Assembly: GCF_026552795.1 (NCBI RefSeq)
Contig: NZ_JANFPI010000004.1
Span: 62,001 to 126,000 of the forward strand
Direction: 5' to 3'
Source: Ectorhizobium quercum
GTDB taxonomy: Bacteria > Pseudomonadota > Alphaproteobacteria > Rhizobiales > Rhizobiaceae
DNA length: 64,000 nt
The notes below the pieces were generated by a model. It did no database searches, had not been told where the DNA came from, and saw nothing but the letters and a program-made list of their open reading frames with translations. Position numbers and translations under genes: made by a program. Shown here piece by piece: positions 1 through 64,000 of the stretch (position 1 is its first letter; the number at the start of each line of letters is the position of its first letter).

Positions 1-779
1 AAGCCGATGATGCCGACCGTTGCGGTGACGGATGCGGCCAGCCAGACGGCAAGGACGAGGATCGCGAACCGCGCCGCATGGAGCGCGACACCCAGGCTTC
101 TGGCACTGGCATCGTCGAGCGTCAGGATATTCAGCGGCCTGAGCAGCAGCATGGCGGCAAGGATGCCGGCGGCAAGCCGGGGTGCCAGCGCGATCACGCC
201 GCTCCAGTCCTGCTGGTTGAGCGCGCCCGCGCCCCAGATATGGATCGACATCGCATATTCGCCGCGTGCCAGCACCAGCGTCACGCTGAGCGACGCCGCG
301 ATCAGGCTGACGATCATGCCGGAGATCGCCACCGTGACCGGGTCGAGCCCGCGCCGCCAGCTGAGCGCCAGCACGATGACGACCGCGGCGAGCCCACCGG
401 CGAAGGCGACCAGCTCCCGCGACAGGCCGGTAAGGAGAGGGGCGAAACCCAGGCTCAGCGTCAGGGCCAGTTGCGCGCCGGAGGCGATGCCGAGCGTCGA
501 GGCGTCGGCGATCGGATTGCGCAACACCCTTTGCAGCAATGCGCCGGCAAGGCCGAGCGCCGCGCCGGCGATCAGCGCGATGGCGGCCCGCGGCAGAAGG
601 CTGTTCCACAGCAGGATGGCGTCGAGCGCCGCAGCGTCCGATGCGTCTCCCGGCACATGCGGGCGCAAGACCAGAAGCAGGACGAACGAGGCGATGCAGG
701 CGGCGCCAAGCGCGGCGGCGGGCAGGACGGACGGCAGGCCGGCGCGCACCGGCAGGGAAAGACTAGCCGTTCCGGGCAC
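1..779 (-). CDS. FecCD-family siderophore ABC permease (FhuB-like), 3' end beyond the window
   Basis: Inner-membrane permease for Fe(3+)-hydroxamate siderophores. I translated the minus strand from a GTG at 779-777. The frame stays open to position 1, so the C-terminus lies outside the window. Seen: a hydrophobic N-terminal segment, the LPRAAIALIAGAALGLAG segment and LLQRVLRNPIADASTLGI, the typical conserved region of FecCD/FhuB permeases. The start overlaps the stop of the binding-protein gene by 17 bases, so the two are probably translationally coupled. The visible ~259 residues cannot show whether it is a single-length (about 330 residues) or doubled FhuB (about 660 residues) protein; the locus composition (one binding protein, one ATPase, no second permease visible) favours the doubled form. 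Substrate class is inferred from neighbours. Confidence 0.85.
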   Translation of the reverse strand, partial: MPGTASLSLPVRAGLPSVLPAAALGAACIASFVLLLVLRPHVPGDASDAAALDAILLWNSLLPRAAIALIAGAALGLAGALLQRVLRNPIADASTLGIASGAQLALTLSLGFAPLLTGLSRELVAFAGGLAAVVIVLALSWRRGLDPVTVAISGMIVSLIAASLSVTLVLARGEYAMSIHIWGAGALNQQDWSGVIALAPRLAAGILAAMLLLRPLNILTLDDASARSLGVALHAARFAILVLAVWLAASVTATVGIIG

Positions 780-1638
780 GGGAAAACCTTTCCGCGAGGA
801 AATCGGCAAAGCGGCCCGCTGCCGGAAGCGCTCCGTAGGGATTGATCGAGCCGACCGTCAGCGCGCGGTTGTCCCGCACGGCAGGCAGCGCCTTCCAGAA
901 CGCGCTTGCGGTCAGCGCCCGGACGGCATCCTCCGGATGCGGCGGAATGAGGACGATCCAGGCCTCGGGCATCGAGGCAAGCGTCTCGATGCCGAGCGGC
1001 GCGGTGGCCGAATAGCTGGTCGTGCCGGTCCAGGCATTGGTCAGGCCGACGCGCTTCAGGACTTCGCCGAACATGCTGTCGGAGCCGAAGACCCGATAAT
1101 GGCGTGCATCGCCGAGATTGATCGGCAGGACGGGCCGGCCGTCGCCGCCGGCGAAGAGGGCCCTGTAGCGATCCAGCCGGGCGGCGAGTTCGTTGACCGT
1201 CCGCCGCGCCGCCGGCAGCTGCAAACGCTCGCCGATTGCCAGCGTCGCCCGTTCCGCAAGCGTATAGGGGCTTTCGCCGGGCATGTAGATCGCATGGTTT
1301 TCGACCGGCGCGATGCGGCGCATCAGCGGATCGGCCCAGGCATAGAAATTCGTATTGAAGATCAGGTCGGGGCGGGCGGCGTGGAGCGCTTCGAAATTCG
1401 GCGTGCCGCGCAGGCCGATATCCATCGTGCCCTCGCCAACCTCGGGCGTGACCGCGACCTGCCGGAACTGGCGCAGCTCGCTCGCCGCGACGACGTTGGC
1501 GCCGATGGCGAGCAGCGTTTCCAGAAGCGCCCAGTCCAGCGTCGCGACGCGCGGCCCCGCCGTTTGCGCAGGGGCGCGGCCCGCAGCGGCGAAGGCGGCG
1601 GTTCCGGCAAGCATCCCGCGGCGGGTGAACAACGGCAC
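763..1638 (-). CDS. Periplasmic siderophore-binding protein of an iron ABC transporter (FhuD-like)
   Basis: Binds a ferric siderophore in the periplasm and delivers it to the downstream permease. The protein has 291 residues, normal for FhuD. The N-terminus FTRRGMLAGTAAFAAAG carries a twin-arginine pair before a short hydrophobic stretch and an APAQ-like cleavage zone, so Tat export is likely; rhizobial and enterobacterial FhuD-type proteins are often Tat substrates. The body (VATLDWALLETLLAIGANVV, later PDLIFNTNFYAW) fits the helical-backbone PBP fold of family PF01497. The start is a GTG at 1638; the only Shine-Dalgarno-like stretch (GGAGA) lies about 10 bases upstream, so the start is moderately sure. 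It lies 68 bases after the receptor gene and overlaps the permease gene. Confidence 0.85.
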   Translation of the reverse strand: MPLFTRRGMLAGTAAFAAAGRAPAQTAGPRVATLDWALLETLLAIGANVVAASELRQFRQVAVTPEVGEGTMDIGLRGTPNFEALHAARPDLIFNTNFYAWADPLMRRIAPVENHAIYMPGESPYTLAERATLAIGERLQLPAARRTVNELAARLDRYRALFAGGDGRPVLPINLGDARHYRVFGSDSMFGEVLKRVGLTNAWTGTTSYSATAPLGIETLASMPEAWIVLIPPHPEDAVRALTASAFWKALPAVRDNRALTVGSINPYGALPAAGRFADFLAERFSRARNG

Positions 1639-1706
1639 TTTCGATATGTCTCCAATCGCATGCGAAGCCCGGCCTTCCCGCAGGCGTCACCCGGGAAATG
1701 GCGGGC

Positions 1707-3857
1707 CTACCAGACCTTGCTGACCTTGAACGTCACTGTGCGGGCTTCGCCGTAGCCGCAGAAATACTGCGTGTTGCAGCCCGCGACATACTCCTTGTCG
1801 AAGAGATTGGCGACGTTCAGCGACGCCTTCCAGTCGTTCTTTTCATAACGGATCGCCGCGTCGAAGACAGTCGCGTCGGGAACGCGCAGGGTGTTGGCGT
1901 CGTCCGCCCAGGACTTGCCACGATAGCGGACGCCCGCGCCGAAGCCCAGCCCTTCCAGCGGCCCCTGCGTGACAGTGTAGTCCAGCCAGAGCGAGGCGAC
2001 GACGTTCGGCACGACATTGGGCGTGTTTCCGACCAGACCGGGGTTCTCGGTAAATTCGAGATCCGTATAGGACGCCGCGGCGATCGCCTTCCAGTTCTCG
2101 TTGATGTTGAACTTGCCCTCGACCTCGACGCCGCGCGAGCGAACCTCGCCGACCTGCCTGTCGCCGAGGGCCGGCACGTTGACGGTGTAGTTCTGCTTGG
2201 TGATGTCGAAGACGGACGCGGTCAGGCTGCCGTCGAGCCAGGTCGGCTCGTACTTCACGCCGGCCTCGTACTGATAGCCTTCCTCGGGCTTCAGCGGCCC
2301 GTCGGCGCTGGTGCCGACCAGCGGGCTGAAGAACGACGCAACGCTGACGTAAGGCGTCAGGCCGTTGTCGAATTCGTAGGCCAGACCGGCGCGGCCGCTC
2401 CAGGCGGTATCGTCGGTGGAGTAGCTCGCCGTTCCCGCAAAGCGATCCTCGATCTCGTTGCTGAGGTAGTCGTAGCGGCCGTTCAGCGTCACGATCCAGC
2501 CGTCGCCGAATTTGATCTGGTCCTGAAGATAGATGCCGACCTGATTGATCGTGTAGACCTGATTCAGGTTGCGGACCAGGTCGACGGGAAAATCATAGTC
2601 CGGGTTGTTCGGGTCGAACGGCGGAAGACTGCCGAAGGGCGTCGCGAACTGGTCGGTGTGCAGGCGATAGTAGCGATAGTCGATGCCGGCCATCACCCTG
2701 TGCGACGTTCCCCCGAGGTCGAATTCGTTTTCGAGGCGATTGTCGATGTTGAATGCGTCTGCCTTCGAAGTGATGTCTTCCCCGTAAACGCCGATCGTCG
2801 CGTCGGTCTGGTCGAGGTCGAAGGGGTAGACGTACTTCTCGTGCTTGTAGAGATTGGCGTAGCGCGCGTTCTGGGTGAATGTCCAGCCGCCCTCGAATTC
2901 ATGTTCGAACTCATAGCCGATCATCTTCTGCACGGCCGTGCCATCGTCGAAATCCGGTTGCCCGATGAAGGCGTCACGGTCGATCCTGCCGTAGCCTGCG
3001 TCGACGACCGTGCCGCCATAGGGAAGCAGGCCGTTGGTCGTATGACGCTGGTCGAGCCCGCTGATATGGGCCCAGATCGTCAGGTTCGTGGCGTCATCGG
3101 GCGCGTAGGTGAACTGCGGCATGATGAAGCCGCGCAGGTCCTCGCTGTAGTCGGTGTAGTTGTCCCCGCCGGCGATCTTGCCGGTCAGGCGGTAGGTGAC
3201 GGTGCCGTCCTCGCTGACCTTGTCGGAAAGATCGAAGCCGAAGAAGGCGTTGCCGTTCGAGTTGATGCCGGTTTCCGTGTAGTAATAGGGCTCGTCGGTC
3301 GGGCGCTTGCGCACCAGGTTGATGACGCCGCCGGCATTGGCGCCGCCGAGCAGCACGGAGGCCGGCCCCTTCAGGACCTCGACACGCTCCAGCAGGAACG
3401 GATCGATCTGGAAGTTGCCGTAGGAATGACTCGTAAGGGCCAGGTTGTCGAGAAACAGGCCGGTCTGCGACGCATTGAAACCGCGCACATATACCCAGTC
3501 CGTATCCGGGTCCGAGCCGTAGGGCTGGGCGAAGACGCCGGGCGTATAGAGAAGCGCCTGGTCCATCTTGCTGACCGTGCCGCGGTCCTCCATCTCCTGC
3601 TTGCCGATGACGGAAACGGATTGCGGAATCTCGTTGACGGGCGTGTCGGTCTTGGAGCCGGTCGTCGTGCGTTTCGCCACGTAGCCCCGGACCGGGCCGG
3701 TCGCGTCCTCGCTGTCGCCCTCGACGACGATCGGCGCCAGCGTCGTTTCCCCGCCGGTCGCCTGCGCCTGCGCCGACCACGCCGCGCAAATCCCCAGCAC
3801 TGCGACGCCGGCGCCAAGGCCCGCCCGCATCGTCGACGTCTTCATCCGTTTAATCAT
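1707..3857 (-). CDS. TonB-dependent siderophore receptor (FhuA/FoxA type)
   Basis: Outer-membrane beta-barrel that imports a ferric siderophore using TonB energy. It has 716 residues. Residues 1-33 are a signal peptide ending AQA; a TonB-box-like stretch TLAPIVVEGD lies around residues 39-48. The plug domain follows (IPQSVSVIGKQEMEDRG, then GPASVLLGGANAGGVINLVRKRP), and the barrel ends FKVSKVW, with the aromatic terminal residue expected for BAM-dependent insertion. The plug wording and the FhuD/FhuB/FhuC context point to a hydroxamate such as ferrichrome or ferrioxamine; the exact ligand cannot be read. It is first in a receptor-fhuD-fhuB run. A candidate iron operator (3918-3932) and the AraC gene lie upstream. 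Confidence 0.92.
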   Translation of the reverse strand: MIKRMKTSTMRAGLGAGVAVLGICAAWSAQAQATGGETTLAPIVVEGDSEDATGPVRGYVAKRTTTGSKTDTPVNEIPQSVSVIGKQEMEDRGTVSKMDQALLYTPGVFAQPYGSDPDTDWVYVRGFNASQTGLFLDNLALTSHSYGNFQIDPFLLERVEVLKGPASVLLGGANAGGVINLVRKRPTDEPYYYTETGINSNGNAFFGFDLSDKVSEDGTVTYRLTGKIAGGDNYTDYSEDLRGFIMPQFTYAPDDATNLTIWAHISGLDQRHTTNGLLPYGGTVVDAGYGRIDRDAFIGQPDFDDGTAVQKMIGYEFEHEFEGGWTFTQNARYANLYKHEKYVYPFDLDQTDATIGVYGEDITSKADAFNIDNRLENEFDLGGTSHRVMAGIDYRYYRLHTDQFATPFGSLPPFDPNNPDYDFPVDLVRNLNQVYTINQVGIYLQDQIKFGDGWIVTLNGRYDYLSNEIEDRFAGTASYSTDDTAWSGRAGLAYEFDNGLTPYVSVASFFSPLVGTSADGPLKPEEGYQYEAGVKYEPTWLDGSLTASVFDITKQNYTVNVPALGDRQVGEVRSRGVEVEGKFNINENWKAIAAASYTDLEFTENPGLVGNTPNVVPNVVASLWLDYTVTQGPLEGLGFGAGVRYRGKSWADDANTLRVPDATVFDAAIRYEKNDWKASLNVANLFDKEYVAGCNTQYFCGYGEARTVTFKVSKVW

Positions 3858-3917
3858 TGTCCGCCCCGCTCGCCCGCTTTTTCACCGCCGCTCCCCCGGA
3901 GACGGCCTTCGCTAAGG

Positions 3918-3932
3918 TGAGTGATTAACTCA
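3918..3932. promoter_or_regulatory. Candidate RirA iron-responsive operator (IRO box)
   Basis: TGA-GTGATTAAC-TCA matches the TGA-N9-TCA pattern reported for rhizobial RirA boxes. It sits 61 bases upstream of the receptor ATG. The pattern is short and could occur by chance, so location is the main support. Confidence 0.4.
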
Positions 3933-4033
3933 AATTAACCGGGCCGGCTTGGCTCGATCTGCGAGAATTGTACGATTTTGGGCAATTCTTGTTGGCGAGG
4001 GCAAATCTTTGCGAAAACGCCCGGATCCTGACC

Positions 4034-4918
4034 CTAGGCCCGCTTGACCTTTTTCCAGCGGGCAGGCGTCGTGCCGGTATGCTTGCGAAACATCCGGGTG
4101 AAATGCGCCTGATCGGAAAACCCGGTGTCCGCGGCGACGGAGGTCAGAGGCTGATCGCCGGAGAGCAGAAGTTCCTTTGCCCGGTCCAGCCGCGCCTTCA
4201 TCTGCCAGTCGTGCGGGGCCATCCCGGTCGAAGCCTTGAAGGAGTGGCTGAAATGCGATTGCGACAGGCCGGTCAGTTCCGCGAGTTCCTGCAAGCGGAT
4301 GTTGCGCATGCAGTTTTCGGTGATGAACTCCGTGGCGCGGCGAAGCTGCCAGGAGGCCAGCGTGCCGCGTTTGCGGGGCAGGGTCTTCATCATCTTCAGC
4401 ACGTCGATGACCAGCGCCAGCGCCAGCCCGTCGCCGTAGAGATCGTGCAGGGGCGCGGGAGCTGCGATCTCGCCGGCGATCAGTTCGGCCAGCGCCATGA
4501 CGCGCCGGTCGAAGAACCGCAGCCGGGGGGACCTGAGCTTGTCCGGGTCGATTTCCTCCATCAGCCGCTGGCTGACGATGTCGGCATCGAAGTGGATATC
4601 GAGATGGCGGATGGACTGCACGTCGGTGATGTCGAGCCAGAGATCCATTTCGGCGGGGATATAGGAGATCGGGCTCTCGCGGCTGTCCTGCGGCGCGCCG
4701 CGCATCCGGGGCGAAAGCTTGACGTCCGGGCGGCCGCGGCCGCGCTGGTCGAGGAGGATGAAGAGCCGCGGGTCGCGCGCCACATAGTAGCCGCCGGCAT
4801 AGGCGGCGCATTCCACGTCCCAGAGATCGGCGGTGATGCCGTTCCAGCAGCGGCGCTTGAGGCCGCCGATGACCGAGAACCCCTCGATCCTGTTCTGCAT
4901 CCGCGGCTGGAATGTCAT
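4034..4918 (-). CDS. AraC-family transcriptional regulator of the siderophore locus
   Basis: Probable activator of the adjacent receptor and transport genes, responding to the imported siderophore. It has 294 residues: an N-terminal sensing domain of about 190 residues and a C-terminal AraC double helix-turn-helix (IRLQELAELTGLSQSHFSHSFKASTG, then SVAADTGFSDQAHFTRMFRKHTG). The start is the ATG at 4918. It is transcribed towards the receptor gene, with a 176-base gap, and away from fhuC. Activators of this type are known beside rhizobial siderophore receptors (RhrA of Sinorhizobium meliloti, FoxR-like proteins). Regulation of this locus by this protein is inferred from position. Confidence 0.88.
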   Translation of the reverse strand: MTFQPRMQNRIEGFSVIGGLKRRCWNGITADLWDVECAAYAGGYYVARDPRLFILLDQRGRGRPDVKLSPRMRGAPQDSRESPISYIPAEMDLWLDITDVQSIRHLDIHFDADIVSQRLMEEIDPDKLRSPRLRFFDRRVMALAELIAGEIAAPAPLHDLYGDGLALALVIDVLKMMKTLPRKRGTLASWQLRRATEFITENCMRNIRLQELAELTGLSQSHFSHSFKASTGMAPHDWQMKARLDRAKELLLSGDQPLTSVAADTGFSDQAHFTRMFRKHTGTTPARWKKVKRA

Positions 4919-5072
4919 CCGGGAACCCCGTGCGAGTAAACTTGTTGCAATTTATCAACTTTGTCGGCCGCCTTCAATCCCGGCCCCTGAACGTGATTGA
5001 CCGCGGCCGGGAAATTGACGAAACAGGCCCTGGTTCTCCATATTGATGCCGGCCTGCAAGGGATATCGCCTT

Positions 5073-5873
5073 ATGTCGCTCACTCCAGACGATCGAAATC
5101 CACCCGTCCTGTCGCTGAAGGACGTGAGCTTTGCGATCGACGGGCGCGTCCTCCTGCATCCGCTGACGCTCGATCTCGCCGCAGGCAGGTCCGTTGCGCT
5201 GATCGGCCATAACGGCTCGGGCAAATCGACCCTTCTCAAGCTGATCGGCAGGCAGCAGGCGGCAAGCGGCGGCACGATCCGTTTCGAGGACAGGCCTCTG
5301 GACGCGTGGGGCGCGCGTGCCTTTGCCCGCCGCCTGGCCTATCTGCCGCAACGCACGCCCGCTGCGCCGGGCATGCTGGTCAGGGAACTGGTGGCGCTCG
5401 GCCGCTATCCCTGGCACGGCGCGCTGGGGCGTTTCAGTGCAATCGACCGGGAGAAGGTCGAGGAAGCGATCGAACTCACCGGAATTTCCGCCTTCGCGGA
5501 GCGGATGGTCGACAGCCTGTCCGGCGGCGAGCGCCAGCGCGTCTGGCTTGCCATGCTGGTGGCGCAGGATGCGGCCTGCCTGCTGCTCGACGAGCCGATC
5601 TCGGCGCTCGACATCGGACACCAGCTCGAGGTCCTGTCGCTGACCCGCGACCTCTGCCGCGAAAAGGGCATCACCGTCATCACCGTCCTACACGACGTGA
5701 ACATGGCGGCACGCTTCTGCGACGAGATCGTCGCGCTGCATTCCGGCCGGCTGATCGCCCACGGCACGCCGGAAGACGTGATGACCGCCGACGCGCTTTC
5801 CCGCATCTACGACGTGCGCATGGACATCATCCGCCAGCCGTCGAGCGGAAGGCTGGCAGCCCTCGCCCGGTAA
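5073..5873 (+). CDS. Iron-siderophore ABC transporter ATP-binding protein (FhuC-like)
   Basis: Cytoplasmic ATPase that powers siderophore import with the FhuB-like permease. The 266-residue protein has Walker A GHNGSGKS (residues 45-52), signature LSGGERQR, Walker B LLLDEP followed by ISALD, and the switch His in VLHDVNMAAR; the D-loop and downstream sequence are those of the FecE/FhuC subfamily. I start at ATG 5073 because AAGGGA lies nine bases upstream; TTG 5043 and ATG 5046 are in frame but lack such a site. It is divergent from the araC gene, and its partners lie on the other strand, which is a common split layout for rhizobial fhu loci. Confidence 0.9.
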   Translation: MSLTPDDRNPPVLSLKDVSFAIDGRVLLHPLTLDLAAGRSVALIGHNGSGKSTLLKLIGRQQAASGGTIRFEDRPLDAWGARAFARRLAYLPQRTPAAPGMLVRELVALGRYPWHGALGRFSAIDREKVEEAIELTGISAFAERMVDSLSGGERQRVWLAMLVAQDAACLLLDEPISALDIGHQLEVLSLTRDLCREKGITVITVLHDVNMAARFCDEIVALHSGRLIAHGTPEDVMTADALSRIYDVRMDIIRQPSSGRLAALAR

Positions 5874-5887
5874 GGGGACGCCGTCGC

Positions 5888-7624
5888 TCAGGCTTGCCGC
5901 AGCGTCCGGGTCGCCTCCGGATCGACGCCGTGGTCCGCCGTGAGGGCGACCCCGAACAGCCGGGCGGCCTCCTCCGGGGAATAGCGCCCGAGGCGCACGT
6001 CCTCGGCCACGGCCTCCGGCGCGCGGGTCATGGGATCGCCATAGCCGCCGCCGCCGGGCGTGCCGACGCGCACGCGGTCGCCGGGCTTGAGCGGAATGTC
6101 CTGCGCCTTCGAGAGATGTTCGGGCGTGATCGCCTCTCCGTCCTTCCAGATGGTGACGGAATTGGGCCTGCCGGCCTTGCCGCCGAGCGCGCCGGGTGGG
6201 CCGAAGCGGCCGTGGTCCATCACGAAGCTTGCCGTCGCCTGTCCCCGCCGCAGTTCGATCTCGTAGTCGAGCCCGAAGCCGCCGCGGTGGCGGCCCGCAC
6301 CGCCCGAACCCTCGCGCAGCGCGTAGCGGTGATAGAGGACCGGGAATTGCTGTTCCATGATCTCGACGGGCGGGGCCTTGGAAATGCCGATGGTCGAGCA
6401 GCCGTTCGCCAGCCCGTCATTGTCGATATTGCCGCCATAGCCGCCGCCGGAAATCTGGTACATGACGTAGCCGCGCCCGAGTTCGGGGTCGGTGCCGCCC
6501 AGCGCGAAATTGCCGGAACTGCCGGCGGGGGCTGCGGTGACGCGGTCCGGCAGGGCCTCGACCAGCGCGAGGAACACCGCCTCGGCGATCCGCTGGCTGA
6601 CTTCCGCCGCGCAGCCGGAGACCGGGCGCGGATAATGAGCGTCGAGGAAGGTGCCTTCCGGGCGCTTCACCAGCAGCGGCTCGAAGGCGCCGGCCGAGAT
6701 CGGCACGTCCGGGAAGATATGGCGCATGGCGAGGTAGACGGAGGAGAGCGTGGTGGCGAGCACCGAGTTCATCGGGCCGAGGCAGGGCTTCGACGAGCCG
6801 GTGAAGTCGAATTCGAGCGTGTCGCCCTTCGCCGTGATCGCCAGGCGGATTTCCAGCGGCTCGTTGACCACGCCGTCGCTGTCGATATGGGCGACGGAGC
6901 GGTAGACGCCTTCCGGGATGAGGCGGATGCAGGCCCGCATCTGCTCCGCCGCGCGGGTGCGCAGTTCCCCGATCGCCTGCCTGACGGTCTCGTCGCCGTA
7001 GCGGTCGAGAATGCGGCCGAGCCGTTCCGCGCCGACCAGAAGGGCGGCGGCCTGCGCCTTCACGTCGCCGATGCGCTGCTCGGAAACGCGGATGTTGGAA
7101 CGGATGATGGCATAGATCTCCTCGTCCAGCTTGCCCTCCTTGAACAGCCGCACGGGCGGCAGCCGCAGGCCCTCCTGCTCGACGGAGGTGGCCGAGGCGG
7201 AAAAGCCGCCGGGCACCGCGCCGCCGGTATCCGGCCAGTGGCCGGTGTTGGAAAGCCAGCAGAAGATCTCGCCGTCGCGGTAGAAGGGCATCGCGAAGCG
7301 CACGTCCATCAGGTGCGTGCCGCCGAGATAGGGGTCGTTGACGATGTAGATGTCGCCCGGCACCGGGGCGGCGGCCCGTCCGTCGCGGATCATCTCGATC
7401 AGCGTGCGGGTGGAATATTGCATCGTGCCGACGAAGACGGGCAGGCCGCCCGCGCCCTGCGCGATCAGCGCGCCGTCTTCCGCCGAATAGATGCCGTCCG
7501 AACGGTCGTTGGCCTCGGCGATGACCGGCGAGAAGGCCGCGCGCGAGAAGGTGAGGTCCATCTCGTCGCAGACCTGTTGCAGGCCGGACTGGATGACGCT
7601 GAGCGTGATCGGGTCGATGCTCAT
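5888..7624 (-). CDS. Hydantoinase B/oxoprolinase family subunit
   Basis: Subunit of an ATP-dependent cyclic-amide hydrolase of the HyuA/HyuB and 5-oxoprolinase family (PF02538). It has 578 residues, the usual length. Seen near the N-terminus: LQQVCDEMDLTFSRAAFSPVIAEANDRSDGIYS and the NDPYLGGTH motif typical of HyuB; glycine-rich C-terminal DRVRVGTPGGGGYGDP is also characteristic. Its ATG overlaps the hyuA stop (shared ATGA at 7621-7624), so the two are coupled. In this island I infer that HyuAB opens the lactam ring left after pyridine-ring reduction; a true hydantoinase role cannot be excluded. Confidence 0.9.
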   Translation of the reverse strand: MSIDPITLSVIQSGLQQVCDEMDLTFSRAAFSPVIAEANDRSDGIYSAEDGALIAQGAGGLPVFVGTMQYSTRTLIEMIRDGRAAAPVPGDIYIVNDPYLGGTHLMDVRFAMPFYRDGEIFCWLSNTGHWPDTGGAVPGGFSASATSVEQEGLRLPPVRLFKEGKLDEEIYAIIRSNIRVSEQRIGDVKAQAAALLVGAERLGRILDRYGDETVRQAIGELRTRAAEQMRACIRLIPEGVYRSVAHIDSDGVVNEPLEIRLAITAKGDTLEFDFTGSSKPCLGPMNSVLATTLSSVYLAMRHIFPDVPISAGAFEPLLVKRPEGTFLDAHYPRPVSGCAAEVSQRIAEAVFLALVEALPDRVTAAPAGSSGNFALGGTDPELGRGYVMYQISGGGYGGNIDNDGLANGCSTIGISKAPPVEIMEQQFPVLYHRYALREGSGGAGRHRGGFGLDYEIELRRGQATASFVMDHGRFGPPGALGGKAGRPNSVTIWKDGEAITPEHLSKAQDIPLKPGDRVRVGTPGGGGYGDPMTRAPEAVAEDVRLGRYSPEEAARLFGVALTADHGVDPEATRTLRQA

Positions 7625-9717
7625 CGGTCTTCTCCCACGGTGATGATGATGTTGCCGTCGCGGTCCTGTACTGCCCGGTCGCCCGGCTCGATGACAATGG
7701 TCGTGTCCATCTGCTCGACGATGGCCGGCCCCTCGATGACGGCGTCGGCGGGCAGGTGGTCGCGCCAGTAGACCGGCGTTTCGACAGGCTTCCCGAACCA
7801 GACGCGGCGGGTGCCGGTCTGCGCCTCGGCTAGCGTCGCCTTGCGGCCGGCCGGGTCGATGAGAATGGAAAGGTCGATTTCCGCCCGCCGCCCGATGATC
7901 GAGGTGTTGACGTTGACGAGGTTCGCCCGGACCTCGGGCAGGTCGACGTGGAAGCGCTGGAAATAGGCGGCCTCGAACCGGCTTTGAAGCTCCTCGCGGC
8001 TTGGCACCGGCCCGTCGAGCGGCACGCGCAGCAGATGGGTCTGGCCGATGAACTGCATGTCGACCGAATGGATTTCGCGGATTTCGCGGATCGCCACGGC
8101 CTCCTTGTCGATCAGCCGGCGCCCCTGTTCCGACTGTTTCGCGAAAAGCCCATGCACGGCCTCCATGTCGGCGGCTTGCAGGGGCCGGTTCACGGTGTTG
8201 ACGAAATCGTGGCGCAGATCGGCGACGACGCAGCCGAGCGCGTTGGTGATACCCGGTCGCGACGGGGCGAGCACTCTCGGAATGCCGAGTTCGCGGGCAA
8301 TCGCCGTCGCATGCAGCGGCCCGGCGCCGCCGAAGGCGAACAGCGCGAAGTCGCGCGGGTCCTCGCCGAGGCTGACGGACACCATGCGCACCGCGTCCGC
8401 CATGCGGGTGTTGGCGACCTTCAGCACGGCTGCGGCGGCCTGCACCGCGTCGAGCCCGAGCGGCCGCCCGAGCTTTTCCGCGAAGACGGCGGCGATCCGG
8501 TCGAGCGAGGGGCCGCCCGGCACCGAATTCAGCCGTCCGGGATCGAGGCGTCCGAGCAGCATGTTGGCGTCGGAGATGGTCGGCTCGGTGCCGCCCTTGC
8601 CGTAGCAGATCGGGCCGGGGTCGGCGCCGGCGCTGTCCGGGCCGATCTGGAGCAGGCCGGCGGCATTGATGCGGGCGATGGAGCCGCCGCCCGCGCCGAC
8701 GGTGCGCACGTCGACCATCGGAACGTGGATCGGCATGGCATATTCGACCTCGATCTCGTTGGAGACCGCCGGTTCGGCGTTGCGGATCAGCGCCACGTCG
8801 GTCGAGGTGCCGCCCATGTCGTAGGTGATGAGATCGGGAATGTTCGCCCGCCGCCCGGTATAGGCCGCGGCCATGACGCCCGAAGCGGGGCCGGACATCA
8901 CGGTCTTGGCAGCTTCCTCGGCCACGTGGCGGGCCGAGACCATGCCGCCGTTGCCGTTCATGACGAGCACCTCGTGGGCATAGCCGCGCGCGGCAAGCTG
9001 GTCGGCGAGGCGCTCGACATAGCGGCGCAGCAGGGGCTGCACCGAGGCGTTGACGGCCGCCGTCACGCCGCGTTCGAATTCGCGGCTTTCCGAAAGCAGC
9101 GCGTGGCCGAGCGTGATGTTGCCGTTCGGCCAGACCTCGGCGGCGATCTCGCCGGCGCGCCGTTCATGCGCCGGATTGGCATAGGCGTGCAGGAAGTGGA
9201 TGACGACCGCCTCGCAGTCCTTTTCGGCCAGATATTGCAGCGCCGCGCGCAGCGCCTGCTCGTCGAGCGGCACGAGTTCCCGCCCCGAAGCGTCCATCCG
9301 TTCGGGAACCTCCACCCGGAGATCGCGCGGCACGATGGGCCGGAAGACGCCCTTCATGCCATAGGCCTGCGGGCGGGTGCGGCGGCCGAGTTCCAGCACG
9401 TCGCGGAAGCCTTGCGTGGTGATGAAGCCGGTGCGGCACAGGTTGCGTTCCAGAACGGCGTTGGTCGTGGTCGTCGTGCCGTGGACGATCAGGTCGAGCG
9501 CGGCGATATCGGCCTCGGCCGCGTCGAGCGCGTTGAGAACGCCCGCCGCCTGGTTGTCGAGCGTGGTCGGCGTCTTGGCGAGGCGCACCGTGCCTTTCGC
9601 GGCATCGAACAGCACGAGATCGGTAAACGTGCCGCCGACATCGATGCCCGCGACCTGGGATTGGGTGTCCGGCGGACAGAGTCCGCCCTTCGGTTCGCTG
9701 CTTGAAGACTGAGACAC
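7621..9717 (-). CDS. Hydantoinase A/oxoprolinase family subunit
   Basis: ATP-binding subunit partner of HyuB. It has 698 residues. The actin-like phosphate-binding motif GIDVGGTFTDLVLFD lies near residue 25, followed by HGTTTTTNAVLER and a second ATPase phosphate loop region YDMGGTSTDVAL; the C-terminal region has the VEGPAIVEQMDTTIVI-like ending seen in HyuA (here IEGPAIVEQMDTTIV). The start is a GTG at 9717 with AGGA seven bases upstream. It is the first gene of a two-gene operon that begins 17 bases downstream of operator 9734-9751. Family members cleave hydantoins, 5-oxoproline or related lactams with ATP; the cognate substrate here is inferred from context. Confidence 0.92.
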   Translation of the reverse strand: MSQSSSSEPKGGLCPPDTQSQVAGIDVGGTFTDLVLFDAAKGTVRLAKTPTTLDNQAAGVLNALDAAEADIAALDLIVHGTTTTTNAVLERNLCRTGFITTQGFRDVLELGRRTRPQAYGMKGVFRPIVPRDLRVEVPERMDASGRELVPLDEQALRAALQYLAEKDCEAVVIHFLHAYANPAHERRAGEIAAEVWPNGNITLGHALLSESREFERGVTAAVNASVQPLLRRYVERLADQLAARGYAHEVLVMNGNGGMVSARHVAEEAAKTVMSGPASGVMAAAYTGRRANIPDLITYDMGGTSTDVALIRNAEPAVSNEIEVEYAMPIHVPMVDVRTVGAGGGSIARINAAGLLQIGPDSAGADPGPICYGKGGTEPTISDANMLLGRLDPGRLNSVPGGPSLDRIAAVFAEKLGRPLGLDAVQAAAAVLKVANTRMADAVRMVSVSLGEDPRDFALFAFGGAGPLHATAIARELGIPRVLAPSRPGITNALGCVVADLRHDFVNTVNRPLQAADMEAVHGLFAKQSEQGRRLIDKEAVAIREIREIHSVDMQFIGQTHLLRVPLDGPVPSREELQSRFEAAYFQRFHVDLPEVRANLVNVNTSIIGRRAEIDLSILIDPAGRKATLAEAQTGTRRVWFGKPVETPVYWRDHLPADAVIEGPAIVEQMDTTIVIEPGDRAVQDRDGNIIITVGEDR

Positions 9718-9733
9718 GGCTGTTCCTGATTAT

Positions 9734-9751
9734 TTGTTAGTATACGAACAA
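9734..9751. promoter_or_regulatory. MarR-type operator palindrome, site a (hyuAB / xdhC)
   Basis: TTGTTAGTATACGAACAA is an 18-bp palindrome with 8 of 9 half-site matches, centred on GTA-TAC. It lies in the divergent gap between hyuA (minus) and xdhC (plus), so it can serve both promoters. It belongs to a seven-site set sharing TTnG-N4-CnAA. Confidence 0.7.
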
Positions 9752-9812
9752 TTAATGGCTTGACAGAGCCGCTGTCAAGCGGCCTCCTTCGCTTGTTGCA
9801 CGGGTTTGCCGG

Positions 9813-10883
9813 ATGAGCGGCGAAAGGATGGTCGGCGTGGCGGAGATGATGCCAGAAAGCGGATTCCGGCCGCAGACGGATGCGCTTTCGGTGGCGGCCC
9901 GCTGGGCGGCGCAGGGGCGCCGTCTGGCGCTCGCCACGGTCATCGAGACCTGGGGGTCGGCGCCGCGCCCGGCGGGAAGCCACATGGTGGTGGATGCGGA
10001 CGGAAATTTCGAGGGATCGGTCTCGGGCGGCTGCGTCGAGGGCGAGGTGATCGCGCAGGCGGTCGACGCCATTACGGGCGACCGTGCCCTGATGCTGGAA
10101 TTCGGCGTGGAGGACGAGACGGCCTGGCGGGCGGGTCTTGCCTGCGGCGGGCGGATCCGGGTCCGGCTGGAGCGGCCGGCCTTCGATCTTTCGGCGCTTG
10201 AGGCGGCGCGCCGCGACCGCCGGGCGGTCGTCGTCGCAACCGCCCTCGAAGACGGTCAGGCGCGCCTCCTGCCGCTGGCGGAGGCCGCCGCGATGGTTTC
10301 TCCCGAGACGGCGGAGGCGCTCTGCCGGTTCGGAAAAGCGGTTCTGGCCGAGACGGCGGACGGCCGCGCCCTGTTCCTCAACCCCTATCTGCCGGCGCCG
10401 GAAATCGTGGTGATCGGCGCGGTGCAGATTGCCCAGTCGCTCGCCGCGCTGGCGGGCGTTGCGGGCTACGACCTGCGGATCGTCGATCCCCGTTCCGGTT
10501 TCGCGGCGCCGGAGCGTTTTCCCGGAATCGCGCTGGAAACCGGCTGGCCGGAAGAGGTTTTCGCCGCGCGTCCGGCCGGTGCCTGCGATGCGCTGGTGGC
10601 GCTTTCCCACGATCCGCGCATCGACGACGACGCGCTGGTTGCGGCGCTGGGGGCCGGCTGCTTCTATGTCGGCGCGCTTGGCAGCCGCAAAACGCATGCG
10701 AAGCGGCTGGAGCGCCTGAAGGCCGCCGGGCTCGACGAGGCAGTGCTTTCGCGCATCGCCGCACCCGTCGGCCTCGATATCGGGGCCGTCACGCCCGCCG
10801 AGATCGCGCTCGCCATCCTTGCGGAAATCGTCTGCGCCCGCCGCAAGGGCGCGGTTCCGCCCCGCAGGACGGCGAAGGCATGA
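9813..10883 (+). CDS. xdhC: XdhC/CoxI-family Mo-cofactor maturation factor
   Basis: Chaperone that prepares (sulfurates, stabilises) molybdenum cofactor for insertion into xanthine-oxidase-family enzymes, here the NicAB-type hydroxylase downstream. It has 356 residues: N-terminal XdhC/CoxI domain (LALATVIETWGSAPRPAGSHMVV, SVSGGCVEGEV, GLACGGRIRVRLE) and a C-terminal Rossmann-like domain (PEIVVIGAVQIAQSLAALA, then GALGSRKTHAKRLERL, IAAPVGLDIGAVTPAEIALAILAEIV). The first ATG (9813) is taken; ATGs at 9828, 9846 and 9849 are possible. It overlaps the next gene by four bases (ATGA) and is divergent from hyuA around operator site a. Confidence 0.9.
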   Translation: MSGERMVGVAEMMPESGFRPQTDALSVAARWAAQGRRLALATVIETWGSAPRPAGSHMVVDADGNFEGSVSGGCVEGEVIAQAVDAITGDRALMLEFGVEDETAWRAGLACGGRIRVRLERPAFDLSALEAARRDRRAVVVATALEDGQARLLPLAEAAAMVSPETAEALCRFGKAVLAETADGRALFLNPYLPAPEIVVIGAVQIAQSLAALAGVAGYDLRIVDPRSGFAAPERFPGIALETGWPEEVFAARPAGACDALVALSHDPRIDDDALVAALGAGCFYVGALGSRKTHAKRLERLKAAGLDEAVLSRIAAPVGLDIGAVTPAEIALAILAEIVCARRKGAVPPRRTAKA

Positions 10884-11482
10884 GCGGTGTTGCGGCCATC
10901 GTCCTGGCGGCGGGAACCGCGAGCCGCATGGGCGGCCGCCACAAGCTGCTGGCGGAATTCGGCGGGGAGCCGCAGGCGCGCCGCGCCGCCCGCGCTGCGC
11001 TCGATGCCGGCGCAAGGCCGGTCGTCGTCGTCACCGGCCATCGCCATGCCGAGATCGCGGCCTGTCTCGACGGCCTTTCCGTTTCCGTCGCCCGCAACCC
11101 GGATTTTGCCGCCGGCATGGCCGGTTCGTTGAAGGTCGGGCTCGCCGCGCTGCCGGGAGAGGCGGTTTCCGGCGTTCTGGTCGTTCTCGCCGACATGCCG
11201 CTCGTCACCGCGGCGCATATGGCGGCGCTGGTCGCCGCCTTCGAAGCCGCTGAGGGTCGGGCAGTCGTCCGCGCGACGGCCGGCGGCGTCGCCGGCAATC
11301 CTGTGGTCCTGCCGGCCGCGCTCTTTCCCGCGCTCTCGTCGCTTCGGGGCGACCGCGGCGCGCGCGAGGCGATCCGGCTGAGCGGCTTGCCGGTGGTGTC
11401 GGTGGAGATCGGCGCGGCGGCGCTGGCCGATGCCGACACGCCGGAGGCGGTCGAGACGCTCGGCGGCGTATTGCGCGGCTGA
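10880..11482 (+). CDS. MobA/MocA-like molybdenum cofactor nucleotidyltransferase
   Basis: Probably attaches a nucleotide (CMP in the MocA branch) to molybdopterin, giving the dinucleotide cofactor used by xanthine-oxidase-family enzymes. It has 200 residues. The N-terminal nucleotide-binding signature VLAAGTASRMGGRHKLL and the metal-binding VVLADMPLV motif are clear; GNPVVLPAALF and GDRGAREAI follow, as in MocA proteins. Coupled to xdhC by a four-base overlap and placed just before nicAB, which supports a dedicated maturation role. GMP (MobA) versus CMP (MocA) specificity is inferred from the client family, not read from residues. Confidence 0.85.
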   Translation: MSGVAAIVLAAGTASRMGGRHKLLAEFGGEPQARRAARAALDAGARPVVVVTGHRHAEIAACLDGLSVSVARNPDFAAGMAGSLKVGLAALPGEAVSGVLVVLADMPLVTAAHMAALVAAFEAAEGRAVVRATAGGVAGNPVVLPAALFPALSSLRGDRGAREAIRLSGLPVVSVEIGAAALADADTPEAVETLGGVLRG

Positions 11483-11504
11483 GCCTGCGACGGCCCGGCA
11501 AATT

Positions 11505-11522
11505 TCGTTTGCATGCCAACGA
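11505..11522. promoter_or_regulatory. MarR-type operator palindrome, site b (nicAB)
   Basis: TCGTTTGCATGCCAACGA, with 8 of 9 half-site matches, centred on GCATGC instead of GTATAC. It lies 22 bases past the mocA-like stop and about 140 bases before the nicA start, so nicAB probably has its own promoter and a leader. Confidence 0.65.
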
Positions 11523-11664
11523 TTATCTTCTATTCTGCCCGGACAGAGGGAACATAAGAACGGGCGGAAAACATGCTCGGCATTTGCGACAAGACGGCGC
11601 CCCGTCCGGGGTGGTCCGGCGTGGCGAACCGCTGCGGATATCGCCGGTCCCGGAAGGGCGGCCG

Positions 11665-12156
11665 ATGACGGTGCGCGCCGTGACGCTTCACGTCAATGGC
11701 GAGACCCGGACCTTCGACATCCGGCCGGAAACGCCGCTGCTCTATATCCTGCGCAACGATTTCGGCCTCAACGGCCCCAAATACGGCTGCGGCCTCGGCG
11801 AATGCGGCGCCTGCGCCGTGCTGGTGGATGGGCGGGCGGTGCGCTCCTGCGTCCTGAAGGCCGGTGCGGCGGAAGGCCGGCGCGTCGTCACGCTCGAAGG
11901 GCTCGGCACGCCGGAGGCGCCGCATCCCGTGCAGGCGGCGTTCATCGAAAGCCAGGCGGCGCAGTGCGGCTATTGCATGAACGGCATGATCATCGCCGCC
12001 GCCGGCCTGCTGAACCGCGATCCGCATCCGGACGAAGCGGCGATCCGCAAGGCGCTCAGCCACCATCTCTGTCGCTGCGGCACGCATATGGAAATTCTCG
12101 CCGCCGTGCGCCGTGCCGCCGACGCCGGCGAAGGAGGCGGCCATGATGCCGGCTGA
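11665..12156 (+). CDS. nicA: (2Fe-2S) subunit of NicAB-type molybdenum hydroxylase
   Basis: Small electron-transfer subunit of a Mo hydroxylase, probably hydroxylating nicotinate at C6. The 163-residue protein has both expected clusters: plant-type ligands Cys42, Cys47, Cys50 and Cys62 (GCGLGECGACAVLVDG) and the C-terminal set Cys101, Cys104, Cys136 and Cys138 (CGYCMNGM, CRCGTH). Size and layout match NicA of Pseudomonas putida and IorA (isoquinoline oxidoreductase). I start at ATG 11665 with GGAAGGG six bases upstream; an upstream extension to 11509 would cross the operator and add no conserved sequence. It overlaps nicB by 14 bases. Nicotinate specificity is inferred from the fused-cytochrome partner and the 6-hydroxynicotinate reductase homologue at 28.6-30.1 kb. 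Confidence 0.88.
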   Translation: MTVRAVTLHVNGETRTFDIRPETPLLYILRNDFGLNGPKYGCGLGECGACAVLVDGRAVRSCVLKAGAAEGRRVVTLEGLGTPEAPHPVQAAFIESQAAQCGYCMNGMIIAAAGLLNRDPHPDEAAIRKALSHHLCRCGTHMEILAAVRRAADAGEGGGHDAG

Positions 12157-15100
12157 TCCGGGCGGCCATCGCGAAACGCCGCGCATCGACTATCTGGCGG
12201 AGGGGGACATCCTGCTGGTGATCCGGCCGGGCACGGCCAACGACCCCGAAATCTATCTGGCGATCCACGGCGACGGGCGGGTGAACGCCTTCAACGGCCA
12301 TGTCGACCTCGGCACCGGCATCCGCACGGCGCTGGCGCAGATCGTCGCCGAGGAACTGGACATCGCCTTCGAGCGGGTGGCGATGGTGCTGGGCACCACG
12401 ACGGCGGTGCCCAACCAGGGGCCGACCATCGCCAGCGAAACCATCCAGGTGACGGCTGTGCCGCTGCGCAAGGCGGCGGCCACGGCGCGCAGGCATCTTC
12501 TGGCGCTGGCGGCGGAGCGCCACGGCGTCGCCGCCGACACGCTCGCGGTCGAGGACGGCGTGGTCCGTCCGAAGGCAGGCGGCGGCTGGTCGGTCTCCTA
12601 TGGCGAACTCGTCGCCGGCGCGCATGAGCGGATCGAGATCGACCCGGCGGCTGCTGTCAAGGCGACCGGCGACTATCGTATCGTCGGCAAATCGCAGCCG
12701 CGCAACGACATCGCGGCGAAGGCGACGGGGCAATGGACCTATGTTCATGACGTGCGCGTGCCGGACATGCTGCACGGGCGGGTGATCCGCCCGCCGCATG
12801 CGGGTTTCGACCAGGGGCCGCATGTGGGCCACGGCCTTGCCGGCGTCGACGAAAGCTCGGTCGCGGACGTGCCGGGCCTCGTCGCGGTGGTGACGCAGGG
12901 CGATTTCGTCGGCGTCGTGGCGACCCGCGAGGAATATGCCATCGAGGCGGCGGAGAAGCTCAAGGTGATCTGGCGCGCGCCGCCCGCGCTTCCCGATCTC
13001 AACCGGCCGGAGCAGCCGCTGCGCGACAATCCGGCGACCGAGCGGCTGCTGCGCGAACAGGGCGACGTGCGGCGCGGGCTCGAGGGCGCCTCTCCCCGCA
13101 TGGACCGCACCTATGTCTGGCCCTACCAGATGCATGCCTCCATCGGCCCCTCCTGTGCCGTCGCCGACTGGCGGCCCGACCGGCTGGTTGTCTGGTCGGG
13201 CACGCAGAACCCGTTTCCGATGCGCCGCGACCTGGCGCTGCTGATGGACATGCCCGAGGCGGCAATCGTCGTCGAGCGGCTGGAGGCGGCGGGCTGCTAC
13301 GGGCGCAACTGCGCCGACGACGTGACGGCGGACGCGGCGCTGCTGTCGCGCGCCGTGGGCCGGCCGGTGCGCGTGCAATTGACCCGCGAGCAGGAGCACG
13401 GCTGGGAGCCGAAGGGCGCGGGGCAGGTGATCGACGTGCGCGGCGGTCTCGACGGCGAGGGCGGGCCGGCGGCCTACGATTTCGAGACGCGCTATCCCTC
13501 GAACCTCGCGCCGACGCTGGCGCTCGTCCTCACCGGCAAGGTGTCCTCGACGCCCGATGTGGCGCAGATGGGCGACCGCACCGCCATCCCGCCCTATGCC
13601 TTCGGCAACATGCGGGTGGCCGTCCACGACATGCCGCCGATCGCCCGCGCCTCGTGGTTTCGCGGCGTGTCGGCCATGCCGAATTCCTTCGCCCATGAAA
13701 GCTTCATCGACGAACTGGCCTTCGCGGCCGGCGTCGATCCGGTCGAATACCGGCTGCGCTACCTCACAGATCCGCGCGCCGCCGCTCTGGTGCGGGCGGT
13801 GACGGAAAAGGCGGGCTGGACGCCGCGCACCCGGCCGGGCACGGCGGGCCGGGAGGGCGACGTGCTCTACGGGCGCGGCTTTGCCTACGCGCTCTACGTC
13901 CACGGGCCGTTTCCGGGCACGCCGGCGGCGTGGTCGGCCTGGGTCGCCGATGTCGCGGTCAACCGCCTGACCGGCGAGATCGCGGTGACGAAGGTGACGG
14001 TCGGCCAGGACAGCGGCATGATGATCAACCCCGACGGGGTCCGCCACCAGATCCACGGCAATGTCATCCAGTCGGTCAGCCGCACGCTGAAGGAGAAGGT
14101 CGGCTTTTCGCAGACGGCGGTGGAAAGCGTCGAGTGGGGCGGCTATCCGATCATCACCTTTCCGGAGGTGCCGGATATCGACGTGCTCATGCTGCCGCGC
14201 CCCGACGAGGAGCCGCGCGGTGTCGGCGAATCCGCCTCGGTGCCGAGCGCGGCGGCGATCTGCAACGCGGTGTTCGACGCGACCGGCATCCGCTTCCGCG
14301 AACTGCCGCTGACGCCGGACAAGGTTCTGGCGGCGCTGGAGGAGGCCGAGGGGCGCGGCCTGCCGAAGCCGCCGGAAGCGGCCCCGAAGCGCCGCTGGTG
14401 GCGTCTCGGGGCTACGGCGGCGGGGCTCGCGGGGGCCTTTGCGGGCGGCATCGCCCTTTCATCGCCGTGGCGCGCGGCCTATCCGGAGGTGCCGAGGCCA
14501 GACCCCGGCCTTTACAGCGCCGCCACCATCGAGCGCGGGCGTCTGGTCGCGGCGGCGGGCGCCTGCAATGTCTGCCACGAGGGCAGGGACGGCCAGCCCT
14601 TCGCGGGCGGGCGGGCGCTGGAGACGCCGTTCGGCACGGTCTACGCCACCAATATCACGCCCGATGCGGCAACCGGCATCGGCGGCTGGTCCTATCCCGC
14701 CTTCGAACGGGCGATGCGGCAGGGCGTTTCCCGGGACGGGCATCACCTCTATCCGGTCCACCCCTACACATCCTTCAAGGATGCGAGCGAGGCCGATCTT
14801 CAGGCGCTCTACGCCTATCTGATGACGCAGGCGCCGGTCGCCGTGAAAGCGCCGGAGACGAGGCTGTCCTTTCCCTTTTCCATGCGCGGCCTGATGGCGG
14901 GGTGGAACATGCTGTTCCTCGCGCGGCCCGCTCCGGCGGCATCACGTCCCGCCGACCCGGCGGCGGCGCGGCTGGCGCGCGGCGAATATCTGGTCGAAAC
15001 GCTCGGCCACTGTTCCGCCTGCCACAGCGGCCGCAACGCGCTCGGCGCGGAAATCGGCGGCAAGGCGCATCTTTCCGGCGGTTATGCCGATGGCTGGCAT

Positions 15101-15721
15101 GCGCCGGCCCTCGGCGGCGCGGGCGCGGGACCGGCCGGCTGGAGCGAGGCGGCGCTTTACGACTATCTTCGTTCCGGCCACTCCGCCGATCACGGCAGCG
15201 CCGGCGGGCCGATGGCGGCGGTGGTGAAATCGCTGGAACCCTTGCCCGACGAGGATATCCGCGCCATGTCGGCCTATCTCGCAAGCCTCGGCGAAGCCGT
15301 TCCGGCGGAGGAGGCCGCAGCGCGCAAGGCCGCCGCGATCGGAGCGTCGGAAGCGGCGGAGGCTAGGGCAGCGCTGGTTTCCCCGGAAGGCGCGCGGATC
15401 TTCGCCGGCGCCTGCTCGGCCTGCCACAATCCGTCCTCGCCGCTGGCGAGCCTCGCGCTCAACAGCAATCTGCACGGCGCGCATGCCGACAATCTCGTTC
15501 AGGCGATCCTGCACGGCATGGAGGCGCCGTCGACGCTGACCGCCCGCGCGAAGGCCGCCGATCTGGAGGTGATGTCGATGCCGGGTTTCGCCGCCAGCCT
15601 CAGCGACCGCCAGATCGGCGCGCTTACCGATTATCTGCGCGCCCGCTTCGCGCCGGGGGCGGCGCCCTGGCAGGGGGCGGCGGACACCGCCGCCCGGCTG
15701 CGCAAAAGCGCCGGGCATTGA
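12143..15721 (+). CDS. nicB: Mo-cofactor hydroxylase large subunit with C-terminal tri-heme cytochrome c domains (NicB-like)
   Basis: Catalytic subunit of a Mo hydroxylase whose electrons leave through its own c-type hemes to the respiratory chain. It has 1192 residues from ATG 12143 (AAGGAGG upstream at 12131-12137). Residues 1 to ~740 are the molybdopterin-binding part (FNGHVDLGTGIRTALAQIVAEEL, GCYGRNCADDVTADAALLSRA, RGVGESASVPSAAAI). A hydrophobic segment at ~750-772 is a likely membrane anchor, followed by three heme motifs: CNVCH at 808, CSACH at 957 and CSACH at 1091. This architecture matches NicB of P. putida; isoquinoline oxidoreductase IorB lacks the hemes. It ends 9 bases from the convergent livF stop. 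Substrate is inferred. Confidence 0.88.
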   Translation: MMPADPGGHRETPRIDYLAEGDILLVIRPGTANDPEIYLAIHGDGRVNAFNGHVDLGTGIRTALAQIVAEELDIAFERVAMVLGTTTAVPNQGPTIASETIQVTAVPLRKAAATARRHLLALAAERHGVAADTLAVEDGVVRPKAGGGWSVSYGELVAGAHERIEIDPAAAVKATGDYRIVGKSQPRNDIAAKATGQWTYVHDVRVPDMLHGRVIRPPHAGFDQGPHVGHGLAGVDESSVADVPGLVAVVTQGDFVGVVATREEYAIEAAEKLKVIWRAPPALPDLNRPEQPLRDNPATERLLREQGDVRRGLEGASPRMDRTYVWPYQMHASIGPSCAVADWRPDRLVVWSGTQNPFPMRRDLALLMDMPEAAIVVERLEAAGCYGRNCADDVTADAALLSRAVGRPVRVQLTREQEHGWEPKGAGQVIDVRGGLDGEGGPAAYDFETRYPSNLAPTLALVLTGKVSSTPDVAQMGDRTAIPPYAFGNMRVAVHDMPPIARASWFRGVSAMPNSFAHESFIDELAFAAGVDPVEYRLRYLTDPRAAALVRAVTEKAGWTPRTRPGTAGREGDVLYGRGFAYALYVHGPFPGTPAAWSAWVADVAVNRLTGEIAVTKVTVGQDSGMMINPDGVRHQIHGNVIQSVSRTLKEKVGFSQTAVESVEWGGYPIITFPEVPDIDVLMLPRPDEEPRGVGESASVPSAAAICNAVFDATGIRFRELPLTPDKVLAALEEAEGRGLPKPPEAAPKRRWWRLGATAAGLAGAFAGGIALSSPWRAAYPEVPRPDPGLYSAATIERGRLVAAAGACNVCHEGRDGQPFAGGRALETPFGTVYATNITPDAATGIGGWSYPAFERAMRQGVSRDGHHLYPVHPYTSFKDASEADLQALYAYLMTQAPVAVKAPETRLSFPFSMRGLMAGWNMLFLARPAPAASRPADPAAARLARGEYLVETLGHCSACHSGRNALGAEIGGKAHLSGGYADGWHAPALGGAGAGPAGWSEAALYDYLRSGHSADHGSAGGPMAAVVKSLEPLPDEDIRAMSAYLASLGEAVPAEEAAARKAAAIGASEAAEARAALVSPEGARIFAGACSACHNPSSPLASLALNSNLHGAHADNLVQAILHGMEAPSTLTARAKAADLEVMSMPGFAASLSDRQIGALTDYLRARFAPGAAPWQGAADTAARLRKSAGH

Positions 15722-15730
15722 AAAGGGCCG

Positions 15731-16429
15731 TCAGCCGACCCCGACATAGCGGTTGAGCAGCGACGGGTCCTCGCGCAGGGCCTCGACCGGCATGCTCGCC
15801 TTCGACTGGCCGTTTTCCACGAAGCAGACGCGGTCGGCGAGGGAGAGCACCGCGTCGACCCGCTGCTCGACGAGCAGGATGGCCTTGCCGCGCTCGCGCA
15901 GCTTCAGCACCACGTCGCGGATCGTCGCGATCATCGAGGGCATCAGCCCCTCGGTCGGCTCGTCGAGCAGGATGACGGACGGGTCGAGGCAGAGCGCGCG
16001 GGCCGTTGCCAGCATCTGCTGCTCGCCGCCCGAAAGCGTGCCGGAGACCTGATCCATGCGCTCGCGCAGGCGCGGGAAGAGGTCCAGCGCCTCCTCCAGC
16101 ACCCGCCGGTCGGTGTGGCGGGTCATCAGGCCGATCTCGAGGTTCTCGCGCACCGTCATCTCCGCGAACAGGCGGCGGCCCTGCGGCACGTAGCCGATGC
16201 CGCATTTCGGCACCTCGTGGGCCGGCATGGCGGTGAGTTCGCGCCCGTCGAGGGTGATCGAGCCGGAGCGGGCCCGCAGCAGCCCCATGATCGCCTTGAG
16301 CGTCGTGGTCTTGCCCGCGCCGTTGCGCCCGAGCAGGCAGAGCACCTCGCCGGGGGCGAGCGACAGCGAAAGCCCCTTCAGCGTGCGGCTGTTGCCGTGA
16401 TAGACGTCGAGATCCTTGATGGTCAGCAT
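15731..16429 (-). CDS. Branched-chain-type ABC transporter ATP-binding protein (LivF-like)
   Basis: One of two cytoplasmic ATPases of a HAAT-family importer. It has 232 residues with Walker A GRNGAGKTT, signature LSGGEQQ, Walker B ILLDEP and the TEGL that follows in LivF proteins. It is last in the livK-livH-livM-livG-livF run, two bases after livG. LivF-type transporters carry branched-chain amino acids but also urea, amides and aromatic acids. Because the operon starts beside operator site c, I infer the pathway substrate (nicotinate-like) or a degradation product as cargo. Confidence 0.9.
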   Translation of the reverse strand: MLTIKDLDVYHGNSRTLKGLSLSLAPGEVLCLLGRNGAGKTTTLKAIMGLLRARSGSITLDGRELTAMPAHEVPKCGIGYVPQGRRLFAEMTVRENLEIGLMTRHTDRRVLEEALDLFPRLRERMDQVSGTLSGGEQQMLATARALCLDPSVILLDEPTEGLMPSMIATIRDVVLKLRERGKAILLVEQRVDAVLSLADRVCFVENGQSKASMPVEALREDPSLLNRYVGVG

Positions 16430-16431
16430 GG

Positions 16432-17178
16432 TCAGCCGCCTCCGAGATAGGCTTCCTGGACGGTGCGGTCGGCGCGGATTTCCTCCGGCGTGCCGCTGGT
16501 CAGGATTTCGCCGTGGTTGAGCACGGTGATGCGGTCGGCAAGCTGCATGACGACCGGCATGTTGTGTTCGATGAGAAGCACCGTCGCGGTCTTCGCGATC
16601 TCCTTCACCAGCCCGCAGAAATTCTCGATCTCGCCGTCGGAAAGGCCCTGCGTCGGTTCGTCGAGAATGAGCAGCTTCGGCTTGAGCGCCAGCCCCATCG
16701 CCACTTCCAGCAGGCGCTGGTGGCCGTAGGAGAGGTTGCCGGCGATAACCTCCCGGCGTTCGATCAGGCCGACCCGTTCGAGCGCGGCCAGCGCATCGGC
16801 GTCGAGCGCCTTTCGGTCGATGCGCGAAAGGAAGCCGCGATGGCGCTGGAGCGCGCTTTGCGCGGCGAGCGCGGCATTCTCGTAGACGCTCAGATTGGGA
16901 TAGATGCTAGTGATCTGGAACGTGTAGGCGATGCCCTCGCGCACCCGCCGGAAGGCGGGCTTTGCGGTGATGTCGCTGCCCATGAAGGAGATCGTGCCCG
17001 AAGACACCGGGATGCGGCCGGACAACAGCGAGACGAAGGTGGTCTTGCCGGCGCCGTTCGGCCCGATCAGCGCGCGGATCTCGCCCTGCCGGATCTCGAA
17101 GTCCACGTTCTGCACGGCCTTCAGCCCGCCGAAATGGCGGCTGAGGCCCTTCGTTTCGAGGATCGTCACGGCAGCCAT
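16432..17178 (-). CDS. Branched-chain-type ABC transporter ATP-binding protein (LivG-like)
   Basis: Second ATPase of the importer, 248 residues. Seen: LSRHFGGLKAVQNVDFEI at the N-terminus, Walker A GPNGAGKTT, the LivG-type FQITSIYPNLSVYENAALA, signature LSYGHQRLLEVAMGLA and Walker B ILDEPTQGL. I place the start at ATG 17178; the longer frame upstream is not LivG-like and lies over livM in another frame. It overlaps livM by 13 bases, consistent with one transcript. Confidence 0.9.
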   Translation of the reverse strand: MAAVTILETKGLSRHFGGLKAVQNVDFEIRQGEIRALIGPNGAGKTTFVSLLSGRIPVSSGTISFMGSDITAKPAFRRVREGIAYTFQITSIYPNLSVYENAALAAQSALQRHRGFLSRIDRKALDADALAALERVGLIERREVIAGNLSYGHQRLLEVAMGLALKPKLLILDEPTQGLSDGEIENFCGLVKEIAKTATVLLIEHNMPVVMQLADRITVLNHGEILTSGTPEEIRADRTVQEAYLGGG

Positions 17179-18128
17179 GTCATCCACCTTTCGCGGATCG
17201 TGCCGAGAATCCCCTTGGGGAAGAACAGCACGAGAAGGACCAGCGCCAGCCCCGTGACCAGCATGTAGGCCGGGGTATATTCGCTGGCGATGTCGATCAT
17301 GTAGAACATCGCGGCGGTGCCGAGCAGCGGTCCGAGGATCGTGCCCGCGCCGCCGAGCAGGGTGAAGAGCAGCGCCTCGATGGAATACTGGATGGAGGCG
17401 AAGGACGACCCGACATAGGCGAACAGCAGCGCATAGGCGGCACCCGCCATTGCCGAGATCGTGCCCGAGACGGTGAGCGCCATGAGCTTCAGCCGGAAGG
17501 TGTCGTAGCCGAGCATCAGCGTACGCGGCTCGTTCTCGCGCACGGCGATCAGCGCCCGGCCGGCCGGGCCGCGCACGAGCGCCAGCGTCACGAGAAGCGT
17601 CAGCACCATCAGCGCGAAGGCGATGTTGTAGCGCACCGTGGCGTCGGTCAGGTCGAAGACGGTGCCGAACAGCTCGAAGCTGCGGGCGCGCTGCGGCAGC
17701 ATCAGCCCTTCCTCGCCGCGCGTCCATTCGGAGAAGTACATGCTGGCCATGTAGGCGACCTGCGAGAACATCATGGTCACGATCATGAAGGACACGCCGG
17801 TGGTGCGCAGCGAGATCAGCCCGATGGCGAAGGAGACGACCGCACCAGTGGCGATGCCGGCCAGAAAGGCGGCCGGCACGCTCCATTCGAGGTGGAAGAC
17901 GGCAAGGCCCGCGCCGTAGAGGCCGCTTGCGAAGAACAGCGCATGGCCGAGGCTGAGCAGCCCGGTATAGCCGAACAGCAGGTTGTAGCCCATCGCGAAG
18001 ATCGCCAGCACCATGATGCGGGTCACGGTCAGCTCGTGATACTCGGGCAGGACGAATTGCAGCGCGAAGAAGACGAGGATGACGGCCGCATGCAGGAGGG
18101 CCGATTTGGTGAAGCCGGCATTCTTCAT
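17166..18128 (-). CDS. Branched-chain-type ABC transporter permease (LivM-like)
   Basis: Inner-membrane permease of the importer, 320 residues from ATG 18128. Multiple membrane segments (ALLHAAVILVFFALQFVLP, VLAIFAMGYNLLFGYTGLLSLGHALFF) and the LivM hallmark GYTGLLSLGHALFF are present. A C-terminal EAA-like loop (TLLGGAGTILGPLLGTA) is the ATPase contact site. It overlaps livH by four bases and livG by 13. Confidence 0.9.
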   Translation of the reverse strand: MKNAGFTKSALLHAAVILVFFALQFVLPEYHELTVTRIMVLAIFAMGYNLLFGYTGLLSLGHALFFASGLYGAGLAVFHLEWSVPAAFLAGIATGAVVSFAIGLISLRTTGVSFMIVTMMFSQVAYMASMYFSEWTRGEEGLMLPQRARSFELFGTVFDLTDATVRYNIAFALMVLTLLVTLALVRGPAGRALIAVRENEPRTLMLGYDTFRLKLMALTVSGTISAMAGAAYALLFAYVGSSFASIQYSIEALLFTLLGGAGTILGPLLGTAAMFYMIDIASEYTPAYMLVTGLALVLLVLFFPKGILGTIRERWMTWLP

Positions 18129-19006
18129 CGCGCTTTTGCTCCGAACAGCCCTTCCGGCTTGAAGATCAGCACCAGCGCGACCAGAAGCGTGGAGAGCATC
18201 TTGGCAAGCGTCGGCGAGAAGAAGACGGAGATGATGCCGTCGCTGAGCCCGATCACCAGCGCCGCCGCCACGGTGCCCCGGATGGAGCCGAGGCCGCCGA
18301 TGATGACGACGATGAAGGACATCAGCAGGGGATCGAGGCCCATCAGGTAATGCGCCTGGCGGATCGGCACGATCAGCACGGCGGCGAGTGCGGCCAGCAT
18401 CGCGCCCGCGGCGAAGACGAAGCCGTAGACCCGCCCGATGGGAATGCCGAAGGCCTGCGCGGTCTCGCTGTCGTATTGCGTGGCGCGCATGACGAGGCCG
18501 ATGCGGGTGCGCGTCAGGACGAACCACACGACGCCGAGGATCGCGAGCGCAGCGGCGATGACGAAGAAATTATAGGCTGAATAGCCGAACCACGGAAGCT
18601 GGATGCGATAGTAGAAGGGCGGCGCGACGGATTGCGCATCCGGCCCGAAGGTGATGAGCACGGTCTGCTGGATGATGTAGAGCATGCCGATGGTCGCGAC
18701 GATGGTCGCCTCGGGATTGTAGGAAAGCCGTTGCAGCACCAGCCGCTCGCCGGCGAAGGCGACGGCGCCGACCACCAGCGGGCTGACGATCAGCGCCGCG
18801 AAGAAGCCGACCGCCGGATGGAAGCCGAGCAGCGAGGCGACCCACCAGGCGACGACCGCGCCGAGCATGTGGAACTCGCCGTGGGCGACGTTGACGACAC
18901 GCATCACGCCGAAGACCAGCGACAGGCCGAGCGCGGTCAGCGTCAGCACTGCTGCCTGCAACAGGCCTTCCAGCGTCGCCAGAAAAAGGAATGGACCGAA
19001 TGCCAC
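18125..19006 (-). CDS. Branched-chain-type ABC transporter permease (LivH-like)
   Basis: Partner permease, 293 residues if started at GTG 19006, which has GAGG eight bases upstream and gives the usual LivH length and N-terminus (GPFLFLATLEGLLQAAVLTLTALGLSLVFGVMRVVNVAHGEFHMLG contains the LivH motif VNVAHGEF). Starts further upstream add 24 charged residues not expected in the family. The EAA-like loop VVIIGGLGSIRGTVAAAL is present near the C-terminus. A strong hairpin separates it from livK. Confidence 0.88.
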   Translation of the reverse strand: MAFGPFLFLATLEGLLQAAVLTLTALGLSLVFGVMRVVNVAHGEFHMLGAVVAWWVASLLGFHPAVGFFAALIVSPLVVGAVAFAGERLVLQRLSYNPEATIVATIGMLYIIQQTVLITFGPDAQSVAPPFYYRIQLPWFGYSAYNFFVIAAALAILGVVWFVLTRTRIGLVMRATQYDSETAQAFGIPIGRVYGFVFAAGAMLAALAAVLIVPIRQAHYLMGLDPLLMSFIVVIIGGLGSIRGTVAAALVIGLSDGIISVFFSPTLAKMLSTLLVALVLIFKPEGLFGAKAR

Positions 19007-19126
19007 GTCATGAACCTCGTCATTTGTCCGGTTGTCCCATCCGGCAAGCGCGTGCCGGACGAAAGCGCTGCGCCGCATGGGCGCGGTTCCGGAAATATCG
19101 GGGAAAGAGCAGGGCTTGAGGCATTG

Positions 19127-19154
19127 GGGCCGCGCACGTCGGTGCGCGCGGCCC
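19127..19154. terminator. Intercistronic GC hairpin between livK and livH
   Basis: GGGCCGCGCAC pairs with GTGCGCGCGGCCC across a four-base loop, with one CG bulge. It lies eight bases after the livK stop and has no U tract. It probably protects livK mRNA or partly terminates, lowering the downstream permease genes relative to the binding protein. Confidence 0.5.
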
Positions 19155-19162
19155 GGATGCCA

Positions 19163-20470
19163 TCAGAGCGCCATCTGGGTGTAGTCGGCGGTCACTTCGT
19201 AGGCGCCGTCCTCGATGGAGGTCTTGTGGACCACGTTGAGCCTGCCGTTTTCCACCTTCGAGATGAACTGGTGGCCGTAACACTGGTGGTTCTTGCCGTT
19301 GAATATCTTGTCGCCCTGCGGATATTCGCGGCTTTCCGGCATGGTCTCGATGGCCTCCATCGCCTCGATGAAGGCGGCCTTGTCCTGCGGGCCCTGATAG
19401 TTGGCCGCTTCCATAGCCTGCTTGATGAAGAACAGCGATTCCCAGCAGCCGAACATGTGGGCATAGGTGGAGATGTCGCGCGGGTCCGCCGTGCTGGCGC
19501 CGTTGTCATCGACGCCGACGGCGGCACGGTAGAACTTGTCCCACTCGCTCTGGTTCTCCTGGGCGTAACGCGGCATGCCTTCCCAGAAATAGGTGCCTTC
19601 CAGGAAGGAAAGCTGCGGCGTGGCGAGGTCGACCGCCTCGATGCTGTCGATGAAGCCGAAGATTTCCGGGCGGTTGGAACCGTAGAACTGGCCGAGTTCC
19701 GTCGCGAAGGTCAGCACGGAGGGGCCGATCATGACGTGGTAGAGCACGTCCGTGTCGCTGGGGATGCGTGGGAAATAGCGCGTGAAGGACTTTTCCGTGG
19801 GCGGAATGGGGATGAGTTCGGCGATCTCGCCGCCCTGCGCCTTGATCGCGGCCGAAAAATAGTCGCGATGATCGTGGCCGAAGGCGTAGTCGGGAAAGAT
19901 CATCGTGACCTTCTTGCCCAGGTTCTGGGAAACCCAGGGCGCCATCGCCGTCACCTGGCTGCGCACATCGGTGATGCAGGGCTGGAAACAGTAGCGGTTG
20001 AGCGAGCCGGACGGTATGTGGGTGCCTTCCGACACGGCGATATAGGGCATCTTCAGTTCACCGGCCCGCGGGGCGGAGCCGATGACGACATGCGAGAACA
20101 GCGCGCCGTAGACCGCGTCGACCCTGTGCTGGGTCGCGAATTTCTCGACCACCTCGGCGCCGCGCTTCACGTCGGTGCCGTCATCCTCGATGACGAGCTC
20201 GAGCGGCCGGCCGTTGATGCCGCCGTCCTCATTGATGACCTTGACGGCGGCAAGCGCCGTGCGCTCGTACCAGCGGCCGTAGGAGGCGCCGATGCCGGTG
20301 CGGTGCAATTGCATGCCGATGCGGATCGGGGCGGAAGTCTGCGCCTGGCTGTAGCGCACGAAGCCGGGTGCGACGCCGGCGGCAAGCCCGGCGCCGGCGG
20401 CAGCGCCAATTCCCAGGAGGGTGGAGCGGCGCGTGATCGCATTTCTGGACTGGATGATCTTGTCTGGCAT
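19163..20470 (-). CDS. ABC transporter substrate-binding protein (LivK/FmdD-type), Tat-exported
   Basis: Periplasmic binding protein of the importer, 435 residues. The N-terminus (SRNAITRRSTLLGIGAAAGAGLAAGVAPGFV) has a twin-arginine pair, long hydrophobic stretch and cleavage region near SQAQT, so Tat export is likely. The mature part (IRIGMQLHRTGIGASYGRWYERTALAAVKVINEDGGINGRPLELVIEDDGTD) is a type I periplasmic binding fold of the amide/urea-binding branch. It heads the operon; AGGGGA precedes the ATG, and operator site c is 56 bases upstream. The ligand is unknown; a pathway substrate is inferred from co-regulation. Confidence 0.88.
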   Translation of the reverse strand: MPDKIIQSRNAITRRSTLLGIGAAAGAGLAAGVAPGFVRYSQAQTSAPIRIGMQLHRTGIGASYGRWYERTALAAVKVINEDGGINGRPLELVIEDDGTDVKRGAEVVEKFATQHRVDAVYGALFSHVVIGSAPRAGELKMPYIAVSEGTHIPSGSLNRYCFQPCITDVRSQVTAMAPWVSQNLGKKVTMIFPDYAFGHDHRDYFSAAIKAQGGEIAELIPIPPTEKSFTRYFPRIPSDTDVLYHVMIGPSVLTFATELGQFYGSNRPEIFGFIDSIEAVDLATPQLSFLEGTYFWEGMPRYAQENQSEWDKFYRAAVGVDDNGASTADPRDISTYAHMFGCWESLFFIKQAMEAANYQGPQDKAAFIEAMEAIETMPESREYPQGDKIFNGKNHQCYGHQFISKVENGRLNVVHKTSIEDGAYEVTADYTQMAL

Positions 20471-20525
20471 TGAATTTCCCCTCTGTTGGAAATTGACGTC
20501 GGCCGTTGTTTTGTAATGTGGCAGA

Positions 20526-20543
20526 TCGTTCGTCTACTAACAA
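20526..20543. promoter_or_regulatory. MarR-type operator palindrome, site c (liv operon)
   Basis: TCGTTCGTCTACTAACAA, 6 of 9 half-site matches, keeps the invariant TTnG-N4-CnAA core. It lies 56 bases upstream of livK in the divergent gap to the membrane-protein gene. Confidence 0.6.
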
Positions 20544-20699
20544 AACATGAGATCCCGCCTTTGACAAGCGCCGTCTTTCGGGCTGGCTCGCCGATGGCGG
20601 TGCGATGCGTCTCCTTGTTTTTTCGTAGCGCTTTCTTGCAGGAAAGGACAGCATGGGATGCGATCGTTTTCGCGCGCGATGGACAGGCCCGGTGCGATC

Positions 20700-20717
20700 A
20701 TGTTTGTATACCAACGA
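20700..20717. promoter_or_regulatory. MarR-type operator palindrome, site d (membrane protein gene)
   Basis: ATGTTTGTATACCAACGA has the GTATAC centre and the TTnG-N4-CnAA core. It lies 25 bases upstream of the ATG at 20742, which argues that the true start of that gene is downstream of this site and not at 20658. Confidence 0.6.
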
Positions 20718-20741
20718 TTGGCGGGGCAAGGGGATTGCGGC

Positions 20742-22193
20742 ATGGGGGCAGGCAGGCAAGAGGCGTTTTGCGGACGGGTCGGGCTGGGCGTTACGGCGTC
20801 GGCATTCTGGTTGTGCGCCTCGGCGCCGGCCTTCGCGCACGGGGCGGAACGCGGTCTCGTGATGCTTCTTCCCGTGGGCTATTACATGACCGGCGGCGCG
20901 CTGGCCGTTCTGTTGTCCTTCTTGCTTCTGGCCGCGGTGCCCGGCCGCTGGCTGGCCGGAAAAGGGGTGCCGGCCCTTGCCTTCGCGCCCGCCGTGACCG
21001 TGCCGAAGGCGCCGGTCAGCCTGCTGGCGCTCGCCGTGCTCGCCGTCTGCGTCGTGTCCGGCTTCGTGTCGACGGGCGATCCGCTGACGAATCCGCTGCC
21101 GCTCGTCATCTGGACCGGCTGGTGGGTCGGGTTCACATTGGCCCAGGCGGTTTTCGGCAATCTCTGGCCCTGGTTCAACCCGTGGAGCGGATTGCTGGCG
21201 CTGATGCGCCGCGTCTCGGGCGGCGACGTCGGGCTGCGTCCGCTCGTCGCCCTGCCGGTTCGTCTGGGCTATGGGCTGGCCATCCTGCAATTTGCCGTGT
21301 TCGCCTGGTTCGAACTCGTGTCCATCGCGCCGGAGGACCCGCCCCGGCTGGCGCAGGCCGTCCTGCTCTACTGGGCCGTCAATCTGGCGGCGATGATCGT
21401 GTTCGGCGAGGCGGAATGGACGAAGCGCGGCGAGCCCTTTTCGGTCTTCTTCCGCATGATCGGCCTGTTCGCGCCGTTTTTCACGATGCGGACGCCACAG
21501 GGGCCGAAGCTGGCGCTGACCTGGCCCGGACTGCGCTGCCGCGAGGCCGATCCGATGCCCGTGAGCGGAACACTGCTCATCCTGCTGACGCTCGGCACCG
21601 CCTCCTTCGACGGCTTTTCCGAAACCTTCACATGGTTCGATCTCATCGGCCGGAATCCGCTGGAATTCGCCGGCCGCAGCAGCGTCACGCTTCCCAATTC
21701 CCTCGGCCTCTACGCGGCGGCGGCGATGCTCGGCCTCCTGTTCTACGGCGCGGTCGCGGCAGGGGCCGCGCTCGCCGGCGGATCGCTTTCGGACGTCCAG
21801 CCGCTTGCCGGAAGGCTGATCTATTCCATCATTCCCATTTCCATCGCTTTCCACGGCGCGCATTACCTGACGATGCTGCTGATCAACGGCCAGTATCTCG
21901 CGGCCATGCTGTCCGATCCCTTCCTGCGCGGCTGGGACCTGTTCGGAACAGCCCACTGGCACGTCACCACCTCCTTCCTGCAACATCTGGAAGGCGTGCG
22001 GATGATCTGGATCGCGCAGACTGCGGTGATCGTCACCGGCCATGTCGTCGGCATCCTCGTCGCCCACATGATCGCGCTCGATTATTTCGGAAAAGCCGGG
22101 GCGGCCGCCCGCTCGCAGCTTTTCCTTGCGGCCGCGATGGTGTTCTACACGGTCTTCGGGCTCTGGCTGCTGTCGACGCCCTCCATCGGATGA
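20742..22193 (+). CDS. Polytopic membrane protein of unknown function in the catabolic regulon
   Basis: Function not recognised with confidence. It has 483 residues from ATG 20742 (AAGGGGA seven bases upstream), with a signal-peptide-like start (VTASAFWLCASAPAFAHG) and about ten hydrophobic segments, including LPVGYYMTGGALAVLLSFLLLAAVP and TNPLPLVIWTGWWVGFTLAQAVFGNLWPWFNPW. A histidine-containing stretch in the C-terminal half (ISIAFHGAHYLTMLLING; TAHWHVTTSFLQHLEG) could bind metal or heme. I have a weak memory that proteins of this kind are annotated as a fenitrothion-hydrolase membrane subunit (FedB), but nothing here proves hydrolase activity. It is divergent from livK and upstream of the ferredoxin reductase gene, each with its own operator. 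A transporter or membrane electron-transfer role is equally possible. Confidence 0.75.
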   Translation: MGAGRQEAFCGRVGLGVTASAFWLCASAPAFAHGAERGLVMLLPVGYYMTGGALAVLLSFLLLAAVPGRWLAGKGVPALAFAPAVTVPKAPVSLLALAVLAVCVVSGFVSTGDPLTNPLPLVIWTGWWVGFTLAQAVFGNLWPWFNPWSGLLALMRRVSGGDVGLRPLVALPVRLGYGLAILQFAVFAWFELVSIAPEDPPRLAQAVLLYWAVNLAAMIVFGEAEWTKRGEPFSVFFRMIGLFAPFFTMRTPQGPKLALTWPGLRCREADPMPVSGTLLILLTLGTASFDGFSETFTWFDLIGRNPLEFAGRSSVTLPNSLGLYAAAAMLGLLFYGAVAAGAALAGGSLSDVQPLAGRLIYSIIPISIAFHGAHYLTMLLINGQYLAAMLSDPFLRGWDLFGTAHWHVTTSFLQHLEGVRMIWIAQTAVIVTGHVVGILVAHMIALDYFGKAGAAARSQLFLAAAMVFYTVFGLWLLSTPSIG

Positions 22194-22230
22194 GCGTTTT
22201 GCGTGCCGCGCCGCAACATCCTCCGTTGCG

Positions 22231-22266
22231 ATTTTAAATTCATTCGTATACAAACGAATTTAAAAT
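22231..22266. promoter_or_regulatory. MarR-type operator palindrome, site e (fpr), inside a 36-bp inverted repeat
   Basis: The core TCATTCGTATACAAACGA (22240-22257) fits the seven-site set. It is embedded in a longer inverted repeat: 22231-22248 and 22249-22266 match in 16 of 18 positions. The repeat ends 22 bases before the reductase ATG. Confidence 0.72.
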
Positions 22267-22288
22267 CGCGCGAGAAAAGGGGATCTCC

Positions 22289-23125
22289 ATGACCGACGTC
22301 GCAACCGCCGCAACCGGGGGGCAGCCCGCCCCGCAGCCCGCAAACTGGCCCGTTCCGGACAATGTCTTCGCCGAAACCGTGACGGCCGTCGAGCATTACA
22401 CCGACCGGCTCTTCCGCTTTCGCATCACCCGTCCGGCGAGCTTCCGCTTCCGCTCCGGCGAGTTCGTGATGATCGGCCTGCCGAACGCGGCCAAGCCGGT
22501 GTTCCGGGCCTATTCGATCGCCAGCCCGTCCTGGGACGAGGAAATCGAATTCTTCTCGATCAAGGTTCCCGGCGGCCCGCTGACGGAGCATCTCCAGAAG
22601 ATCCGGCCGGGCGATACGGTGCTGATGCGCAGGAAGCCGACCGGCACGCTGGTGCTCGACGCGCTCGTTCCCGGCAAGCGGCTCTACATGCTCTCGACCG
22701 GCACCGGCGTCGCGCCCTTCGCGAGCCTCATCCGCGATCCCGAGACCTACGAGAAATTCGAGGAGGTGGTGCTGGTGCAGACCTGCCGCGAGGTGGCCGA
22801 GCTTGCCTATATCACCCGCATGGTGGAGGCGCTGAAGGAGGACCCGCTGGTCGGCGAAATGGTCGAGGGCCGTCTGCGGCTCCACACCACGACGACGCGC
22901 GAGCCGTTCGAGCGCATGGGCCGCATCACCGACCTGATGACCTCCGGGCGGTTCTTCGAGGATGCGGGCCTGCCGCCCATCGCGCCCGAGGACGACCGCG
23001 CCATGATCTGCGGCTCGATGGCGATGCTGAACGACACCAAGGCCGTGCTTGAGGGCTTCGGGCTCATCGAGGGGGCCAACAACGCGCCCGCCACCTTCGT
23101 GGTCGAGCGCGCTTTTGTCGGCTGA
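22289..23125 (+). CDS. fpr: Ferredoxin--NADP(+) reductase
   Basis: FAD enzyme moving electrons between NADPH and ferredoxin or flavodoxin. It has 278 residues with the FAD-binding RAYSIASPSWDEEIEFF motif, KVPGGPLTEHLQKI, the NADP-binding STGTGVAPFASLIRDPETYEKFEEVVLVQTCREVAEL region and a terminal VVERAFVG. This is the bacterial FNR (Fpr subclass). RBS AAAAGGGG lies upstream of ATG 22289. It carries its own island operator, so it is probably a pathway-specific copy that feeds reduced ferredoxin to the 6-hydroxynicotinate reductase homologue. That role is inference; general oxidative-stress Fpr proteins look alike. Confidence 0.9.
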   Translation: MTDVATAATGGQPAPQPANWPVPDNVFAETVTAVEHYTDRLFRFRITRPASFRFRSGEFVMIGLPNAAKPVFRAYSIASPSWDEEIEFFSIKVPGGPLTEHLQKIRPGDTVLMRRKPTGTLVLDALVPGKRLYMLSTGTGVAPFASLIRDPETYEKFEEVVLVQTCREVAELAYITRMVEALKEDPLVGEMVEGRLRLHTTTTREPFERMGRITDLMTSGRFFEDAGLPPIAPEDDRAMICGSMAMLNDTKAVLEGFGLIEGANNAPATFVVERAFVG

Positions 23126-23134
23126 GGCTGTCTT

Positions 23135-23169
23135 GCACCCGCCCATAGCGTCTGGCTGCGGGCGGGTGC
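23135..23169. terminator. Bidirectional terminator between fpr and tctA
   Basis: GCACCCGCCC (23135-23144) pairs perfectly with GGGCGGGTGC (23160-23169) over a 15-base loop, in the gap between the convergent fpr and tctA-like genes. There is no clear U tract. Confidence 0.6.
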
Positions 23170-23175
23170 GAGGGT

Positions 23176-24675
23176 TCAGTCGTCCTCCAGCATCCTGGCC
23201 TTGCGGCCGATGGCCGGCAGCAGCGGCAGGAGAATGGTGGCCAGCGTGATGACGATGAGGGTCGCCGACACCGGCCGCTCGATGAAGATCGACCACGAGC
23301 CCTTGCTGAGGATCAGCGAGCGGCGGAAATTCTCCTCCATGATGGGGCCGAGGATGATGCCGAAGGCAAGCGGCGCGGCGGGGATGCGCATCAGCAGCAT
23401 GATGTATCCGAGGCCGCCGAAGGCGATCATGATCATGATGTCGGACACGCTGTTGCGGATGGCATAGGCGCCGACGACGCACAGAAGGGCGATGGCCGCC
23501 ATCAGGATATGCGTCGGCGTCTTCATCACCAACACGACGAAGCGGATCAGGCCGAAGCCGATGAAGAAGGTCAGCACGGTGCCGAAGAAGATCGCGGCGT
23601 AGATCGTCCCGACGATCGTCGGGTTCTCGGCAAACAGCATCGGCCCCGGGCGAAGGCCGTGGATCAGCAGCGCCCCGATCAGCACCGCCGACATCGAATC
23701 GCCGGGAATGCCGAGCGTGATCATCGGGATCATGGCACCGCCGGTATTCGCGCTGTTGGCCGATTCCGGCGCGACGATGCCGGCCGGCTCGCCCTTGCCG
23801 AACGTCGCGCCGGGCCGGGCGAAGCGCTGCTCCTGCGCATAGGCGATGGCGACGGCGATGGCCGAGCCCGCCGCCGGCACGGCGCCGATGAAGGTGCCGA
23901 TGGCGCTGCCGCGCAGGGTGGTCTTCCACAGGCCGGCGACTTCCTTCAGGGGCGGGAACAGCGAGCCGATCGGCGGCACCTTCGGCAGCTTGCTCTGGTC
24001 GAGGGAAATCGTCCGCAGCACCTCCGTCAGGCCGAAGATGCCGATGGTGACGGGGATGAGGTCGATACCGTTCTGCAGGGTGTGCGAGCCGAAATCGAAG
24101 CGGGCGATGTCGGTCATCATGTCGAAGCCGACCATGCCGCAGATCAGGCCGATGACGCCGGACAGGATGCCGGCGAAGGTGGAGCCCTTGGCGGTGAAGG
24201 CGAGCAGGACGAGGCCGAAGACCGCCAGCATGGTGAATTCCGGGCTGCGGAACGCCATCGCCGACTGCGCCACCAGCGGCGCGATGAGGATCAGCACGAC
24301 GAAGCCGATGAGGCCGCCGAGCGTGGAGGCGATGAGGGCGTGGCCCAGCGCATGCCCGGCCCGGCCCGACTGGGCCATCGGAAAACCGTCGAACTGCGTG
24401 ACGATCGCGCCCGGCGTGCCGGGAATGTTGATCAGGATCGCCGAGATCGAGCCGCCGAAGACGCTGCCGACAAGCAATGCGATCAGGAAGATGATGGCGC
24501 TGGCGGGCTCCATGCCGTAGGTCATGGGCAGAAAGATCGCCAGCGCCATCGTCGAGCTGATGCCGGGCAGGGCGCCGAGGATGATCCCCAGCAGCACCGA
24601 CAGGCAGAGCATCACCATCAGGAACGGGCTTTGCAGGATCGACAGCGAAACCTGCGCGAAGGAATCGATAAGCAT
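23176..24675 (-). CDS. Tripartite tricarboxylate transporter large permease (TctA family)
   Basis: Large membrane subunit of a TTT secondary transporter. It has 499 residues with 10-12 hydrophobic segments and the TctA hallmarks LGALPGISSTMALAIFLPMTYGM and ILINIPGTPGAIVTQFDGFPMAQ. GGGAG lies eight bases before ATG 24675. Last gene of tctC-tctB-tctA. The family takes up citrate, tartrate and aromatic acids such as terephthalate. Operator site f upstream of tctC suggests the cargo is a pathway carboxylate, perhaps nicotinate or 6-hydroxynicotinate. Confidence 0.92.
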   Translation of the reverse strand: MLIDSFAQVSLSILQSPFLMVMLCLSVLLGIILGALPGISSTMALAIFLPMTYGMEPASAIIFLIALLVGSVFGGSISAILINIPGTPGAIVTQFDGFPMAQSGRAGHALGHALIASTLGGLIGFVVLILIAPLVAQSAMAFRSPEFTMLAVFGLVLLAFTAKGSTFAGILSGVIGLICGMVGFDMMTDIARFDFGSHTLQNGIDLIPVTIGIFGLTEVLRTISLDQSKLPKVPPIGSLFPPLKEVAGLWKTTLRGSAIGTFIGAVPAAGSAIAVAIAYAQEQRFARPGATFGKGEPAGIVAPESANSANTGGAMIPMITLGIPGDSMSAVLIGALLIHGLRPGPMLFAENPTIVGTIYAAIFFGTVLTFFIGFGLIRFVVLVMKTPTHILMAAIALLCVVGAYAIRNSVSDIMIMIAFGGLGYIMLLMRIPAAPLAFGIILGPIMEENFRRSLILSKGSWSIFIERPVSATLIVITLATILLPLLPAIGRKARMLEDD

Positions 24676-24688
24676 TTCCCGGTCTCCC

Positions 24689-25195
24689 TCAGGGAAGGAG
24701 TACGCCCAGAAGGCGGACGAAGGTGAAGTGGACGGCGAGCGTCAGCAGGATCGACAGCACCGCCGCGACGGCCAGCCGCTGGGCCACGGAGCCGGTGCCG
24801 GGCGAGAGGAGGAAGATCCACAGGGTGGTGAAGACGAAGGCCGGGGCGATGAAGCCGATGCGCGTGATGGCCAGCACTTCGAGCAGGATCGTTGCCAGAA
24901 AGGCGACGGGCCTTGCCATCTGCACCGCCTTTTGCCGCAGCATGCGGCGCGTCCTCTCCATGCCCGGAAACCGCGCGATCCCGGCCGCGACGAAATAGAG
25001 GCCGCCCAGGCTCAGCGTCGAAAGACACAGCACGGGCAGCATAGCCGGCCCGGGGTCGAAGCCGGGCGCCCACAGGCTTTCGGCAAGGCCGGGACTGGTG
25101 AAATAGGAATACCAGCCGACGGCGGCCCAGCCAAGGAAGAACAGCCCCCCGGCGAGATTCGCTCCGGCGGCGCCGTCTTTTTCATCGATCATCAT
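24689..25195 (-). CDS. Tripartite tricarboxylate transporter small membrane subunit (TctB family)
   Basis: Small membrane subunit of the TTT transporter, 168 residues with four hydrophobic segments (GLFFLGWAAVGWYSYF, LPVLCLSTLSLGGLYFVAAGIA, ILLEVLAITRIGFIAPAFVFTTLWIFLL, LAVAAVLSILLTLAVHFTFVRLLGVLLP). I prefer ATG 25195 because GGAG stands six bases before it; TTG 25207 would place GGAG within the coding sequence. It lies between tctC and tctA, 13 bases before tctA. Confidence 0.85.
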   Translation of the reverse strand: MMIDEKDGAAGANLAGGLFFLGWAAVGWYSYFTSPGLAESLWAPGFDPGPAMLPVLCLSTLSLGGLYFVAAGIARFPGMERTRRMLRQKAVQMARPVAFLATILLEVLAITRIGFIAPAFVFTTLWIFLLSPGTGSVAQRLAVAAVLSILLTLAVHFTFVRLLGVLLP

Positions 25196-25246
25196 GGCAT
25201 GCTCCAAAACGGAAGAGGGGCCGCGGGTGGCGGCCCCCTGCTGGGA

Positions 25247-26230
25247 TCAACGCTTGTTGGCCTTGACGAGGCCGGCGCCGTCCAGCACCGGATAGACGGC
25301 GTCGTCCTGCTGCTGGATGAAGGCCGCCATGTCGGCGGCGCCGGATGGCGCGAGCATCAGGCCCACCTTGCCGGCGGCTTCCTTGAAGGCGTCGTCGTCC
25401 ATCGCCTCGAGCAGCGCCTTTTCGAGCAGCGCCACGCGGTCTTCCGGAACGCCGACCGGCAGGAAAAGGCCGACGAAATCCGAAAACTCGAAGGGATAGC
25501 CAGCCTCGGTGAAGGTCGGCACGTCGGGCGCGAAGAAGTGGCGCTCCGCGGCGGCGACGCCGAGGATCTTCACCTGGCCGCCATTGTGCAGGTCGGCGAC
25601 GAGCGGCACGGGAACGGTGGACGACATGGACTCGCCGGAGACGAGCGCGGCCACGGAAGGGGCGAAGCCCTGATAGGGAACCGTCGTCAGCTCGATGTCG
25701 AACTGCTTCTGGATGAGCATGGCGCTCAGGAACGCGAAGCCTCCGGGGCCGTCATTGCTGTTGATGATGGCGTTCGGCTCGGCCTTGGCCTTCTCGATGA
25801 ATTCGGCGAGCGATCCGATGCCGGAATCGGCGCGGACGCTGAGTGCCGCCGGCCCCTTCTCGACAAGCGCGAGCGGCGCGATTCTGGAAAGCGGCGTGGC
25901 GTTGGGGTTCATGTAGCTCTGGGCGATGGCGTGCAGGCCCATCACGCCGACCGTGTAGCCGTCCGGCGCGGCCTGCTCCACCTGCCGCACGCCCGTCGAG
26001 CCGGCGGCGCCGGGCACGTTGCTGACGACGATGGAAACCGGCAGGCGCTTGCCCAGATGTTCGGCGACCAGCCGGCCGACGATGTCATGCCCGCCGCCGG
26101 CCGGCCAGGCGACGACGAGGGTGATCGGCTTTTCCGGAAAGGTCTCCGCGCTGGCCGGAGCGCCGAATGACAGCGCCGCAAGACAGGCCAGAGCCGTCCG
26201 AATGATATTCCGTCCGTTCTTCAGTTTCAT
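25247..26230 (-). CDS. Tripartite tricarboxylate transporter substrate-binding protein (TctC/BugT family)
   Basis: Periplasmic binding protein, 327 residues. Signal peptide NIIRTALACLAALSFGAPASA, then the Bug-family opening FPEKPITLVVAWPAGGGHDIVGRLVAEHLGKRLP and VSNVPGAAGSTGVRQVEQAAPDGYTVGVMG. I start at ATG 26230 with AGAGGAA seven bases upstream rather than at 26272. Ligand-binding carboxylate clamp residues of Bug proteins lie in these loops, but the ligand cannot be predicted. Long upstream region with operator site f. Confidence 0.9.
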   Translation of the reverse strand: MKLKNGRNIIRTALACLAALSFGAPASAETFPEKPITLVVAWPAGGGHDIVGRLVAEHLGKRLPVSIVVSNVPGAAGSTGVRQVEQAAPDGYTVGVMGLHAIAQSYMNPNATPLSRIAPLALVEKGPAALSVRADSGIGSLAEFIEKAKAEPNAIINSNDGPGGFAFLSAMLIQKQFDIELTTVPYQGFAPSVAALVSGESMSSTVPVPLVADLHNGGQVKILGVAAAERHFFAPDVPTFTEAGYPFEFSDFVGLFLPVGVPEDRVALLEKALLEAMDDDAFKEAAGKVGLMLAPSGAADMAAFIQQQDDAVYPVLDGAGLVKANKR

Positions 26231-26464
26231 TTTCTGGTTCCTCTGGAGTTTTGGAATAACGATACGAAACACACCGGGATTGAACCCCCGATGCTCGCAT
26301 GTCTTCTCTTTATTATGTCGTCTGTTTCAGCTTTGCCGATTTCGGCCGCCGCGCGGACGATCGCCCGCGCGTCGATTCCGGGCGTCAGCCAGCCAGGTTG
26401 CATGGACACGGAGTGCGCCACGGAACCGCTTTATCGCGTGAAGTCGGCATCGGTCATTCCCCTT

Positions 26465-26482
26465 TTATTTGTATACGAATGA
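26465..26482. promoter_or_regulatory. MarR-type operator palindrome, site f (tctCBA)
   Basis: TTATTTGTATACGAATGA, 7 of 9 half-site matches, GTATAC centre, TTnG-N4-CnAA core. It is 235 bases upstream of tctC and 33 bases past the end of the previous operon, in a 284-base gap with no gene in it. Confidence 0.62.
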
Positions 26483-26514
26483 ATATTCGCATTCGAAATC
26501 CATCCGTCAAGCGC

Positions 26515-27090
26515 TTATTGCGCAGTGCGGGCCTGTTCGACGGTCAGGCCGCCGACCCTCGGCAGCGGCCGCCCGCCGGTGGTGACGGCGACGGCGATGA
26601 CGATTTCGCCGGCGCGCGGCGCATCGTTGAGGCGGATGCGCATTCCGTCGAAATGCGAGCGGACATAGGCGGAATCCTTGTAGCCGAGCGGAATGTCGAC
26701 GATGTCGCCCGGTCCCCCGATGGCCTTGGAGGAGGGGATGATCGCCGCACCGCCGCCCACCGCCACGCGCAGCGGCTTGCCCAGCGCCGGGTGAAGCACG
26801 GCGGCGGCGTGTTCCAGTTCGCCTGCCTCGCCGACCAGCGCGGCCTTGCCGTAGCTTTCGGCCTCAGCGGGTTCGATGCCAAGCGCCTCCATGCATTTGC
26901 GTCCGAGAAGGCCGCCCATCTCCGCGCCGATGTCGATCAGCGGCGAAAGATCGTCGGCATAGGCTCCGGCGAAGGGATTGCGCAGGACCGCGCAGGCCGC
27001 CGCCTTGCGGATCGGCGGGGAAACGGGCCGGCCCATTTCGCTGCGCGTTTCCTCGACGAAGACCGCGATCTTGCGGATATCGGCCGTCAT
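26515..27090 (-). CDS. Amino acid synthesis family protein (PF06684), copy 1
   Basis: Biochemical function unknown. It has 191 residues and is clearly paralogous to the next gene: shared NPFAGAY, ELEHAA/ELEHGA, the P-S-x-K-x-x-GGPG segment, YVRSHFDGMRI and the DAPRAGEIV ending. The family name comes from an old genetic association and should not be read as a mechanism. Its ATG overlaps the stop of copy 2 (27087-27090). Together with copy 2 it probably forms a heteromer. Last gene of the reductase operon, so a step after ring reduction or a regulatory/assembly role is possible. No signal peptide or membrane segment. Confidence 0.82.
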   Translation of the reverse strand: MTADIRKIAVFVEETRSEMGRPVSPPIRKAAACAVLRNPFAGAYADDLSPLIDIGAEMGGLLGRKCMEALGIEPAEAESYGKAALVGEAGELEHAAAVLHPALGKPLRVAVGGGAAIIPSSKAIGGPGDIVDIPLGYKDSAYVRSHFDGMRIRLNDAPRAGEIVIAVAVTTGGRPLPRVGGLTVEQARTAQ

Positions 27091-27668
27091 CGCAACCCGT
27101 CCTCGCCCTCGATCTCGCTGGCCTTCAGTCCGCCGACGCGGGCATGGATGCGCGCGCCGGTGGTCATGACGAGCGCAAGCACGATTTCGCCGGCGCGGGG
27201 CGCATCGGCAATGCCCACTTCCATCGCGTCGAAATGGCTGCGCACGTAGGAGGCGTTGATATGCGTGACCGGCACGTCGAGCCGGGCGCCGGGACCGCCG
27301 ACCTTCTTCGTCGAGGGCACGATGGCCCTGGCGTCGCCCAGCACGGCGCGCATCGCATAGCCGCCCGGCACATGCCAGAGCGCGCCGTGTTCCAGCTCTC
27401 CCGCCTGTCCTACGATGGCGCCCTTTCCATAGCCCTCCACCTTGTCGGGGCCGCCGAGCGCTGCGGCAAGCCGCGTCGCCATTTCGACGCCGAGCGGTTC
27501 GAGATCCTTCATGAAGCCCTCGATCTCGTCGTGATAGGCGCCGGCGAAGGGGTTCTCGATCACGGCGAGGATCGCGCCGCGCTTCAGAGGCGTTGCTGCG
27601 GGTGCACCGCCTTCGTGCAGGATCTCTTCGACGACGGTTGCGAATTTGCGGATTCTCGGTTCAGGCAT
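27087..27668 (-). CDS. Amino acid synthesis family protein (PF06684), copy 2
   Basis: Paralogue of the adjacent gene, 193 residues from ATG 27668 (MPEPRIRKFATVVEEIL), with GGGAG about ten bases upstream; the longer frame to 27758 runs into the upstream gene and adds low-complexity residues. Seen: NPFAGAYHDEIEGFMKDLEPLG, YGKGAIVGQAGELEHGALWHVPGG, PSTKKVGGPGARLDVPVTHINASYVRSHFDAMEV. The start overlaps the end of the UPF0280 gene by eight bases. Cytosolic; enzymatic role not known. Confidence 0.83.
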   Translation of the reverse strand: MPEPRIRKFATVVEEILHEGGAPAATPLKRGAILAVIENPFAGAYHDEIEGFMKDLEPLGVEMATRLAAALGGPDKVEGYGKGAIVGQAGELEHGALWHVPGGYAMRAVLGDARAIVPSTKKVGGPGARLDVPVTHINASYVRSHFDAMEVGIADAPRAGEIVLALVMTTGARIHARVGGLKASEIEGEDGLR

Positions 27669-28602
27669 GCGGTATCGTCTCCCGGTGAGGTTGAGCCGGA
27701 AACGCGGGTTCCGGCAGGGGCGGGAAGGCGGCGGCCCGGTCGGCGATGCGGCCTTCATTCTTGAGGAAAAGCGCGGCGCGGCGGATCAGGCCGCGGGCGA
27801 TGAGGTGGTCGGCTTCCGCCAGGCCGGCGTCGAGCGCCCTGTCGATTTCTTCGGCGGTCAGAGAGCCGCAATCGCGCGTCACCAGCCGGTCGCCGAGGTC
27901 GCTGTCGGGGGCGATGCGGCTGGCGGGACAGCGGATAATCGCCGGATGGCCGGGCAGGTCGACGGCATTGGCGATCAGCGTCGCGGCGGCATCCGCCTGC
28001 GCGGCGCTGGCAGCGACGACGGTGACGGAATCGGCGATGCCCAGCGAGAAGCTGCGGCCGCCGCGGCCGCTGGTGGCGATGCCGCGCTCCCGTTCGGCGC
28101 CGGTCATGGCGAACGTCCCGAGGCGCGTGCCGTCCTCGCCGCTCATGGCGATGTGGAAGGTGGCTTGCGGCGACAGATGCAGGGCGATGTCGCCGCCGTT
28201 GTTGACATGGATGCGCGGCGGGCATTCCCCCGGCGGGAAGGCGGCCAGCATGGCGTCCCGAATCTCGTCGGCGACCGCACCGGCGACGGCCGCCATCGGC
28301 GTGATGAAGCGCCGGCCGGAAAGGGGACGCACGGCGGCGGTCATGCGCCGGGCCACGGTGCCCTGCGGGTCGGGTCCGTCCGGCGCGGCCGGGTTTCTCA
28401 GAAAGGCAAGTTCGGCGACGAGTTCGTCGAGGATCGTGGCGAAGCGGCGGCGAGCCGCCTCGAAGGCGCGTTGTCTCGTCCCGGATGGGATGGCTTCGCC
28501 CGGCAACCCGTCGACGCCGATGATGAGGTCGATGGGGCCGTGCTGCAAGTGCAGACGCCCGTCCGGCCCGCCGTCGAGATATCGTGCCGCAGCGCCGTCC
28601 AT
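27661..28602 (-). CDS. UPF0280 (ApbE-like) protein
   Basis: Member of the UPF0280 family, distantly similar to ApbE flavin transferases. It has 313 residues, with ITPMAAVAGAVADEI and HVNNGGDIALHL (the latter resembles the GGDI/GGEI motif of ApbE) and GIATSGRGGRSFSLGIADSVTVVA. No signal peptide, so it acts in the cytosol. It follows the reductase gene by 13 bases. The E. barkeri 6-hydroxynicotinate reductase was, as I recall, reported to carry covalently bound flavin; this protein is therefore a candidate flavin-attachment factor. That idea is inference. Confidence 0.82.
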   Translation of the reverse strand: MDGAAARYLDGGPDGRLHLQHGPIDLIIGVDGLPGEAIPSGTRQRAFEAARRRFATILDELVAELAFLRNPAAPDGPDPQGTVARRMTAAVRPLSGRRFITPMAAVAGAVADEIRDAMLAAFPPGECPPRIHVNNGGDIALHLSPQATFHIAMSGEDGTRLGTFAMTGAERERGIATSGRGGRSFSLGIADSVTVVAASAAQADAAATLIANAVDLPGHPAIIRCPASRIAPDSDLGDRLVTRDCGSLTAEEIDRALDAGLAEADHLIARGLIRRAALFLKNEGRIADRAAAFPPLPEPAFPAQPHRETIPHA

Positions 28603-28615
28603 CGCCGTCCCCGCC

Positions 28616-30109
28616 TCAGTTGCCCCAGCGGAAATTGGCGGGCGCGGACGGCCACGGGATATGGTCCATCGCCGCGACCTTGCGTTCCGCCAGTTCCAGC
28701 GCCCGCTCGATGGGCACGACCGCTTCCATATGGCCGCCGAGCGCCCGGTAGTCGTCGAGCCGCATGGTGAATTCGATGGGCGCGACCAGCGCGGGGGTGG
28801 GGACGTAGCCGAAGGCGTTGCTCGGCATCTGCGTCACGTCCGCCATCACCGTGATGCCGCCGCCGGGCCAGACATAGGCCGGCGCGCCGCCGCAGGAGAC
28901 ATGGGTGAGGGCGTCCTTCACCGAGCGGGTGAGCTTCACCGGATTGCTTGTCACGCCGGCGCGCAGACTGCCGCCTGCGCCGCCCATGAAGAGCACGGAG
29001 GTAAGCGCCGGCTCGCAATTGTCGGCGATGATCTCGACCGATTCCTGAAGCGGCGCGGGAAGGCGCTCCTGAAGCACCGGACAGAGGTTTTCGTCGAGGA
29101 CGTAGTAGGCATATTGCTCGCCGGTCGTCGAGACCATCAGCAGGCGCAGGCCCGGATAGGCGGTCTTGGGGTCGAAGTCACCGATGATCGACAGCGGATC
29201 GGAGATGTTCGTCCCGCCCCATCCCGTGCCGGGATCGGCGACCTGGAAATAGCGGCCGGGCGTCGAGCGGCGTCCCTTGATCCTGATGCCGGTCGGCGGA
29301 ATATGCAGCAGCTTGCCGGCCTGGTGTTCCGACAGGACGCCGGTGATATGGTCGTCCACGACCACGACGTCGTCGACATGGCCGAGCCATTGCCGGGCGA
29401 ACATGCCGATGGTGGCCGATCCGCAGCCGACGCGCATGCGCTCTTCCGTCTCGCCGTTGACCGTTGGGGCGGTGCCCGCCTGGGCGATGACGGTGGCGCC
29501 GCCGTCGATGGAGAGTTCGACCGCCTCGCGGTTGCAGAGCTTCATCAGCGTGTCGCAGGTCACGCGGCCTTCCTTCTTGGAGCCGCCGGTGAGGTGATGC
29601 ACGCCGCCGAGCGAGAGCATCTGCGATCCGTATTCGCTGGTCATGACATGGCCGACCGCCTCGCCGTCGACCCGGACGATGGCGGTTTCCTCGCCGAGAA
29701 AGCGGTCGGTGTCGATCTTCACCTTGGCGCCGCAATAGCTGAAGATGCCCTCGGTGACGACAGTCACCATGTCGATGCCGTTTTCCTTCTGCGAAACGAT
29801 GAAGGGTGCCGGCTTGTAGTCGGGATAGGTCGTGCCGGCGCCGACGGCCGTGACGAAGCTGCTGTGTGAATGGACGAGGTCGCCGTCCCAGTCGCCGTCC
29901 TCTGCGGATTTCAGGAAGGAAACGACCTTGCCGCCTTCCTCCAGCGTGGTCTGGATGATGGTGAAGGGATCGACCCTCACGAGCGCGCCGTTGTCGTTGG
30001 CGTAGCGGTCGCAGGCGCCGGAGCGGCCGTTGGCGATGTAGCACATGACCGGACAGGCGTCGCACCGTATCTTGTCGCCCGCGACGCTTTCCACCTGTTG
30101 CTTTACCAT
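28616..30109 (-). CDS. hnr: 6-hydroxynicotinate reductase homologue (iron-sulfur flavoprotein)
   Basis: Likely reduces the 6-hydroxynicotinate ring to 1,4,5,6-tetrahydro-6-oxonicotinate with reduced ferredoxin, the second step of the reductive nicotinate pathway known from Eubacterium barkeri and, at metabolite level, Azorhizobium caulinodans. It has 497 residues. The N-terminus RCDACPVMCYIANGRSGACD has a cysteine set (Cys16, Cys19, Cys23, Cys33) suited to an Fe-S cluster; later Cys in GIFSYCGAKV, VTCDTLMKLCN and VGCGSATIGMFA may bind more. Glycine-rich stretches (GTGWGGTNISDPL) could hold flavin. First gene of a four-gene operon whose promoter region carries operator site g. Recognised from general similarity to proteins with this annotation, so the substrate is probable, not proven. 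Confidence 0.8.
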   Translation of the reverse strand: MVKQQVESVAGDKIRCDACPVMCYIANGRSGACDRYANDNGALVRVDPFTIIQTTLEEGGKVVSFLKSAEDGDWDGDLVHSHSSFVTAVGAGTTYPDYKPAPFIVSQKENGIDMVTVVTEGIFSYCGAKVKIDTDRFLGEETAIVRVDGEAVGHVMTSEYGSQMLSLGGVHHLTGGSKKEGRVTCDTLMKLCNREAVELSIDGGATVIAQAGTAPTVNGETEERMRVGCGSATIGMFARQWLGHVDDVVVVDDHITGVLSEHQAGKLLHIPPTGIRIKGRRSTPGRYFQVADPGTGWGGTNISDPLSIIGDFDPKTAYPGLRLLMVSTTGEQYAYYVLDENLCPVLQERLPAPLQESVEIIADNCEPALTSVLFMGGAGGSLRAGVTSNPVKLTRSVKDALTHVSCGGAPAYVWPGGGITVMADVTQMPSNAFGYVPTPALVAPIEFTMRLDDYRALGGHMEAVVPIERALELAERKVAAMDHIPWPSAPANFRWGN

Positions 30110-30210
30110 TCGCGTCCCCTACGTATTATCTCGGGCAGGGTGCTGCGGGACGATGCCCGTTCCCGCCTCGTGCCGACCGGCCCTGGTTCGAAGGTCGTTG
30201 CATGTTATTA

Positions 30211-30228
30211 TTGTTAGTGTACAAATGA
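30211..30228. promoter_or_regulatory. MarR-type operator palindrome, site g (hnr operon / marR)
   Basis: TTGTTAGTGTACAAATGA is the weakest palindrome of the set (5 of 9) but keeps TTnG-N4-CnAA. It lies 102 bases upstream of hnr and 144 bases upstream of the divergent marR gene; the 262-base gap holds no other gene. Confidence 0.5.
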
Positions 30229-30371
30229 GTATCCGTCGCGGAACCGGTTCTGTCAAGCGCGATGCGGCCACAGCCGGAGCGTGCGGGCATGCTTGATCGG
30301 CGGAAACCGGCTCGTTATGAGCTTTTGTATATGCATTCGACGCAACGGACGGTTTCTGAGGAGCTGTTGGC

Positions 30372-30869
30372 ATGAACGGAGAGGAAATGGCGGCGACGGA
30401 AGAGAGGATCACGATCTCGAACCGGAACGAAAAGGCCGCCGCAGGGGGCTCGTCCGCGGACGATTACCATGTGGAGCAGCAGATCGGGTTCGTCCTGCGC
30501 CAGGCGAACCAGCGCCACGTGTCGCTGTTCACCTCGATGATCGGCGACCGGCTGACGACGACGCAATGGGCCGCGCTGACCAAACTGCGGGAATTGCAGC
30601 CGACCTCGCAGAACTTTCTGGGCCGGGAGACGGCGATGGACGTCGCCACCATCAAGGGCGTGGTCGACCGTCTCGTCAGTCGCGGCCTGATCCACACCGC
30701 GCCCGACCCGAAGGACGGCCGCCGGCTGGTCCTGTCCCTGACCGAGGAAGGCAATGCCGTGATCGACCGGAACATGGACATGGCGATCGCCGTCTCCGAG
30801 GAGACGCTCGCGCCGCTCACGTCCCGGGAGCGGGCGGTGCTGGCCGAACTCTTGCGCCGAATCTGCTGA
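30372..30869 (+). CDS. MarR-family transcriptional regulator
   Basis: Probable ligand-responsive repressor of the island. It has 165 residues: dimerisation helices at both ends and a winged helix-turn-helix (LQPTSQNFLGRETAMDVATIKGVVDRLVSRGLIHTAPDPKDGRRLVLSLTEEG). RBS GAGGAG lies upstream of ATG 30372. MarR proteins bind 16-20 bp palindromes, which fits the seven 18-bp sites in the island. Regulators of this type control aromatic acid catabolism elsewhere (for example NicR and BadR-type proteins). Target and effector are inferred. Confidence 0.9.
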   Translation: MNGEEMAATEERITISNRNEKAAAGGSSADDYHVEQQIGFVLRQANQRHVSLFTSMIGDRLTTTQWAALTKLRELQPTSQNFLGRETAMDVATIKGVVDRLVSRGLIHTAPDPKDGRRLVLSLTEEGNAVIDRNMDMAIAVSEETLAPLTSRERAVLAELLRRIC

Positions 30870-31425
30870 ACCGCACGTGCCTGCTGAAAGCCTTGCCGCA
30901 GGCCTGAGGCGCGTCCCGGATATGTCAAAGCGGATGAGAGATGCGACGCGGCCGGTCCATTGGAAATGCGACACCGGCTCCGATGGTCAATCCCCGACCG
31001 GACCGGCTGGGCCGGGGTGCAAGGGAAGGGGCGGAGATGGAACTCCCTCTTCGGTTTTGATTTCCTCAGTTTTTCTGCCAGGTCATTTCCGCTTCGCGCC
31101 AGAGGCGTAATGCCTCGAAACGTTCATATAGGTTCGCCCCCGGCCTGTTTCGGTTTTTCATGGCAGGAGGCAAGGATGCTTAAAGCAAACCTTGGAAGTC
31201 GCCGTTGTCTTCGAGCACATCTGTGGCGGTTTCGGGATTTTGCAACAGCCTGTTTCGCTCTAGACTTCACCATTCCCGTAATATACCTTGATGCTGTAGC
31301 TGACTTGAAAATTACATCAGGTTTCAGCCCCATCGCATAGTCTCTCGCAATGAATTGCGGTTTGGGCCAGCGCTTTACTCTCCGAACATCAACATAATCT
31401 TACCGCCCAAGCGGAAGGAGTTTCT
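30870..31425. other. Gene-free stretch, lower GC
   Basis: No credible gene is visible. The longest open frame (30960-31340, plus strand) has no Shine-Dalgarno sequence, low-complexity composition and no recognisable motif. GC content falls after about 31050. The last part holds the promoter and RBS of the GFA-family gene. It marks the right border of the catabolic island. Confidence 0.5.
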
Positions 31426-31836
31426 ATGGCCGACGCCCAATGCGCCTGCGGCGCTCTTAGACTCACGTTTAGCGAGCCACCACAATTGACTGCGCTATGT
31501 CACTGTTTCGCTTGCCAGCGAAGAACCGGGGCGCCGTTCAGCGCCAATGCGTTCTATTCGGTTGAGTGTGTTGAAATATTTGGAGCAGCTACCGAATTTG
31601 TTCGCACCGGCGATAGTGGCCGCAAGGTCCGCATGTATTTTTGCCCCATTTGCGGTTCGACCGTCTATTGGAAGGCCGTTGCCTCACCGTCTTGGATAGG
31701 GGTGGGAGTAGGTTGTTTTGCTGACCCGGCGTTCGCGCCACCATCCGTGTCAGTATTCGAGCAATCGAAACATGAGTGGGTGAAGCTTGGCGAAGCGGTA
31801 GAGCATTTCCAAGGTCGTCCAACCGGCCGAGAGTAG
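31426..31836 (+). CDS. GFA-family (CENP-V/GFA domain) zinc protein
   Basis: Small zinc-binding protein of the GFA family (PF04828), 136 residues. The zinc ligands are visible: CACGALRLTF, CHCFACQRRTGAPFS and CPICGSTVYW. Some members were named glutathione-dependent formaldehyde-activating enzyme, but most have unknown functions. AAGGAG lies upstream of ATG 31426. Codon use and GC are noticeably less biased than in neighbours, and the gene is flanked by two gene-free low-GC stretches, suggesting acquisition by transfer. No operon partner. Confidence 0.85.
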   Translation: MADAQCACGALRLTFSEPPQLTALCHCFACQRRTGAPFSANAFYSVECVEIFGAATEFVRTGDSGRKVRMYFCPICGSTVYWKAVASPSWIGVGVGCFADPAFAPPSVSVFEQSKHEWVKLGEAVEHFQGRPTGRE

Positions 31837-32436
31837 GCGACGGCCTTTCTCGTGTCGCGCAATCCCAAGTTTCGCAACATAGCGGCCGCCTTGCAATCGA
31901 AGAGGAATTTCCGTCGCACAAGTCGGGCGCAAAAAAACTCGGTGACATCGTGAGGATTCTTGCGACACCTTGGGCTGCTTTCTGGCCAGCCGATTTTGAA
32001 CGCTGCCATTCGGCTCCCCACCCCAATCTCAGACATGCCATCTCGGTCCTGCAATGGCCGCTTCGGGCCACAAGTGGCCGATCACTTAGCCGCTCGGCAA
32101 CATGTGACCGCATTCATCCAGTCGCTTGTTCTCAATCACTGGCGACCGGTGGACCGTGTGCCGCGTGTCGAAGGTTCTGTAAGGCAGGGTGAAACGCTCA
32201 TGCATGATCTCCCGGTTGCCGTCGTTTCTTCGAAACGGGCCCCGGGATGCCAGGCCCACCGGCAGCCGGGACGATGCTCGGCATTATCGCGTAATCTATG
32301 TTATGGAACTTGATCCGGCGGCATCGTTCGTTTGCGGTGTCGCAATCGCAGCGGTCGAACCTATATTAGGGAAAGAACCGATTCTGTTGACGGATGTCAA
32401 CCGAATCGCAGGCTTGCAAACCCTTCGGAATCGCTC
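31837..32436. other. Gene-free stretch, possibly decayed DNA
   Basis: About 600 bases of mixed composition with short overlapping open frames on both strands (for example 31960-32313 plus, 31589-32113 minus), none with an RBS, recognisable domain or coherent codon bias. It may contain remnants of degraded genes. The final ~100 bases serve as the upstream region of selO. Confidence 0.45.
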
Positions 32437-33906
32437 ATGTGGACGCAACATCGTTATCAGGCTCTCTCCGAGCGTTTCTATGCGCCGGTCACGCTGACGC
32501 CCTGCGCGGAGCCGTCGCTTCTTCTGCTCAATGAAGCACTGGCCGAGGATTTGAACCTCGACGCGGAATGGCTGCGCTCGGCGGAGGCGGTATCCTGCCT
32601 GGCAGGCAACACGGCGCTTGACGGCGCCGAGCCGGCTGCGCTGGCCTATGCCGGCCACCAGTTCGGCAATTTCGTGCCGTCGCTCGGCGATGGCCGCGCC
32701 CTGCTTCTCGGCGAAGCCATCTCGTCGGACGGCCGTCCGGTGGAAATCCAGCTCAAGGGCTCCGGTCCCACGCGCTTTTCCCGTGGCGGCGACGGCCGGG
32801 CGCCGCTCGAGGCGGTGCTGCGGGAGTATATCTTCTCGGAAGCGATGCATGCGCTGGCCATTCCGACCACGCGCACGCTGGCGGTGATTTCCACCGGCGA
32901 ACGGGTGCTGCGCGAGACCATGCAGCCCGGCGCGGTTCTGGTGCGTGTCGCCGAAAGCCATGTCCGGGTCGGCACGTTCCAGTTTTTCGCGGCGCGCGGC
33001 GATCACGAGGCGCTGCGGTTGCTCGTCGACGATGTGGTGGAGCGCAGCTATCCCGAGCTTCGGCCTCTGGAAGGGCGCGAGCGCGTGCTGGCCCTGCTCC
33101 GCGCCGTCTGCGGCCGGCAGGCCCGGCTCGTGGCGCGCTGGATGGGCGTCGGCTTCATTCATGGCGTCATGAACACGGACAATATCGCCCTTTCCGGCGA
33201 AACCATCGATTACGGCCCGACCGCCTTCCTCGATCCCTACAGTCCGGCGGCGGTTTTCAGTTCCATCGACCGGCGCGGCCGCTATGCCTATGGCAATCAG
33301 CCGGGCATGGCCGCCTGGGGCATGGCCCGCCTTGCCGAAACGCTCCTGCCGCTGATCGCCGCCGACGCCGATGAGGCGACCGCCGCGGCGCAGGCGGTGC
33401 TGGACGGCTTTGCCGACGCCTTTCAGGAGGCCTATGATCTGGTTTTCGCGCAAAAGCTCGGTTTCGCGGCAGCCGATGCGGAGGTCGCCGGTCTGTCGTC
33501 ACGCCTGCTTGCGCAGATGAGCGAGGTCGAGGCCGATTTCACCGCGACATTCACCGGCCTGAACGACATCGTCGCCGGCCGCGAGCCGGAGCTTCTGCCG
33601 CAACTGCTCGGCGCCTCCCCGGCCTTCGCGGCATGGCGTCAGGAATGGGCCGATGTGCGCTCGGAGCGGGGCATGTCGCCGGAGGCCTCGCTGGCGCTCA
33701 TGCAGCGCGCCAATCCGCGCTATATCATGCGCAACCATCGCGTGGCCAATGCGGTGGAAACGGCCGCGGCCACCGGCTCGCTGGCGGGTGTGTCCGACCT
33801 TCTGGACGCGGCGCGCAACCCGTTCGAAAAGAACCCGAAGCTCGACTATCTGGCGGTTCCGCCCTCGCCGGAGGAGCGCGGCCTGCGCACCACCTGCGGC
33901 ACCTGA
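32437..33906 (+). CDS. selO: SelO/YdiU-family protein adenylyltransferase (AMPylase pseudokinase)
   Basis: Transfers AMP from ATP to Ser, Thr or Tyr of target proteins, linked to redox stress. It has 489 residues. The start at ATG 32437 (MWTQHRYQAL) matches the family N-terminus; an upstream extension to 32332 adds unrelated residues. Conserved blocks: AYAGHQFGNFVPSLGDGRALLLGE, IQLKGSGPTRFSRGGDGRAPL, GVGFIHGVMNTDNIALSGETIDYGPTAFLD and RNHRVANAVE. It ends CGT, where some relatives have a C-terminal redox Cys or Sec pair; a Cys two residues from the end is kept. No operon partner. Confidence 0.93.
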   Translation: MWTQHRYQALSERFYAPVTLTPCAEPSLLLLNEALAEDLNLDAEWLRSAEAVSCLAGNTALDGAEPAALAYAGHQFGNFVPSLGDGRALLLGEAISSDGRPVEIQLKGSGPTRFSRGGDGRAPLEAVLREYIFSEAMHALAIPTTRTLAVISTGERVLRETMQPGAVLVRVAESHVRVGTFQFFAARGDHEALRLLVDDVVERSYPELRPLEGRERVLALLRAVCGRQARLVARWMGVGFIHGVMNTDNIALSGETIDYGPTAFLDPYSPAAVFSSIDRRGRYAYGNQPGMAAWGMARLAETLLPLIAADADEATAAAQAVLDGFADAFQEAYDLVFAQKLGFAAADAEVAGLSSRLLAQMSEVEADFTATFTGLNDIVAGREPELLPQLLGASPAFAAWRQEWADVRSERGMSPEASLALMQRANPRYIMRNHRVANAVETAAATGSLAGVSDLLDAARNPFEKNPKLDYLAVPPSPEERGLRTTCGT

Positions 33907-33946
33907 AGGCGCGTCCCTTGGCGGCATCGCCGGGCGGCGGTGCGCT

Positions 33947-34369
33947 TCAGCCCCTTTTCTGCGAGAGCCAGACGCCCCAGACGATCAGCACGACGCCGAG
34001 CGCGCTGGCCCACAGCACCGGCTTCTGGTCCATCAGCAGATCGAGTGCGATCCCCGTCACCATCTGCCCGCCGATCACCAGCAGCGCCGTGTTGGTCGCG
34101 CCGATCCTGACGATCAGCCAGCTTCCCGAGGCGACGAAGATCACCCCGAGCGGCCCGCCGAAATAGGCCCACCAGGGCGATCCTTCCGCGCCCGGCGGAA
34201 AGATGCCGCCGATCACCAGTCCGACGGCGGTCAGGGCGGCGAGCCCGACGACATGGTTCCAGAAGGATGCGGCCAGCGGCGAGGTGGACAGGCTGAGGCG
34301 CCCGTTGATCTGCCGGCTGAGACTGATGAGAAGCCCGGCCGAAAAGGCGAGAACGGCAGCGGAAATCAC
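33947..34369 (-). CDS. YdcZ-family (DMT superfamily) membrane protein, second of a pair
   Basis: Small inner-membrane protein with about five hydrophobic segments (AAVLAFSAGLLISLSRQINGRLS, SFWNHVVGLAALTAVGLVIGGI, WWAYFGGPLGVIFVASGSWLIV). It has 140 residues from GTG 34369. That GTG overlaps the stop of the upstream paralogue (GTGA, 34366-34369), so translation is coupled. Paired half-size DMT proteins usually act as heterodimeric transporters. Substrate unknown. Convergent with selO. Confidence 0.82.
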   Translation of the reverse strand: MISAAVLAFSAGLLISLSRQINGRLSLSTSPLAASFWNHVVGLAALTAVGLVIGGIFPPGAEGSPWWAYFGGPLGVIFVASGSWLIVRIGATNTALLVIGGQMVTGIALDLLMDQKPVLWASALGVVLIVWGVWLSQKRG

Positions 34370-34848
34370 AGGCTCACCCTGCCGAACAGGATGATCAATG
34401 CGCTGCCGGCGGCGATCAGCCCCAGCGATGCGGCATCCTTCGCCGAAAGCCGGCGTCTGGCCAGTCCGAACAGGCCCCAGCGGTCCGCCGCCAGGCTGAA
34501 GGCCACCTGCCCCGCCAGCCCGAGCGCCAGTGTGCCCGACAGCGCCAGCGGCGAATTGACGGCTTCCGCCGTGAAGATCACGGTCAACCCGCCGGAAAGG
34601 CCGCCGAGATAGGCCCATAACGGCGCGCGGCCCTTGAGCGCCCTGCCCTCGCCACGGCGAAAAAGAAGGGCGATCAGCAGGATGGCGGCCACGGTGCCCG
34701 TCGCATGGGCCGTCCACGAGGCGAAGAACGGTCCGCCATAATGGCCCAGCGTGCCGTTGAAATGCGCCATCAGCGTCAGGATGCCGCCGGAGGCGAAGGC
34801 GAAAAGAAAAGGCAACGCCCGAGGGCGCGGCACGGCGGGGCTGTCCAT
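34366..34848 (-). CDS. YdcZ-family (DMT superfamily) membrane protein, first of a pair
   Basis: Partner of the downstream YdcZ protein, 160 residues with about five membrane segments (FLFAFASGGILTLMAHFNGTLG, GPFFASWTAHATGTVAAILLIALLF, APLWAYLGGLSGGLTVIF). ATG 34848 gives the family-typical length and a weak AGGA upstream; GTG 34905 and ATG 34899 are alternatives adding up to 19 residues. It is divergent from the aldose epimerase gene, with no evidence of functional coupling. Confidence 0.8.
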   Translation of the reverse strand: MDSPAVPRPRALPFLFAFASGGILTLMAHFNGTLGHYGGPFFASWTAHATGTVAAILLIALLFRRGEGRALKGRAPLWAYLGGLSGGLTVIFTAEAVNSPLALSGTLALGLAGQVAFSLAADRWGLFGLARRRLSAKDAASLGLIAAGSALIILFGRVSL

Positions 34849-34949
34849 GAAAACGATGTCCTGATCGAATCGGGAAACGGGAGACCGCCACCTTGCCATC
34901 GCCACGATGCGAAGGCTAGTGTCACTCCCAGAGACGTGGAGGAGCGGCG

Positions 34950-35975
34950 ATGGCGGCGGTCGAGGACAGGGTGGAGATTTTCGGAACGCTGGAAAACGGC
35001 GAGACGGTGCGGCGCGCGACGATCCGCGGCGGCGGGCTGACCGTTTCCGTCATCACCTACGGCGCGGTGATCCAGGACGTGCGCCTTGAAGGCTACGGCC
35101 CTTCCCTCGTGCTCGGCTTCGACAATTTTGCGGATTACCGGCAGCATTCGCGTCATTTCGGCGCCTCGCCCGGGCGGGTCGCGAACCGCATCGGCGGCGG
35201 CACGTTCACGCTCGACGGCGCCGTCTATCATCTCGAACTGAACGAGAACGGCGTGACGCACCTGCATGGCGGCAAGGAGGGGTTCGGCAAGCGCAACTGG
35301 ACGCTCACCACCCTGTCCGAAAACAGCGTCACGCTGTCGATCCACGATCCGGACGGCCATGCCGGCTATCCCGGCAATGTCGATGCGAGCGTGACCTATT
35401 CCCTGCCCGGCGACGGCGTCCTGTCCTGCATCTATCGCTCGCGCACCGACAGGCCGACGCCGGCCAATCTCTGCCAGCACAGCTATTTCACGCTGGACGA
35501 GGCGGAAACCGTGCTCGGCACCCGCTTTGCCATCGCCGCCGATCATTATCTGCCGGTGGACGAGCGCAGCGTGCCGACGGGCGAGATCCGCCCGGTGGAC
35601 GGCACCCCCTTCGACCTGCGCCGCGAAACGGTGCTCGGCGACAGGATCGGGGCGGACTTCGCCGGCTTCGACCATAATATCTGCCTGTCGCCGGAACGGG
35701 TCGCCAGACGCCACGTCGCCCGCGCGGTCAGCCCGGCAAGCGGCATCAGCCTGGACGTGGCAACGACGGAGCCGGGCGTGCAGTTCTACACGGCCCACAA
35801 GCTTTCCGTGCCGGTGCCCGGCCATGACGGCCGCACCTACGGCCCCTTCGCCGGCTTCTGCCTGGAAACCCAGATCTGGCCGGATTCCATCAACAGGGAG
35901 AATTTCCCGAACGCCGTGCTGCGGCCGGGCGAGGAACTGGTTCAGGAGACGGATTACATCTTCCGCAAGGCCTGA
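34950..35975 (+). CDS. galM: Aldose 1-epimerase (galactose mutarotase)
   Basis: Interconverts alpha and beta anomers of aldohexoses in the cytosol. It has 341 residues. Catalytic residues appear conserved: His105 (HLHGGKEGFGKRNW), the acid His177 (NLCQHSYFTLDE) and the base Glu near 328 (RPGEELVQETDY). FGASPGRVANRIGGGTF is another family signature. GGAGGAG lies just upstream of ATG 34950. It stands alone, between the divergent YdcZ pair and the KTSC gene. Confidence 0.93.
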   Translation: MAAVEDRVEIFGTLENGETVRRATIRGGGLTVSVITYGAVIQDVRLEGYGPSLVLGFDNFADYRQHSRHFGASPGRVANRIGGGTFTLDGAVYHLELNENGVTHLHGGKEGFGKRNWTLTTLSENSVTLSIHDPDGHAGYPGNVDASVTYSLPGDGVLSCIYRSRTDRPTPANLCQHSYFTLDEAETVLGTRFAIAADHYLPVDERSVPTGEIRPVDGTPFDLRRETVLGDRIGADFAGFDHNICLSPERVARRHVARAVSPASGISLDVATTEPGVQFYTAHKLSVPVPGHDGRTYGPFAGFCLETQIWPDSINRENFPNAVLRPGEELVQETDYIFRKA

Positions 35976-36061
35976 CAGCGTTAGGAAGCGGTATACCATG
36001 CCCGTTGACCGGAAATTTGGAGAGCTGCGCTAGGTTTTTCCCAAAACACGGGAGAATGACC

Positions 36062-36271
36062 ATGCAGCAACTGCCAGTAACGTCGCGCATCATCGAATCC
36101 GTCCATTTCAGCCAGGAGGACGGCCAGTTGTACATCTGCTTCCGCAATGGCGAGCAGCGCCGCTTTGCCGACGTGCCGCCAGAGGAAGCCGCCTCGCTCT
36201 GCGAGGCGAAGTCGCCGGGCCAGTACTATCTCGACCATATCCGCCGCCGTTTCCGGCGTCTCGCCGCCTGA
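36062..36271 (+). CDS. Small KTSC-domain protein
   Basis: 69-residue cytosolic protein consisting almost only of a KTSC domain (PF13619): SRIIESVHFSQEDGQLYICFRNGEQRRFADVPPEEAASLCEAKSPGQYYLDHIRRRF. The domain was named from its position after lysyl-tRNA synthetase in some proteins, and its function is unknown. GGGAG lies upstream of ATG 36062. I reject the longer start at 36005, which has no RBS. Confidence 0.8.
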   Translation: MQQLPVTSRIIESVHFSQEDGQLYICFRNGEQRRFADVPPEEAASLCEAKSPGQYYLDHIRRRFRRLAA

Positions 36272-36341
36272 CCGGCGCTATTTCATTGTTTTTCAAGCGA
36301 TCCCGGGTGGATAACCGCAGCGCGCTGTTCCCGGGATTGCC

Positions 36342-36734
36342 CTACGCCTGCGAGTCGACCGGGCGCGGCTTGCCGTCCTGGTCGAGGGCGACCATGACGA
36401 AAACGGCCTCCGTCACCATTTCCCGCGTCTGGTCGTAATGGCGGCGCGCCCAGCTCTCGATCTTCAGCGTGATCGAGCTGCGCCCGACCTTCTCGATCTT
36501 GGTGTAGACACAGAGCGTGTCGCCGATCTTCACCGGCTTGCGGAAGACGATTTCATGAACGGCGACGGTGGCGGTGCGGCCCCGCGCCCGCTCGTCGGCG
36601 CGCACGGCGGCGGCAAGGTCCATCTGCGACATGACCCAGCCGCCGAAAATGTCGCCGGCCGGGTTGGCATCCGCCGGCATGGCCAGCGTGCGCAGCGTCA
36701 GTTCCATCCCGGGAGGCGTGTTCGATTCCGACAT
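36342..36734 (-). CDS. Acyl-CoA thioesterase, YciA type (hotdog fold)
   Basis: Hydrolyses acyl-CoA to free acid and CoA. It has 130 residues with the family motif NPAGDIFGGWVMSQMDLAAAV (catalytic Asp in GD), the EIVFRKPVKIGDTLCVYTKIEKVGRSSITLKIE strand and TEAVFVMVALDQDGKPRPV near the end. Start at ATG 36734 (MSESNTPPG); the frame continues upstream to 36851 but reads through the promoter region and lacks conserved sequence. It is divergent from the EamA transporter gene. Confidence 0.9.
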   Translation of the reverse strand: MSESNTPPGMELTLRTLAMPADANPAGDIFGGWVMSQMDLAAAVRADERARGRTATVAVHEIVFRKPVKIGDTLCVYTKIEKVGRSSITLKIESWARRHYDQTREMVTEAVFVMVALDQDGKPRPVDSQA

Positions 36735-36894
36735 CGCATGTTCCTTCGACTGATTATAGACTGGTGTTTCCAGTGTCTGACACAGGCTCCGGCCGCAAGC
36801 AATGGTCAGGACGCATGGCAGACCCGCATTGTGCGAGCTGCAAAAATGCAATTTCCCAGTGGCGGGAATACGTCCGTACCATTATGAGGGAGCT

Positions 36895-37785
36895 ATGAAA
36901 AACAAGCTGCATGGCTATATCTTCACGCTCGCTGCGGTCAGCATTTTCGCGGCACAGGACGGGCTGTCCAAATATCTGGGCACGCATTATCCGCCCGTGC
37001 TGGTGGCGATGATCCGCTACTGGGCGTTTGCGGCTTTCGTGCTGTTTCTGGCGGCGCGCGCCGGCGGCATCCGCCGGGCGGCGACCACCGCGCGGCCGTT
37101 CCTGCAGATCTTCCGCGGCGTCATCCTCGCCGCCCAGATCGTGGTGATGATCTATGCCTTCGCCGAGGCCGGCATGGCCATGTCGCAGGCCATCCTTCAG
37201 GGCACGCCGCTGCTCATCACGCTTCTGTCGGCGCCGCTGCTCGGGGAGAAGGTCGGCTGGCGCCGCATCACCGCCATCACCATCGGGCTGTTCGGCGTGC
37301 TCCTGATCATCAATCCGATCGGCGCGGATTTCGGTCCGCTTCTGCTCGTTCCGGTGCTCGGCGCCTTCATGTTCGCGCTCTACGGCATCGCCACCCGCGC
37401 CGTGGGCCGGGTCGACCGGTCGATGACCAGCTTCTTCTATACCGGCGTGGCCGGCGCCGTCGCCATCTCGCTGGTCGGTCCGTTCTACCTGACGCCGCTG
37501 GCCCCGCAGGACTGGTTCTGGATGGGCGTGCTGTGCATGTCCGGCATGCTCAGCCATTATCTGCTGATCCGCGCCTATGACATTCTCGAGGCGTCGGAAG
37601 TGCAGCCGCTCACCTATTTCCAGCTCGTCATCGGCTCCTTCATCGCCGTTATGGTCTTCGGCGAGCGCCTGAGCTGGAACATGGTGGCCGGCGCGATCAT
37701 CGTCGTCGGCGCCGGCCTGTTCACCGTCTGGCGCGAACACCATCTCGCGGTGAAGAAGGCCAAGGGCGAGCTGACGGCCCGATAG
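36895..37785 (+). CDS. EamA-family (DMT) transporter
   Basis: Inner-membrane exporter-like protein with ten predicted helices, 296 residues. Two EamA repeats: the first begins GYIFTLAAVSIFAAQDGLSKYLG, and the second covers FMFALYGIATRAVGRVDRSMTSFFYTGVAGAVAISLVGPFYLTPL. Typical ending LTYFQLVIGSFIAVMVFGERLSWNMVAGAIIVVGAGLFTVWREH. RBS GAGGGAG before ATG 36895. Cargo unknown; relatives export amino acids or riboflavin-type metabolites. Confidence 0.9.
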   Translation: MKNKLHGYIFTLAAVSIFAAQDGLSKYLGTHYPPVLVAMIRYWAFAAFVLFLAARAGGIRRAATTARPFLQIFRGVILAAQIVVMIYAFAEAGMAMSQAILQGTPLLITLLSAPLLGEKVGWRRITAITIGLFGVLLIINPIGADFGPLLLVPVLGAFMFALYGIATRAVGRVDRSMTSFFYTGVAGAVAISLVGPFYLTPLAPQDWFWMGVLCMSGMLSHYLLIRAYDILEASEVQPLTYFQLVIGSFIAVMVFGERLSWNMVAGAIIVVGAGLFTVWREHHLAVKKAKGELTAR

Positions 37786-37827
37786 GAAAAAGCAAGGCTG
37801 CCGCGCATTCGCGCATGCCCCCCCGCC

Positions 37828-38850
37828 TCATTCTGCCGGAAAGACATGCGCCCGCGCCAGCGTGACGACGCCGCGCGCGCCGGCGCTGACCGGCGTGTCC
37901 GGCGCGACGTCCAGTTCCACCTGCTCCCCGGTGTCCGTCACGGCGATCAGCCTGCGTCCGTCGGGGCGGTCGAGCACACGGGTGATCGTCGCCGCAACCC
38001 CCTGCCCTTCCGTGGAAAAGCCGAGATCTCCGGGCCGCGCATAGGCGTCCGCCGGGCCGTCGGCGATGCCCGGCGCTGCGACCCGCGCATTGCCGATGGC
38101 CGCGACTTCGCCGGAAACCGTGGCCGTGAAGCGGTTCGTATCGCCCAGAAAGCGCATGACGAAGGCGTTGAGCGGCGCGCGGCAGACCTCTTCCGGCGTG
38201 CCGCTCTGCTCGATCCGGCCGTCCTTCAGGATCACCACCCGGTCGGCCAGATCGAGCGCCTCCTCCTGATCGTGGGTCACGAACAGCGTGGTGATGCCCA
38301 GCTCGTCGTGGATTTCGCGCAGCCAGCGGCGAAGCTCGCGGCGCACATTGGCGTCGAGGGCGCCGAAGGGCTCGTCGAGCAGCAGCACCTTCGGGTCGAC
38401 GGCAAGCGCCCTGGCCAGCGCCACGCGCTGGCGCTGGCCGCCGGAAATCTGCGCCGGATAGCGCTCGGTCAGCCCTTCCAGCCGCACCAGCCGCAGCAGG
38501 TCGGCAACACGCGCCGCGATGTCCTGACGGCTGCGCTTCCGTTTCGAAACCTTCATGCCGAAGGCGATGTTCTCGCCCACCGTCATGTGCGGGAAGAGGG
38601 CATAGTGCTGGAACACGAAGCCGACGCCGCGCTCGCGCACCGGAATGTCGGTCGCGTCCTCCGCGCCGAAGCGGATCTGGCCGCCATCGGCATATTCGAG
38701 ACCGGCCACCATGCGCAGGATCGTGGTCTTGCCGGAGCCCGAGGGGCCGAGCAGCGCCACGAGTTCGCCGCTGCCGATGTCGAGCGACACGCCGCGCACG
38801 GCGCGGAAGGTATCGAAGGTCTTTACGACATTGTCGAGGGTGATGTTCAT
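37828..38850 (-). CDS. cysA: Sulfate/thiosulfate ABC transporter ATP-binding protein
   Basis: ATPase of the sulfate importer, 340 residues from ATG 38850 (ATGA overlap with cysW). Walker [10 protein letters not shown], signature [15 protein letters not shown], Walker [12 protein letters not shown] and switch [28 protein letters not shown]. The C-terminal ~100 residues hold the CysA/TOBE-like domain ([16 protein letters not shown]). Last gene of sbp-cysT-cysW-cysA. Confidence 0.93.
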
Positions 38851-39737
38851 GGCGTTTCCTTCAAGGGCGGCTCCGCCACGAAGGCGGGGCGGTTGCGGCG
38901 GCCCGCGCCGCGCTTTTCCAGCGCCACCTTCACGACGAGGGTGACGACTGCGAGACCGGCGAGAATGGAGGCGGCGGCGAAGGCGCCAGCAGTCTGGTAG
39001 TCGTGATAGAGCAGTTCGACGTGCAGCGGCAGGGTGTTTGTCTGGCCGCGGATATTGCCGGAGACGACCGAGACCGCGCCGAATTCGCCCATCACGCGGG
39101 CGTTGCACAGCACGACGCCGTAAAGCAGCGCCCAGCGGATGTTAGGCAGGGTCACGGTCAGGAACGTCCGCCAGCCCGAGGCGCCGAGCGAGGCGGCGGC
39201 CTCTTCCAGATCGCGTCCCTGCGCCTGCATCAGCGGGATCAGTTCGCGCGCTACGAACGGCGCGGTGACGAACAGCGAGGCGAGCACGATGCCCGGCAGG
39301 GCGAACAGGATCTTGATGTCGTGGGCGGACAGCCATTCGCCGAACAGGCCCTGGAGGCCGTAGACGAAGAGATAGGCGACGCCGGCGACGATGGGCGAGA
39401 TCGAGAAGGGAATCTCGATCAGCACGATCAGCAGCCGCCGGCCGGGAAAGTCGAACTTGGTGATGGCCCAGGCGGCGGCGACGCCGAACAGGGTGTTGAC
39501 CGGTACGGCGATCAGCGCCGTCACCAGCGTCAGGCCGATGGCATGCAGCGTGTCGGGGTGGGCGATCGCCGCCAGATAGGCGTCGACGCCGCGGGAAAAG
39601 GCCTGCACGGCGATGACCGCCAGCGGCGCGACGATGACGATGGCCGAGACGAGCAGCACGGCGGCGACGAGCGTCCGGCGCACGGCCGGGCTGTCGCCGA
39701 TGCGCGCCGTCCGGCGCGGGGAGGTCGGAGCGCTCAT
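38847..39737 (-). CDS. cysW: Sulfate ABC transporter permease CysW
   Basis: Inner-membrane permease, 296 residues, with six helices and the binding-protein-dependent transport motif ([50 protein letters not shown]). The [30 protein letters not shown] stretch is specific for CysW. One base separates its start from the cysT stop; it overlaps cysA by four bases. Confidence 0.93.
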
Positions 39738-39738
39738 C

Positions 39739-40563
39739 TCAGCCCCTCAGCGTGTAGCGCAGGGCACGGGCCTGCATGAGATTGGTGACGGCCAGCATGA
39801 CGAAGGCGGCGATCAGCAGCACCGAGGCGATGGCCGCGGCGGCCTGATAGTCGTACTCCTCCAGCCGGATGAAGGCCAGCAGCGCGGTGATTTCCGTCGA
39901 CATCGGCTGGTTGCCGGCGATGAAGATGATCGCGCCGAATTCTCCGAGCGAGCGGGCGAAGGACAGCGACAGGCCGGCGAGAATGGCGGGAGTGAGCAGC
40001 GGCAGGATCACCCGCGCGAAGATGGCCCCGTCCGATGCGCCGAGCGAGATCGCCGCCTCCTCCAGTGCCGGATCGAGATCCTCCAGCACCGGCTGCACCG
40101 TGCGCACGATGAAAGGCAGGCTGGTGAAGGTCATGGCGACCATGATGCCGAGCGGCGTATAGGCGACCTTGATGCCGAGCGCGGCCAGCGGCGCGCCGAA
40201 CCAGCCGGAGGGTGCGAACAGCGCCGTCAGCGCGATGCCGGCCACGGCGGTCGGTAGCGCGAAGGGCAGGTCGACGATGGCATCGAGAAGGCGCCGTCCG
40301 GGAAAGCGGTAGCGGGTCAGAACCCAGGCGAGCGCCAGGCCGAAGACGAGATTGACGGCGGTCGCGCCGAGCGCCGACAGCACCGTCACCCTGTAGCTGG
40401 CCACGGCGCGGGGCGAGGAGACGATCTGCCAGTATTCCGCCGGGCCGAGGCTCGCGGCCTTGAAGACCAGCGCCGCCACCGGCAGGGCGACGATCAGCGC
40501 CATGTAGAAAAGCGTGAAGCCCAGCGTCAGCTTCAGGCCGGGCAGAACGGGGCGGCGTTTCAA
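39739..40563 (-). CDS. cysT: Sulfate ABC transporter permease CysT
   Basis: Partner permease, 274 residues. CysT signature parts: GFTLFYMALIVALPVAALVFKA, DLPFALPTAVAGIALTALF, EEAAISLGASDGAIFARVILPLLTPAILAGLSLSFARSLGEFGAIIFIAGN. Start ATG 40563, 80 bases after the binding-protein stop, with a hairpin in the gap. Confidence 0.93.
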   Translation of the reverse strand: MKRRPVLPGLKLTLGFTLFYMALIVALPVAALVFKAASLGPAEYWQIVSSPRAVASYRVTVLSALGATAVNLVFGLALAWVLTRYRFPGRRLLDAIVDLPFALPTAVAGIALTALFAPSGWFGAPLAALGIKVAYTPLGIMVAMTFTSLPFIVRTVQPVLEDLDPALEEAAISLGASDGAIFARVILPLLTPAILAGLSLSFARSLGEFGAIIFIAGNQPMSTEITALLAFIRLEEYDYQAAAAIASVLLIAAFVMLAVTNLMQARALRYTLRG

Positions 40564-40584
40564 CGGACATCCTCTTCAACACGG

Positions 40585-40612
40585 CTTCACCCGGCGTTGC
40601 GGCCGGGTGAAG
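40585..40612. terminator. Intercistronic hairpin between sbp and cysT
   Basis: CTTCACCCGGC pairs perfectly with GCCGGGTGAAG over a six-base loop, 22 bases from the cysT start. Likely a stabiliser or partial terminator that keeps the binding-protein transcript more abundant than the permease part. Confidence 0.55.
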
Positions 40613-40643
40613 GTCTCTTGCCAGATAATCTTATAGGGGAGGA

Positions 40644-41645
40644 TCAGCGCTTGCCATAGAGGCGGTCGAGCGTGCCGCCCTCGGCGAAGTGTTCCGTCTG
40701 GATGGCCTGCCAGCCGCCGAAGACGTCCTCGACGGTGACGAGGCGGACGTCCGGGAACTGGTCCTTGTACTTGGCCGCGACCGTCTCGTCGTGAACGCGG
40801 TTGCCGTTCGCCGCGAGGATTTCCTGGCCTTCCGGCGCGTAGAGGAAGGAGAGATAGTCCTTGGCGAGTTCCTGCGTGCCGTGCTTTTCGGCCACCTTCT
40901 CGACCACCGCGACCGGGAATTCGGCCAGCAGGCTGACGGAGGGGACGACCGTCTCGAACTTGTCCTCGCCGAATTCCCTGGCGATGCCGCGGGTTTCGGC
41001 TTCGAAGGTGATCAGGACGTCGCCGATCTCGCGTTCCACGAAGGTGGTGGTGGCGGCGCGGCCGCCGGTGTCGAACACCGGAACGTTGTCGAAGATCTTC
41101 TTCACGAAGGCCTCGACCTTCACCGGATCGTTGCCGAAGGCTTCCTTGGCATAGGCCGTGGCGGCCAGATAGGTATAGCGGGCGTTGCCCGAGGTCTTCG
41201 GGTTCGGGAAGACGATCTTCACGTCGTCGCGCACCAGATCGTCCCAGTCCTTCACGCTCTTCGGGTTGCCGGTGCGGACGAGGAAGGCCGGCAGCGAGTA
41301 ATAGGGCGACGCCTGGTTCGGGAAGGCCTCCTGCCAGTTTTCGGGCACGAAGCCGCCCTTCACCAGTGCGTCGATATCCGTCACCTGGTTGAAGGTCACG
41401 ACATCGGCTTCCAGACCTTCGAGAATGGCGCGGGCCTGCCGCGACGAGCCGCCATGCGACTGGTCGATGGTGACGTCCACGCCCTTGTCCGCCTTGTACC
41501 TGGCGATGAAGCCCTCGTTGACCTCGGCGAACAGTTCGCGGGCGATGTCGTAGGACGCGTTCAGCAGCTTGTCGGCGGCCTGGGCATGGACGGACGAGCC
41601 GAGGATCAGGGCAAGCGCTGCGCCGGCAAGGGTGAGGCGTTTCAT
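40644..41645 (-). CDS. Periplasmic sulfate-binding protein
   Basis: Binds sulfate or thiosulfate for CysTWA. It has 333 residues. The signal peptide is MKRLTLAGAALALILGSSVHAQA; the mature start DKLLNASYDIARELFAEVNEGF, with QSHGGSSRQARAILEGLEADVVTFNQVTDIDAL, is typical of Sbp/CysP. GGAGA stands before ATG 41645. The frame open upstream to 41840 is not supported by an RBS. Sbp and CysP cannot be separated here, so no symbol is given. Confidence 0.92.
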   Translation of the reverse strand: MKRLTLAGAALALILGSSVHAQAADKLLNASYDIARELFAEVNEGFIARYKADKGVDVTIDQSHGGSSRQARAILEGLEADVVTFNQVTDIDALVKGGFVPENWQEAFPNQASPYYSLPAFLVRTGNPKSVKDWDDLVRDDVKIVFPNPKTSGNARYTYLAATAYAKEAFGNDPVKVEAFVKKIFDNVPVFDTGGRAATTTFVEREIGDVLITFEAETRGIAREFGEDKFETVVPSVSLLAEFPVAVVEKVAEKHGTQELAKDYLSFLYAPEGQEILAANGNRVHDETVAAKYKDQFPDVRLVTVEDVFGGWQAIQTEHFAEGGTLDRLYGKR

Positions 41646-41943
41646 TTCATTCTCCGCTGATGGGTGTTTCCTCTTGATTGTGCAGAGCATAGGTGGCGCG
41701 GCCGGGGCGAACGAGGCACCGGAGGCCAAGGGAGCGAGGGGAATGACAAAATTAATCCTGAAAACCAGAAAAGGCGGGAATGAAATTCTGAATCCGCCGT
41801 AAAGCCGCCGCAGAACAAGGATTTGGCAAGCTTCGTTCATGTTTCGTTAACTATAAAAGCCGGAAAGTTGATCGTGGCGCGATGGCCGCATGCGCCCGGA
41901 ACGAGCGATGACCTGCTCAGGCAAGACCCAATGGGGACTCGAC
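41646..41943. other. Divergent promoter region between the sulfate operon and parA
   Basis: 298 bases without a gene. AT-rich around 41745-41790 and 41825-41870, consistent with promoters for both flanking genes. I see no riboswitch with conserved features and no clear palindrome. Confidence 0.4.
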
Positions 41944-42672
41944 ATGCCCATCATCACCTTCGCCAATTCCAAGGGCGGCGCCGGCAAGACGACAGCCGTG
42001 CTTCTTCTCGCCACCGAGCTTGCCCGGCGCGGCTACCGGGTGGACGTGCTCGACACCGACCCGCAGCAATGGTTCGCCCGCTGGTTCGACGTCTCCGGCC
42101 GCGCCGTGCGCAATCTGGACGTCGTCAGCTACGTCACCGAGCAGGCGCTGTCGGACCGCATCGCCGAAAGCAGGCAGCGCGCCGATTACACGATCATCGA
42201 CCTGCCGGGCGTCCGCTCGCCGCTGCTGGCCCGTGCCCTCGGCCATTCCGACCATGTGCTGATCCCCGTGCAGGGCTGCGCGATGGATGCGCAGGGCGGT
42301 GCGCATGTGCTGGAAATGCTGAAGTTTCTGGCCGACAAGGCCAAGCTGGTCATTCCCCATTCCGTGGTTCTGACCCGCGTCAATCCGCTGGTCACGACCC
42401 GTGCGCTCGCCGCCGTGCGCCAGCTTCTCGCCTCGCGCAACGTCCATGTCCTCGATACGCCCATCGTCGAGCGCGCCGCCTTCCGCGACATCTTCGAACT
42501 GGGCGGAACGTTGCAGGATCTCCATCCGGAAAGGGTTTCCAATGTCGATAAGGCCCGCGAAAACGCCCGCGCCTTCGCCCATGAGGTGCTGTCGCGCGTC
42601 TGGGGCCGCCTGAGCGACGACGACCTTGCCGCCGCCGACACCGAGCATCGCATAGGCAAGACCGCCGCCTGA
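41944..42672 (+). CDS. Orphan ParA/MinD-family ATPase
   Basis: Deviant Walker A ATPase, 242 residues: ITFANSKGGAGKTTAVLLLATELA (KGGAGKT with the signature Lys), VDVLDTDPQQW, YTIIDLPGV. Start at ATG 41944 with GGGGA six bases upstream. No parB or parS-like gene lies nearby, so plasmid-type partitioning is unlikely. The sequence resembles chromosomal ParA-like and VirC1-type proteins whose cargo is not known. It is convergent with infC, with which it shares a terminator region. Confidence 0.88.
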   Translation: MPIITFANSKGGAGKTTAVLLLATELARRGYRVDVLDTDPQQWFARWFDVSGRAVRNLDVVSYVTEQALSDRIAESRQRADYTIIDLPGVRSPLLARALGHSDHVLIPVQGCAMDAQGGAHVLEMLKFLADKAKLVIPHSVVLTRVNPLVTTRALAAVRQLLASRNVHVLDTPIVERAAFRDIFELGGTLQDLHPERVSNVDKARENARAFAHEVLSRVWGRLSDDDLAAADTEHRIGKTAA

Positions 42673-42695
42673 CGCGAACGGCAATGCCGCAACGA

Positions 42696-42718
42696 AAAAG
42701 CCGCCCGGAGGCGGCTTT
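42696..42718 (-). terminator. Rho-independent terminator of infC
   Basis: AAAGCCGCC (42697-42705) pairs with GGCGGCTTT (42710-42718) over CGGA. Read on the minus strand, the stem is followed by a T-rich run, as expected for an infC terminator; it may also serve parA from the other side. Confidence 0.8.
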
Positions 42719-42743
42719 CGTCAGGATGGAAGGGCGGCGTCCG

Positions 42744-43280
42744 TCACTTCGGCGCCAGCACCATCATCATCTGGCGGCCTTCGAGCTTGGGCTCGGCTTC
42801 GACCTTGGCGATCTCCTGGGTGTCTTCCTTGACCTGGAGAAGAAGCTTCATGCCGAGTTCCTGGTGGGCCATCTCGCGGCCGCGGAACTTCAGCGTCACC
42901 TTCACCTTGTCGCCGTCTTCGAAGAAGCGGTTCATGGCCTTCATCTTCACCTCGTAATCGTGGGTGTCGATGTTGGGGCGCATCTTGATTTCCTTGATCT
43001 CGACGATCTTCTGCTTCTTGCGCGCTTCAGCAGCTTTCTTCTGCGTGGCGTATTTCAGCTTTCCGAGATCGAGGATCTTGCATACCGGCGGTTCGGAGTT
43101 CGGGGAAATCTCCACCAGGTCGAGTCCCGCATCCTCCGCCATTTTCAACGCCTGATCGGTGGCGACGACGCCCAGATTCTGCCCCTCATCATCGATGAGC
43201 TGTACGCGCGGGATGCGGATTTCCCGGTTGGCGCGGGGGCCGTCTTTCGTGGGAACGTCGGCTTTGAACGGTCTGCGAAT
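42744..43280 (-). CDS. infC: Translation initiation factor IF-3, ATT start codon
   Basis: Binds the 30S subunit, prevents 70S association and checks the start codon. I extend it to ATT 43280, giving 178 residues, the usual length. The added N-terminus reads [23 protein letters not shown] and flows into [43 protein letters not shown] lies eight bases upstream of the ATT. Starting at the first ATG (43148) would remove most of the N-terminal domain. ATT or other rare starts are known for infC and allow autoregulation, because IF-3 rejects non-canonical start codons. The C-terminal domain ([38 protein letters not shown]) is intact. Confidence 0.95.
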
Positions 43281-43533
43281 GGTCGTATTCTCCTAAAAAT
43301 TGACAGTGCGCTCGTCGGGCGGCTCATGGCGAATGGGCCAAGCGTACGCGGCTGATGGCAATGTCGTGATTGCGGCTGGCGAGTCAATAGCACACCTCAT
43401 CAAAAAAATCACCTGCTCCCTTAGTTTTCAGCGGTTTTAGGGTCGATGCGGCGCAAATGGACATGGCATTACTTGGCAAGGGCCCGCGCACCCGCGTAAA
43501 ACGGCGCGAAAACGAACGCACAAGGAAGACGAC

Positions 43534-44328
43534 ATGAGCGCGACGAACGGTATTTCCTCCGGTTCCATCACCGTCGGACAAGGAGCCGAGGCCCGCGAGA
43601 TTGCCTGGAAGCGCCGCGGCGCCGCCGGCAAGGGCCCTGCCCTCGTCTGGCTCGGCGGCTACAAGTCCGACATGGAGGGGACGAAGGCGCTGGCGCTCGA
43701 TGCCTTCGCCGCGGAAAAGGGCTTCGAGGCGATCCGTTTCGACTATTCCGGCCACGGCATCTCCGGCGGCGCATTCAGCGACGGTACGATCTCGCGCTGG
43801 CTTGAGGAAAGCCTTGCCGTCATATCCCGTTTCGCGCCGGAGGAGGTCATCCTCGTCGGCTCGTCGATGGGCGGCTGGATCGCCCTGCGCGCCGTTCAGG
43901 AAATCCTTGCGCGCGGACTGCCGGTCAGGGTGAAGGGCCTCGTCCTGATCGCCCCTGCCCCGGACTTCACCGTCGAACTGATCGAGCCGGCGCTGAGCGA
44001 AGCCGAAAAACACGCGCTGGAAACGCTGGGCTATTTCGAGGAGCCGTCCGAATACGGTCCCGAACCCTATATCTATACGCGCGGACTGATCGAGGACGGG
44101 CGGAAGAATCGGGTGCTGGACGGCCTGATCGCCACGGGATGCCCGGTGCATATCCTCCAGGGCATGCGCGACACCTCGGTGCCTTACGCCCATGCGCTGA
44201 AGCTGATGGAACACCTGCCCGCCGACGATGTGGTGCTGACGCTGATCCGCGACGGCGACCATCGCCTGTCGCGGCCGCAGGACATCGAACGGCTGAAGGC
44301 CGCGCTCTGCGAAATCGCCCGCGCCTGA
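43534..44328 (+). CDS. Alpha/beta hydrolase
   Basis: Serine hydrolase of the alpha/beta fold, 264 residues. Oxyanion region VWLGGYKSDMEGTKA, FDYSGHGISGG, nucleophile elbow GSSMGGW, then ILQGMRDTSVPYAHAL (acid) and IRDGDHRLSRP (His). Similar proteins next to infC in rhizobia are related to ABHD10-type thioesterases; the substrate is unknown. AAGGAAG precedes the ATG. Divergent from infC. Confidence 0.9.
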   Translation: MSATNGISSGSITVGQGAEAREIAWKRRGAAGKGPALVWLGGYKSDMEGTKALALDAFAAEKGFEAIRFDYSGHGISGGAFSDGTISRWLEESLAVISRFAPEEVILVGSSMGGWIALRAVQEILARGLPVRVKGLVLIAPAPDFTVELIEPALSEAEKHALETLGYFEEPSEYGPEPYIYTRGLIEDGRKNRVLDGLIATGCPVHILQGMRDTSVPYAHALKLMEHLPADDVVLTLIRDGDHRLSRPQDIERLKAALCEIARA

Positions 44329-44441
44329 CGCCTCGCGCGTTAACCATGTCCGCGTTCATATTCTGTTAAGGTTTGCCCGGCCGTTGACTCGTTGCGCCTT
44401 TGGTTCTTAACTCTTTGTTAAGAATTCAAAGGGACGAACCG

Positions 44442-45053
44442 ATGTTGAGTACGGGTAAACGCATTTTCGTTGCTCTGGCCGCGCTTGTCGCCGCAAGCAC
44501 GGCTGCCGGCGGCAGCGATCTGCGTCCGGCTGCCGCCATGATCACCGGTTCCGTCACCTCGCAGCCCATCGGTCACTACGAGTTCTGCCAGCGGCATGTG
44601 TCCGAATGCGCCGTGCGCAGCAAGGTCGCCGCCGCGCCGAAGCTGACCGAACACGGCTGGCAGGTTCTTCGCGACGTCAACATGTCCGTCAACGCCGAAA
44701 TCATCGCGATGACCGACATGGAAGTCTACGGCAAGGAAGAGTTCTGGACCTATCCGGTCGATGCCGGCGATTGCGAGGAATTCGTTCTCGAAAAGCGCAA
44801 GCGCCTGCTCGAAAAGGGCTTTTCGGTCGCCGACCTGCTGATCACCGTCGTGCGCAAGCCGGATGGCGAGGGCCATGCCGTCCTGACCGTCCGTACCTCG
44901 CAGGGCGACTACATCCTCGACAACCTGTCGCCGGACGTGAAGCCCTGGACGGAAACGTCCTACACCTATCTGAAGCGCCAGGCGAGCTTTCACACCGGCC
45001 GCTGGGTCACGATCGAGAACGGCAACGTGCAGGTGGTCGGCGCCCTGCGCTGA
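44442..45053 (+). CDS. Transglutaminase-like cysteine protease (BTLCP family), secreted
   Basis: Bacterial transglutaminase-like cysteine proteinase (PF06035), 203 residues. Residues 1 to ~36 are a signal peptide (IFVALAALVAASTAAGG). Catalytic Cys in DAGDCEEFVLEKR, His in GEGHAVLTV and Asp in YILDNLSPDV are all present. Start ATG 44442 with AGGGA eight bases upstream. Members of the family (LapG relatives) can process surface proteins; no LapD or LapA-type partner is seen in this window. Confidence 0.9.
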   Translation: MLSTGKRIFVALAALVAASTAAGGSDLRPAAAMITGSVTSQPIGHYEFCQRHVSECAVRSKVAAAPKLTEHGWQVLRDVNMSVNAEIIAMTDMEVYGKEEFWTYPVDAGDCEEFVLEKRKRLLEKGFSVADLLITVVRKPDGEGHAVLTVRTSQGDYILDNLSPDVKPWTETSYTYLKRQASFHTGRWVTIENGNVQVVGALR

Positions 45054-45060
45054 CGGCCGC

Positions 45061-45083
45061 CTTGCCGGGCAAAGGCCGGCAAG
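45061..45083. terminator. Hairpin after the BTLCP gene
   Basis: CTTGCCGG (45061-45068) pairs with CCGGCAAG (45076-45083), eight bases past the stop codon. No U tract, so termination is uncertain. Confidence 0.4.
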
Positions 45084-45209
45084 CACGCTTGCAATGCCCC
45101 GCATCCGCTCCTAAATAAAGGCCATCTTCATTCAGGCAGGACGGTGCAGTCATGGATTTCCACCCTTTCGCAATCGAACGTCAATTTGCGAATGGGGAAA
45201 TCCGCCACC

Positions 45210-46799
45210 ATGTCTGCCTTCATCTCCCTCTCCCGTCTTTCCTGGTCCACGCCTGACGGACGGCCTGTCCTTTCCGATCTCACGCTTCGTTTCGAACCCG
45301 AGCGGACCGGCCTTGTCGGGCGCAATGGCGTCGGCAAGTCGACCCTGTTCGGGCTGATCGCCGGCACGCTCCGGCCGCAATCGGGAACCGTAACCGTCAG
45401 CGGGCGGCTGGGCTGGCTGCGGCAGTCCGCCCAGCTTGCCGGCGATGAAACGGTGGCCGACCTGTTCGGCGTGCGCGAGGCCCTCGCGCTTCTCGGGCGG
45501 GCCGAGGCAGGCCGGGCCGGCGCCGACGAACTGGCGGAGGCGGACTGGACCCTGCCGGAGCGGATCGCGGCCTCGCTTGCCCGTGCCGGGCTCGATGCGG
45601 TGCCGGCAACGGCGCTGGCCTCCCTTTCCGGTGGGCAGCGGACCCGGGCCGCGCTGGCGGCAATGACCTTCGCCGACCCGGATTTCCTGCTTCTCGACGA
45701 ACCGACCAACAATCTCGACCGGGACGGACGCGTCGCCGTGCGCGATCTTCTCGCCGGCTGGCGCAAGGGCGCGGTCGTCATCAGCCATGACCGCGAACTG
45801 CTGGACAGCATGGATGCGATCGTTGAGCTGACGTCGCTGGGCGCCACACGCTTCGGCGGCAACTGGACCCATTACCGGGCGGCGAAGGCCGTGCTGCTGG
45901 CGGCTGCCGAGAGTGATCTCGCCCATGCCGAAAAGCAGGTTTCGGAGCAGGCCGGCGAGGCGCAGCGGCGCCGAGAGCGGCAGGCGCGGCGCGACGGCGC
46001 CGGGCGGAAAATGGGCGCGAAAGGCGACATGCCGCGCATCGTCGCCGGCTTGCGGAAGGACCGCAGCGAGGATACCGGCGGCCGCAACGCGCAGCTTGCC
46101 GCTGACAGGCAGGCGAAGGCGGCCGAAGCGCTGGCGGCGGCGCGCGAGCGGGTCGAGATCCTCCAGCCCTTCGGCGTGCGGCTGGCCTCGGCCGATCTTC
46201 CGCCGGGACGCCGCGTCTTGCAGTTCGACAATGTGACGGCGGGCTACGAGCCCGGCCGCCCGGTGCTGCGCGGGCTTTCGTTTACGGTGACGGGGCCGGA
46301 GCGCCTTGCCGTCACCGGGCCGAACGGTTCGGGCAAGACGACCCTGCTGGCGCTGATCGCGGGCCGGCATGCGCCGGATGCCGGCGCCGTGCGGCGCTTC
46401 GTGCCCTTCGCCATGCTCGACCAGCGGGTAAGCCTCATCGATCCGTCGCTGTCGATCCGCGACAATTTCAGGCGGCTCAACCCCGATGCCGACGAGAATG
46501 CCTGCCGGCTGGCGCTTGCCCGCTTCATGTTCCGCGCCGATGCCGCGATGCAGCCCGCCGGCACGCTCAGCGGCGGCCAGCTTCTCAGGGCCGGGCTCGC
46601 CTGCGTCCTCGGCGGCGGGGCGCCGCCGCCGCTCCTCCTTCTCGACGAGCCGACCAATCACCTCGACATCGAATCCGTGGAAACCGTCGAGGCCGGCCTC
46701 AGGGCCTATGACGGCGCTCTCGTCGTGGTGAGCCATGACGAGGCGTTTCTGGAGGCGATCGGCATGACGCGGCGGCTTGAGCTTAGCCCTGCCCGATGA
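45210..46799 (+). CDS. ABC-F family ATPase
   Basis: Soluble twin-ATPase that probably acts on the ribosome. It has 529 residues from ATG 45210. First domain: GRNGVGKST, LSGGQRTRAALAAM, LLLDEPTNNLD; second domain: GPNGSGKTT, LSGGQLLRAGLACVL, LLLDEPTNHLD. The linker with charged helices (EAQRRRERQARRDGAGRKMGAKGDMP) is typical, as is the absence of membrane segments. ATG 45192 is an alternative start. It ends convergent with mbfA, overlapping it by 17 bases. Relation to antibiotic resistance cannot be inferred. Confidence 0.9.
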   Translation: MSAFISLSRLSWSTPDGRPVLSDLTLRFEPERTGLVGRNGVGKSTLFGLIAGTLRPQSGTVTVSGRLGWLRQSAQLAGDETVADLFGVREALALLGRAEAGRAGADELAEADWTLPERIAASLARAGLDAVPATALASLSGGQRTRAALAAMTFADPDFLLLDEPTNNLDRDGRVAVRDLLAGWRKGAVVISHDRELLDSMDAIVELTSLGATRFGGNWTHYRAAKAVLLAAAESDLAHAEKQVSEQAGEAQRRRERQARRDGAGRKMGAKGDMPRIVAGLRKDRSEDTGGRNAQLAADRQAKAAEALAAARERVEILQPFGVRLASADLPPGRRVLQFDNVTAGYEPGRPVLRGLSFTVTGPERLAVTGPNGSGKTTLLALIAGRHAPDAGAVRRFVPFAMLDQRVSLIDPSLSIRDNFRRLNPDADENACRLALARFMFRADAAMQPAGTLSGGQLLRAGLACVLGGGAPPPLLLLDEPTNHLDIESVETVEAGLRAYDGALVVVSHDEAFLEAIGMTRRLELSPAR

Positions 46800-47763
46800 G
46801 GATGCCGGCGGCCAGAACCAGCGAGCCGCCGAGGACGACCTGCATGACGGCGCGGAAGAACGGCGTGTCCATGAACCGGTTCTGGATGAAGGCGATGGCC
46901 CATAGCTCGATGAACACGACGATCACGGCGATGGTGGTGGCGATCGTGAAGTCCGGGATCAGGTAGGGCAGCGCGTGGCCGAGGCCGCCGAGGGCCGTCA
47001 TGACGCCCGAGGCAAGCCCGCGCTTCCACGGCGCGCCGCGGCCCGACAGCTTGCCGTCGTCATGGGCGGCTTCGGTGAACCCCATCGAAATGCCGGCGCC
47101 CACCGAGGCGGACAGGCCGACGAGGAAGGTCTGCCAGGTGTTGCCGGTGGCGAACGCCGCCGCGAAGATCGGCGCCAGCGTCGAGACGGATCCGTCCATC
47201 AGTCCGGCGAGGCCCGGCTGGATCCAGGTCAGCACGAGCTGGCGGCGGGCGGTCTGCGTTTCGCCGGCGGCCACGTCGTCCGGCCTGTGCCGGTCGCTCA
47301 GCGCATGGGCGATGCTGCCGTGGCTCTCCTCGGCCATCGCCAGTTCGCCGAGAAGCGCGCGGGTTCCGGCATCCGTCACCCGCCCGGCGGCCTCGCGGTA
47401 GAAGCGCGCCGCCTGCCGTTCCATGCGTTCCGTTTCCTCGCGGATTTTCCCGAAAGGCAGGTTCTTCTGCAACCAGTCCGGCCTGCGGTCGTAAAAGCCG
47501 CGCACATGCTCGCGGCGGATCGGTGGAATGACTTCGCCGAAACGCTGGCGATAGAGGACGATCAGGTTGCGGCGGTGGGCGTCCTCCACCTCCGCCATGT
47601 CGCGGAATATGGCGGCGGTCGCCGGATAATCCTGTTCCAGCCGCTGCGCATAGGTCATATAGATGCGTCCGTCTTCCTCCTCGGAAGCGATGGCGAGCGC
47701 GAGAATTTCCCGTTCGTCGAGGGAGTTGAAGGAGCGCCTGGAAGGGCCGAGGAGAGAAAACAT
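46783..47763 (-). CDS. mbfA: Membrane-bound ferritin-like iron exporter (MbfA)
   Basis: Iron exporter with an N-terminal rubrerythrin/ferritin-like di-iron domain fused to a C-terminal VIT1/CCC1-type membrane domain, 326 residues. Ferritin-domain ligands: EEEDGRIYMTYAQ, EVEDAHRRNLIVLY, AEESHGSIAHAL. Membrane part: LVLTWIQPGLAGLMDGSVSTLAPIFAAAFAT, with further helices ending AGILIGQG. Matches MbfA of Agrobacterium and Bradyrhizobium, which is under Irr control and protects against iron and peroxide stress. A perfect ICE-type palindrome lies 17 bases upstream of its ATG. Tail-to-tail overlap with the ABC-F gene. Confidence 0.93.
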   Translation of the reverse strand: MFSLLGPSRRSFNSLDEREILALAIASEEEDGRIYMTYAQRLEQDYPATAAIFRDMAEVEDAHRRNLIVLYRQRFGEVIPPIRREHVRGFYDRRPDWLQKNLPFGKIREETERMERQAARFYREAAGRVTDAGTRALLGELAMAEESHGSIAHALSDRHRPDDVAAGETQTARRQLVLTWIQPGLAGLMDGSVSTLAPIFAAAFATGNTWQTFLVGLSASVGAGISMGFTEAAHDDGKLSGRGAPWKRGLASGVMTALGGLGHALPYLIPDFTIATTIAVIVVFIELWAIAFIQNRFMDTPFFRAVMQVVLGGSLVLAAGILIGQG

Positions 47764-47780
47764 GATCGCGAAAACCTTAG

Positions 47781-47797
47781 TTTAGAATAATTCTAAA
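47781..47797. promoter_or_regulatory. ICE box (Irr-binding iron control element)
   Basis: TTTAGAATAATTCTAAA is a perfect palindrome (7-bp arms, 3-base centre) matching the rhizobial iron control element. It is in the promoter of mbfA and upstream of the divergent hemoglobin gene; Irr is known to control mbfA through this element in Agrobacterium and Bradyrhizobium. Confidence 0.85.
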
Positions 47798-47904
47798 TTA
47801 GGGTGCGGCATGCGGCAGGTCAAGACGAAAGTCGGGCCGTGCCGTCATGCCGCAGGAAAAAATGCCGTCATCCGGCCGGAACGCGGCGGACGAAGGAGAT
47901 GGAA

Positions 47905-48360
47905 ATGAGCGACGAATTGCGGGTGCATGCCGCCCACCGGGCGGACATGCAGGCGAAGGCCGCGGCGGACATGGCGGCGATCGGCATCGATGCCGCCTTT
48001 CTCGACCGGCTGGTGGACACCTTTTACGGTCGCGTGCGGGCGCATCCCGCGCTCGGCCCGGTTTTCGAGGCAAGGCTTGCCGGGCGCTGGCCGGAACACC
48101 TCGCCCGGATGAAACGGTTCTGGCAGGCCGTCGCCCTGCGCAACGGCGCCTATTCGGGCCGCCCCGTTCCCGCCCATCTCGCCGTTTCCGGCCTCAGCGA
48201 ACCGCTCTTTGCCGACTGGCTGGCCCTGTTCGGTGAAACGCTGGACGATATCGCCCCGACGCAGGCGGCGCGCGATGTCCTGATGGCGTCGGCCGAGCGC
48301 ATCGCCCGCAGCCTGATCCTGTCCATCTTCCACAATCCGGCCGTCACGGGCACGGCATGA
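47905..48360 (+). CDS. Group III truncated hemoglobin
   Basis: Small heme protein (2-on-2 globin), 151 residues. Seen: FLDRLVDTFYGRVRAHPALGPVFEARL, RMKRFWQAVALRNGAYSGRPVPAHLAV with the proximal His in PAHL, and LFADWLALFGETLDDIA, all typical of group III. Start ATG 47905 with AAGGAG six bases upstream. ATG 47899 lacks room for an RBS. It may handle NO, peroxide or oxygen; sharing a promoter gap with mbfA suggests iron-linked regulation. Confidence 0.9.
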   Translation: MSDELRVHAAHRADMQAKAAADMAAIGIDAAFLDRLVDTFYGRVRAHPALGPVFEARLAGRWPEHLARMKRFWQAVALRNGAYSGRPVPAHLAVSGLSEPLFADWLALFGETLDDIAPTQAARDVLMASAERIARSLILSIFHNPAVTGTA

Positions 48361-48389
48361 AAACACTTACGCGCGGCGGAAATATCGGT

Positions 48390-48494
48390 TAGATCATTTC
48401 AGCGTTTCCATGAAACGCTGAAATGATCTAACTATTTGTTTTTGCGCAATTCCGGACGGAAAGCCGCTTCACATTTTTCCTGGAATCGCTCTCA
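48390..48494. repeat. RIME-like rhizobial intergenic repeat
   Basis: A perfect 20-bp inverted repeat (arms 48390-48409 and 48413-48432, arm TTAGATCATTTCAGCGTTTC, three-base loop) followed by a second imperfect palindrome (about 48451-48490, ATTCCGG.. to ..CCTGGAAT). The layout and ~105 bp size match the Rhizobium-specific intergenic mosaic element (RIME). It probably also stops transcription of the hemoglobin gene. Confidence 0.75.
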
Positions 48495-48530
48495 CCAGAC
48501 CGCGGAATAACATGAACGGGTACTCATATC

Positions 48531-49580
48531 ATGCACGGTGAATACAAGGTCCACGGTGGAAAGCTCGTCGTCGTCGATCTCGATGTGGTGGACGATAGGC
48601 TTTCCGGTGTGCAGGTCGCGGGCGATTTCTTCCTGGAGCCGGCCGAGGCGCTGGCCGATATCCGCGCCGCGCTGGATGGCCTGCCGGTCACGTCGTCTGC
48701 GGCGGACATCGCCGATGCCGTGAATGCCGGCCTTCGCCCCGATGCAGTGATGATCGGCTTCAGCCCCGAGGCCGTGGCCATCGCCGTCCGCCGCGCTTTG
48801 GGCGTGGCCGGCACCTGGCGCGACTACGAATGGCAGATCATCGAGGCGCCCGCCGTGCCGCCGGCCATTCATCTCGCGCTCGACGAGGTGCTTGCGCAGG
48901 AAGTGGCCGCCGGGCGGCGGGCACCGACGCTGCGCTTCTGGGAGTGGGAGCGGCCCGCCATCATCATCGGCGCGTTCCAGTCGCTGCGCAACGAAGTGGA
49001 CATGGAGGCCACGGCGAAGTTCGGCGTCCAGACGGTTCGCCGCGTGACCGGCGGCGGCGCGATGTTCGTGGAGCCCGGCTCGACCATCACCTATTCACTC
49101 TACGCACCCGCCGCGCTGGTGCGCGACATGAGCTTTGCCGAATCCTACGCCTTCCTCGACGAGTGGGTGCTGAAGGCGCTGAACTCGCTCGGGATCGACG
49201 CCGTCTACAAGCCGCTCAACGACATCGCCAGTTCCAAAGGCAAGATCGGCGGCGCGGCGCAGAAGCGCTTCCACGGCGGCGCGATCCTCCATCACGTCAC
49301 GATGGCCTACGACATGGACGCGGAGAAGATGACGCAGGTGCTGCGCATCGGCCGGGAGAAACTGTCCGACAAGGGAACGGCGAGCGCGGTCAAGCGCGTC
49401 GACCCGGTGCGCAGCCAGACCGGCCTGCCGCGCGAGGAGGTCATCCGCCGCATGCGGGAAACCTTCGTTTCGCTGAACGGCGGCAAGGCGGGATCGATCA
49501 CCGCCGAGGAATATGCCGCCGCCGAAAAGCTGGCGGCGGAAAAGTTCCTGACGGAAGACTGGCTGCGCCACATTCCGTAA
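48531..49580 (+). CDS. Lipoate--protein ligase family protein with N-terminal accessory domain
   Basis: Attaches lipoate (or octanoate) to E2 or H proteins using ATP. It has 349 residues. Residues 1-95 (GEYKVHGGKLVVVDLDVVDDRLSGVQVAGDFFLEP) resemble the accessory domain that is C-terminal in E. coli LplA, and the catalytic BPL/LplA domain follows (LRFWEWERPAIIIGAFQSLRNEVD, RRVTGGGAMFVEPGSTITYSLY, YKPLNDIASSKGKIGGAAQKR with the catalytic Lys, GAILHHVTM). The accessory domain therefore precedes the catalytic domain. It stands alone just after the RIME-like repeat and is convergent with xfp. Confidence 0.88.
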   Translation: MHGEYKVHGGKLVVVDLDVVDDRLSGVQVAGDFFLEPAEALADIRAALDGLPVTSSAADIADAVNAGLRPDAVMIGFSPEAVAIAVRRALGVAGTWRDYEWQIIEAPAVPPAIHLALDEVLAQEVAAGRRAPTLRFWEWERPAIIIGAFQSLRNEVDMEATAKFGVQTVRRVTGGGAMFVEPGSTITYSLYAPAALVRDMSFAESYAFLDEWVLKALNSLGIDAVYKPLNDIASSKGKIGGAAQKRFHGGAILHHVTMAYDMDAEKMTQVLRIGREKLSDKGTASAVKRVDPVRSQTGLPREEVIRRMRETFVSLNGGKAGSITAEEYAAAEKLAAEKFLTEDWLRHIP

Positions 49581-49655
49581 ACACGGGCGCATCGGGGGAA
49601 GCAACGGGCCGCCCCTTCCCTCACTCACTTCGCCTCCGCTTCGCCCGGCGGCCAT

Positions 49656-49752
49656 CTCCCCGTGGGGAGAGGGTATCCGAAACGCTGCGGCATATGCCAT
49701 CTTCTCCCCTCGGGGAAGAAGATGGCCGAAGGGCGGATGAAGGCCCTTCGGC
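49656..49752. repeat. Cluster of three inverted repeats between lplA-like and xfp genes
   Basis: Three hairpins in tandem: CTCCCC/GGGGAG (49656-49669), GCCATCTTCTCCCC with its complement (49696-49726, one bulge), and CCGAAGGGC/GCCCTTCGG (about 49725-49752). The gap is intergenic and convergent. It looks like a dispersed palindromic rhizobial repeat and probably acts as a transcription stop for both genes. Confidence 0.6.
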
Positions 49753-49802
49753 AGTTTTGTGGAGGGTGGTTCCCCTTTCACAGGAAAGGCTCCAGCCCGG
49801 CC

Positions 49803-52193
49803 TCACCCCTTGCCGTAGGGCCATTTCCAGTCGCGGATTTCCGGCATGTCCTCGCCGTGCTCGCGCACCCAGGCATTGTGCTCGGCAAGCTTGGCCTCGA
49901 ATGCCGCGACGGCTTCCGCGCCCTTGCGGCCGAGTGACGGCAGGCGCCGGATCGCCTCGATGGCGAGGTGGAAGCGGTCGAGATCGTTCATCACCACCAT
50001 GTCGAAGGGAGTGGTCGTCGTGCCCTCCTCCTTGTAGCCGCGCACATGGAAGCTGTCGTGGTTCCTGCGCTTGTAGACCAGGCGGTGGATGAGCCAGGGA
50101 TAGCCGTGATAGGCGAAGATCACCGGGCGGGAGGTCGTGAACATCGCGTCGAAGGCCTCGTCGGTCAGGCCGTGCGGATGCTGGTCGGGCGATTGCAGCG
50201 CCATCAGGTCCACCACGTTGACGACGCGGATGCGCAGGTCCGGCAGTGCCTGGCGCAGGAGATCGGCGGCGGCGAGCGCTTCCAGCGTCGGCACGTCGCC
50301 GGCGGCGGCGAGGACCACATCCGGCTCGAACCCTTCCTCTTCCGTTCCGGCCCATTCCCATATGCCGGCGCCCGTCTCGCAATGGGCGATGGCCTCGTCC
50401 ATCGTCAGCCATTGCGGCGCGGGCTGCTTGCCGGCGACAATGACGTTGATGCGGTCCCAGGTCTGGAGGCAATGGTTCCCCACCCACAGCAGCGTGTTGG
50501 CATCCGGCGGGAAATAGACGCGCACGACGTCGGCCTTCTTGTTGACGACGTGATCGACGAAGCCCGGGTCCTGATGCGAGAAGCCGTTATGGTCCTGCCG
50601 CCAGACATGCGACGTCAGCAGGTAGTTGAGCGAGGCGACCGGCTTGCGCCATTCGATGCCGCGCGTCACCTTCAGCCACTTGGCATGCTGGTTGAACATC
50701 GAATCGACGATGTGGATGAAGGCTTCGTAGCAGGAGAAGAAGCCGTGGCGGCCGGTCAGCAGGTAGCCTTCCAGCCAGCCCTGGCACATATGCTCCGACA
50801 GGACCTCCATCACCCGGCCCTCGCGGGCGAGATGATCGTCCGTCGGCAGGATTTCCGCCTGCCAGACGCGATCCGTGACTTCGAACACGCTTTGCAGGCG
50901 GTTCGAGGCCGTCTCGTCCGGACCGAAGATGCGGAAATTCCGCTCCGTCGCGTTGAGCGTCAGCGCGTCGCGCAGGAAATCGCCGAGGATCTTGGTGGAT
51001 TGCTCGTCGGCTGCCCCCGGCGTCTCCACCGTCACCGCGTAGGTGCGGATGTCGGGCAGTGTTAGCTCCTTGCGGAGCAGGCCGCCATTGCCCTGAGGGA
51101 TGGCGCCCATGCGTTTGGCGCCGGAGGGCGCCAGGGCCTTGAGTTCGGGCTTGAGCGCGCCGTTTTCGTCGAACAGGTCGTCGGGGTGGTAGGATTTCAG
51201 CCAGTCCTCCAGAATGATGCGGTGGCCCTCGTCGTCGCGGCAGCCGGAAACCGGCACCTGATGCGAGCGCCAGTGGCCTTCCACCACCTTGCCGTCCACC
51301 GTCTTCGGGCCGGTCCAGCCCTTGAGGCTGCGCAGCACGATCATCGGCCAGCGCGGGCGGGAGAGATCGCCGCTTTCGGCCCGGGCGCGGATCGCCGCCA
51401 GCCTGTCGAAGACCGTGTCCAGCGTCGCCGCCATCTGGCCGTGCATGTCGGTGGGATCGGAGCCTTCCACGAAGAACGGCTCATAGCCGTAGCCGCTGAA
51501 CAGATCCGTCAGCTCCGTGTCGGAAAGCCGGGCAAGAACCGTCGGATTGGCGATCTTGTAGCCGTTGAGATGCAGGATGGGCAGAACGGCGCCGTCGCTC
51601 AGGGGATTGAGGAACTTGTTGGAATGCCAGGCGGCGGCTAGCGGCCCGGTTTCGGCCTCGCCATCGCCGACGACGCAGGCGACGACCAGATCCGGGTCGT
51701 CGAAGGCCGCGCCGAACGCATGCACCAGCGCATAGCCCAGCTCGCCCCCTTCGTGGATGGAGCCCGGCGTTTCGGGCGCGGCGTGGCTCGGAATCCCGCC
51801 GGGGAAGGAGAACTGCCGGAAGAGCCTGCCGATCCCCTCCTCCGTTTCGGGAATGTCGGGGTAGATCTCGCTGTAGGTGCCTTCCAGATAGGTGTTGGCG
51901 ACCATGCCCGGCCCGCCGTGGCCGGGGCCGCAGATATAGAGCACGTTGGCGTCGCGCGCCTTGATGATGCGGTTGAGATGCGCATAGATGAAGTTGAGCC
52001 CCGGCGTCGTGCCCCAGTGGCCGAGAAGGCGGGGCTTGATGTCCTCGGGCTTCAGCGGTTCTTTCAGCAGCGGATTGCCGAGAAGATAGATCTGACCGAC
52101 CGAGAGATAGTTCGCCGCCCGCCAGTAACGGTCGATCAGCGCCAGTTCCTCTGCGGGGGGACGCGCTGCCGTTGCTACGCCTGCTTCTGCCAT
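49803..52193 (-). CDS. xfp: Xylulose-5-phosphate/fructose-6-phosphate phosphoketolase
   Basis: Thiamine-diphosphate enzyme splitting xylulose-5-P or fructose-6-P into acetyl-P and glyceraldehyde-3-P or erythrose-4-P. It has 796 residues from ATG 52193 with GAGGAG upstream. Conserved: [64 protein letters not shown] (ThDP-binding), [17 protein letters not shown] and [15 protein letters not shown]. No acetate kinase or phosphotransacetylase gene is adjacent. Substrate preference (Xfp versus Xpk) cannot be read. Confidence 0.94.
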
Positions 52194-52359
52194 CGAATTT
52201 CTCCTCGTTCCTTGGTCGTTTCCGCACTTCATACATCGGCCGGATGTCGGGCATGTTAAGGCGGTGACGGGCAGAGGTTAGTTCCCTGCGCCGGGGTCTT
52301 CAAGCGCAACGGCAGGAAACTTGACGATTGTCAGGAAGTTTCAGGTGCGGCAAAAGATC

Positions 52360-52390
52360 GGCCCCCGCACGGGGGTGCCGTGCGGGGGCC
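52360..52390 (-). terminator. Rho-independent terminator of the acyltransferase/ligase fusion gene
   Basis: GGCCCCCGCAC (52360-52370) pairs with GTGCGGGGGCC (52380-52390) over nine bases. Read on the minus strand it follows the gene ending at 52411, and a short T-rich run comes after the stem. Confidence 0.75.
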
Positions 52391-52410
52391 TGATGGCGGG
52401 CCTGCTTGCG

Positions 52411-55400
52411 TCAGGCGTTCACGGCGGTCTCCTGCGTCGCGGCCAGCATCTTCTGCGCCGCGACGAAATCCGCCTTGCCGGAGCCGAGCACCGGCACCTT
52501 GCCGATGCGGACGCTCGAAGGGATCATCATCTCGTTCGCCCCCTTGCCGCGGGCGAAGTCGAGGAAGGCGGCGCGGCTCGCCTGTTCGGCATCGGTCAGC
52601 ATCACCAACCTTTCGCCCTTCTTCGGATCCGGCAGCGCGACGACCACCGTCAGGTTCTGCGGCCAGAGTTCGCCGGCCAGCGCCTCGACGGCGGCGAGCG
52701 ACACCATTTCGCCGCCGATCTTGGCGAAGCGCTTGGCGCGTCCGCGGATCGAGATGAAACCGTCCTCGTCGACGACCACGATGTCGCCCGTGTCGTGCCA
52801 GCCGTCGGGCAGCGTTTCCAGCACGCCGGGATTTTCGGCGCGCAGGTAGCCGGCCATGACGTTCGCGCCGCGCACGTAGAGGCGGCCCCCCTCCTCCACG
52901 CCGGGAACCGGATCGAGGCGGTATTCCATGCCCGGCATGATCTTGCCCACGGTGCCGGCCTTGTTGAACATCGGCGTGTTGAGCGAGATCACCGGCGCGG
53001 CCTCGGTCACGCCGTAGCCTTCCAGGATGCGCACGCCGAACTTCTCCATGTAGAGCGCCCGGGTCGAGGCCTTCACCGGCTCGGCGCCTGCGAAGCAGTA
53101 GCGGATGGAGCGGAAGTCGTAGGGGTGCGCCGTGCGGGCGTAGCCGTTGAGGAACGTATCCGTGCCGAAGATGATCGTGGCGTTCGATGCGTAGATCAGT
53201 TCCGGCACGATGCGGTAGTGCAGCGGCGACGGGTAGAAATAGACCGGCACACCGGAGGTGAGCGGCAGGATCGTGCCCGCCGTCAGGCCGAAGGAGTGGA
53301 ACACCGGCAGGACGTTGAACACCTTGTCGCCCGGGCCGAAATCGATGCGCGAGGCGGCCTGAGCGGCATTGGCCAGCACGTTGCGGTGGGTCAGCACGAC
53401 GCCCTTGGGGGTGCCCTCCGAGCCGGAGGTGAAGAGGATCACCGCCGGATCGTCGGGCTTGCGGCGAACGAGCGGCCTGCCCTTGCGCCATGCGCCGGCA
53501 AGCTTGTCCCATAGGCCGATGGTCTCGCGGATGTCGTCCAGCCAGTGGATCTCGACCGTGCGGCCGACCTCCTCGATCACCGGGCCGAGCTTCGCCTGCG
53601 CGACGAAGGCGCGGGAGGTGAGTATATGGCCGATTCGCGCCGCCTTGCAGGCCGAGAGGATGTTGGCCGCCCCGGCGGTGAAGTTCAGCACCGCCGGCAC
53701 CTTGCCCGCCGACATCACGCCGAGAATGGTCGCGACCGAGCCGTTGGCATTGGGCAGCAGCACGCCGAGCGCATCCTCGCCGGGAAAGCGGCGGCGGAAC
53801 TGCGCGCCGAGTACGGCGGTGGCCGTCAGCAGCTTGCGATAGGTGAGCGAGCCGGTCACGGGGTCCTGCGTCGCCAGATGGCCGAAGCCGTGCTCGTCCG
53901 CCGTGGCGACGATCTTTTCGAGAACCGTGGTCGAGGTGTCGGTCGTCTCGAACATCAGTTTCGACATGACCTGGTAGAGCGCGGCGCCCGCCGCCAGCCG
54001 CCGCTTGCGGCCCTTCAGCTCCTGCGGCACCTCGAGGCGAACGGGTTCGAGAATCGTCACCTTGACCTTCGGGAACAGGCGGCGGCGCACATGCCGCGAC
54101 GTCAGGCGCGAGAAATAGCTCTTCTCCAGCCCGTCGATGCGGATCGGTACGACCATCGATCCCGTCTTGTCGGCCACCATCGCCGCACCGTCATAGACCT
54201 TCATCAGCGTGCCGGTAACGGTGATGCGCCCTTCCGGGAAGATCACCAGCGGATCGCCGGCATTGACGGCCTTGATCAGCGTGCGCGTCGCCATCGGCTT
54301 CGAGGGGTCGAGCGGCAGGAACTTGCACAGCTTCAGGAAGGGCTTCACCCACCAGGCCTGCGCGATGGTGTGGTCGACGGCGAAGATCGGCTCCTCCTCC
54401 GTCAGGGCCAGCGCCAGCGCACCGTCGAGGAACGAGACGTGGTTGAGGGCGAGGATCGGCGCGCGGCCGGCCTTCCTGACGTTTTCGAGGCCCTCCACTT
54501 CCAGCCGCAGGAAGGCGCGGAACAGGATGGAGACGAAATCGCGGAAGGGATTGGTCGGCAGGTGCCTCAGCATCAGCCAGGCGGCGGCGGCATTGGCGAG
54601 GGAGAGCAGGACGACCAGCGCCGGGATGGACAGGCCAAAGGCCTGAAGGGCCGCGACCAGCCCGCCGCCAGCGGTCATGAAGCCCGCCGAAAGCACGTTG
54701 GCGGCGGCGATGACGCGCGAACGCTCGTCCTCATGCGCCCAGGCCTGAAGGGCCGCGAAGCTCGGCACGACGACGAAGGCGCCGGCAATCGCAAGCCCGG
54801 CCAGATCGAAGCCGATGCGGATCGTCTTTTCGCCCGCGAAGAATTCGGAAAGCGAGGCGGCCTGCGCTGTTGCTTCCATGCCCCAGGCGTTCCAGGCGAG
54901 GTCGAGGCCGAAGATTGCCATCAGCAGCGCGCCGAGCGGCGCCTGCACGAGAACGATGCGGCCGGCCGACATCCAGGCCGAGACGGCGGAGCCGATGCCG
55001 ACGGCGACCGCGAAGACGGCGAGATAGGCGGTGATCGCCGTCTCCCCGCCGCCGAGACCGTTCCTGACGAGCGGCGGCAGCAGCGACAGCACGATGGCGC
55101 CGACCAGCCAGAACCACGCGGCCATCAGCGCCGTGCGCCACAGCCGCGTATCCCGACGCAGGCTGGAGACGAGGCGGGCGGTGGAGCGGAAGACGTTGCC
55201 GTCGATGACGAGGTCCGGGGCCTTGGAGCCGGTCGGCGGGATGAACCGGCTCGCGGCCCAGCAGACGCCGGCAAAGCCCATCATCATCGGGCCGAAGACC
55301 CACACGTCGACGCCGCCGGCCGCCGCCAGCCCGGCGACGATGGTGCCGCCGAGAATGGCGATGAAGGTGGCGGCCTCTACCCAGGCGTTGGCGCGGGGCA

Positions 55401-55809
55401 ACTCGCGGCGCTCCAGATGGTCCGGCAGGATGCCGTATTTGATCGGCCCGAAAAGGGCCGAGATGACGCCGAAGAGGAAGAGCGCCAGCATCAGCACGAA
55501 GATGGAGGAGAAGGCGAGGCCGACGACGGCGACCGCCGCCGCGCCCACTTCGGCGAGCTTCAGCCGTCGGGCGAGGCGCGCCTTGTCGTAGCGGTCGGCC
55601 ATTTCGCCGCCGAGCGCCGAAAACAGCAGGAAGGGCGCCATGAACACCGCGCCCGCCAGCGTCACCAGCGAGGCCGCCTGCGCGGCGGCCACCTTGGCGA
55701 GAATGAGGAAGACGAGCGTGTTCTTGAGGAAATTGTCGTTGAACGCGGACAGGAACTGCGTCCAGAACAGCGGCGCGAACTGCCGTGAGGTCATGAGATT
55801 GCGTTGCAT
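52411..55809 (-). CDS. MFS - acyltransferase - acyl-ACP synthetase fusion (LplT/Aas-like)
   Basis: Three-part enzyme for lysophospholipid import and re-acylation: an MFS flippase (residues 1 to ~400), a PlsC-type acyltransferase (NHVSFLDG near residue 455, then PEGRITVTG) and an AMP-binding acyl-ACP synthetase (ILFTSGSEGTPKG near residue 790, later DTGDIVVVDEDGFISIRGRAKRFAKIGGEMVSLAAVE). It has 1132 residues from ATG 55809. In E. coli, LplT and Aas are separate proteins; the fusion is known in alphaproteobacteria. Divergent from a TetR gene with three palindromes in between, so probably TetR-controlled. Confidence 0.9.
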   Translation of the reverse strand: MQRNLMTSRQFAPLFWTQFLSAFNDNFLKNTLVFLILAKVAAAQAASLVTLAGAVFMAPFLLFSALGGEMADRYDKARLARRLKLAEVGAAAVAVVGLAFSSIFVLMLALFLFGVISALFGPIKYGILPDHLERRELPRANAWVEAATFIAILGGTIVAGLAAAGGVDVWVFGPMMMGFAGVCWAASRFIPPTGSKAPDLVIDGNVFRSTARLVSSLRRDTRLWRTALMAAWFWLVGAIVLSLLPPLVRNGLGGGETAITAYLAVFAVAVGIGSAVSAWMSAGRIVLVQAPLGALLMAIFGLDLAWNAWGMEATAQAASLSEFFAGEKTIRIGFDLAGLAIAGAFVVVPSFAALQAWAHEDERSRVIAAANVLSAGFMTAGGGLVAALQAFGLSIPALVVLLSLANAAAAWLMLRHLPTNPFRDFVSILFRAFLRLEVEGLENVRKAGRAPILALNHVSFLDGALALALTEEEPIFAVDHTIAQAWWVKPFLKLCKFLPLDPSKPMATRTLIKAVNAGDPLVIFPEGRITVTGTLMKVYDGAAMVADKTGSMVVPIRIDGLEKSYFSRLTSRHVRRRLFPKVKVTILEPVRLEVPQELKGRKRRLAAGAALYQVMSKLMFETTDTSTTVLEKIVATADEHGFGHLATQDPVTGSLTYRKLLTATAVLGAQFRRRFPGEDALGVLLPNANGSVATILGVMSAGKVPAVLNFTAGAANILSACKAARIGHILTSRAFVAQAKLGPVIEEVGRTVEIHWLDDIRETIGLWDKLAGAWRKGRPLVRRKPDDPAVILFTSGSEGTPKGVVLTHRNVLANAAQAASRIDFGPGDKVFNVLPVFHSFGLTAGTILPLTSGVPVYFYPSPLHYRIVPELIYASNATIIFGTDTFLNGYARTAHPYDFRSIRYCFAGAEPVKASTRALYMEKFGVRILEGYGVTEAAPVISLNTPMFNKAGTVGKIMPGMEYRLDPVPGVEEGGRLYVRGANVMAGYLRAENPGVLETLPDGWHDTGDIVVVDEDGFISIRGRAKRFAKIGGEMVSLAAVEALAGELWPQNLTVVVALPDPKKGERLVMLTDAEQASRAAFLDFARGKGANEMMIPSSVRIGKVPVLGSGKADFVAAQKMLAATQETAVNA

Positions 55810-55987
55810 CAGTTTCGCCCCTTCATGGCGGTGTCGCCTTCCGGCCGGGCCGGTCGGGACGGGAGACGGTTCATGGCGGCCCTGCCCGCGCAAAGGACGA
55901 AGCCTTCTTCAAACCTTTGCGGCTGTAAAGGGCATCGCGGCCGGAAAAGGACTGCAATCCGTTTGAACATCTTTCCTGCTCCGTGTA

Positions 55988-56058
55988 TGAACGTTGTTCA
56001 TGAATCTTTTGTTGCATGAAAATGAACAATGTTCAATATAGAATATGAACAACGTTCA
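55988..56058. promoter_or_regulatory. Triple TetR operator (TGAAC-N3-GTTCA)
   Basis: Three near-identical 13-bp palindromes TGAAC-N3-GTTCA at 55988-56000, 56023-56035 and 56046-56058. They lie between the divergent aas-like and tetR genes, closest to tetR. Spacings are 35 and 23 bases. Very probably the binding sites of the adjacent TetR, which would control itself and the fusion gene. Confidence 0.8.
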
Positions 56059-56079
56059 TGAAAATTTGGAGCCCATGCC

Positions 56080-56685
56080 TTGGCCGGAAAACGGGAAGCG
56101 AAACGCGAGGACCTGAAGGAGCGGCTGATTGCCGCCGCCTATGAGCTGATCCGCGACCACGGCCTGAAAAGCCTGCGCGCCCGTGACGTGGCCGAAAAGG
56201 CCGGCTGCGCGCTGGGCGGGCTCTATACCGTCTTCGACGATCTCGACGGGCTGATCCTGCATGTCCATTCACGCACGCTGGGCGCGATGGATGCGGCGCT
56301 GCGCCAGCCGGGTCTTGCCGGCGCCGACCTTCGCGAGACCTTCCGGCATCTGGCGCTCGCCTATCTCCGCTTCGCGCGGGAAAACTACAATCTGTGGAGC
56401 GCGCTGTTCGAGCATCGCCTGCCCGAGGGCGCCCGCATGCCGGAATGGCTTCAGGCGGAGCAGACTTTCCTCATCCGCCTGATCGCCGAGCCGCTGGCTC
56501 TGGCGCTGCCGGGCGCGTCCGAACAGGAGCTCGCCCTGCGCGCCCGCACGCTGTTCGGCGCCGTCCACGGCGTCGTGTCGATCAGCCTGGAGGACCGTTT
56601 CACCGGCATCGCTGCGGACAAGCGCGAGGAGGAGGTCGCCATGCTGGCCGACATTCTGGCGAGCGGCATCGTCCGCCGCTCATAA
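56080..56685 (+). CDS. TetR-family regulator of the adjacent lipid gene, TTG start
   Basis: DNA-binding regulator with 201 residues: N-terminal HTH (RLIAAAYELIRDHGLKSLRARDVAEKAGCALGGLYTVFDDLDGLILHVH) and a helical ligand domain. The only plausible start is TTG 56080, eight bases after GGAG; an in-frame stop lies at 56059-56061 and no ATG is in frame between. The ligand may be an acyl or lipid-derived molecule, inferred from the neighbour only. Confidence 0.88.
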   Translation: MAGKREAKREDLKERLIAAAYELIRDHGLKSLRARDVAEKAGCALGGLYTVFDDLDGLILHVHSRTLGAMDAALRQPGLAGADLRETFRHLALAYLRFARENYNLWSALFEHRLPEGARMPEWLQAEQTFLIRLIAEPLALALPGASEQELALRARTLFGAVHGVVSISLEDRFTGIAADKREEEVAMLADILASGIVRRS

Positions 56686-56862
56686 CGGCGCGATCACTTC
56701 CGCTCGCGATCATGTGATCGCCCCCCTCCCCTTGAAAATCGTCAGGACCGCGACCAAATCTTCCCCAACCCCTGGTCCGGGCCCCTCTGGCATGAGCCGC
56801 CGGCTCTCATGTGATGTCGGACCTTTTTTCGACATCGCAGCCGGCAGAGGACCTGTAAGGGT

Positions 56863-57846
56863 ATGGATTTCGCTTTTCTGTTCGCGGAATGGCTCGGCAA
56901 GCCCGTGTGGATGTGGGCTTCCTTCATTTCGCTGGTAATCACCATTCTCGCATTCGATCTCGGCGTCCTGCACAGGGACAACAAGGAGATCGAGGTCTCC
57001 GACAGCCTGAAACTCTCCGCGCTCTATATTTCCCTCGGCCTCGCCTTCGGCGCGTGGGTCTGGTGGTATCTCGGCGCCGAGTCCGGCATGAACTACCTGA
57101 CCGGCTTCGTGGTCGAAAAGACGCTGGCGCTCGACAACGTCTTCGTCATCGCCCTGATCTTCTCCTTCTTCGCCGTGCCGCGCCTTTATCAGCACCGTGT
57201 GCTGTTCTGGGGCATTCTTGGCGTCATCGTGTTGCGCGCGATCATGATCGGCCTCGGTGCCGCGCTCGTGACCGAGTTTGCCTGGGTGCTCTATCTCTTC
57301 GCCGCCTTCCTCATCGGCACGGGCCTGAAGATGCTGTTCGGCGAGGACAAGGAGCCCGATCTCGCGAAGAACCCGCTCATCAATTTCATGCGCCGCCGCT
57401 TCAACGTGACGAACGAACTGCACGGCGAGCGCTTCTTCGTGCGCCAGGAAAATCCGAAGACCGGGCGTGCCGCCCTGTTCGTGACGCCGCTGTTCATGGC
57501 GCTCGTCGTCATCGAGGTGGCGGACGTGATCTTCGCCGTCGATTCCGTGCCGGCGATCTTCGCCATCACCACCGATCCGTTCATCGTCTATACGTCGAAC
57601 ATCTTCGCGATCCTCGGCCTGCGCGCCCTTTATTTCGCGCTTGCCGCGATGATCCACCGTTTCGAGTACCTGAAGCCGGCGCTCGCCATCGTCCTGATCT
57701 TCATCGGCTCGAAGATCTTCATGGCCGACCTGCTCGGGATCGAGAAATTCCCGCCGGCCCTGTCGCTCGGCATCACGCTGTCGATCATCGCGGCCGGCGT
57801 GGTCTGGAGCCTGGTCAAGACCCGCAAATCCGAAGAATCCGCCTGA
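56863..57846 (+). CDS. TerC-family membrane protein (Alx/YkoY-like)
   Basis: Inner-membrane protein with about nine helices, 327 residues. TerC signatures: FDLGVLHRDNKEI, VEKTLALDNVFVIALIFSFFAVP, VVIEVADVIFAVDSVPAIFAITTDPFIVYTSNIFAILGLRALYF. Two conserved acidic clusters could bind metal. Relatives take part in manganese export or metalation of secreted proteins; tellurite resistance is not implied. RBS about TGTAAGGG upstream of ATG 56863. The 177-base leader contains hairpins but not the conserved yybP-ykoY elements. Confidence 0.9.
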   Translation: MDFAFLFAEWLGKPVWMWASFISLVITILAFDLGVLHRDNKEIEVSDSLKLSALYISLGLAFGAWVWWYLGAESGMNYLTGFVVEKTLALDNVFVIALIFSFFAVPRLYQHRVLFWGILGVIVLRAIMIGLGAALVTEFAWVLYLFAAFLIGTGLKMLFGEDKEPDLAKNPLINFMRRRFNVTNELHGERFFVRQENPKTGRAALFVTPLFMALVVIEVADVIFAVDSVPAIFAITTDPFIVYTSNIFAILGLRALYFALAAMIHRFEYLKPALAIVLIFIGSKIFMADLLGIEKFPPALSLGITLSIIAAGVVWSLVKTRKSEESA

Positions 57847-57861
57847 GGGCGGCCTCCCGGG

Positions 57862-57904
57862 GCTCCGGATGGGTGGGTTGCCGCCCATCCGGAGCGACCT
57901 TTTT
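57862..57904 (+). terminator. Rho-independent terminator of the terC-like gene
   Basis: GCTCCGGATGGG (57862-57873) pairs with CCCATCCGGAGC (57884-57895) over ten bases and is followed by GACC and a T run. It overlaps the stop of the convergent GNAT gene by a base. Confidence 0.88.
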
Positions 57905-58422
57905 CAGGCGATCCGCTTGTAAAAGAACGTCGTGCCGCAAAAACTGCCGTCCGGATAGAGCGCGTAATCGGGCACGACGCCGACGCGCGTCCAGCCGAAC
58001 CGCGGATAGATCGCCTCAGCCGGGCTTCCGGTCGCCGTGTCGAGAACCAGCAGGGTCTTGCCTCCTTCGGCGGCCTTGCGTTCCGCAGCCTCCATCAGCA
58101 GGCGCGAAAGGCCAAGCCCGCGGGCGGCGCGATGGACAAGCAATTTCTTCAGGTCGCCGCGATGCGGCTGGTTCGACGTCTGCTTCATGCCGACCTGAAC
58201 CGTTCCGGCGACCCGGCTGTCATGGAGCGCGACCGCCAGCAGCGTGTCGCCCTCGCCCGCCGCATCGGCGATGCCGCGCCAGTAGTCGCGCGCTTCCTCC
58301 ATCGCAAAGGGCAGCATGAAGCTGACGGATGCGCCGCCATGCACGCAGTCGGAAAGAACCTCGCTCAGCTCTTCCAGCCGTTCGAGCGTCTGTTCACGTC
58401 CCAGGAAGCGGATTTCGGTCAT
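57904..58422 (-). CDS. GNAT-family N-acetyltransferase
   Basis: Acetyl-CoA-dependent acetyltransferase, 172 residues. The acetyl-CoA loop LLVHRAARGLGLSRLLMEAAERKA (R/Q-x-x-G-x-G/A type) and the C-terminal YPRFGWTRVGVVPDYALYPDGSFCGTTFFYKRI are typical. Start ATG 58422 with GAGGA five bases upstream. Second gene of a two-gene unit, 16 bases after the XRE-cupin regulator. Substrate unknown; some such pairs inactivate an amino acid analogue or toxin. Confidence 0.87.
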   Translation of the reverse strand: MTEIRFLGREQTLERLEELSEVLSDCVHGGASVSFMLPFAMEEARDYWRGIADAAGEGDTLLAVALHDSRVAGTVQVGMKQTSNQPHRGDLKKLLVHRAARGLGLSRLLMEAAERKAAEGGKTLLVLDTATGSPAEAIYPRFGWTRVGVVPDYALYPDGSFCGTTFFYKRIA

Positions 58423-58438
58423 GGGTGTCCTCGATTTC

Positions 58439-59011
58439 TCAGGCGGGCTTTTCGATGATGACGGCGTATCGGGCCGGCCCGGGGCCCGGATTGTGAAAGG
58501 CATGCGGTGTCGAAAGCGTCATGAACAGGCAGTCGCCCGGCTGCATCCGGTGGGTCGCGCCGTCCGCCGTCATGTCGAGCAGGCCGGAAAACAGCCAGAC
58601 ATGCTGCACCATCGCCGGCTGGCCGGAGAGCGACGGATAGGAGACCGTCCCGCCCGGCGGAAATTCCACCTCGACGATATCGGCGCGCGCCGGCATGCCG
58701 GCAGGCGACACCGAGCGGCGGACATAGCCGGTTTCCGGATCGCGCCACACCGGCTGGCCGGCGCGGCGGGCAAGCGGCGAGGCGTTCCGCTCCGCTTCCT
58801 CGAAAAAGGCCGAAAGCGACAGTCCGAAGGCCGAGACGATCCGCGAAAGCAGCGTCGCGGTCGGGCTGGCATCGCCCCGCTCGATGCGCGAGATCATCGC
58901 CCGGCTGACGCCCGAAAGGCCCGCAAGCTCGTCGAGCGTCAGCCGTTTCGCCGTCCGCAGGGCTTTCAGTCGAAAGGCGATGCGCTGGTTCAGTTCGGTG
59001 TCGTTTTCCAT
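58439..59011 (-). CDS. XRE-family regulator with C-terminal cupin domain
   Basis: Transcription factor, 190 residues: N-terminal HTH (RIAFRLKALRTAKRLTLDELAGLSGVSRAMISRIERGDASPTATLLSRIVSAFGLSLSAFF) and a cupin ligand-binding domain (YPSLSGQPAMVQHVWLFSGLLDMTADGATHRMQPGDCLFMTLSTPHAFHNPGPGPARYAV). No good RBS is visible before ATG 59011 (an in-frame ATG at 59035 is similar), so leaderless or weak initiation is possible. Probably controls itself and the downstream GNAT gene. Divergent from ftsZ2. Confidence 0.88.
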   Translation of the reverse strand: MENDTELNQRIAFRLKALRTAKRLTLDELAGLSGVSRAMISRIERGDASPTATLLSRIVSAFGLSLSAFFEEAERNASPLARRAGQPVWRDPETGYVRRSVSPAGMPARADIVEVEFPPGGTVSYPSLSGQPAMVQHVWLFSGLLDMTADGATHRMQPGDCLFMTLSTPHAFHNPGPGPARYAVIIEKPA

Positions 59012-59177
59012 TATCGTAGATTTATTGATTATCATGATGGAGTCAAGCGCGCCCCGCATATCGGGAAAATTCTCGGGAAAGCAACTGAACGCTTGCACTT
59101 TAGCCTACATCCTGCCCATTTCCCGGTTCAGATGGCATCCTGACGATTCGCCGGCAAGCGGCGCCTAGGAGAGAGGC

Positions 59178-60155
59178 ATGAATGATGTAATGAGACCGCA
59201 GATTGCGGAGATGCGGCCGAAGATCACGGTCATCGGCGTGGGCGGCGGCGGCGGCAACGCCGTCAACAACATGATCGCGGAAGGCTTGCAGGGGGTCGAT
59301 TTCATCGCCGCCAACACCGACGCGCAGGCGCTCACCATGTCGAAGGCAGAGCGGCTGATCCAGCTCGGCTCGGACATCACCGAAGGTCTCGGGGCCGGCT
59401 CGGTGCCGGATGTCGGCCGCGCCGCCGCGGAGGAATCCCTGCACGAGATCATGGACCACCTGAACGGCACGCATATGTGTTTCGTCACCGCCGGCATGGG
59501 CGGCGGCACGGGCACGGGTGCTGCGCCGGTCATCGCCCGCGCGGCCCGCGAGGCGGGTATCCTGACGGTCGGCGTCGTCACCAAGCCCTTCTCCTTCGAG
59601 GGGCGTCGCCGCCTGCAGGCCGCCGAGGAGGGCATCGAGCGTCTGCGTGAAGCGGCCGATACCGTCATCGTCATCCCGAACCAGAACCTGTTCCGCATCG
59701 CCGACGCCAACACCACGTTTGCCGATGCCTTCGTCATCGCCGACCGGGTGCTGTTTTCCGGCGTGTCGTGCATCACCGACCTGATCGTCAAGGAAGGCCT
59801 CATCAACCTCGACTTCGCCGACGTGAAGTCGGTGATGAAGGGCATGGGCCGCGCCATGATGGGCACCGGCGAATCCTCCGGCGAGGGCCGGGCGCTCAAG
59901 GCCGCCGAGGCCGCCATCGCCAACCCGCTGCTGGACGAGGTATCCATGAAGGGCGCGCGCGGCGTGCTGATCTCCATTTCCGGCGGCATGGACATGACGC
60001 TGTTCGAGGTGGACGAAGCCGCCACCCGCATCCGCGACGAGGTCGACGACGAGGCCGACATCGTCGTCGGCGCCATCTTCGACAAGAATTTCGACGGCCG
60101 CTTCCGCGTTTCCGTGGTGGCGACCGGGCTCGGCGAAGGACCGCTTCCGCTCTGA
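59178..60155 (+). CDS. ftsZ2: Short FtsZ paralogue lacking the C-terminal tail (FtsZ2)
   Basis: Tubulin-like GTPase, 325 residues. GTP-binding: [12 protein letters not shown], tubulin signature [12 protein letters not shown] (107-118), T-loops NTDAQAL and the synergy loop [11 protein letters not shown]. The protein stops right after the globular core ([11 protein letters not shown]), so the long linker and the C-terminal FtsA/ZipA-binding peptide of FtsZ1 are missing. A short second FtsZ of this kind is known from Sinorhizobium meliloti, where it is not the main division protein. AGGAGAG precedes ATG 59178. Its role is unclear. Confidence 0.92.
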
Positions 60156-60166
60156 CCTTGCGCAAG

Positions 60167-60205
60167 GCCATTCCGGATCGTCCCGAAACGGGCGTCCGGA
60201 ATGGC
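60167..60205. terminator. Terminator between ftsZ2 and the SHOCT gene
   Basis: GCCATTCCGGA (60167-60177) pairs with TCCGGAATGGC (60195-60205). The 17-base loop itself holds a CCCG/CGGG mini-stem. Convergent gap, so it can stop both transcripts. Confidence 0.75.
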
Positions 60206-60206
60206 T

Positions 60207-61037
60207 TCAGAGCCGGTCGAGCAGTTCCGCCTTCTTGGCCTGGAATTCGGCTTCCGTGAGAATGCCCTTCGCATGCAGGGCGGCCAGACGCTCGATCTTG
60301 CCGAATATGTCGTCGTCAGCCGGAGCTTCGCCGGCGGATACTTGCGTCACCGGTGCCGGTTGCGCCGGAGCGGGCGGCACGGCTGCCTCGCTGGCGGCAG
60401 GCGCTTCGCCTCGTCCCTCTTCGCCCGCGACCGGCACCTCTTCCAGTTCCGACAGCGAGACCAGTCCGTATTGCGAGGTGAAGGTCAGGCTCTGGTCCCC
60501 GCCCTGCTGCTGCGAGAAACCGCCGATCCGGTGGTCCTTCGTGTCAAAGACCCGGATGCGCCCGCCGATATCGATAGCCAGCCGCCGCGTGGCGGGGAAA
60601 AACGCATAGCGCAGGTTGTTCTGCCCGCCCGTCGAGGCGGGAACACCGAGATCGCCCGACCACCAGTTGCCGGACCCTGCCCCACCCGGAACGAACAGGC
60701 TGACGCCGCCGCCCTGCTGCTGCGACTGAAAGGCGGCCGGCGCGGCCAGCATCGCCTCGTTGCCCAGCAGGCCGGCCAGCTCGCGGCAGATCCCGTCCAC
60801 CGTCGCCTTCAGCCCGTTGTTGAACATGTCGCCGATCATGATCATGCCGCCCGCCGACCATTGGCCCATGCCGCCGAGTTCGGGATGGTTGAACTGCGCC
60901 TGCGATCCATAGCCCGCCATGACGGCGGCGAGCAGATGCTCCACCGCCGCCGGGCTGACCCCGTAGCGCCGCGCGATATCGTCCAGCACGCGCCGGCCTT
61001 CCTCGTTGAGCTGTCTCATCCTGCCGCCCGTATCCAT
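60207..61037 (-). CDS. SHOCT-domain protein of unknown function
   Basis: 276-residue cytosolic protein. The N-terminal ~110 residues (LNEEGRRVLDDIARRYGVS, AQFNHPELGGMGQWSAGGMIMIGDMFNNGLKATVDGICREL) form a conserved domain without assigned function. The middle is Gly/Gln-rich and resembles a beta sheet region; then a Pro/Ala-rich linker leads to a C-terminal SHOCT motif (DDIFGKIERLAALHAKGILTEAEFQAKKAELL), a short helical module found at the ends of many bacterial proteins. Start could be 61037 or ATG 61019 (MRQLNEEG), the latter fitting relatives better. No RBS is clear. Confidence 0.8.
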   Translation of the reverse strand: MDTGGRMRQLNEEGRRVLDDIARRYGVSPAAVEHLLAAVMAGYGSQAQFNHPELGGMGQWSAGGMIMIGDMFNNGLKATVDGICRELAGLLGNEAMLAAPAAFQSQQQGGGVSLFVPGGAGSGNWWSGDLGVPASTGGQNNLRYAFFPATRRLAIDIGGRIRVFDTKDHRIGGFSQQQGGDQSLTFTSQYGLVSLSELEEVPVAGEEGRGEAPAASEAAVPPAPAQPAPVTQVSAGEAPADDDIFGKIERLAALHAKGILTEAEFQAKKAELLDRL

Positions 61038-61245
61038 GTTCGTTACCGGGCGGCACCTGCCGGCCCTTGCTGCCGTTTCCTACCACGGACCGCCGCGGCT
61101 GGACAGGGCCGGCCGGCCTCCGGTTCCGGCACCACGGCGGGTTGCGCACGGGAAAATCGCTACCCCCCTTTTCCCGTGCGGCGTCTCCTGTAGATTGCAC
61201 TTTCCGCCGCGATTCGCCGGCGGCATCCAAACCGGAATTCCTGTC

Positions 61246-62517
61246 ATGAGCGTGATACAAGAGCCTGGGCCGAGGGCGGCCTCGCCCTTTTCGATTGCCG
61301 CCATCATCCTGTCGATGACGATCCTTGCGCTCGGCAACGGCATCATCTTCACCTACGTGCCCTACACGCTGGCACGCTCGCCCGACACGCAATGGGCTGC
61401 CGGGCTTTCCATCGCGGCGGTGGCGTTTGGCGGGCTGGTCGGCAGCGTGATCGCCGGGCCGCTGATCCGCCGCGCCGGTCATGCGCGGCTGTTCGCGGTC
61501 TCGTTCGCGCTGGTCATCATTTCCGAGGCCGTCATCGCGATGGGCGTCAGCCCGTGGGCGTGGATCTTCGCGCGCGGCCTGTTCGGCGCTGCCGGCAACA
61601 TGAATTTCATCATCACCCAGAGCTGGATCAACCATGCCGCCTCCAACGACTGGCGCGGCAAGGCGATGTCCTTCTTCTACATGACCTATGTGATCGGCCT
61701 CGGCCTCGGCGCCCTGCTGCTCGGCCGCCTTCCCGAAGCGGGCAACATCGCCCCGGTCGTCGCCATCGTCTTCTGCTCGCTCGCCATCCTGCCGGTCAGC
61801 CTCACCCGCCTGCCGATCCCGCCCGCGCCGGCCAGCGTCAGGATCGACCTGCCGCTCGCCTGGCGCAATTCCCCGGTCGCCTTCGTCGGGATCATCGCCG
61901 CCGGCGGGCTTTCGACCTCCGTGCAGAGCTTCACGCCGATCTACGCGGCAATGAACGGCGTCTCCCAGGACACGATCGCGACGCTGATGTTCGTCATGGC
62001 GCTCGGCCTGCTCTTCGTGCAATACCCGCTCGGCGCGCTTTCCGACCGCATCGACCGGCGGATCGTGCTGGTGCTGACCTGCGCGATCATCGCCACGGCC
62101 GGCAGCATCGCGCTCGGCGTTTCCTTCTCGTCCTTCGTTCTGCTGATGATCGTCTTTTCCGTTCTCGCCGGTTCGGCGGAATCGGTCTATTCCATCGCCT
62201 CGGCGCATGCCAACGACCGGGCCGACCCGTCCTATTTCGTGCCGCTCGCCTCGACGCTGCTGATCGCGTGGTCGATTTCCGCGACCTGCGTGCCGCTGGC
62301 GATCTCGGCGCTGACGCCGGTGTTCGGGCCAAAGACCTTCCTGTTCTCGGCCATCGCGGTGGCGGTCTGCTATGCCGCCTTCACCCTGCTGCGGCTGCGC
62401 GAACGGCCGCAGGTTCCCCCGGAGGACCGCGAGAGTTTCGAGATCAAGAGCGCGCAGGTGCCCGATGCCGCGGCCCTGACGCAGCCGGGCGCGGGCACGC
62501 CTGCGGAAAATCCTTAA
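61246..62517 (+). CDS. MFS transporter (YcaD-like)
   Basis: Inner-membrane transporter with about 12 helices, 423 residues. ATG 61246 gives the expected short N-terminus before the first helix (FSIAAIILSMTILALGNGIIFTYVPYTLA). The MFS motif region GPLIRRAGHARLFAVSFALVI follows helix 2, and YPLGALSDRIDRRIVLVLTCAIIATAGSIAL is the corresponding second-half motif. Starts upstream (61006) lie over the convergent gap. Cargo unknown. It ends 75 bases before lepA. Confidence 0.85.
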   Translation: MSVIQEPGPRAASPFSIAAIILSMTILALGNGIIFTYVPYTLARSPDTQWAAGLSIAAVAFGGLVGSVIAGPLIRRAGHARLFAVSFALVIISEAVIAMGVSPWAWIFARGLFGAAGNMNFIITQSWINHAASNDWRGKAMSFFYMTYVIGLGLGALLLGRLPEAGNIAPVVAIVFCSLAILPVSLTRLPIPPAPASVRIDLPLAWRNSPVAFVGIIAAGGLSTSVQSFTPIYAAMNGVSQDTIATLMFVMALGLLFVQYPLGALSDRIDRRIVLVLTCAIIATAGSIALGVSFSSFVLLMIVFSVLAGSAESVYSIASAHANDRADPSYFVPLASTLLIAWSISATCVPLAISALTPVFGPKTFLFSAIAVAVCYAAFTLLRLRERPQVPPEDRESFEIKSAQVPDAAALTQPGAGTPAENP

Positions 62518-62592
62518 AATTTTCCCCAATAGCCCGGTTCCGGCGCCTCTTTCCGCTTTGCGGGCGCTTGCACCCCTGCTATAGCGCGGAGC

Positions 62593-64000
<1,408 letters not shown>

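Follow-up and report, generated by a model that had tools for sequence, protein, structure and literature searches.

Enamidase, a metal-dependent amidohydrolase that does not need ATP, forms 2-formylglutarate and is the reference enzyme for opening the ring of 1,4,5,6-tetrahydro-6-oxonicotinate (THON) in the breakdown of nicotinate. A THON gene cluster has been described for Bradyrhizobiaceae SG-6C and Azorhizobium (PMC3511419); the SG-6C homologue of 6-hydroxynicotinate reductase (Hnr) is 42% identical to the Hnr of Eubacterium barkeri. Among ATP-dependent lactamases, CapAB of Pseudomonas jessenii is a two-subunit enzyme with a pair of ATP-site aspartates and a D-H-D-H metal site (PMC8453981), and OplAB of Pseudomonas putida, an ATP-dependent oxoprolinase pair, hydrolyses delta-valerolactam, a six-membered lactam, with use of ATP (PMC11033972).

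Here we describe a nicotinate island in a 64,000-nucleotide stretch of the Ectorhizobium quercum genome (the window) that shares with the SG-6C and Azorhizobium cluster hnr, a molybdenum (Mo) hydroxylase and an ABC importer, and that carries a HyuA/HyuB pair. This pair is quite likely an ATP-dependent lactamase that opens THON in place of the ATP-free enamidase, a reading drawn from gene content, mutual exclusion with enamidase, repeated switching between the two, shared cluster position, a shared operator and conserved catalytic residues. The pair would thus carry out the same step, and form the same product, as the E. barkeri enamidase (PDB 2VUN), a protein to which it is unrelated.

The nicotinate island and its HyuA/HyuB pair

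The island comprises the following features.

5888..7624, minus strand: hyuB, 578 aa, predicted metal-site (hydrolase) subunit of an ATP-dependent lactamase pair
7621..9717, minus strand: hyuA, 698 aa, predicted ATP-binding subunit; annotated start provisional
9734..9751, unstranded: operator TTGTTNGTANACNAACAA, perfect match and best copy, between hyuA and xdhC
9813..10883, plus strand: xdhC, XdhC-like maturation factor of the Mo hydroxylase
10880..11482, plus strand: MocA-like molybdenum cofactor cytidylyltransferase
11509..12156, plus strand: Mo hydroxylase 2Fe-2S subunit (nicotinate dehydrogenase type); start provisional
12113..15721, plus strand: Mo-binding subunit with a C-terminal cytochrome c domain
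15731..19078, minus strand: LivFMH/Urt-type ABC transporter genes
19163..20470, minus strand: substrate-binding protein of the ABC importer
20526..20543, unstranded: operator copy with 1 mismatch, 56 nt upstream of the gene for the importer's binding protein
20700..20717, unstranded: operator copy with 2 mismatches
22289..23125, plus strand: ferredoxin-NADP reductase-like protein, candidate electron donor for Hnr
26515..27090, minus strand: AA_synth (PF06684) protein 2
27087..27758, minus strand: AA_synth (PF06684) protein 1
27661..28602, minus strand: protein without a Pfam hit, which we take to be of the UPF0280 type
28616..30109, minus strand: hnr, 6-hydroxynicotinate reductase orthologue
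30211..30228, unstranded: operator copy with 2 mismatches, 102 nt before hnr and 161 nt before marR
30372..30869, plus strand: marR, MarR regulator, homologue of the 6-hydroxynicotinate sensor BpsR

As the first-pass annotation had proposed, hyuB and hyuA form a coupled pair of real open frames with coding-like GC3 and a 4-nt overlap, and their adjacency matches the two homologous subunits that mark the CapAB/OplAB/HyuAB family; the likeness to OplAB is one of description. The top NCBIfam models are caprolactamase alpha for HyuA (498 bits) and caprolactamase beta for HyuB (316 bits), both below the equivalog cut-off of 1000, so that the pair shares its best family model with CapAB but differs from it in falling short of caprolactamase proper and in its linkage to hnr. 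The best PDB match of HyuA is 7hk5 (N-methylhydantoinase), followed by 6yra, which is also the best match of HyuB; 2VUN is absent from the matches of either protein at E<=1e-10. We take 6YRA to be CapAB of P. jessenii because numbering and loop sequence agree. A closely similar HyuA/HyuB pair, 84-87% identical to that of the window, is present in Neorhizobium alkalisoli.

In alignments, HyuA D26 and D300 correspond to the CapA ATP-site aspartates D11 and D295, and HyuB D40, H104, D107 and H129 to the CapB metal ligands D41, H99, D102 and H124; these four HyuB residues are invariant in 36/36 HyuB proteins of the hnr-type group, the window copy included. The pockets differ, as judged from an alignment read by hand: the vicinal disulfide C410-C411 of CapB is replaced by S410-T411 in the window HyuB, and CapB Leu38, Met339 and Leu415 by Glu37, Ser343 and Ser415.

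Across the HyuA clade, hyuB adjoins hyuA in 39 of 46 loci, and two of the seven exceptions (L158, L166) stop at a contig edge. For five hnr genomes (G028, G066, G093, G280, G358) no hyuB was found within the roughly 19 kb or more searched downstream of hyuA; these hyuB-less neighbourhoods, 5 of 37 HyuA genomes in a search near hyuA, count against the HyuAB reading.

Window Hnr is 72-76% identical to its orthologues in the Bradyrhizobium, Afipia and Xanthobacter loci that were fetched, a set from which SG-6C and Azorhizobium themselves are absent; the 2Fe-2S subunit is 51-66% identical to the hnr-adjoining copy in these loci, and the Mo-binding subunit about 58-60% identical to the copies adjoining hnr in most of the Bradyrhizobium and Afipia loci. 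Where a ring opener lies within reach in these loci it is an enamidase (e.g. in 17/24 of the Bradyrhizobium-named hnr loci), and none has HyuAB.

Exclusion of HyuA and enamidase among hnr genomes

The first-pass annotation had noted that the window holds no amidohydrolase-type enamidase, and had named a dedicated enamidase elsewhere in the regulon as the finding that would speak against HyuAB. The former was borne out, none of the 28 genome-wide Amidohydro_1 matches lying inside the window, and a genome search for the latter found none: no enamidase relative reached E<=1e-20 with all 10 candidates scored, and the best of the 28 Amidohydro_1 loci matched an enamidase at a phmmer E of only 2.5e-4 (14 bits). 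Two tandem amidohydrolases at C15:50242-52579, lying 10 kb ahead of the window, were considered and set aside, as they are prolidase-like by family model (below that model's cut-off); the best PDB match of the second is 3mkv.

The same exclusion holds across two samples that together contain 111 hnr genomes. An enamidase orthologue without HyuA occurs in 38 of them, HyuA without enamidase in 71, both in none and neither in two, both of which are incomplete assemblies. Exactly one of the two orthologues is therefore present in 109/111, a pattern for which Fisher tests ignore kinship and a sign test on the 5 independent pairs is unable to reach 0.05. In the class sample hnr is found in 68/385 genomes (29 enamidase-only, 37 HyuA-only, 0 with both, 2 with neither) and in the family sample in 44/111 (9, 34, 0 and 1, respectively); the single family-sample genome with neither, G427, has a HyuA of 69% identity at a contig edge. 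No enamidase relative above 41% identity was found in the 37 HyuA genomes of the class sample, with all candidates scored, and no HyuA above 45% in the 38 enamidase genomes. One genome, G435, carries HyuA and also, in a cluster that lacks hnr, an enamidase-like gene at 64%, and this counts against the reading. Moreover, the clade has HyuA members in 10 of the 317 class genomes in which no hnr hit was obtained; in four of these, all of family f116, HyuA falls inside the hnr-type group and sits beside a different Mo enzyme, so that the clade as a whole is not tied to THON.

Operator copies, the Hnr tree and cluster position

The first-pass annotation had also proposed that HyuAB shares the island operator. 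This stood insofar as a perfect copy precedes hyuA, the distance from its first base being 17 nt to the annotated hyuA start and 79 nt to xdhC, but the copies are separate: hyuA/xdhC, the importer and hnr/marR each have an operator copy of their own, and the island is not one operon. Outside the window, a whole-genome scan at <=2 mismatches found only C13:244244, and the reversed pattern used as a control matched once; the weak match at C13:244244 lies near an adenine deaminase gene, and the site was rejected as an enamidase locus. The window MarR keeps three of the four residues with which BpsR contacts 6HNA (Tyr15, Arg26 and His32, equivalent to Y32, R43 and H49), His23 being replaced by F40. 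With hnr, a Mo hydroxylase and a regulator with a shared operator, the island has the composition of a THON-type nicotinate regulon.

In other genomes (the window left out), operator copies were counted in the 250 nt upstream of each gene, with up to 3 mismatches allowed. It precedes hyuA in 15/48 cases, the enamidase gene (ena) in 31/65 and hnr in 42/145, whereas the reversed control was found upstream of none of the three; no copy was found by this count before hyuB (0/48) or the UPF0280 gene (0/139). The same operator thus stands before hyuA in some genomes and before the enamidase gene in others, although the 33 of 48 hyuA loci that lack their own copy at this threshold count against the HyuAB reading.

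On the Hnr tree, HyuA-type and enamidase-type proteins interleave: the label changes 7 times, at least 5 of these changes being forced by starred branches, and window Hnr lies within a starred set of 20 rows of which 17 are enamidase-type. Two relatives illustrate the exchange, in that ena (L255) or hyuB-hyuA (L256) lies between fpr and AAs2, with the ferredoxin-NADP reductase-like gene adjoining ena in L255 and hyuB in L256; the swap is to the same place on the opposite strand and not to the same operon slot. In 8 named loci the order is hnr-UPF0280-AAs1-AAs2 and then hyuAB, all on one strand. Together with the exclusion across 111 hnr genomes, this switching, the shared place and the shared operator support the proposal, already made in the first-pass annotation, that HyuAB is a non-homologous replacement of enamidase; at the level of sequence, comparative genomics strongly supports HyuAB as the enamidase substitute.

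Proposed mechanism, alternatives and meaning

In the mechanism that we propose, Hnr would make the six-membered lactam THON, and HyuA-HyuB, of the CapAB/OplAB/hydantoinase kind, would open its ring. By analogy with CapAB, HyuA would spend ATP on converting the lactam into an activated phospho- or carboxy-lactim, perhaps through carboxyphosphate, and the D-H-D-H metal site of HyuB would then hydrolyse it. Tautomerisation of the ring-opened enamine and release of ammonium would yield 2-formylglutarate. THON as the substrate, the use of ATP and the product are all predictions for HyuAB. Because enamidase performs the step without ATP, the benefit of ATP for HyuAB is unexplained, and this was counted against the proposal.

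That cost would be accounted for if HyuAB acted in the same pathway on a more or differently reduced lactam, e.g. saturated 6-oxopiperidine-3-carboxylate, opened to 2-(aminomethyl)glutarate with deamination as the next step, and the ATP-dependent relatives do act on saturated lactams. We nevertheless regard this as unlikely: since the two Hnr types interleave and window Hnr nests among enamidase-type proteins, the Hnr product is probably the same in both, and the tree speaks against different products. The scanned island proteins also include no aminotransferase, a weak point that concerns the window only. The family further includes hydantoinases and oxoprolinases whose substrates are not fixed by sequence alone, and HyuAB might be a hydantoinase or 5-oxoprolinase of the usual sort whose genes simply accompany those for nicotinate. 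Such a passenger is quite improbable in view of the one-or-the-other distribution, the operator and cluster place held in common with enamidase, and a HyuA clade that is separate from the seven paralogues of the same genome.

Two further assignments fare worse still. The AA_synth pair or the UPF0280 protein might open the ring, with HyuAB acting at a later step, as both accompany hnr in many loci (UPF0280 in 63/67 and 76/80, AA_synth in 43/67 and 74/80). UPF0280 is found, however, in both HyuA-type and enamidase-type genomes. In the class sample AA_synth is absent from 8/37 genomes of the HyuA type but present in 29/29 of the enamidase type, so it does not substitute for enamidase and is an unlikely ring opener by its distribution; we hold this assignment to be very improbable. 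It is more improbable again that HyuAB carboxylates a pathway intermediate in the manner of acetone or acetophenone carboxylase. The superfamily is the same, and the ApcA, ApcC and ApcD models match at 168, 288 and 131 bits, but these scores widely miss the cut-offs of 1250, 1500 and 1500 and lie far from the 498 and 316 bits of the caprolactamase models, and a carboxylase would not substitute for a hydrolase.

Among the matches listed for openly licensed PMC papers, no title or abstract tied HyuAB or hydantoinase to nicotinate ring opening, which is not proof of absence. HyuAB as a THON lactamase would give a known family a new role, within a variant of an established pathway. We think it likely that Alphaproteobacteria have switched at least five times, for a single step in the degradation of vitamin B3, between two unrelated enzymes, an amidohydrolase that needs no ATP and a two-subunit lactamase that consumes it. 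The switches would have occurred under a common operator, in at least one case at the same place in the cluster, and with no sampled genome holding both orthologues; HyuAB would then have a new activity, that of a THON lactamase dependent on ATP, and would be the more frequent solution in these samples (71 vs 38 genomes). If true, this would assign a function to a clade of hydantoinase/oxoprolinase-kind proteins, supply the step that completes nicotinate breakdown in many rhizobia and further Alphaproteobacteria, and make HyuAB a candidate lactamase for carboxylated six-membered lactams. It would also be a clean natural example of non-homologous enzymes replacing one another repeatedly at differing energy cost.

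The window locus and its operator

The window gene pair read as an ATP-dependent lactamase consists of two real genes, placed back to back with those of a Mo hydroxylase.

Features of the window locus
5888-7624, minus strand: hyuB; best NCBIfam model caprolactamase CapB, below cut-off
7621-9717, minus strand: hyuA; best NCBIfam model caprolactamase CapA, below cut-off
9813-15721: Mo hydroxylase of nicotinate-dehydrogenase type and maturation factor genes
26515-27758: pair of AA_synth (PF06684) genes
27661-28602: UPF0280-type protein gene
9734, 20526, 20700, 30211: sites of operator TTGTTNGTANACNAACAA

Downstream of the Mo hydroxylase genes lie an ABC importer, the two AA_synth genes (AAs1 and AAs2), UPF0280, the 6-hydroxynicotinate reductase gene hnr and a divergent marR, with 18.9 kb between hyuA and hnr. 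That the HyuA/HyuB pair has the island operator, as the first-pass annotation held, is borne out by the site at 9734; besides the window's four sites, the genome has one further match to TTGTTNGTANACNAACAA at up to two mismatches, and the reversed control has one.

The source assembly (rated 100% complete, 8.85% contaminated) yields 28 Amidohydro_1 matches, none inside the window and none resembling enamidase. The earlier statement that the window holds no amidohydrolase-type enamidase thus stands, and the finding named as able to refute the proposal, an enamidase elsewhere in the same regulon, did not appear among these 28. Many hnr clusters of relatives have a homologue of the E. barkeri enamidase 2VUN (L096, E 1.5e-111). 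Two tandem prolidase-type amidohydrolases lie 10 kb ahead of the window (L037:6970-9619, contig C15), beside transporter genes and genes that by eye resemble those for aminopeptidase and gamma-glutamyltransferase.

Mutual exclusion of HyuA and enamidase

In the class sample, hnr is present in 68 of 385 genomes: 29 with enamidase only (at least 71% identity to P0007), 37 with HyuA of the window clade only (54-100%), none with both, and two, in assemblies 70% and 86% complete, with neither (Fisher test 3e-17, kinship ignored). In the window's own family, hnr occurs in 44 of 111 genomes, with enamidase (at least 71%) in nine, HyuA in 34, both in none and neither in G427, where a HyuA of 69% identity lies at a contig edge. 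Because the window's genome belongs to both samples, their union is 111 hnr genomes (38 enamidase, 71 HyuA, none both, two neither), a distribution that supports, on genomic grounds, the proposal of HyuAB as a replacement of enamidase.

The class searches scored no more than the top few candidates of each genome and were therefore repeated. Every candidate was then scored for enamidase in the class genomes with HyuA (37) or with neither gene (two), and for HyuA in the 38 enamidase genomes and three others, except in G279 (28 of 31); the exclusion pattern was unchanged by both rechecks. The enamidase recheck found distant amidohydrolases (37-41% identity) in three class HyuA genomes. Enamidase absence in the family HyuA genomes comes from one search, with candidate counts given for only some genomes. 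One exception is G435, where HyuA is joined by an enamidase-like gene of 64% identity, located in another cluster that has no hnr (L258). Among the 317 class genomes without hnr, enamidase (at least 70%) occurs in one and HyuA (50-63%) in 10; the family sample has a single HyuA genome without an hnr match, G473, whose contig ends in or at UPF0280. Separately, an enamidase-like clade at 53-64% identity (L258 of G435, G393, G459, G467, G476, G478, G492) is found without an hnr match in six of its seven genomes; its L258 member is accompanied by its own AA_synth pair, and the clade possibly represents a sister pathway.

Of 587 confirmed named hnr loci, the best 80 were compared; 43 of these have enamidase (at least 60%) within reach, eight hyuAB, none both, and 29 neither in the available stretch, one of them (L188) with an enamidase-like gene at 53%. 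Enamidase was found in 17 of 24 Bradyrhizobium-named loci, and also in Afipia, Xanthobacter, Roseovarius and others. The eight hyuAB loci (Agrobacterium sp. a22-2, Rhizobium sp. CG5, R. rhizogenes OV677, R. setariae, Neorhizobium alkalisoli, Rhizobium sp. SL86, R. halophytocola and a Hyphomicrobiales MAG) all have the order hnr-UPF0280-AAs1-AAs2 and then hyuA-hyuB on one strand, with 82-86% (HyuA) and 85-90% (HyuB) identity to the window.

On the Hnr tree (66 rows, quick method, two fragments left out), the ring-opener label needs seven changes, at least five on starred branches, and the window Hnr falls inside a starred set of 20 rows, 17 of them enamidase-type. Five independent pairs differ in enamidase, with HyuA opposite in 4.9 on average; since there are only five, a sign test is unable to reach 0.05. 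In two family members the swap is in place, between the ferredoxin-NADP reductase-like gene fpr and AAs2: L255 (G395) has the enamidase gene ena, which runs against its neighbours, with an operator (two mismatches) between fpr and ena, vs hyuB-hyuA in L256 (G468), which share their strand with AAs2, AAs1, UPF0280 and hnr and have an operator (two mismatches) 59 nt upstream of hyuA.

The HyuA clade, its partner and its regulation

HyuA proteins from hnr genomes fall within one starred group (98, 50 rows), separate from the seven paralogues of the same genome, the branching order of which is unreliable because of long branches; the tree row L138, labelled low-identity, represents HyuA from G104, an hnr genome. 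Five rows of the group come from genomes without an hnr match. One is from G127 (assembly 74% complete), and the other four, of one family (f116), adjoin a CoxL-like gene (by eye) without an operator, which gives the clade at least one further use. Same-clade HyuAB of genomes without an hnr match (L146, G114; L152, G217; L155, G383; L159, G307) have an adjacent CoxL-like Mo enzyme, in some cases BKACE-like genes (by eye), and no operator, and perhaps serve another N-heterocycle or lactam pathway.

HyuB adjoins or is close to hyuA in 39 of 46 clade loci, with gaps of up to 1.9 kb; two of the other seven (L158, L166) are cut by a contig edge. In five hnr genomes, no hyuB was found within about 19 kb or more downstream of hyuA: G280 (L142:8979-11024, where two other genes follow hyuA), G066 (L130), G028 (L141), G358 (L101 with L267) and G093 (L093 with L269). 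These may have hyuB elsewhere.

The distance from hyuA to hnr stays within 10 kb in 21 of 37 class and 15 of 34 family genomes. Counted within 250 nt upstream at up to three mismatches, with the window left out, the operator precedes hyuA in 15/48, ena in 31/65 and hnr in 42/145 cases; for comparison genes the counts are hyuB 0/48, UPF0280 0/139, the importer gene livF-like 2/200 and low-identity hyuA 0/13. The reversed control gave 0 for hyuA, ena and hnr, 2/19 for the importer binding protein and 1/83 for AAs1. Among the 15 class hyuA loci distant from hnr, seven have the operator (L145, L147, L150, L151, L153, L154, L156), seven follow importer or AA_synth genes that share their strand (L142, L144, L148, L149, L157, L158, L160), and L143, without upstream sequence, is outside the operator count.

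Pathway proteins and the ring-opening step

The window Hnr is an orthologue of the reductase of Bradyrhizobiaceae SG-6C, whose cluster was assigned the role of reducing 6-hydroxynicotinate to 1,4,5,6-tetrahydro-6-oxonicotinate (THON) and is said to contain the first three steps (PMC3511419). The best PDB match of the window MarR is 2nnn, an unnamed regulator (3e-38), followed by BpsR (6PCP/6PCO, 1e-22). 6-Hydroxynicotinate relieves DNA binding by BpsR (PMC6837509); three of the four BpsR ligand-contact residues are kept in the window MarR (Y32, R43, H49), and His23 is replaced by F40. Mo hydroxylase type varies among hnr clusters (window 11509-15721 vs L071-L110): a cytochrome c-fused two-subunit enzyme occurs in the window and Bradyrhizobium, and 34-35 of the first 40 loci have an FeS-Mo fusion protein of about 925 aa, accompanied by a separate subunit of 290 aa that by eye is FAD-type. 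In L104 (1368-5674) and L103 (9874-14185), genes that by eye resemble those for 2-oxoacid:ferredoxin oxidoreductase and ferredoxin reductase stand immediately upstream of the Mo hydroxylase-hnr-UPF0280-hyuAB genes and are a possible electron source of Hnr. The UPF0280-type protein, close to hnr in 63/67 and 76/80 loci with both ring-opener types, is perhaps required for Hnr assembly or its cofactor.

AA_synth is unlikely to open the ring, because in the class sample all 29 enamidase genomes have it and eight of 37 HyuA genomes lack it; it may have a role connected with the enamidase route. As for HyuAB, the related CapAB requires ATP and bicarbonate; alanine substitution of CapA D11 or D295 lowers product formation, and that of any one of the CapB metal ligands D41, H99, D102 (also printed D101) or H124 abolishes it (PMC8453981). 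All six residues are kept in window HyuAB in alignments read by hand, with the residues themselves then checked. The CapB pocket, including a vicinal disulfide, gives way to more polar residues in hnr-type HyuB: E37, S343, S410, T411 and S415 in 36 of 36 proteins and K416 in 34. Such a pocket would fit a carboxylated substrate, which is only suggestive because these residues also occur among ten related HyuB, nine from genomes without hnr (E37 10, S343 5, S410 9, T411 6, S415 9, K416 9). Another such pair, OplAB, hydrolyses delta-valerolactam in an ATP-dependent manner (PMC11033972). That HyuAB would act on THON and spend ATP follows from knowledge of the family, and that it takes the place of enamidase is strongly supported by the genomic comparisons.
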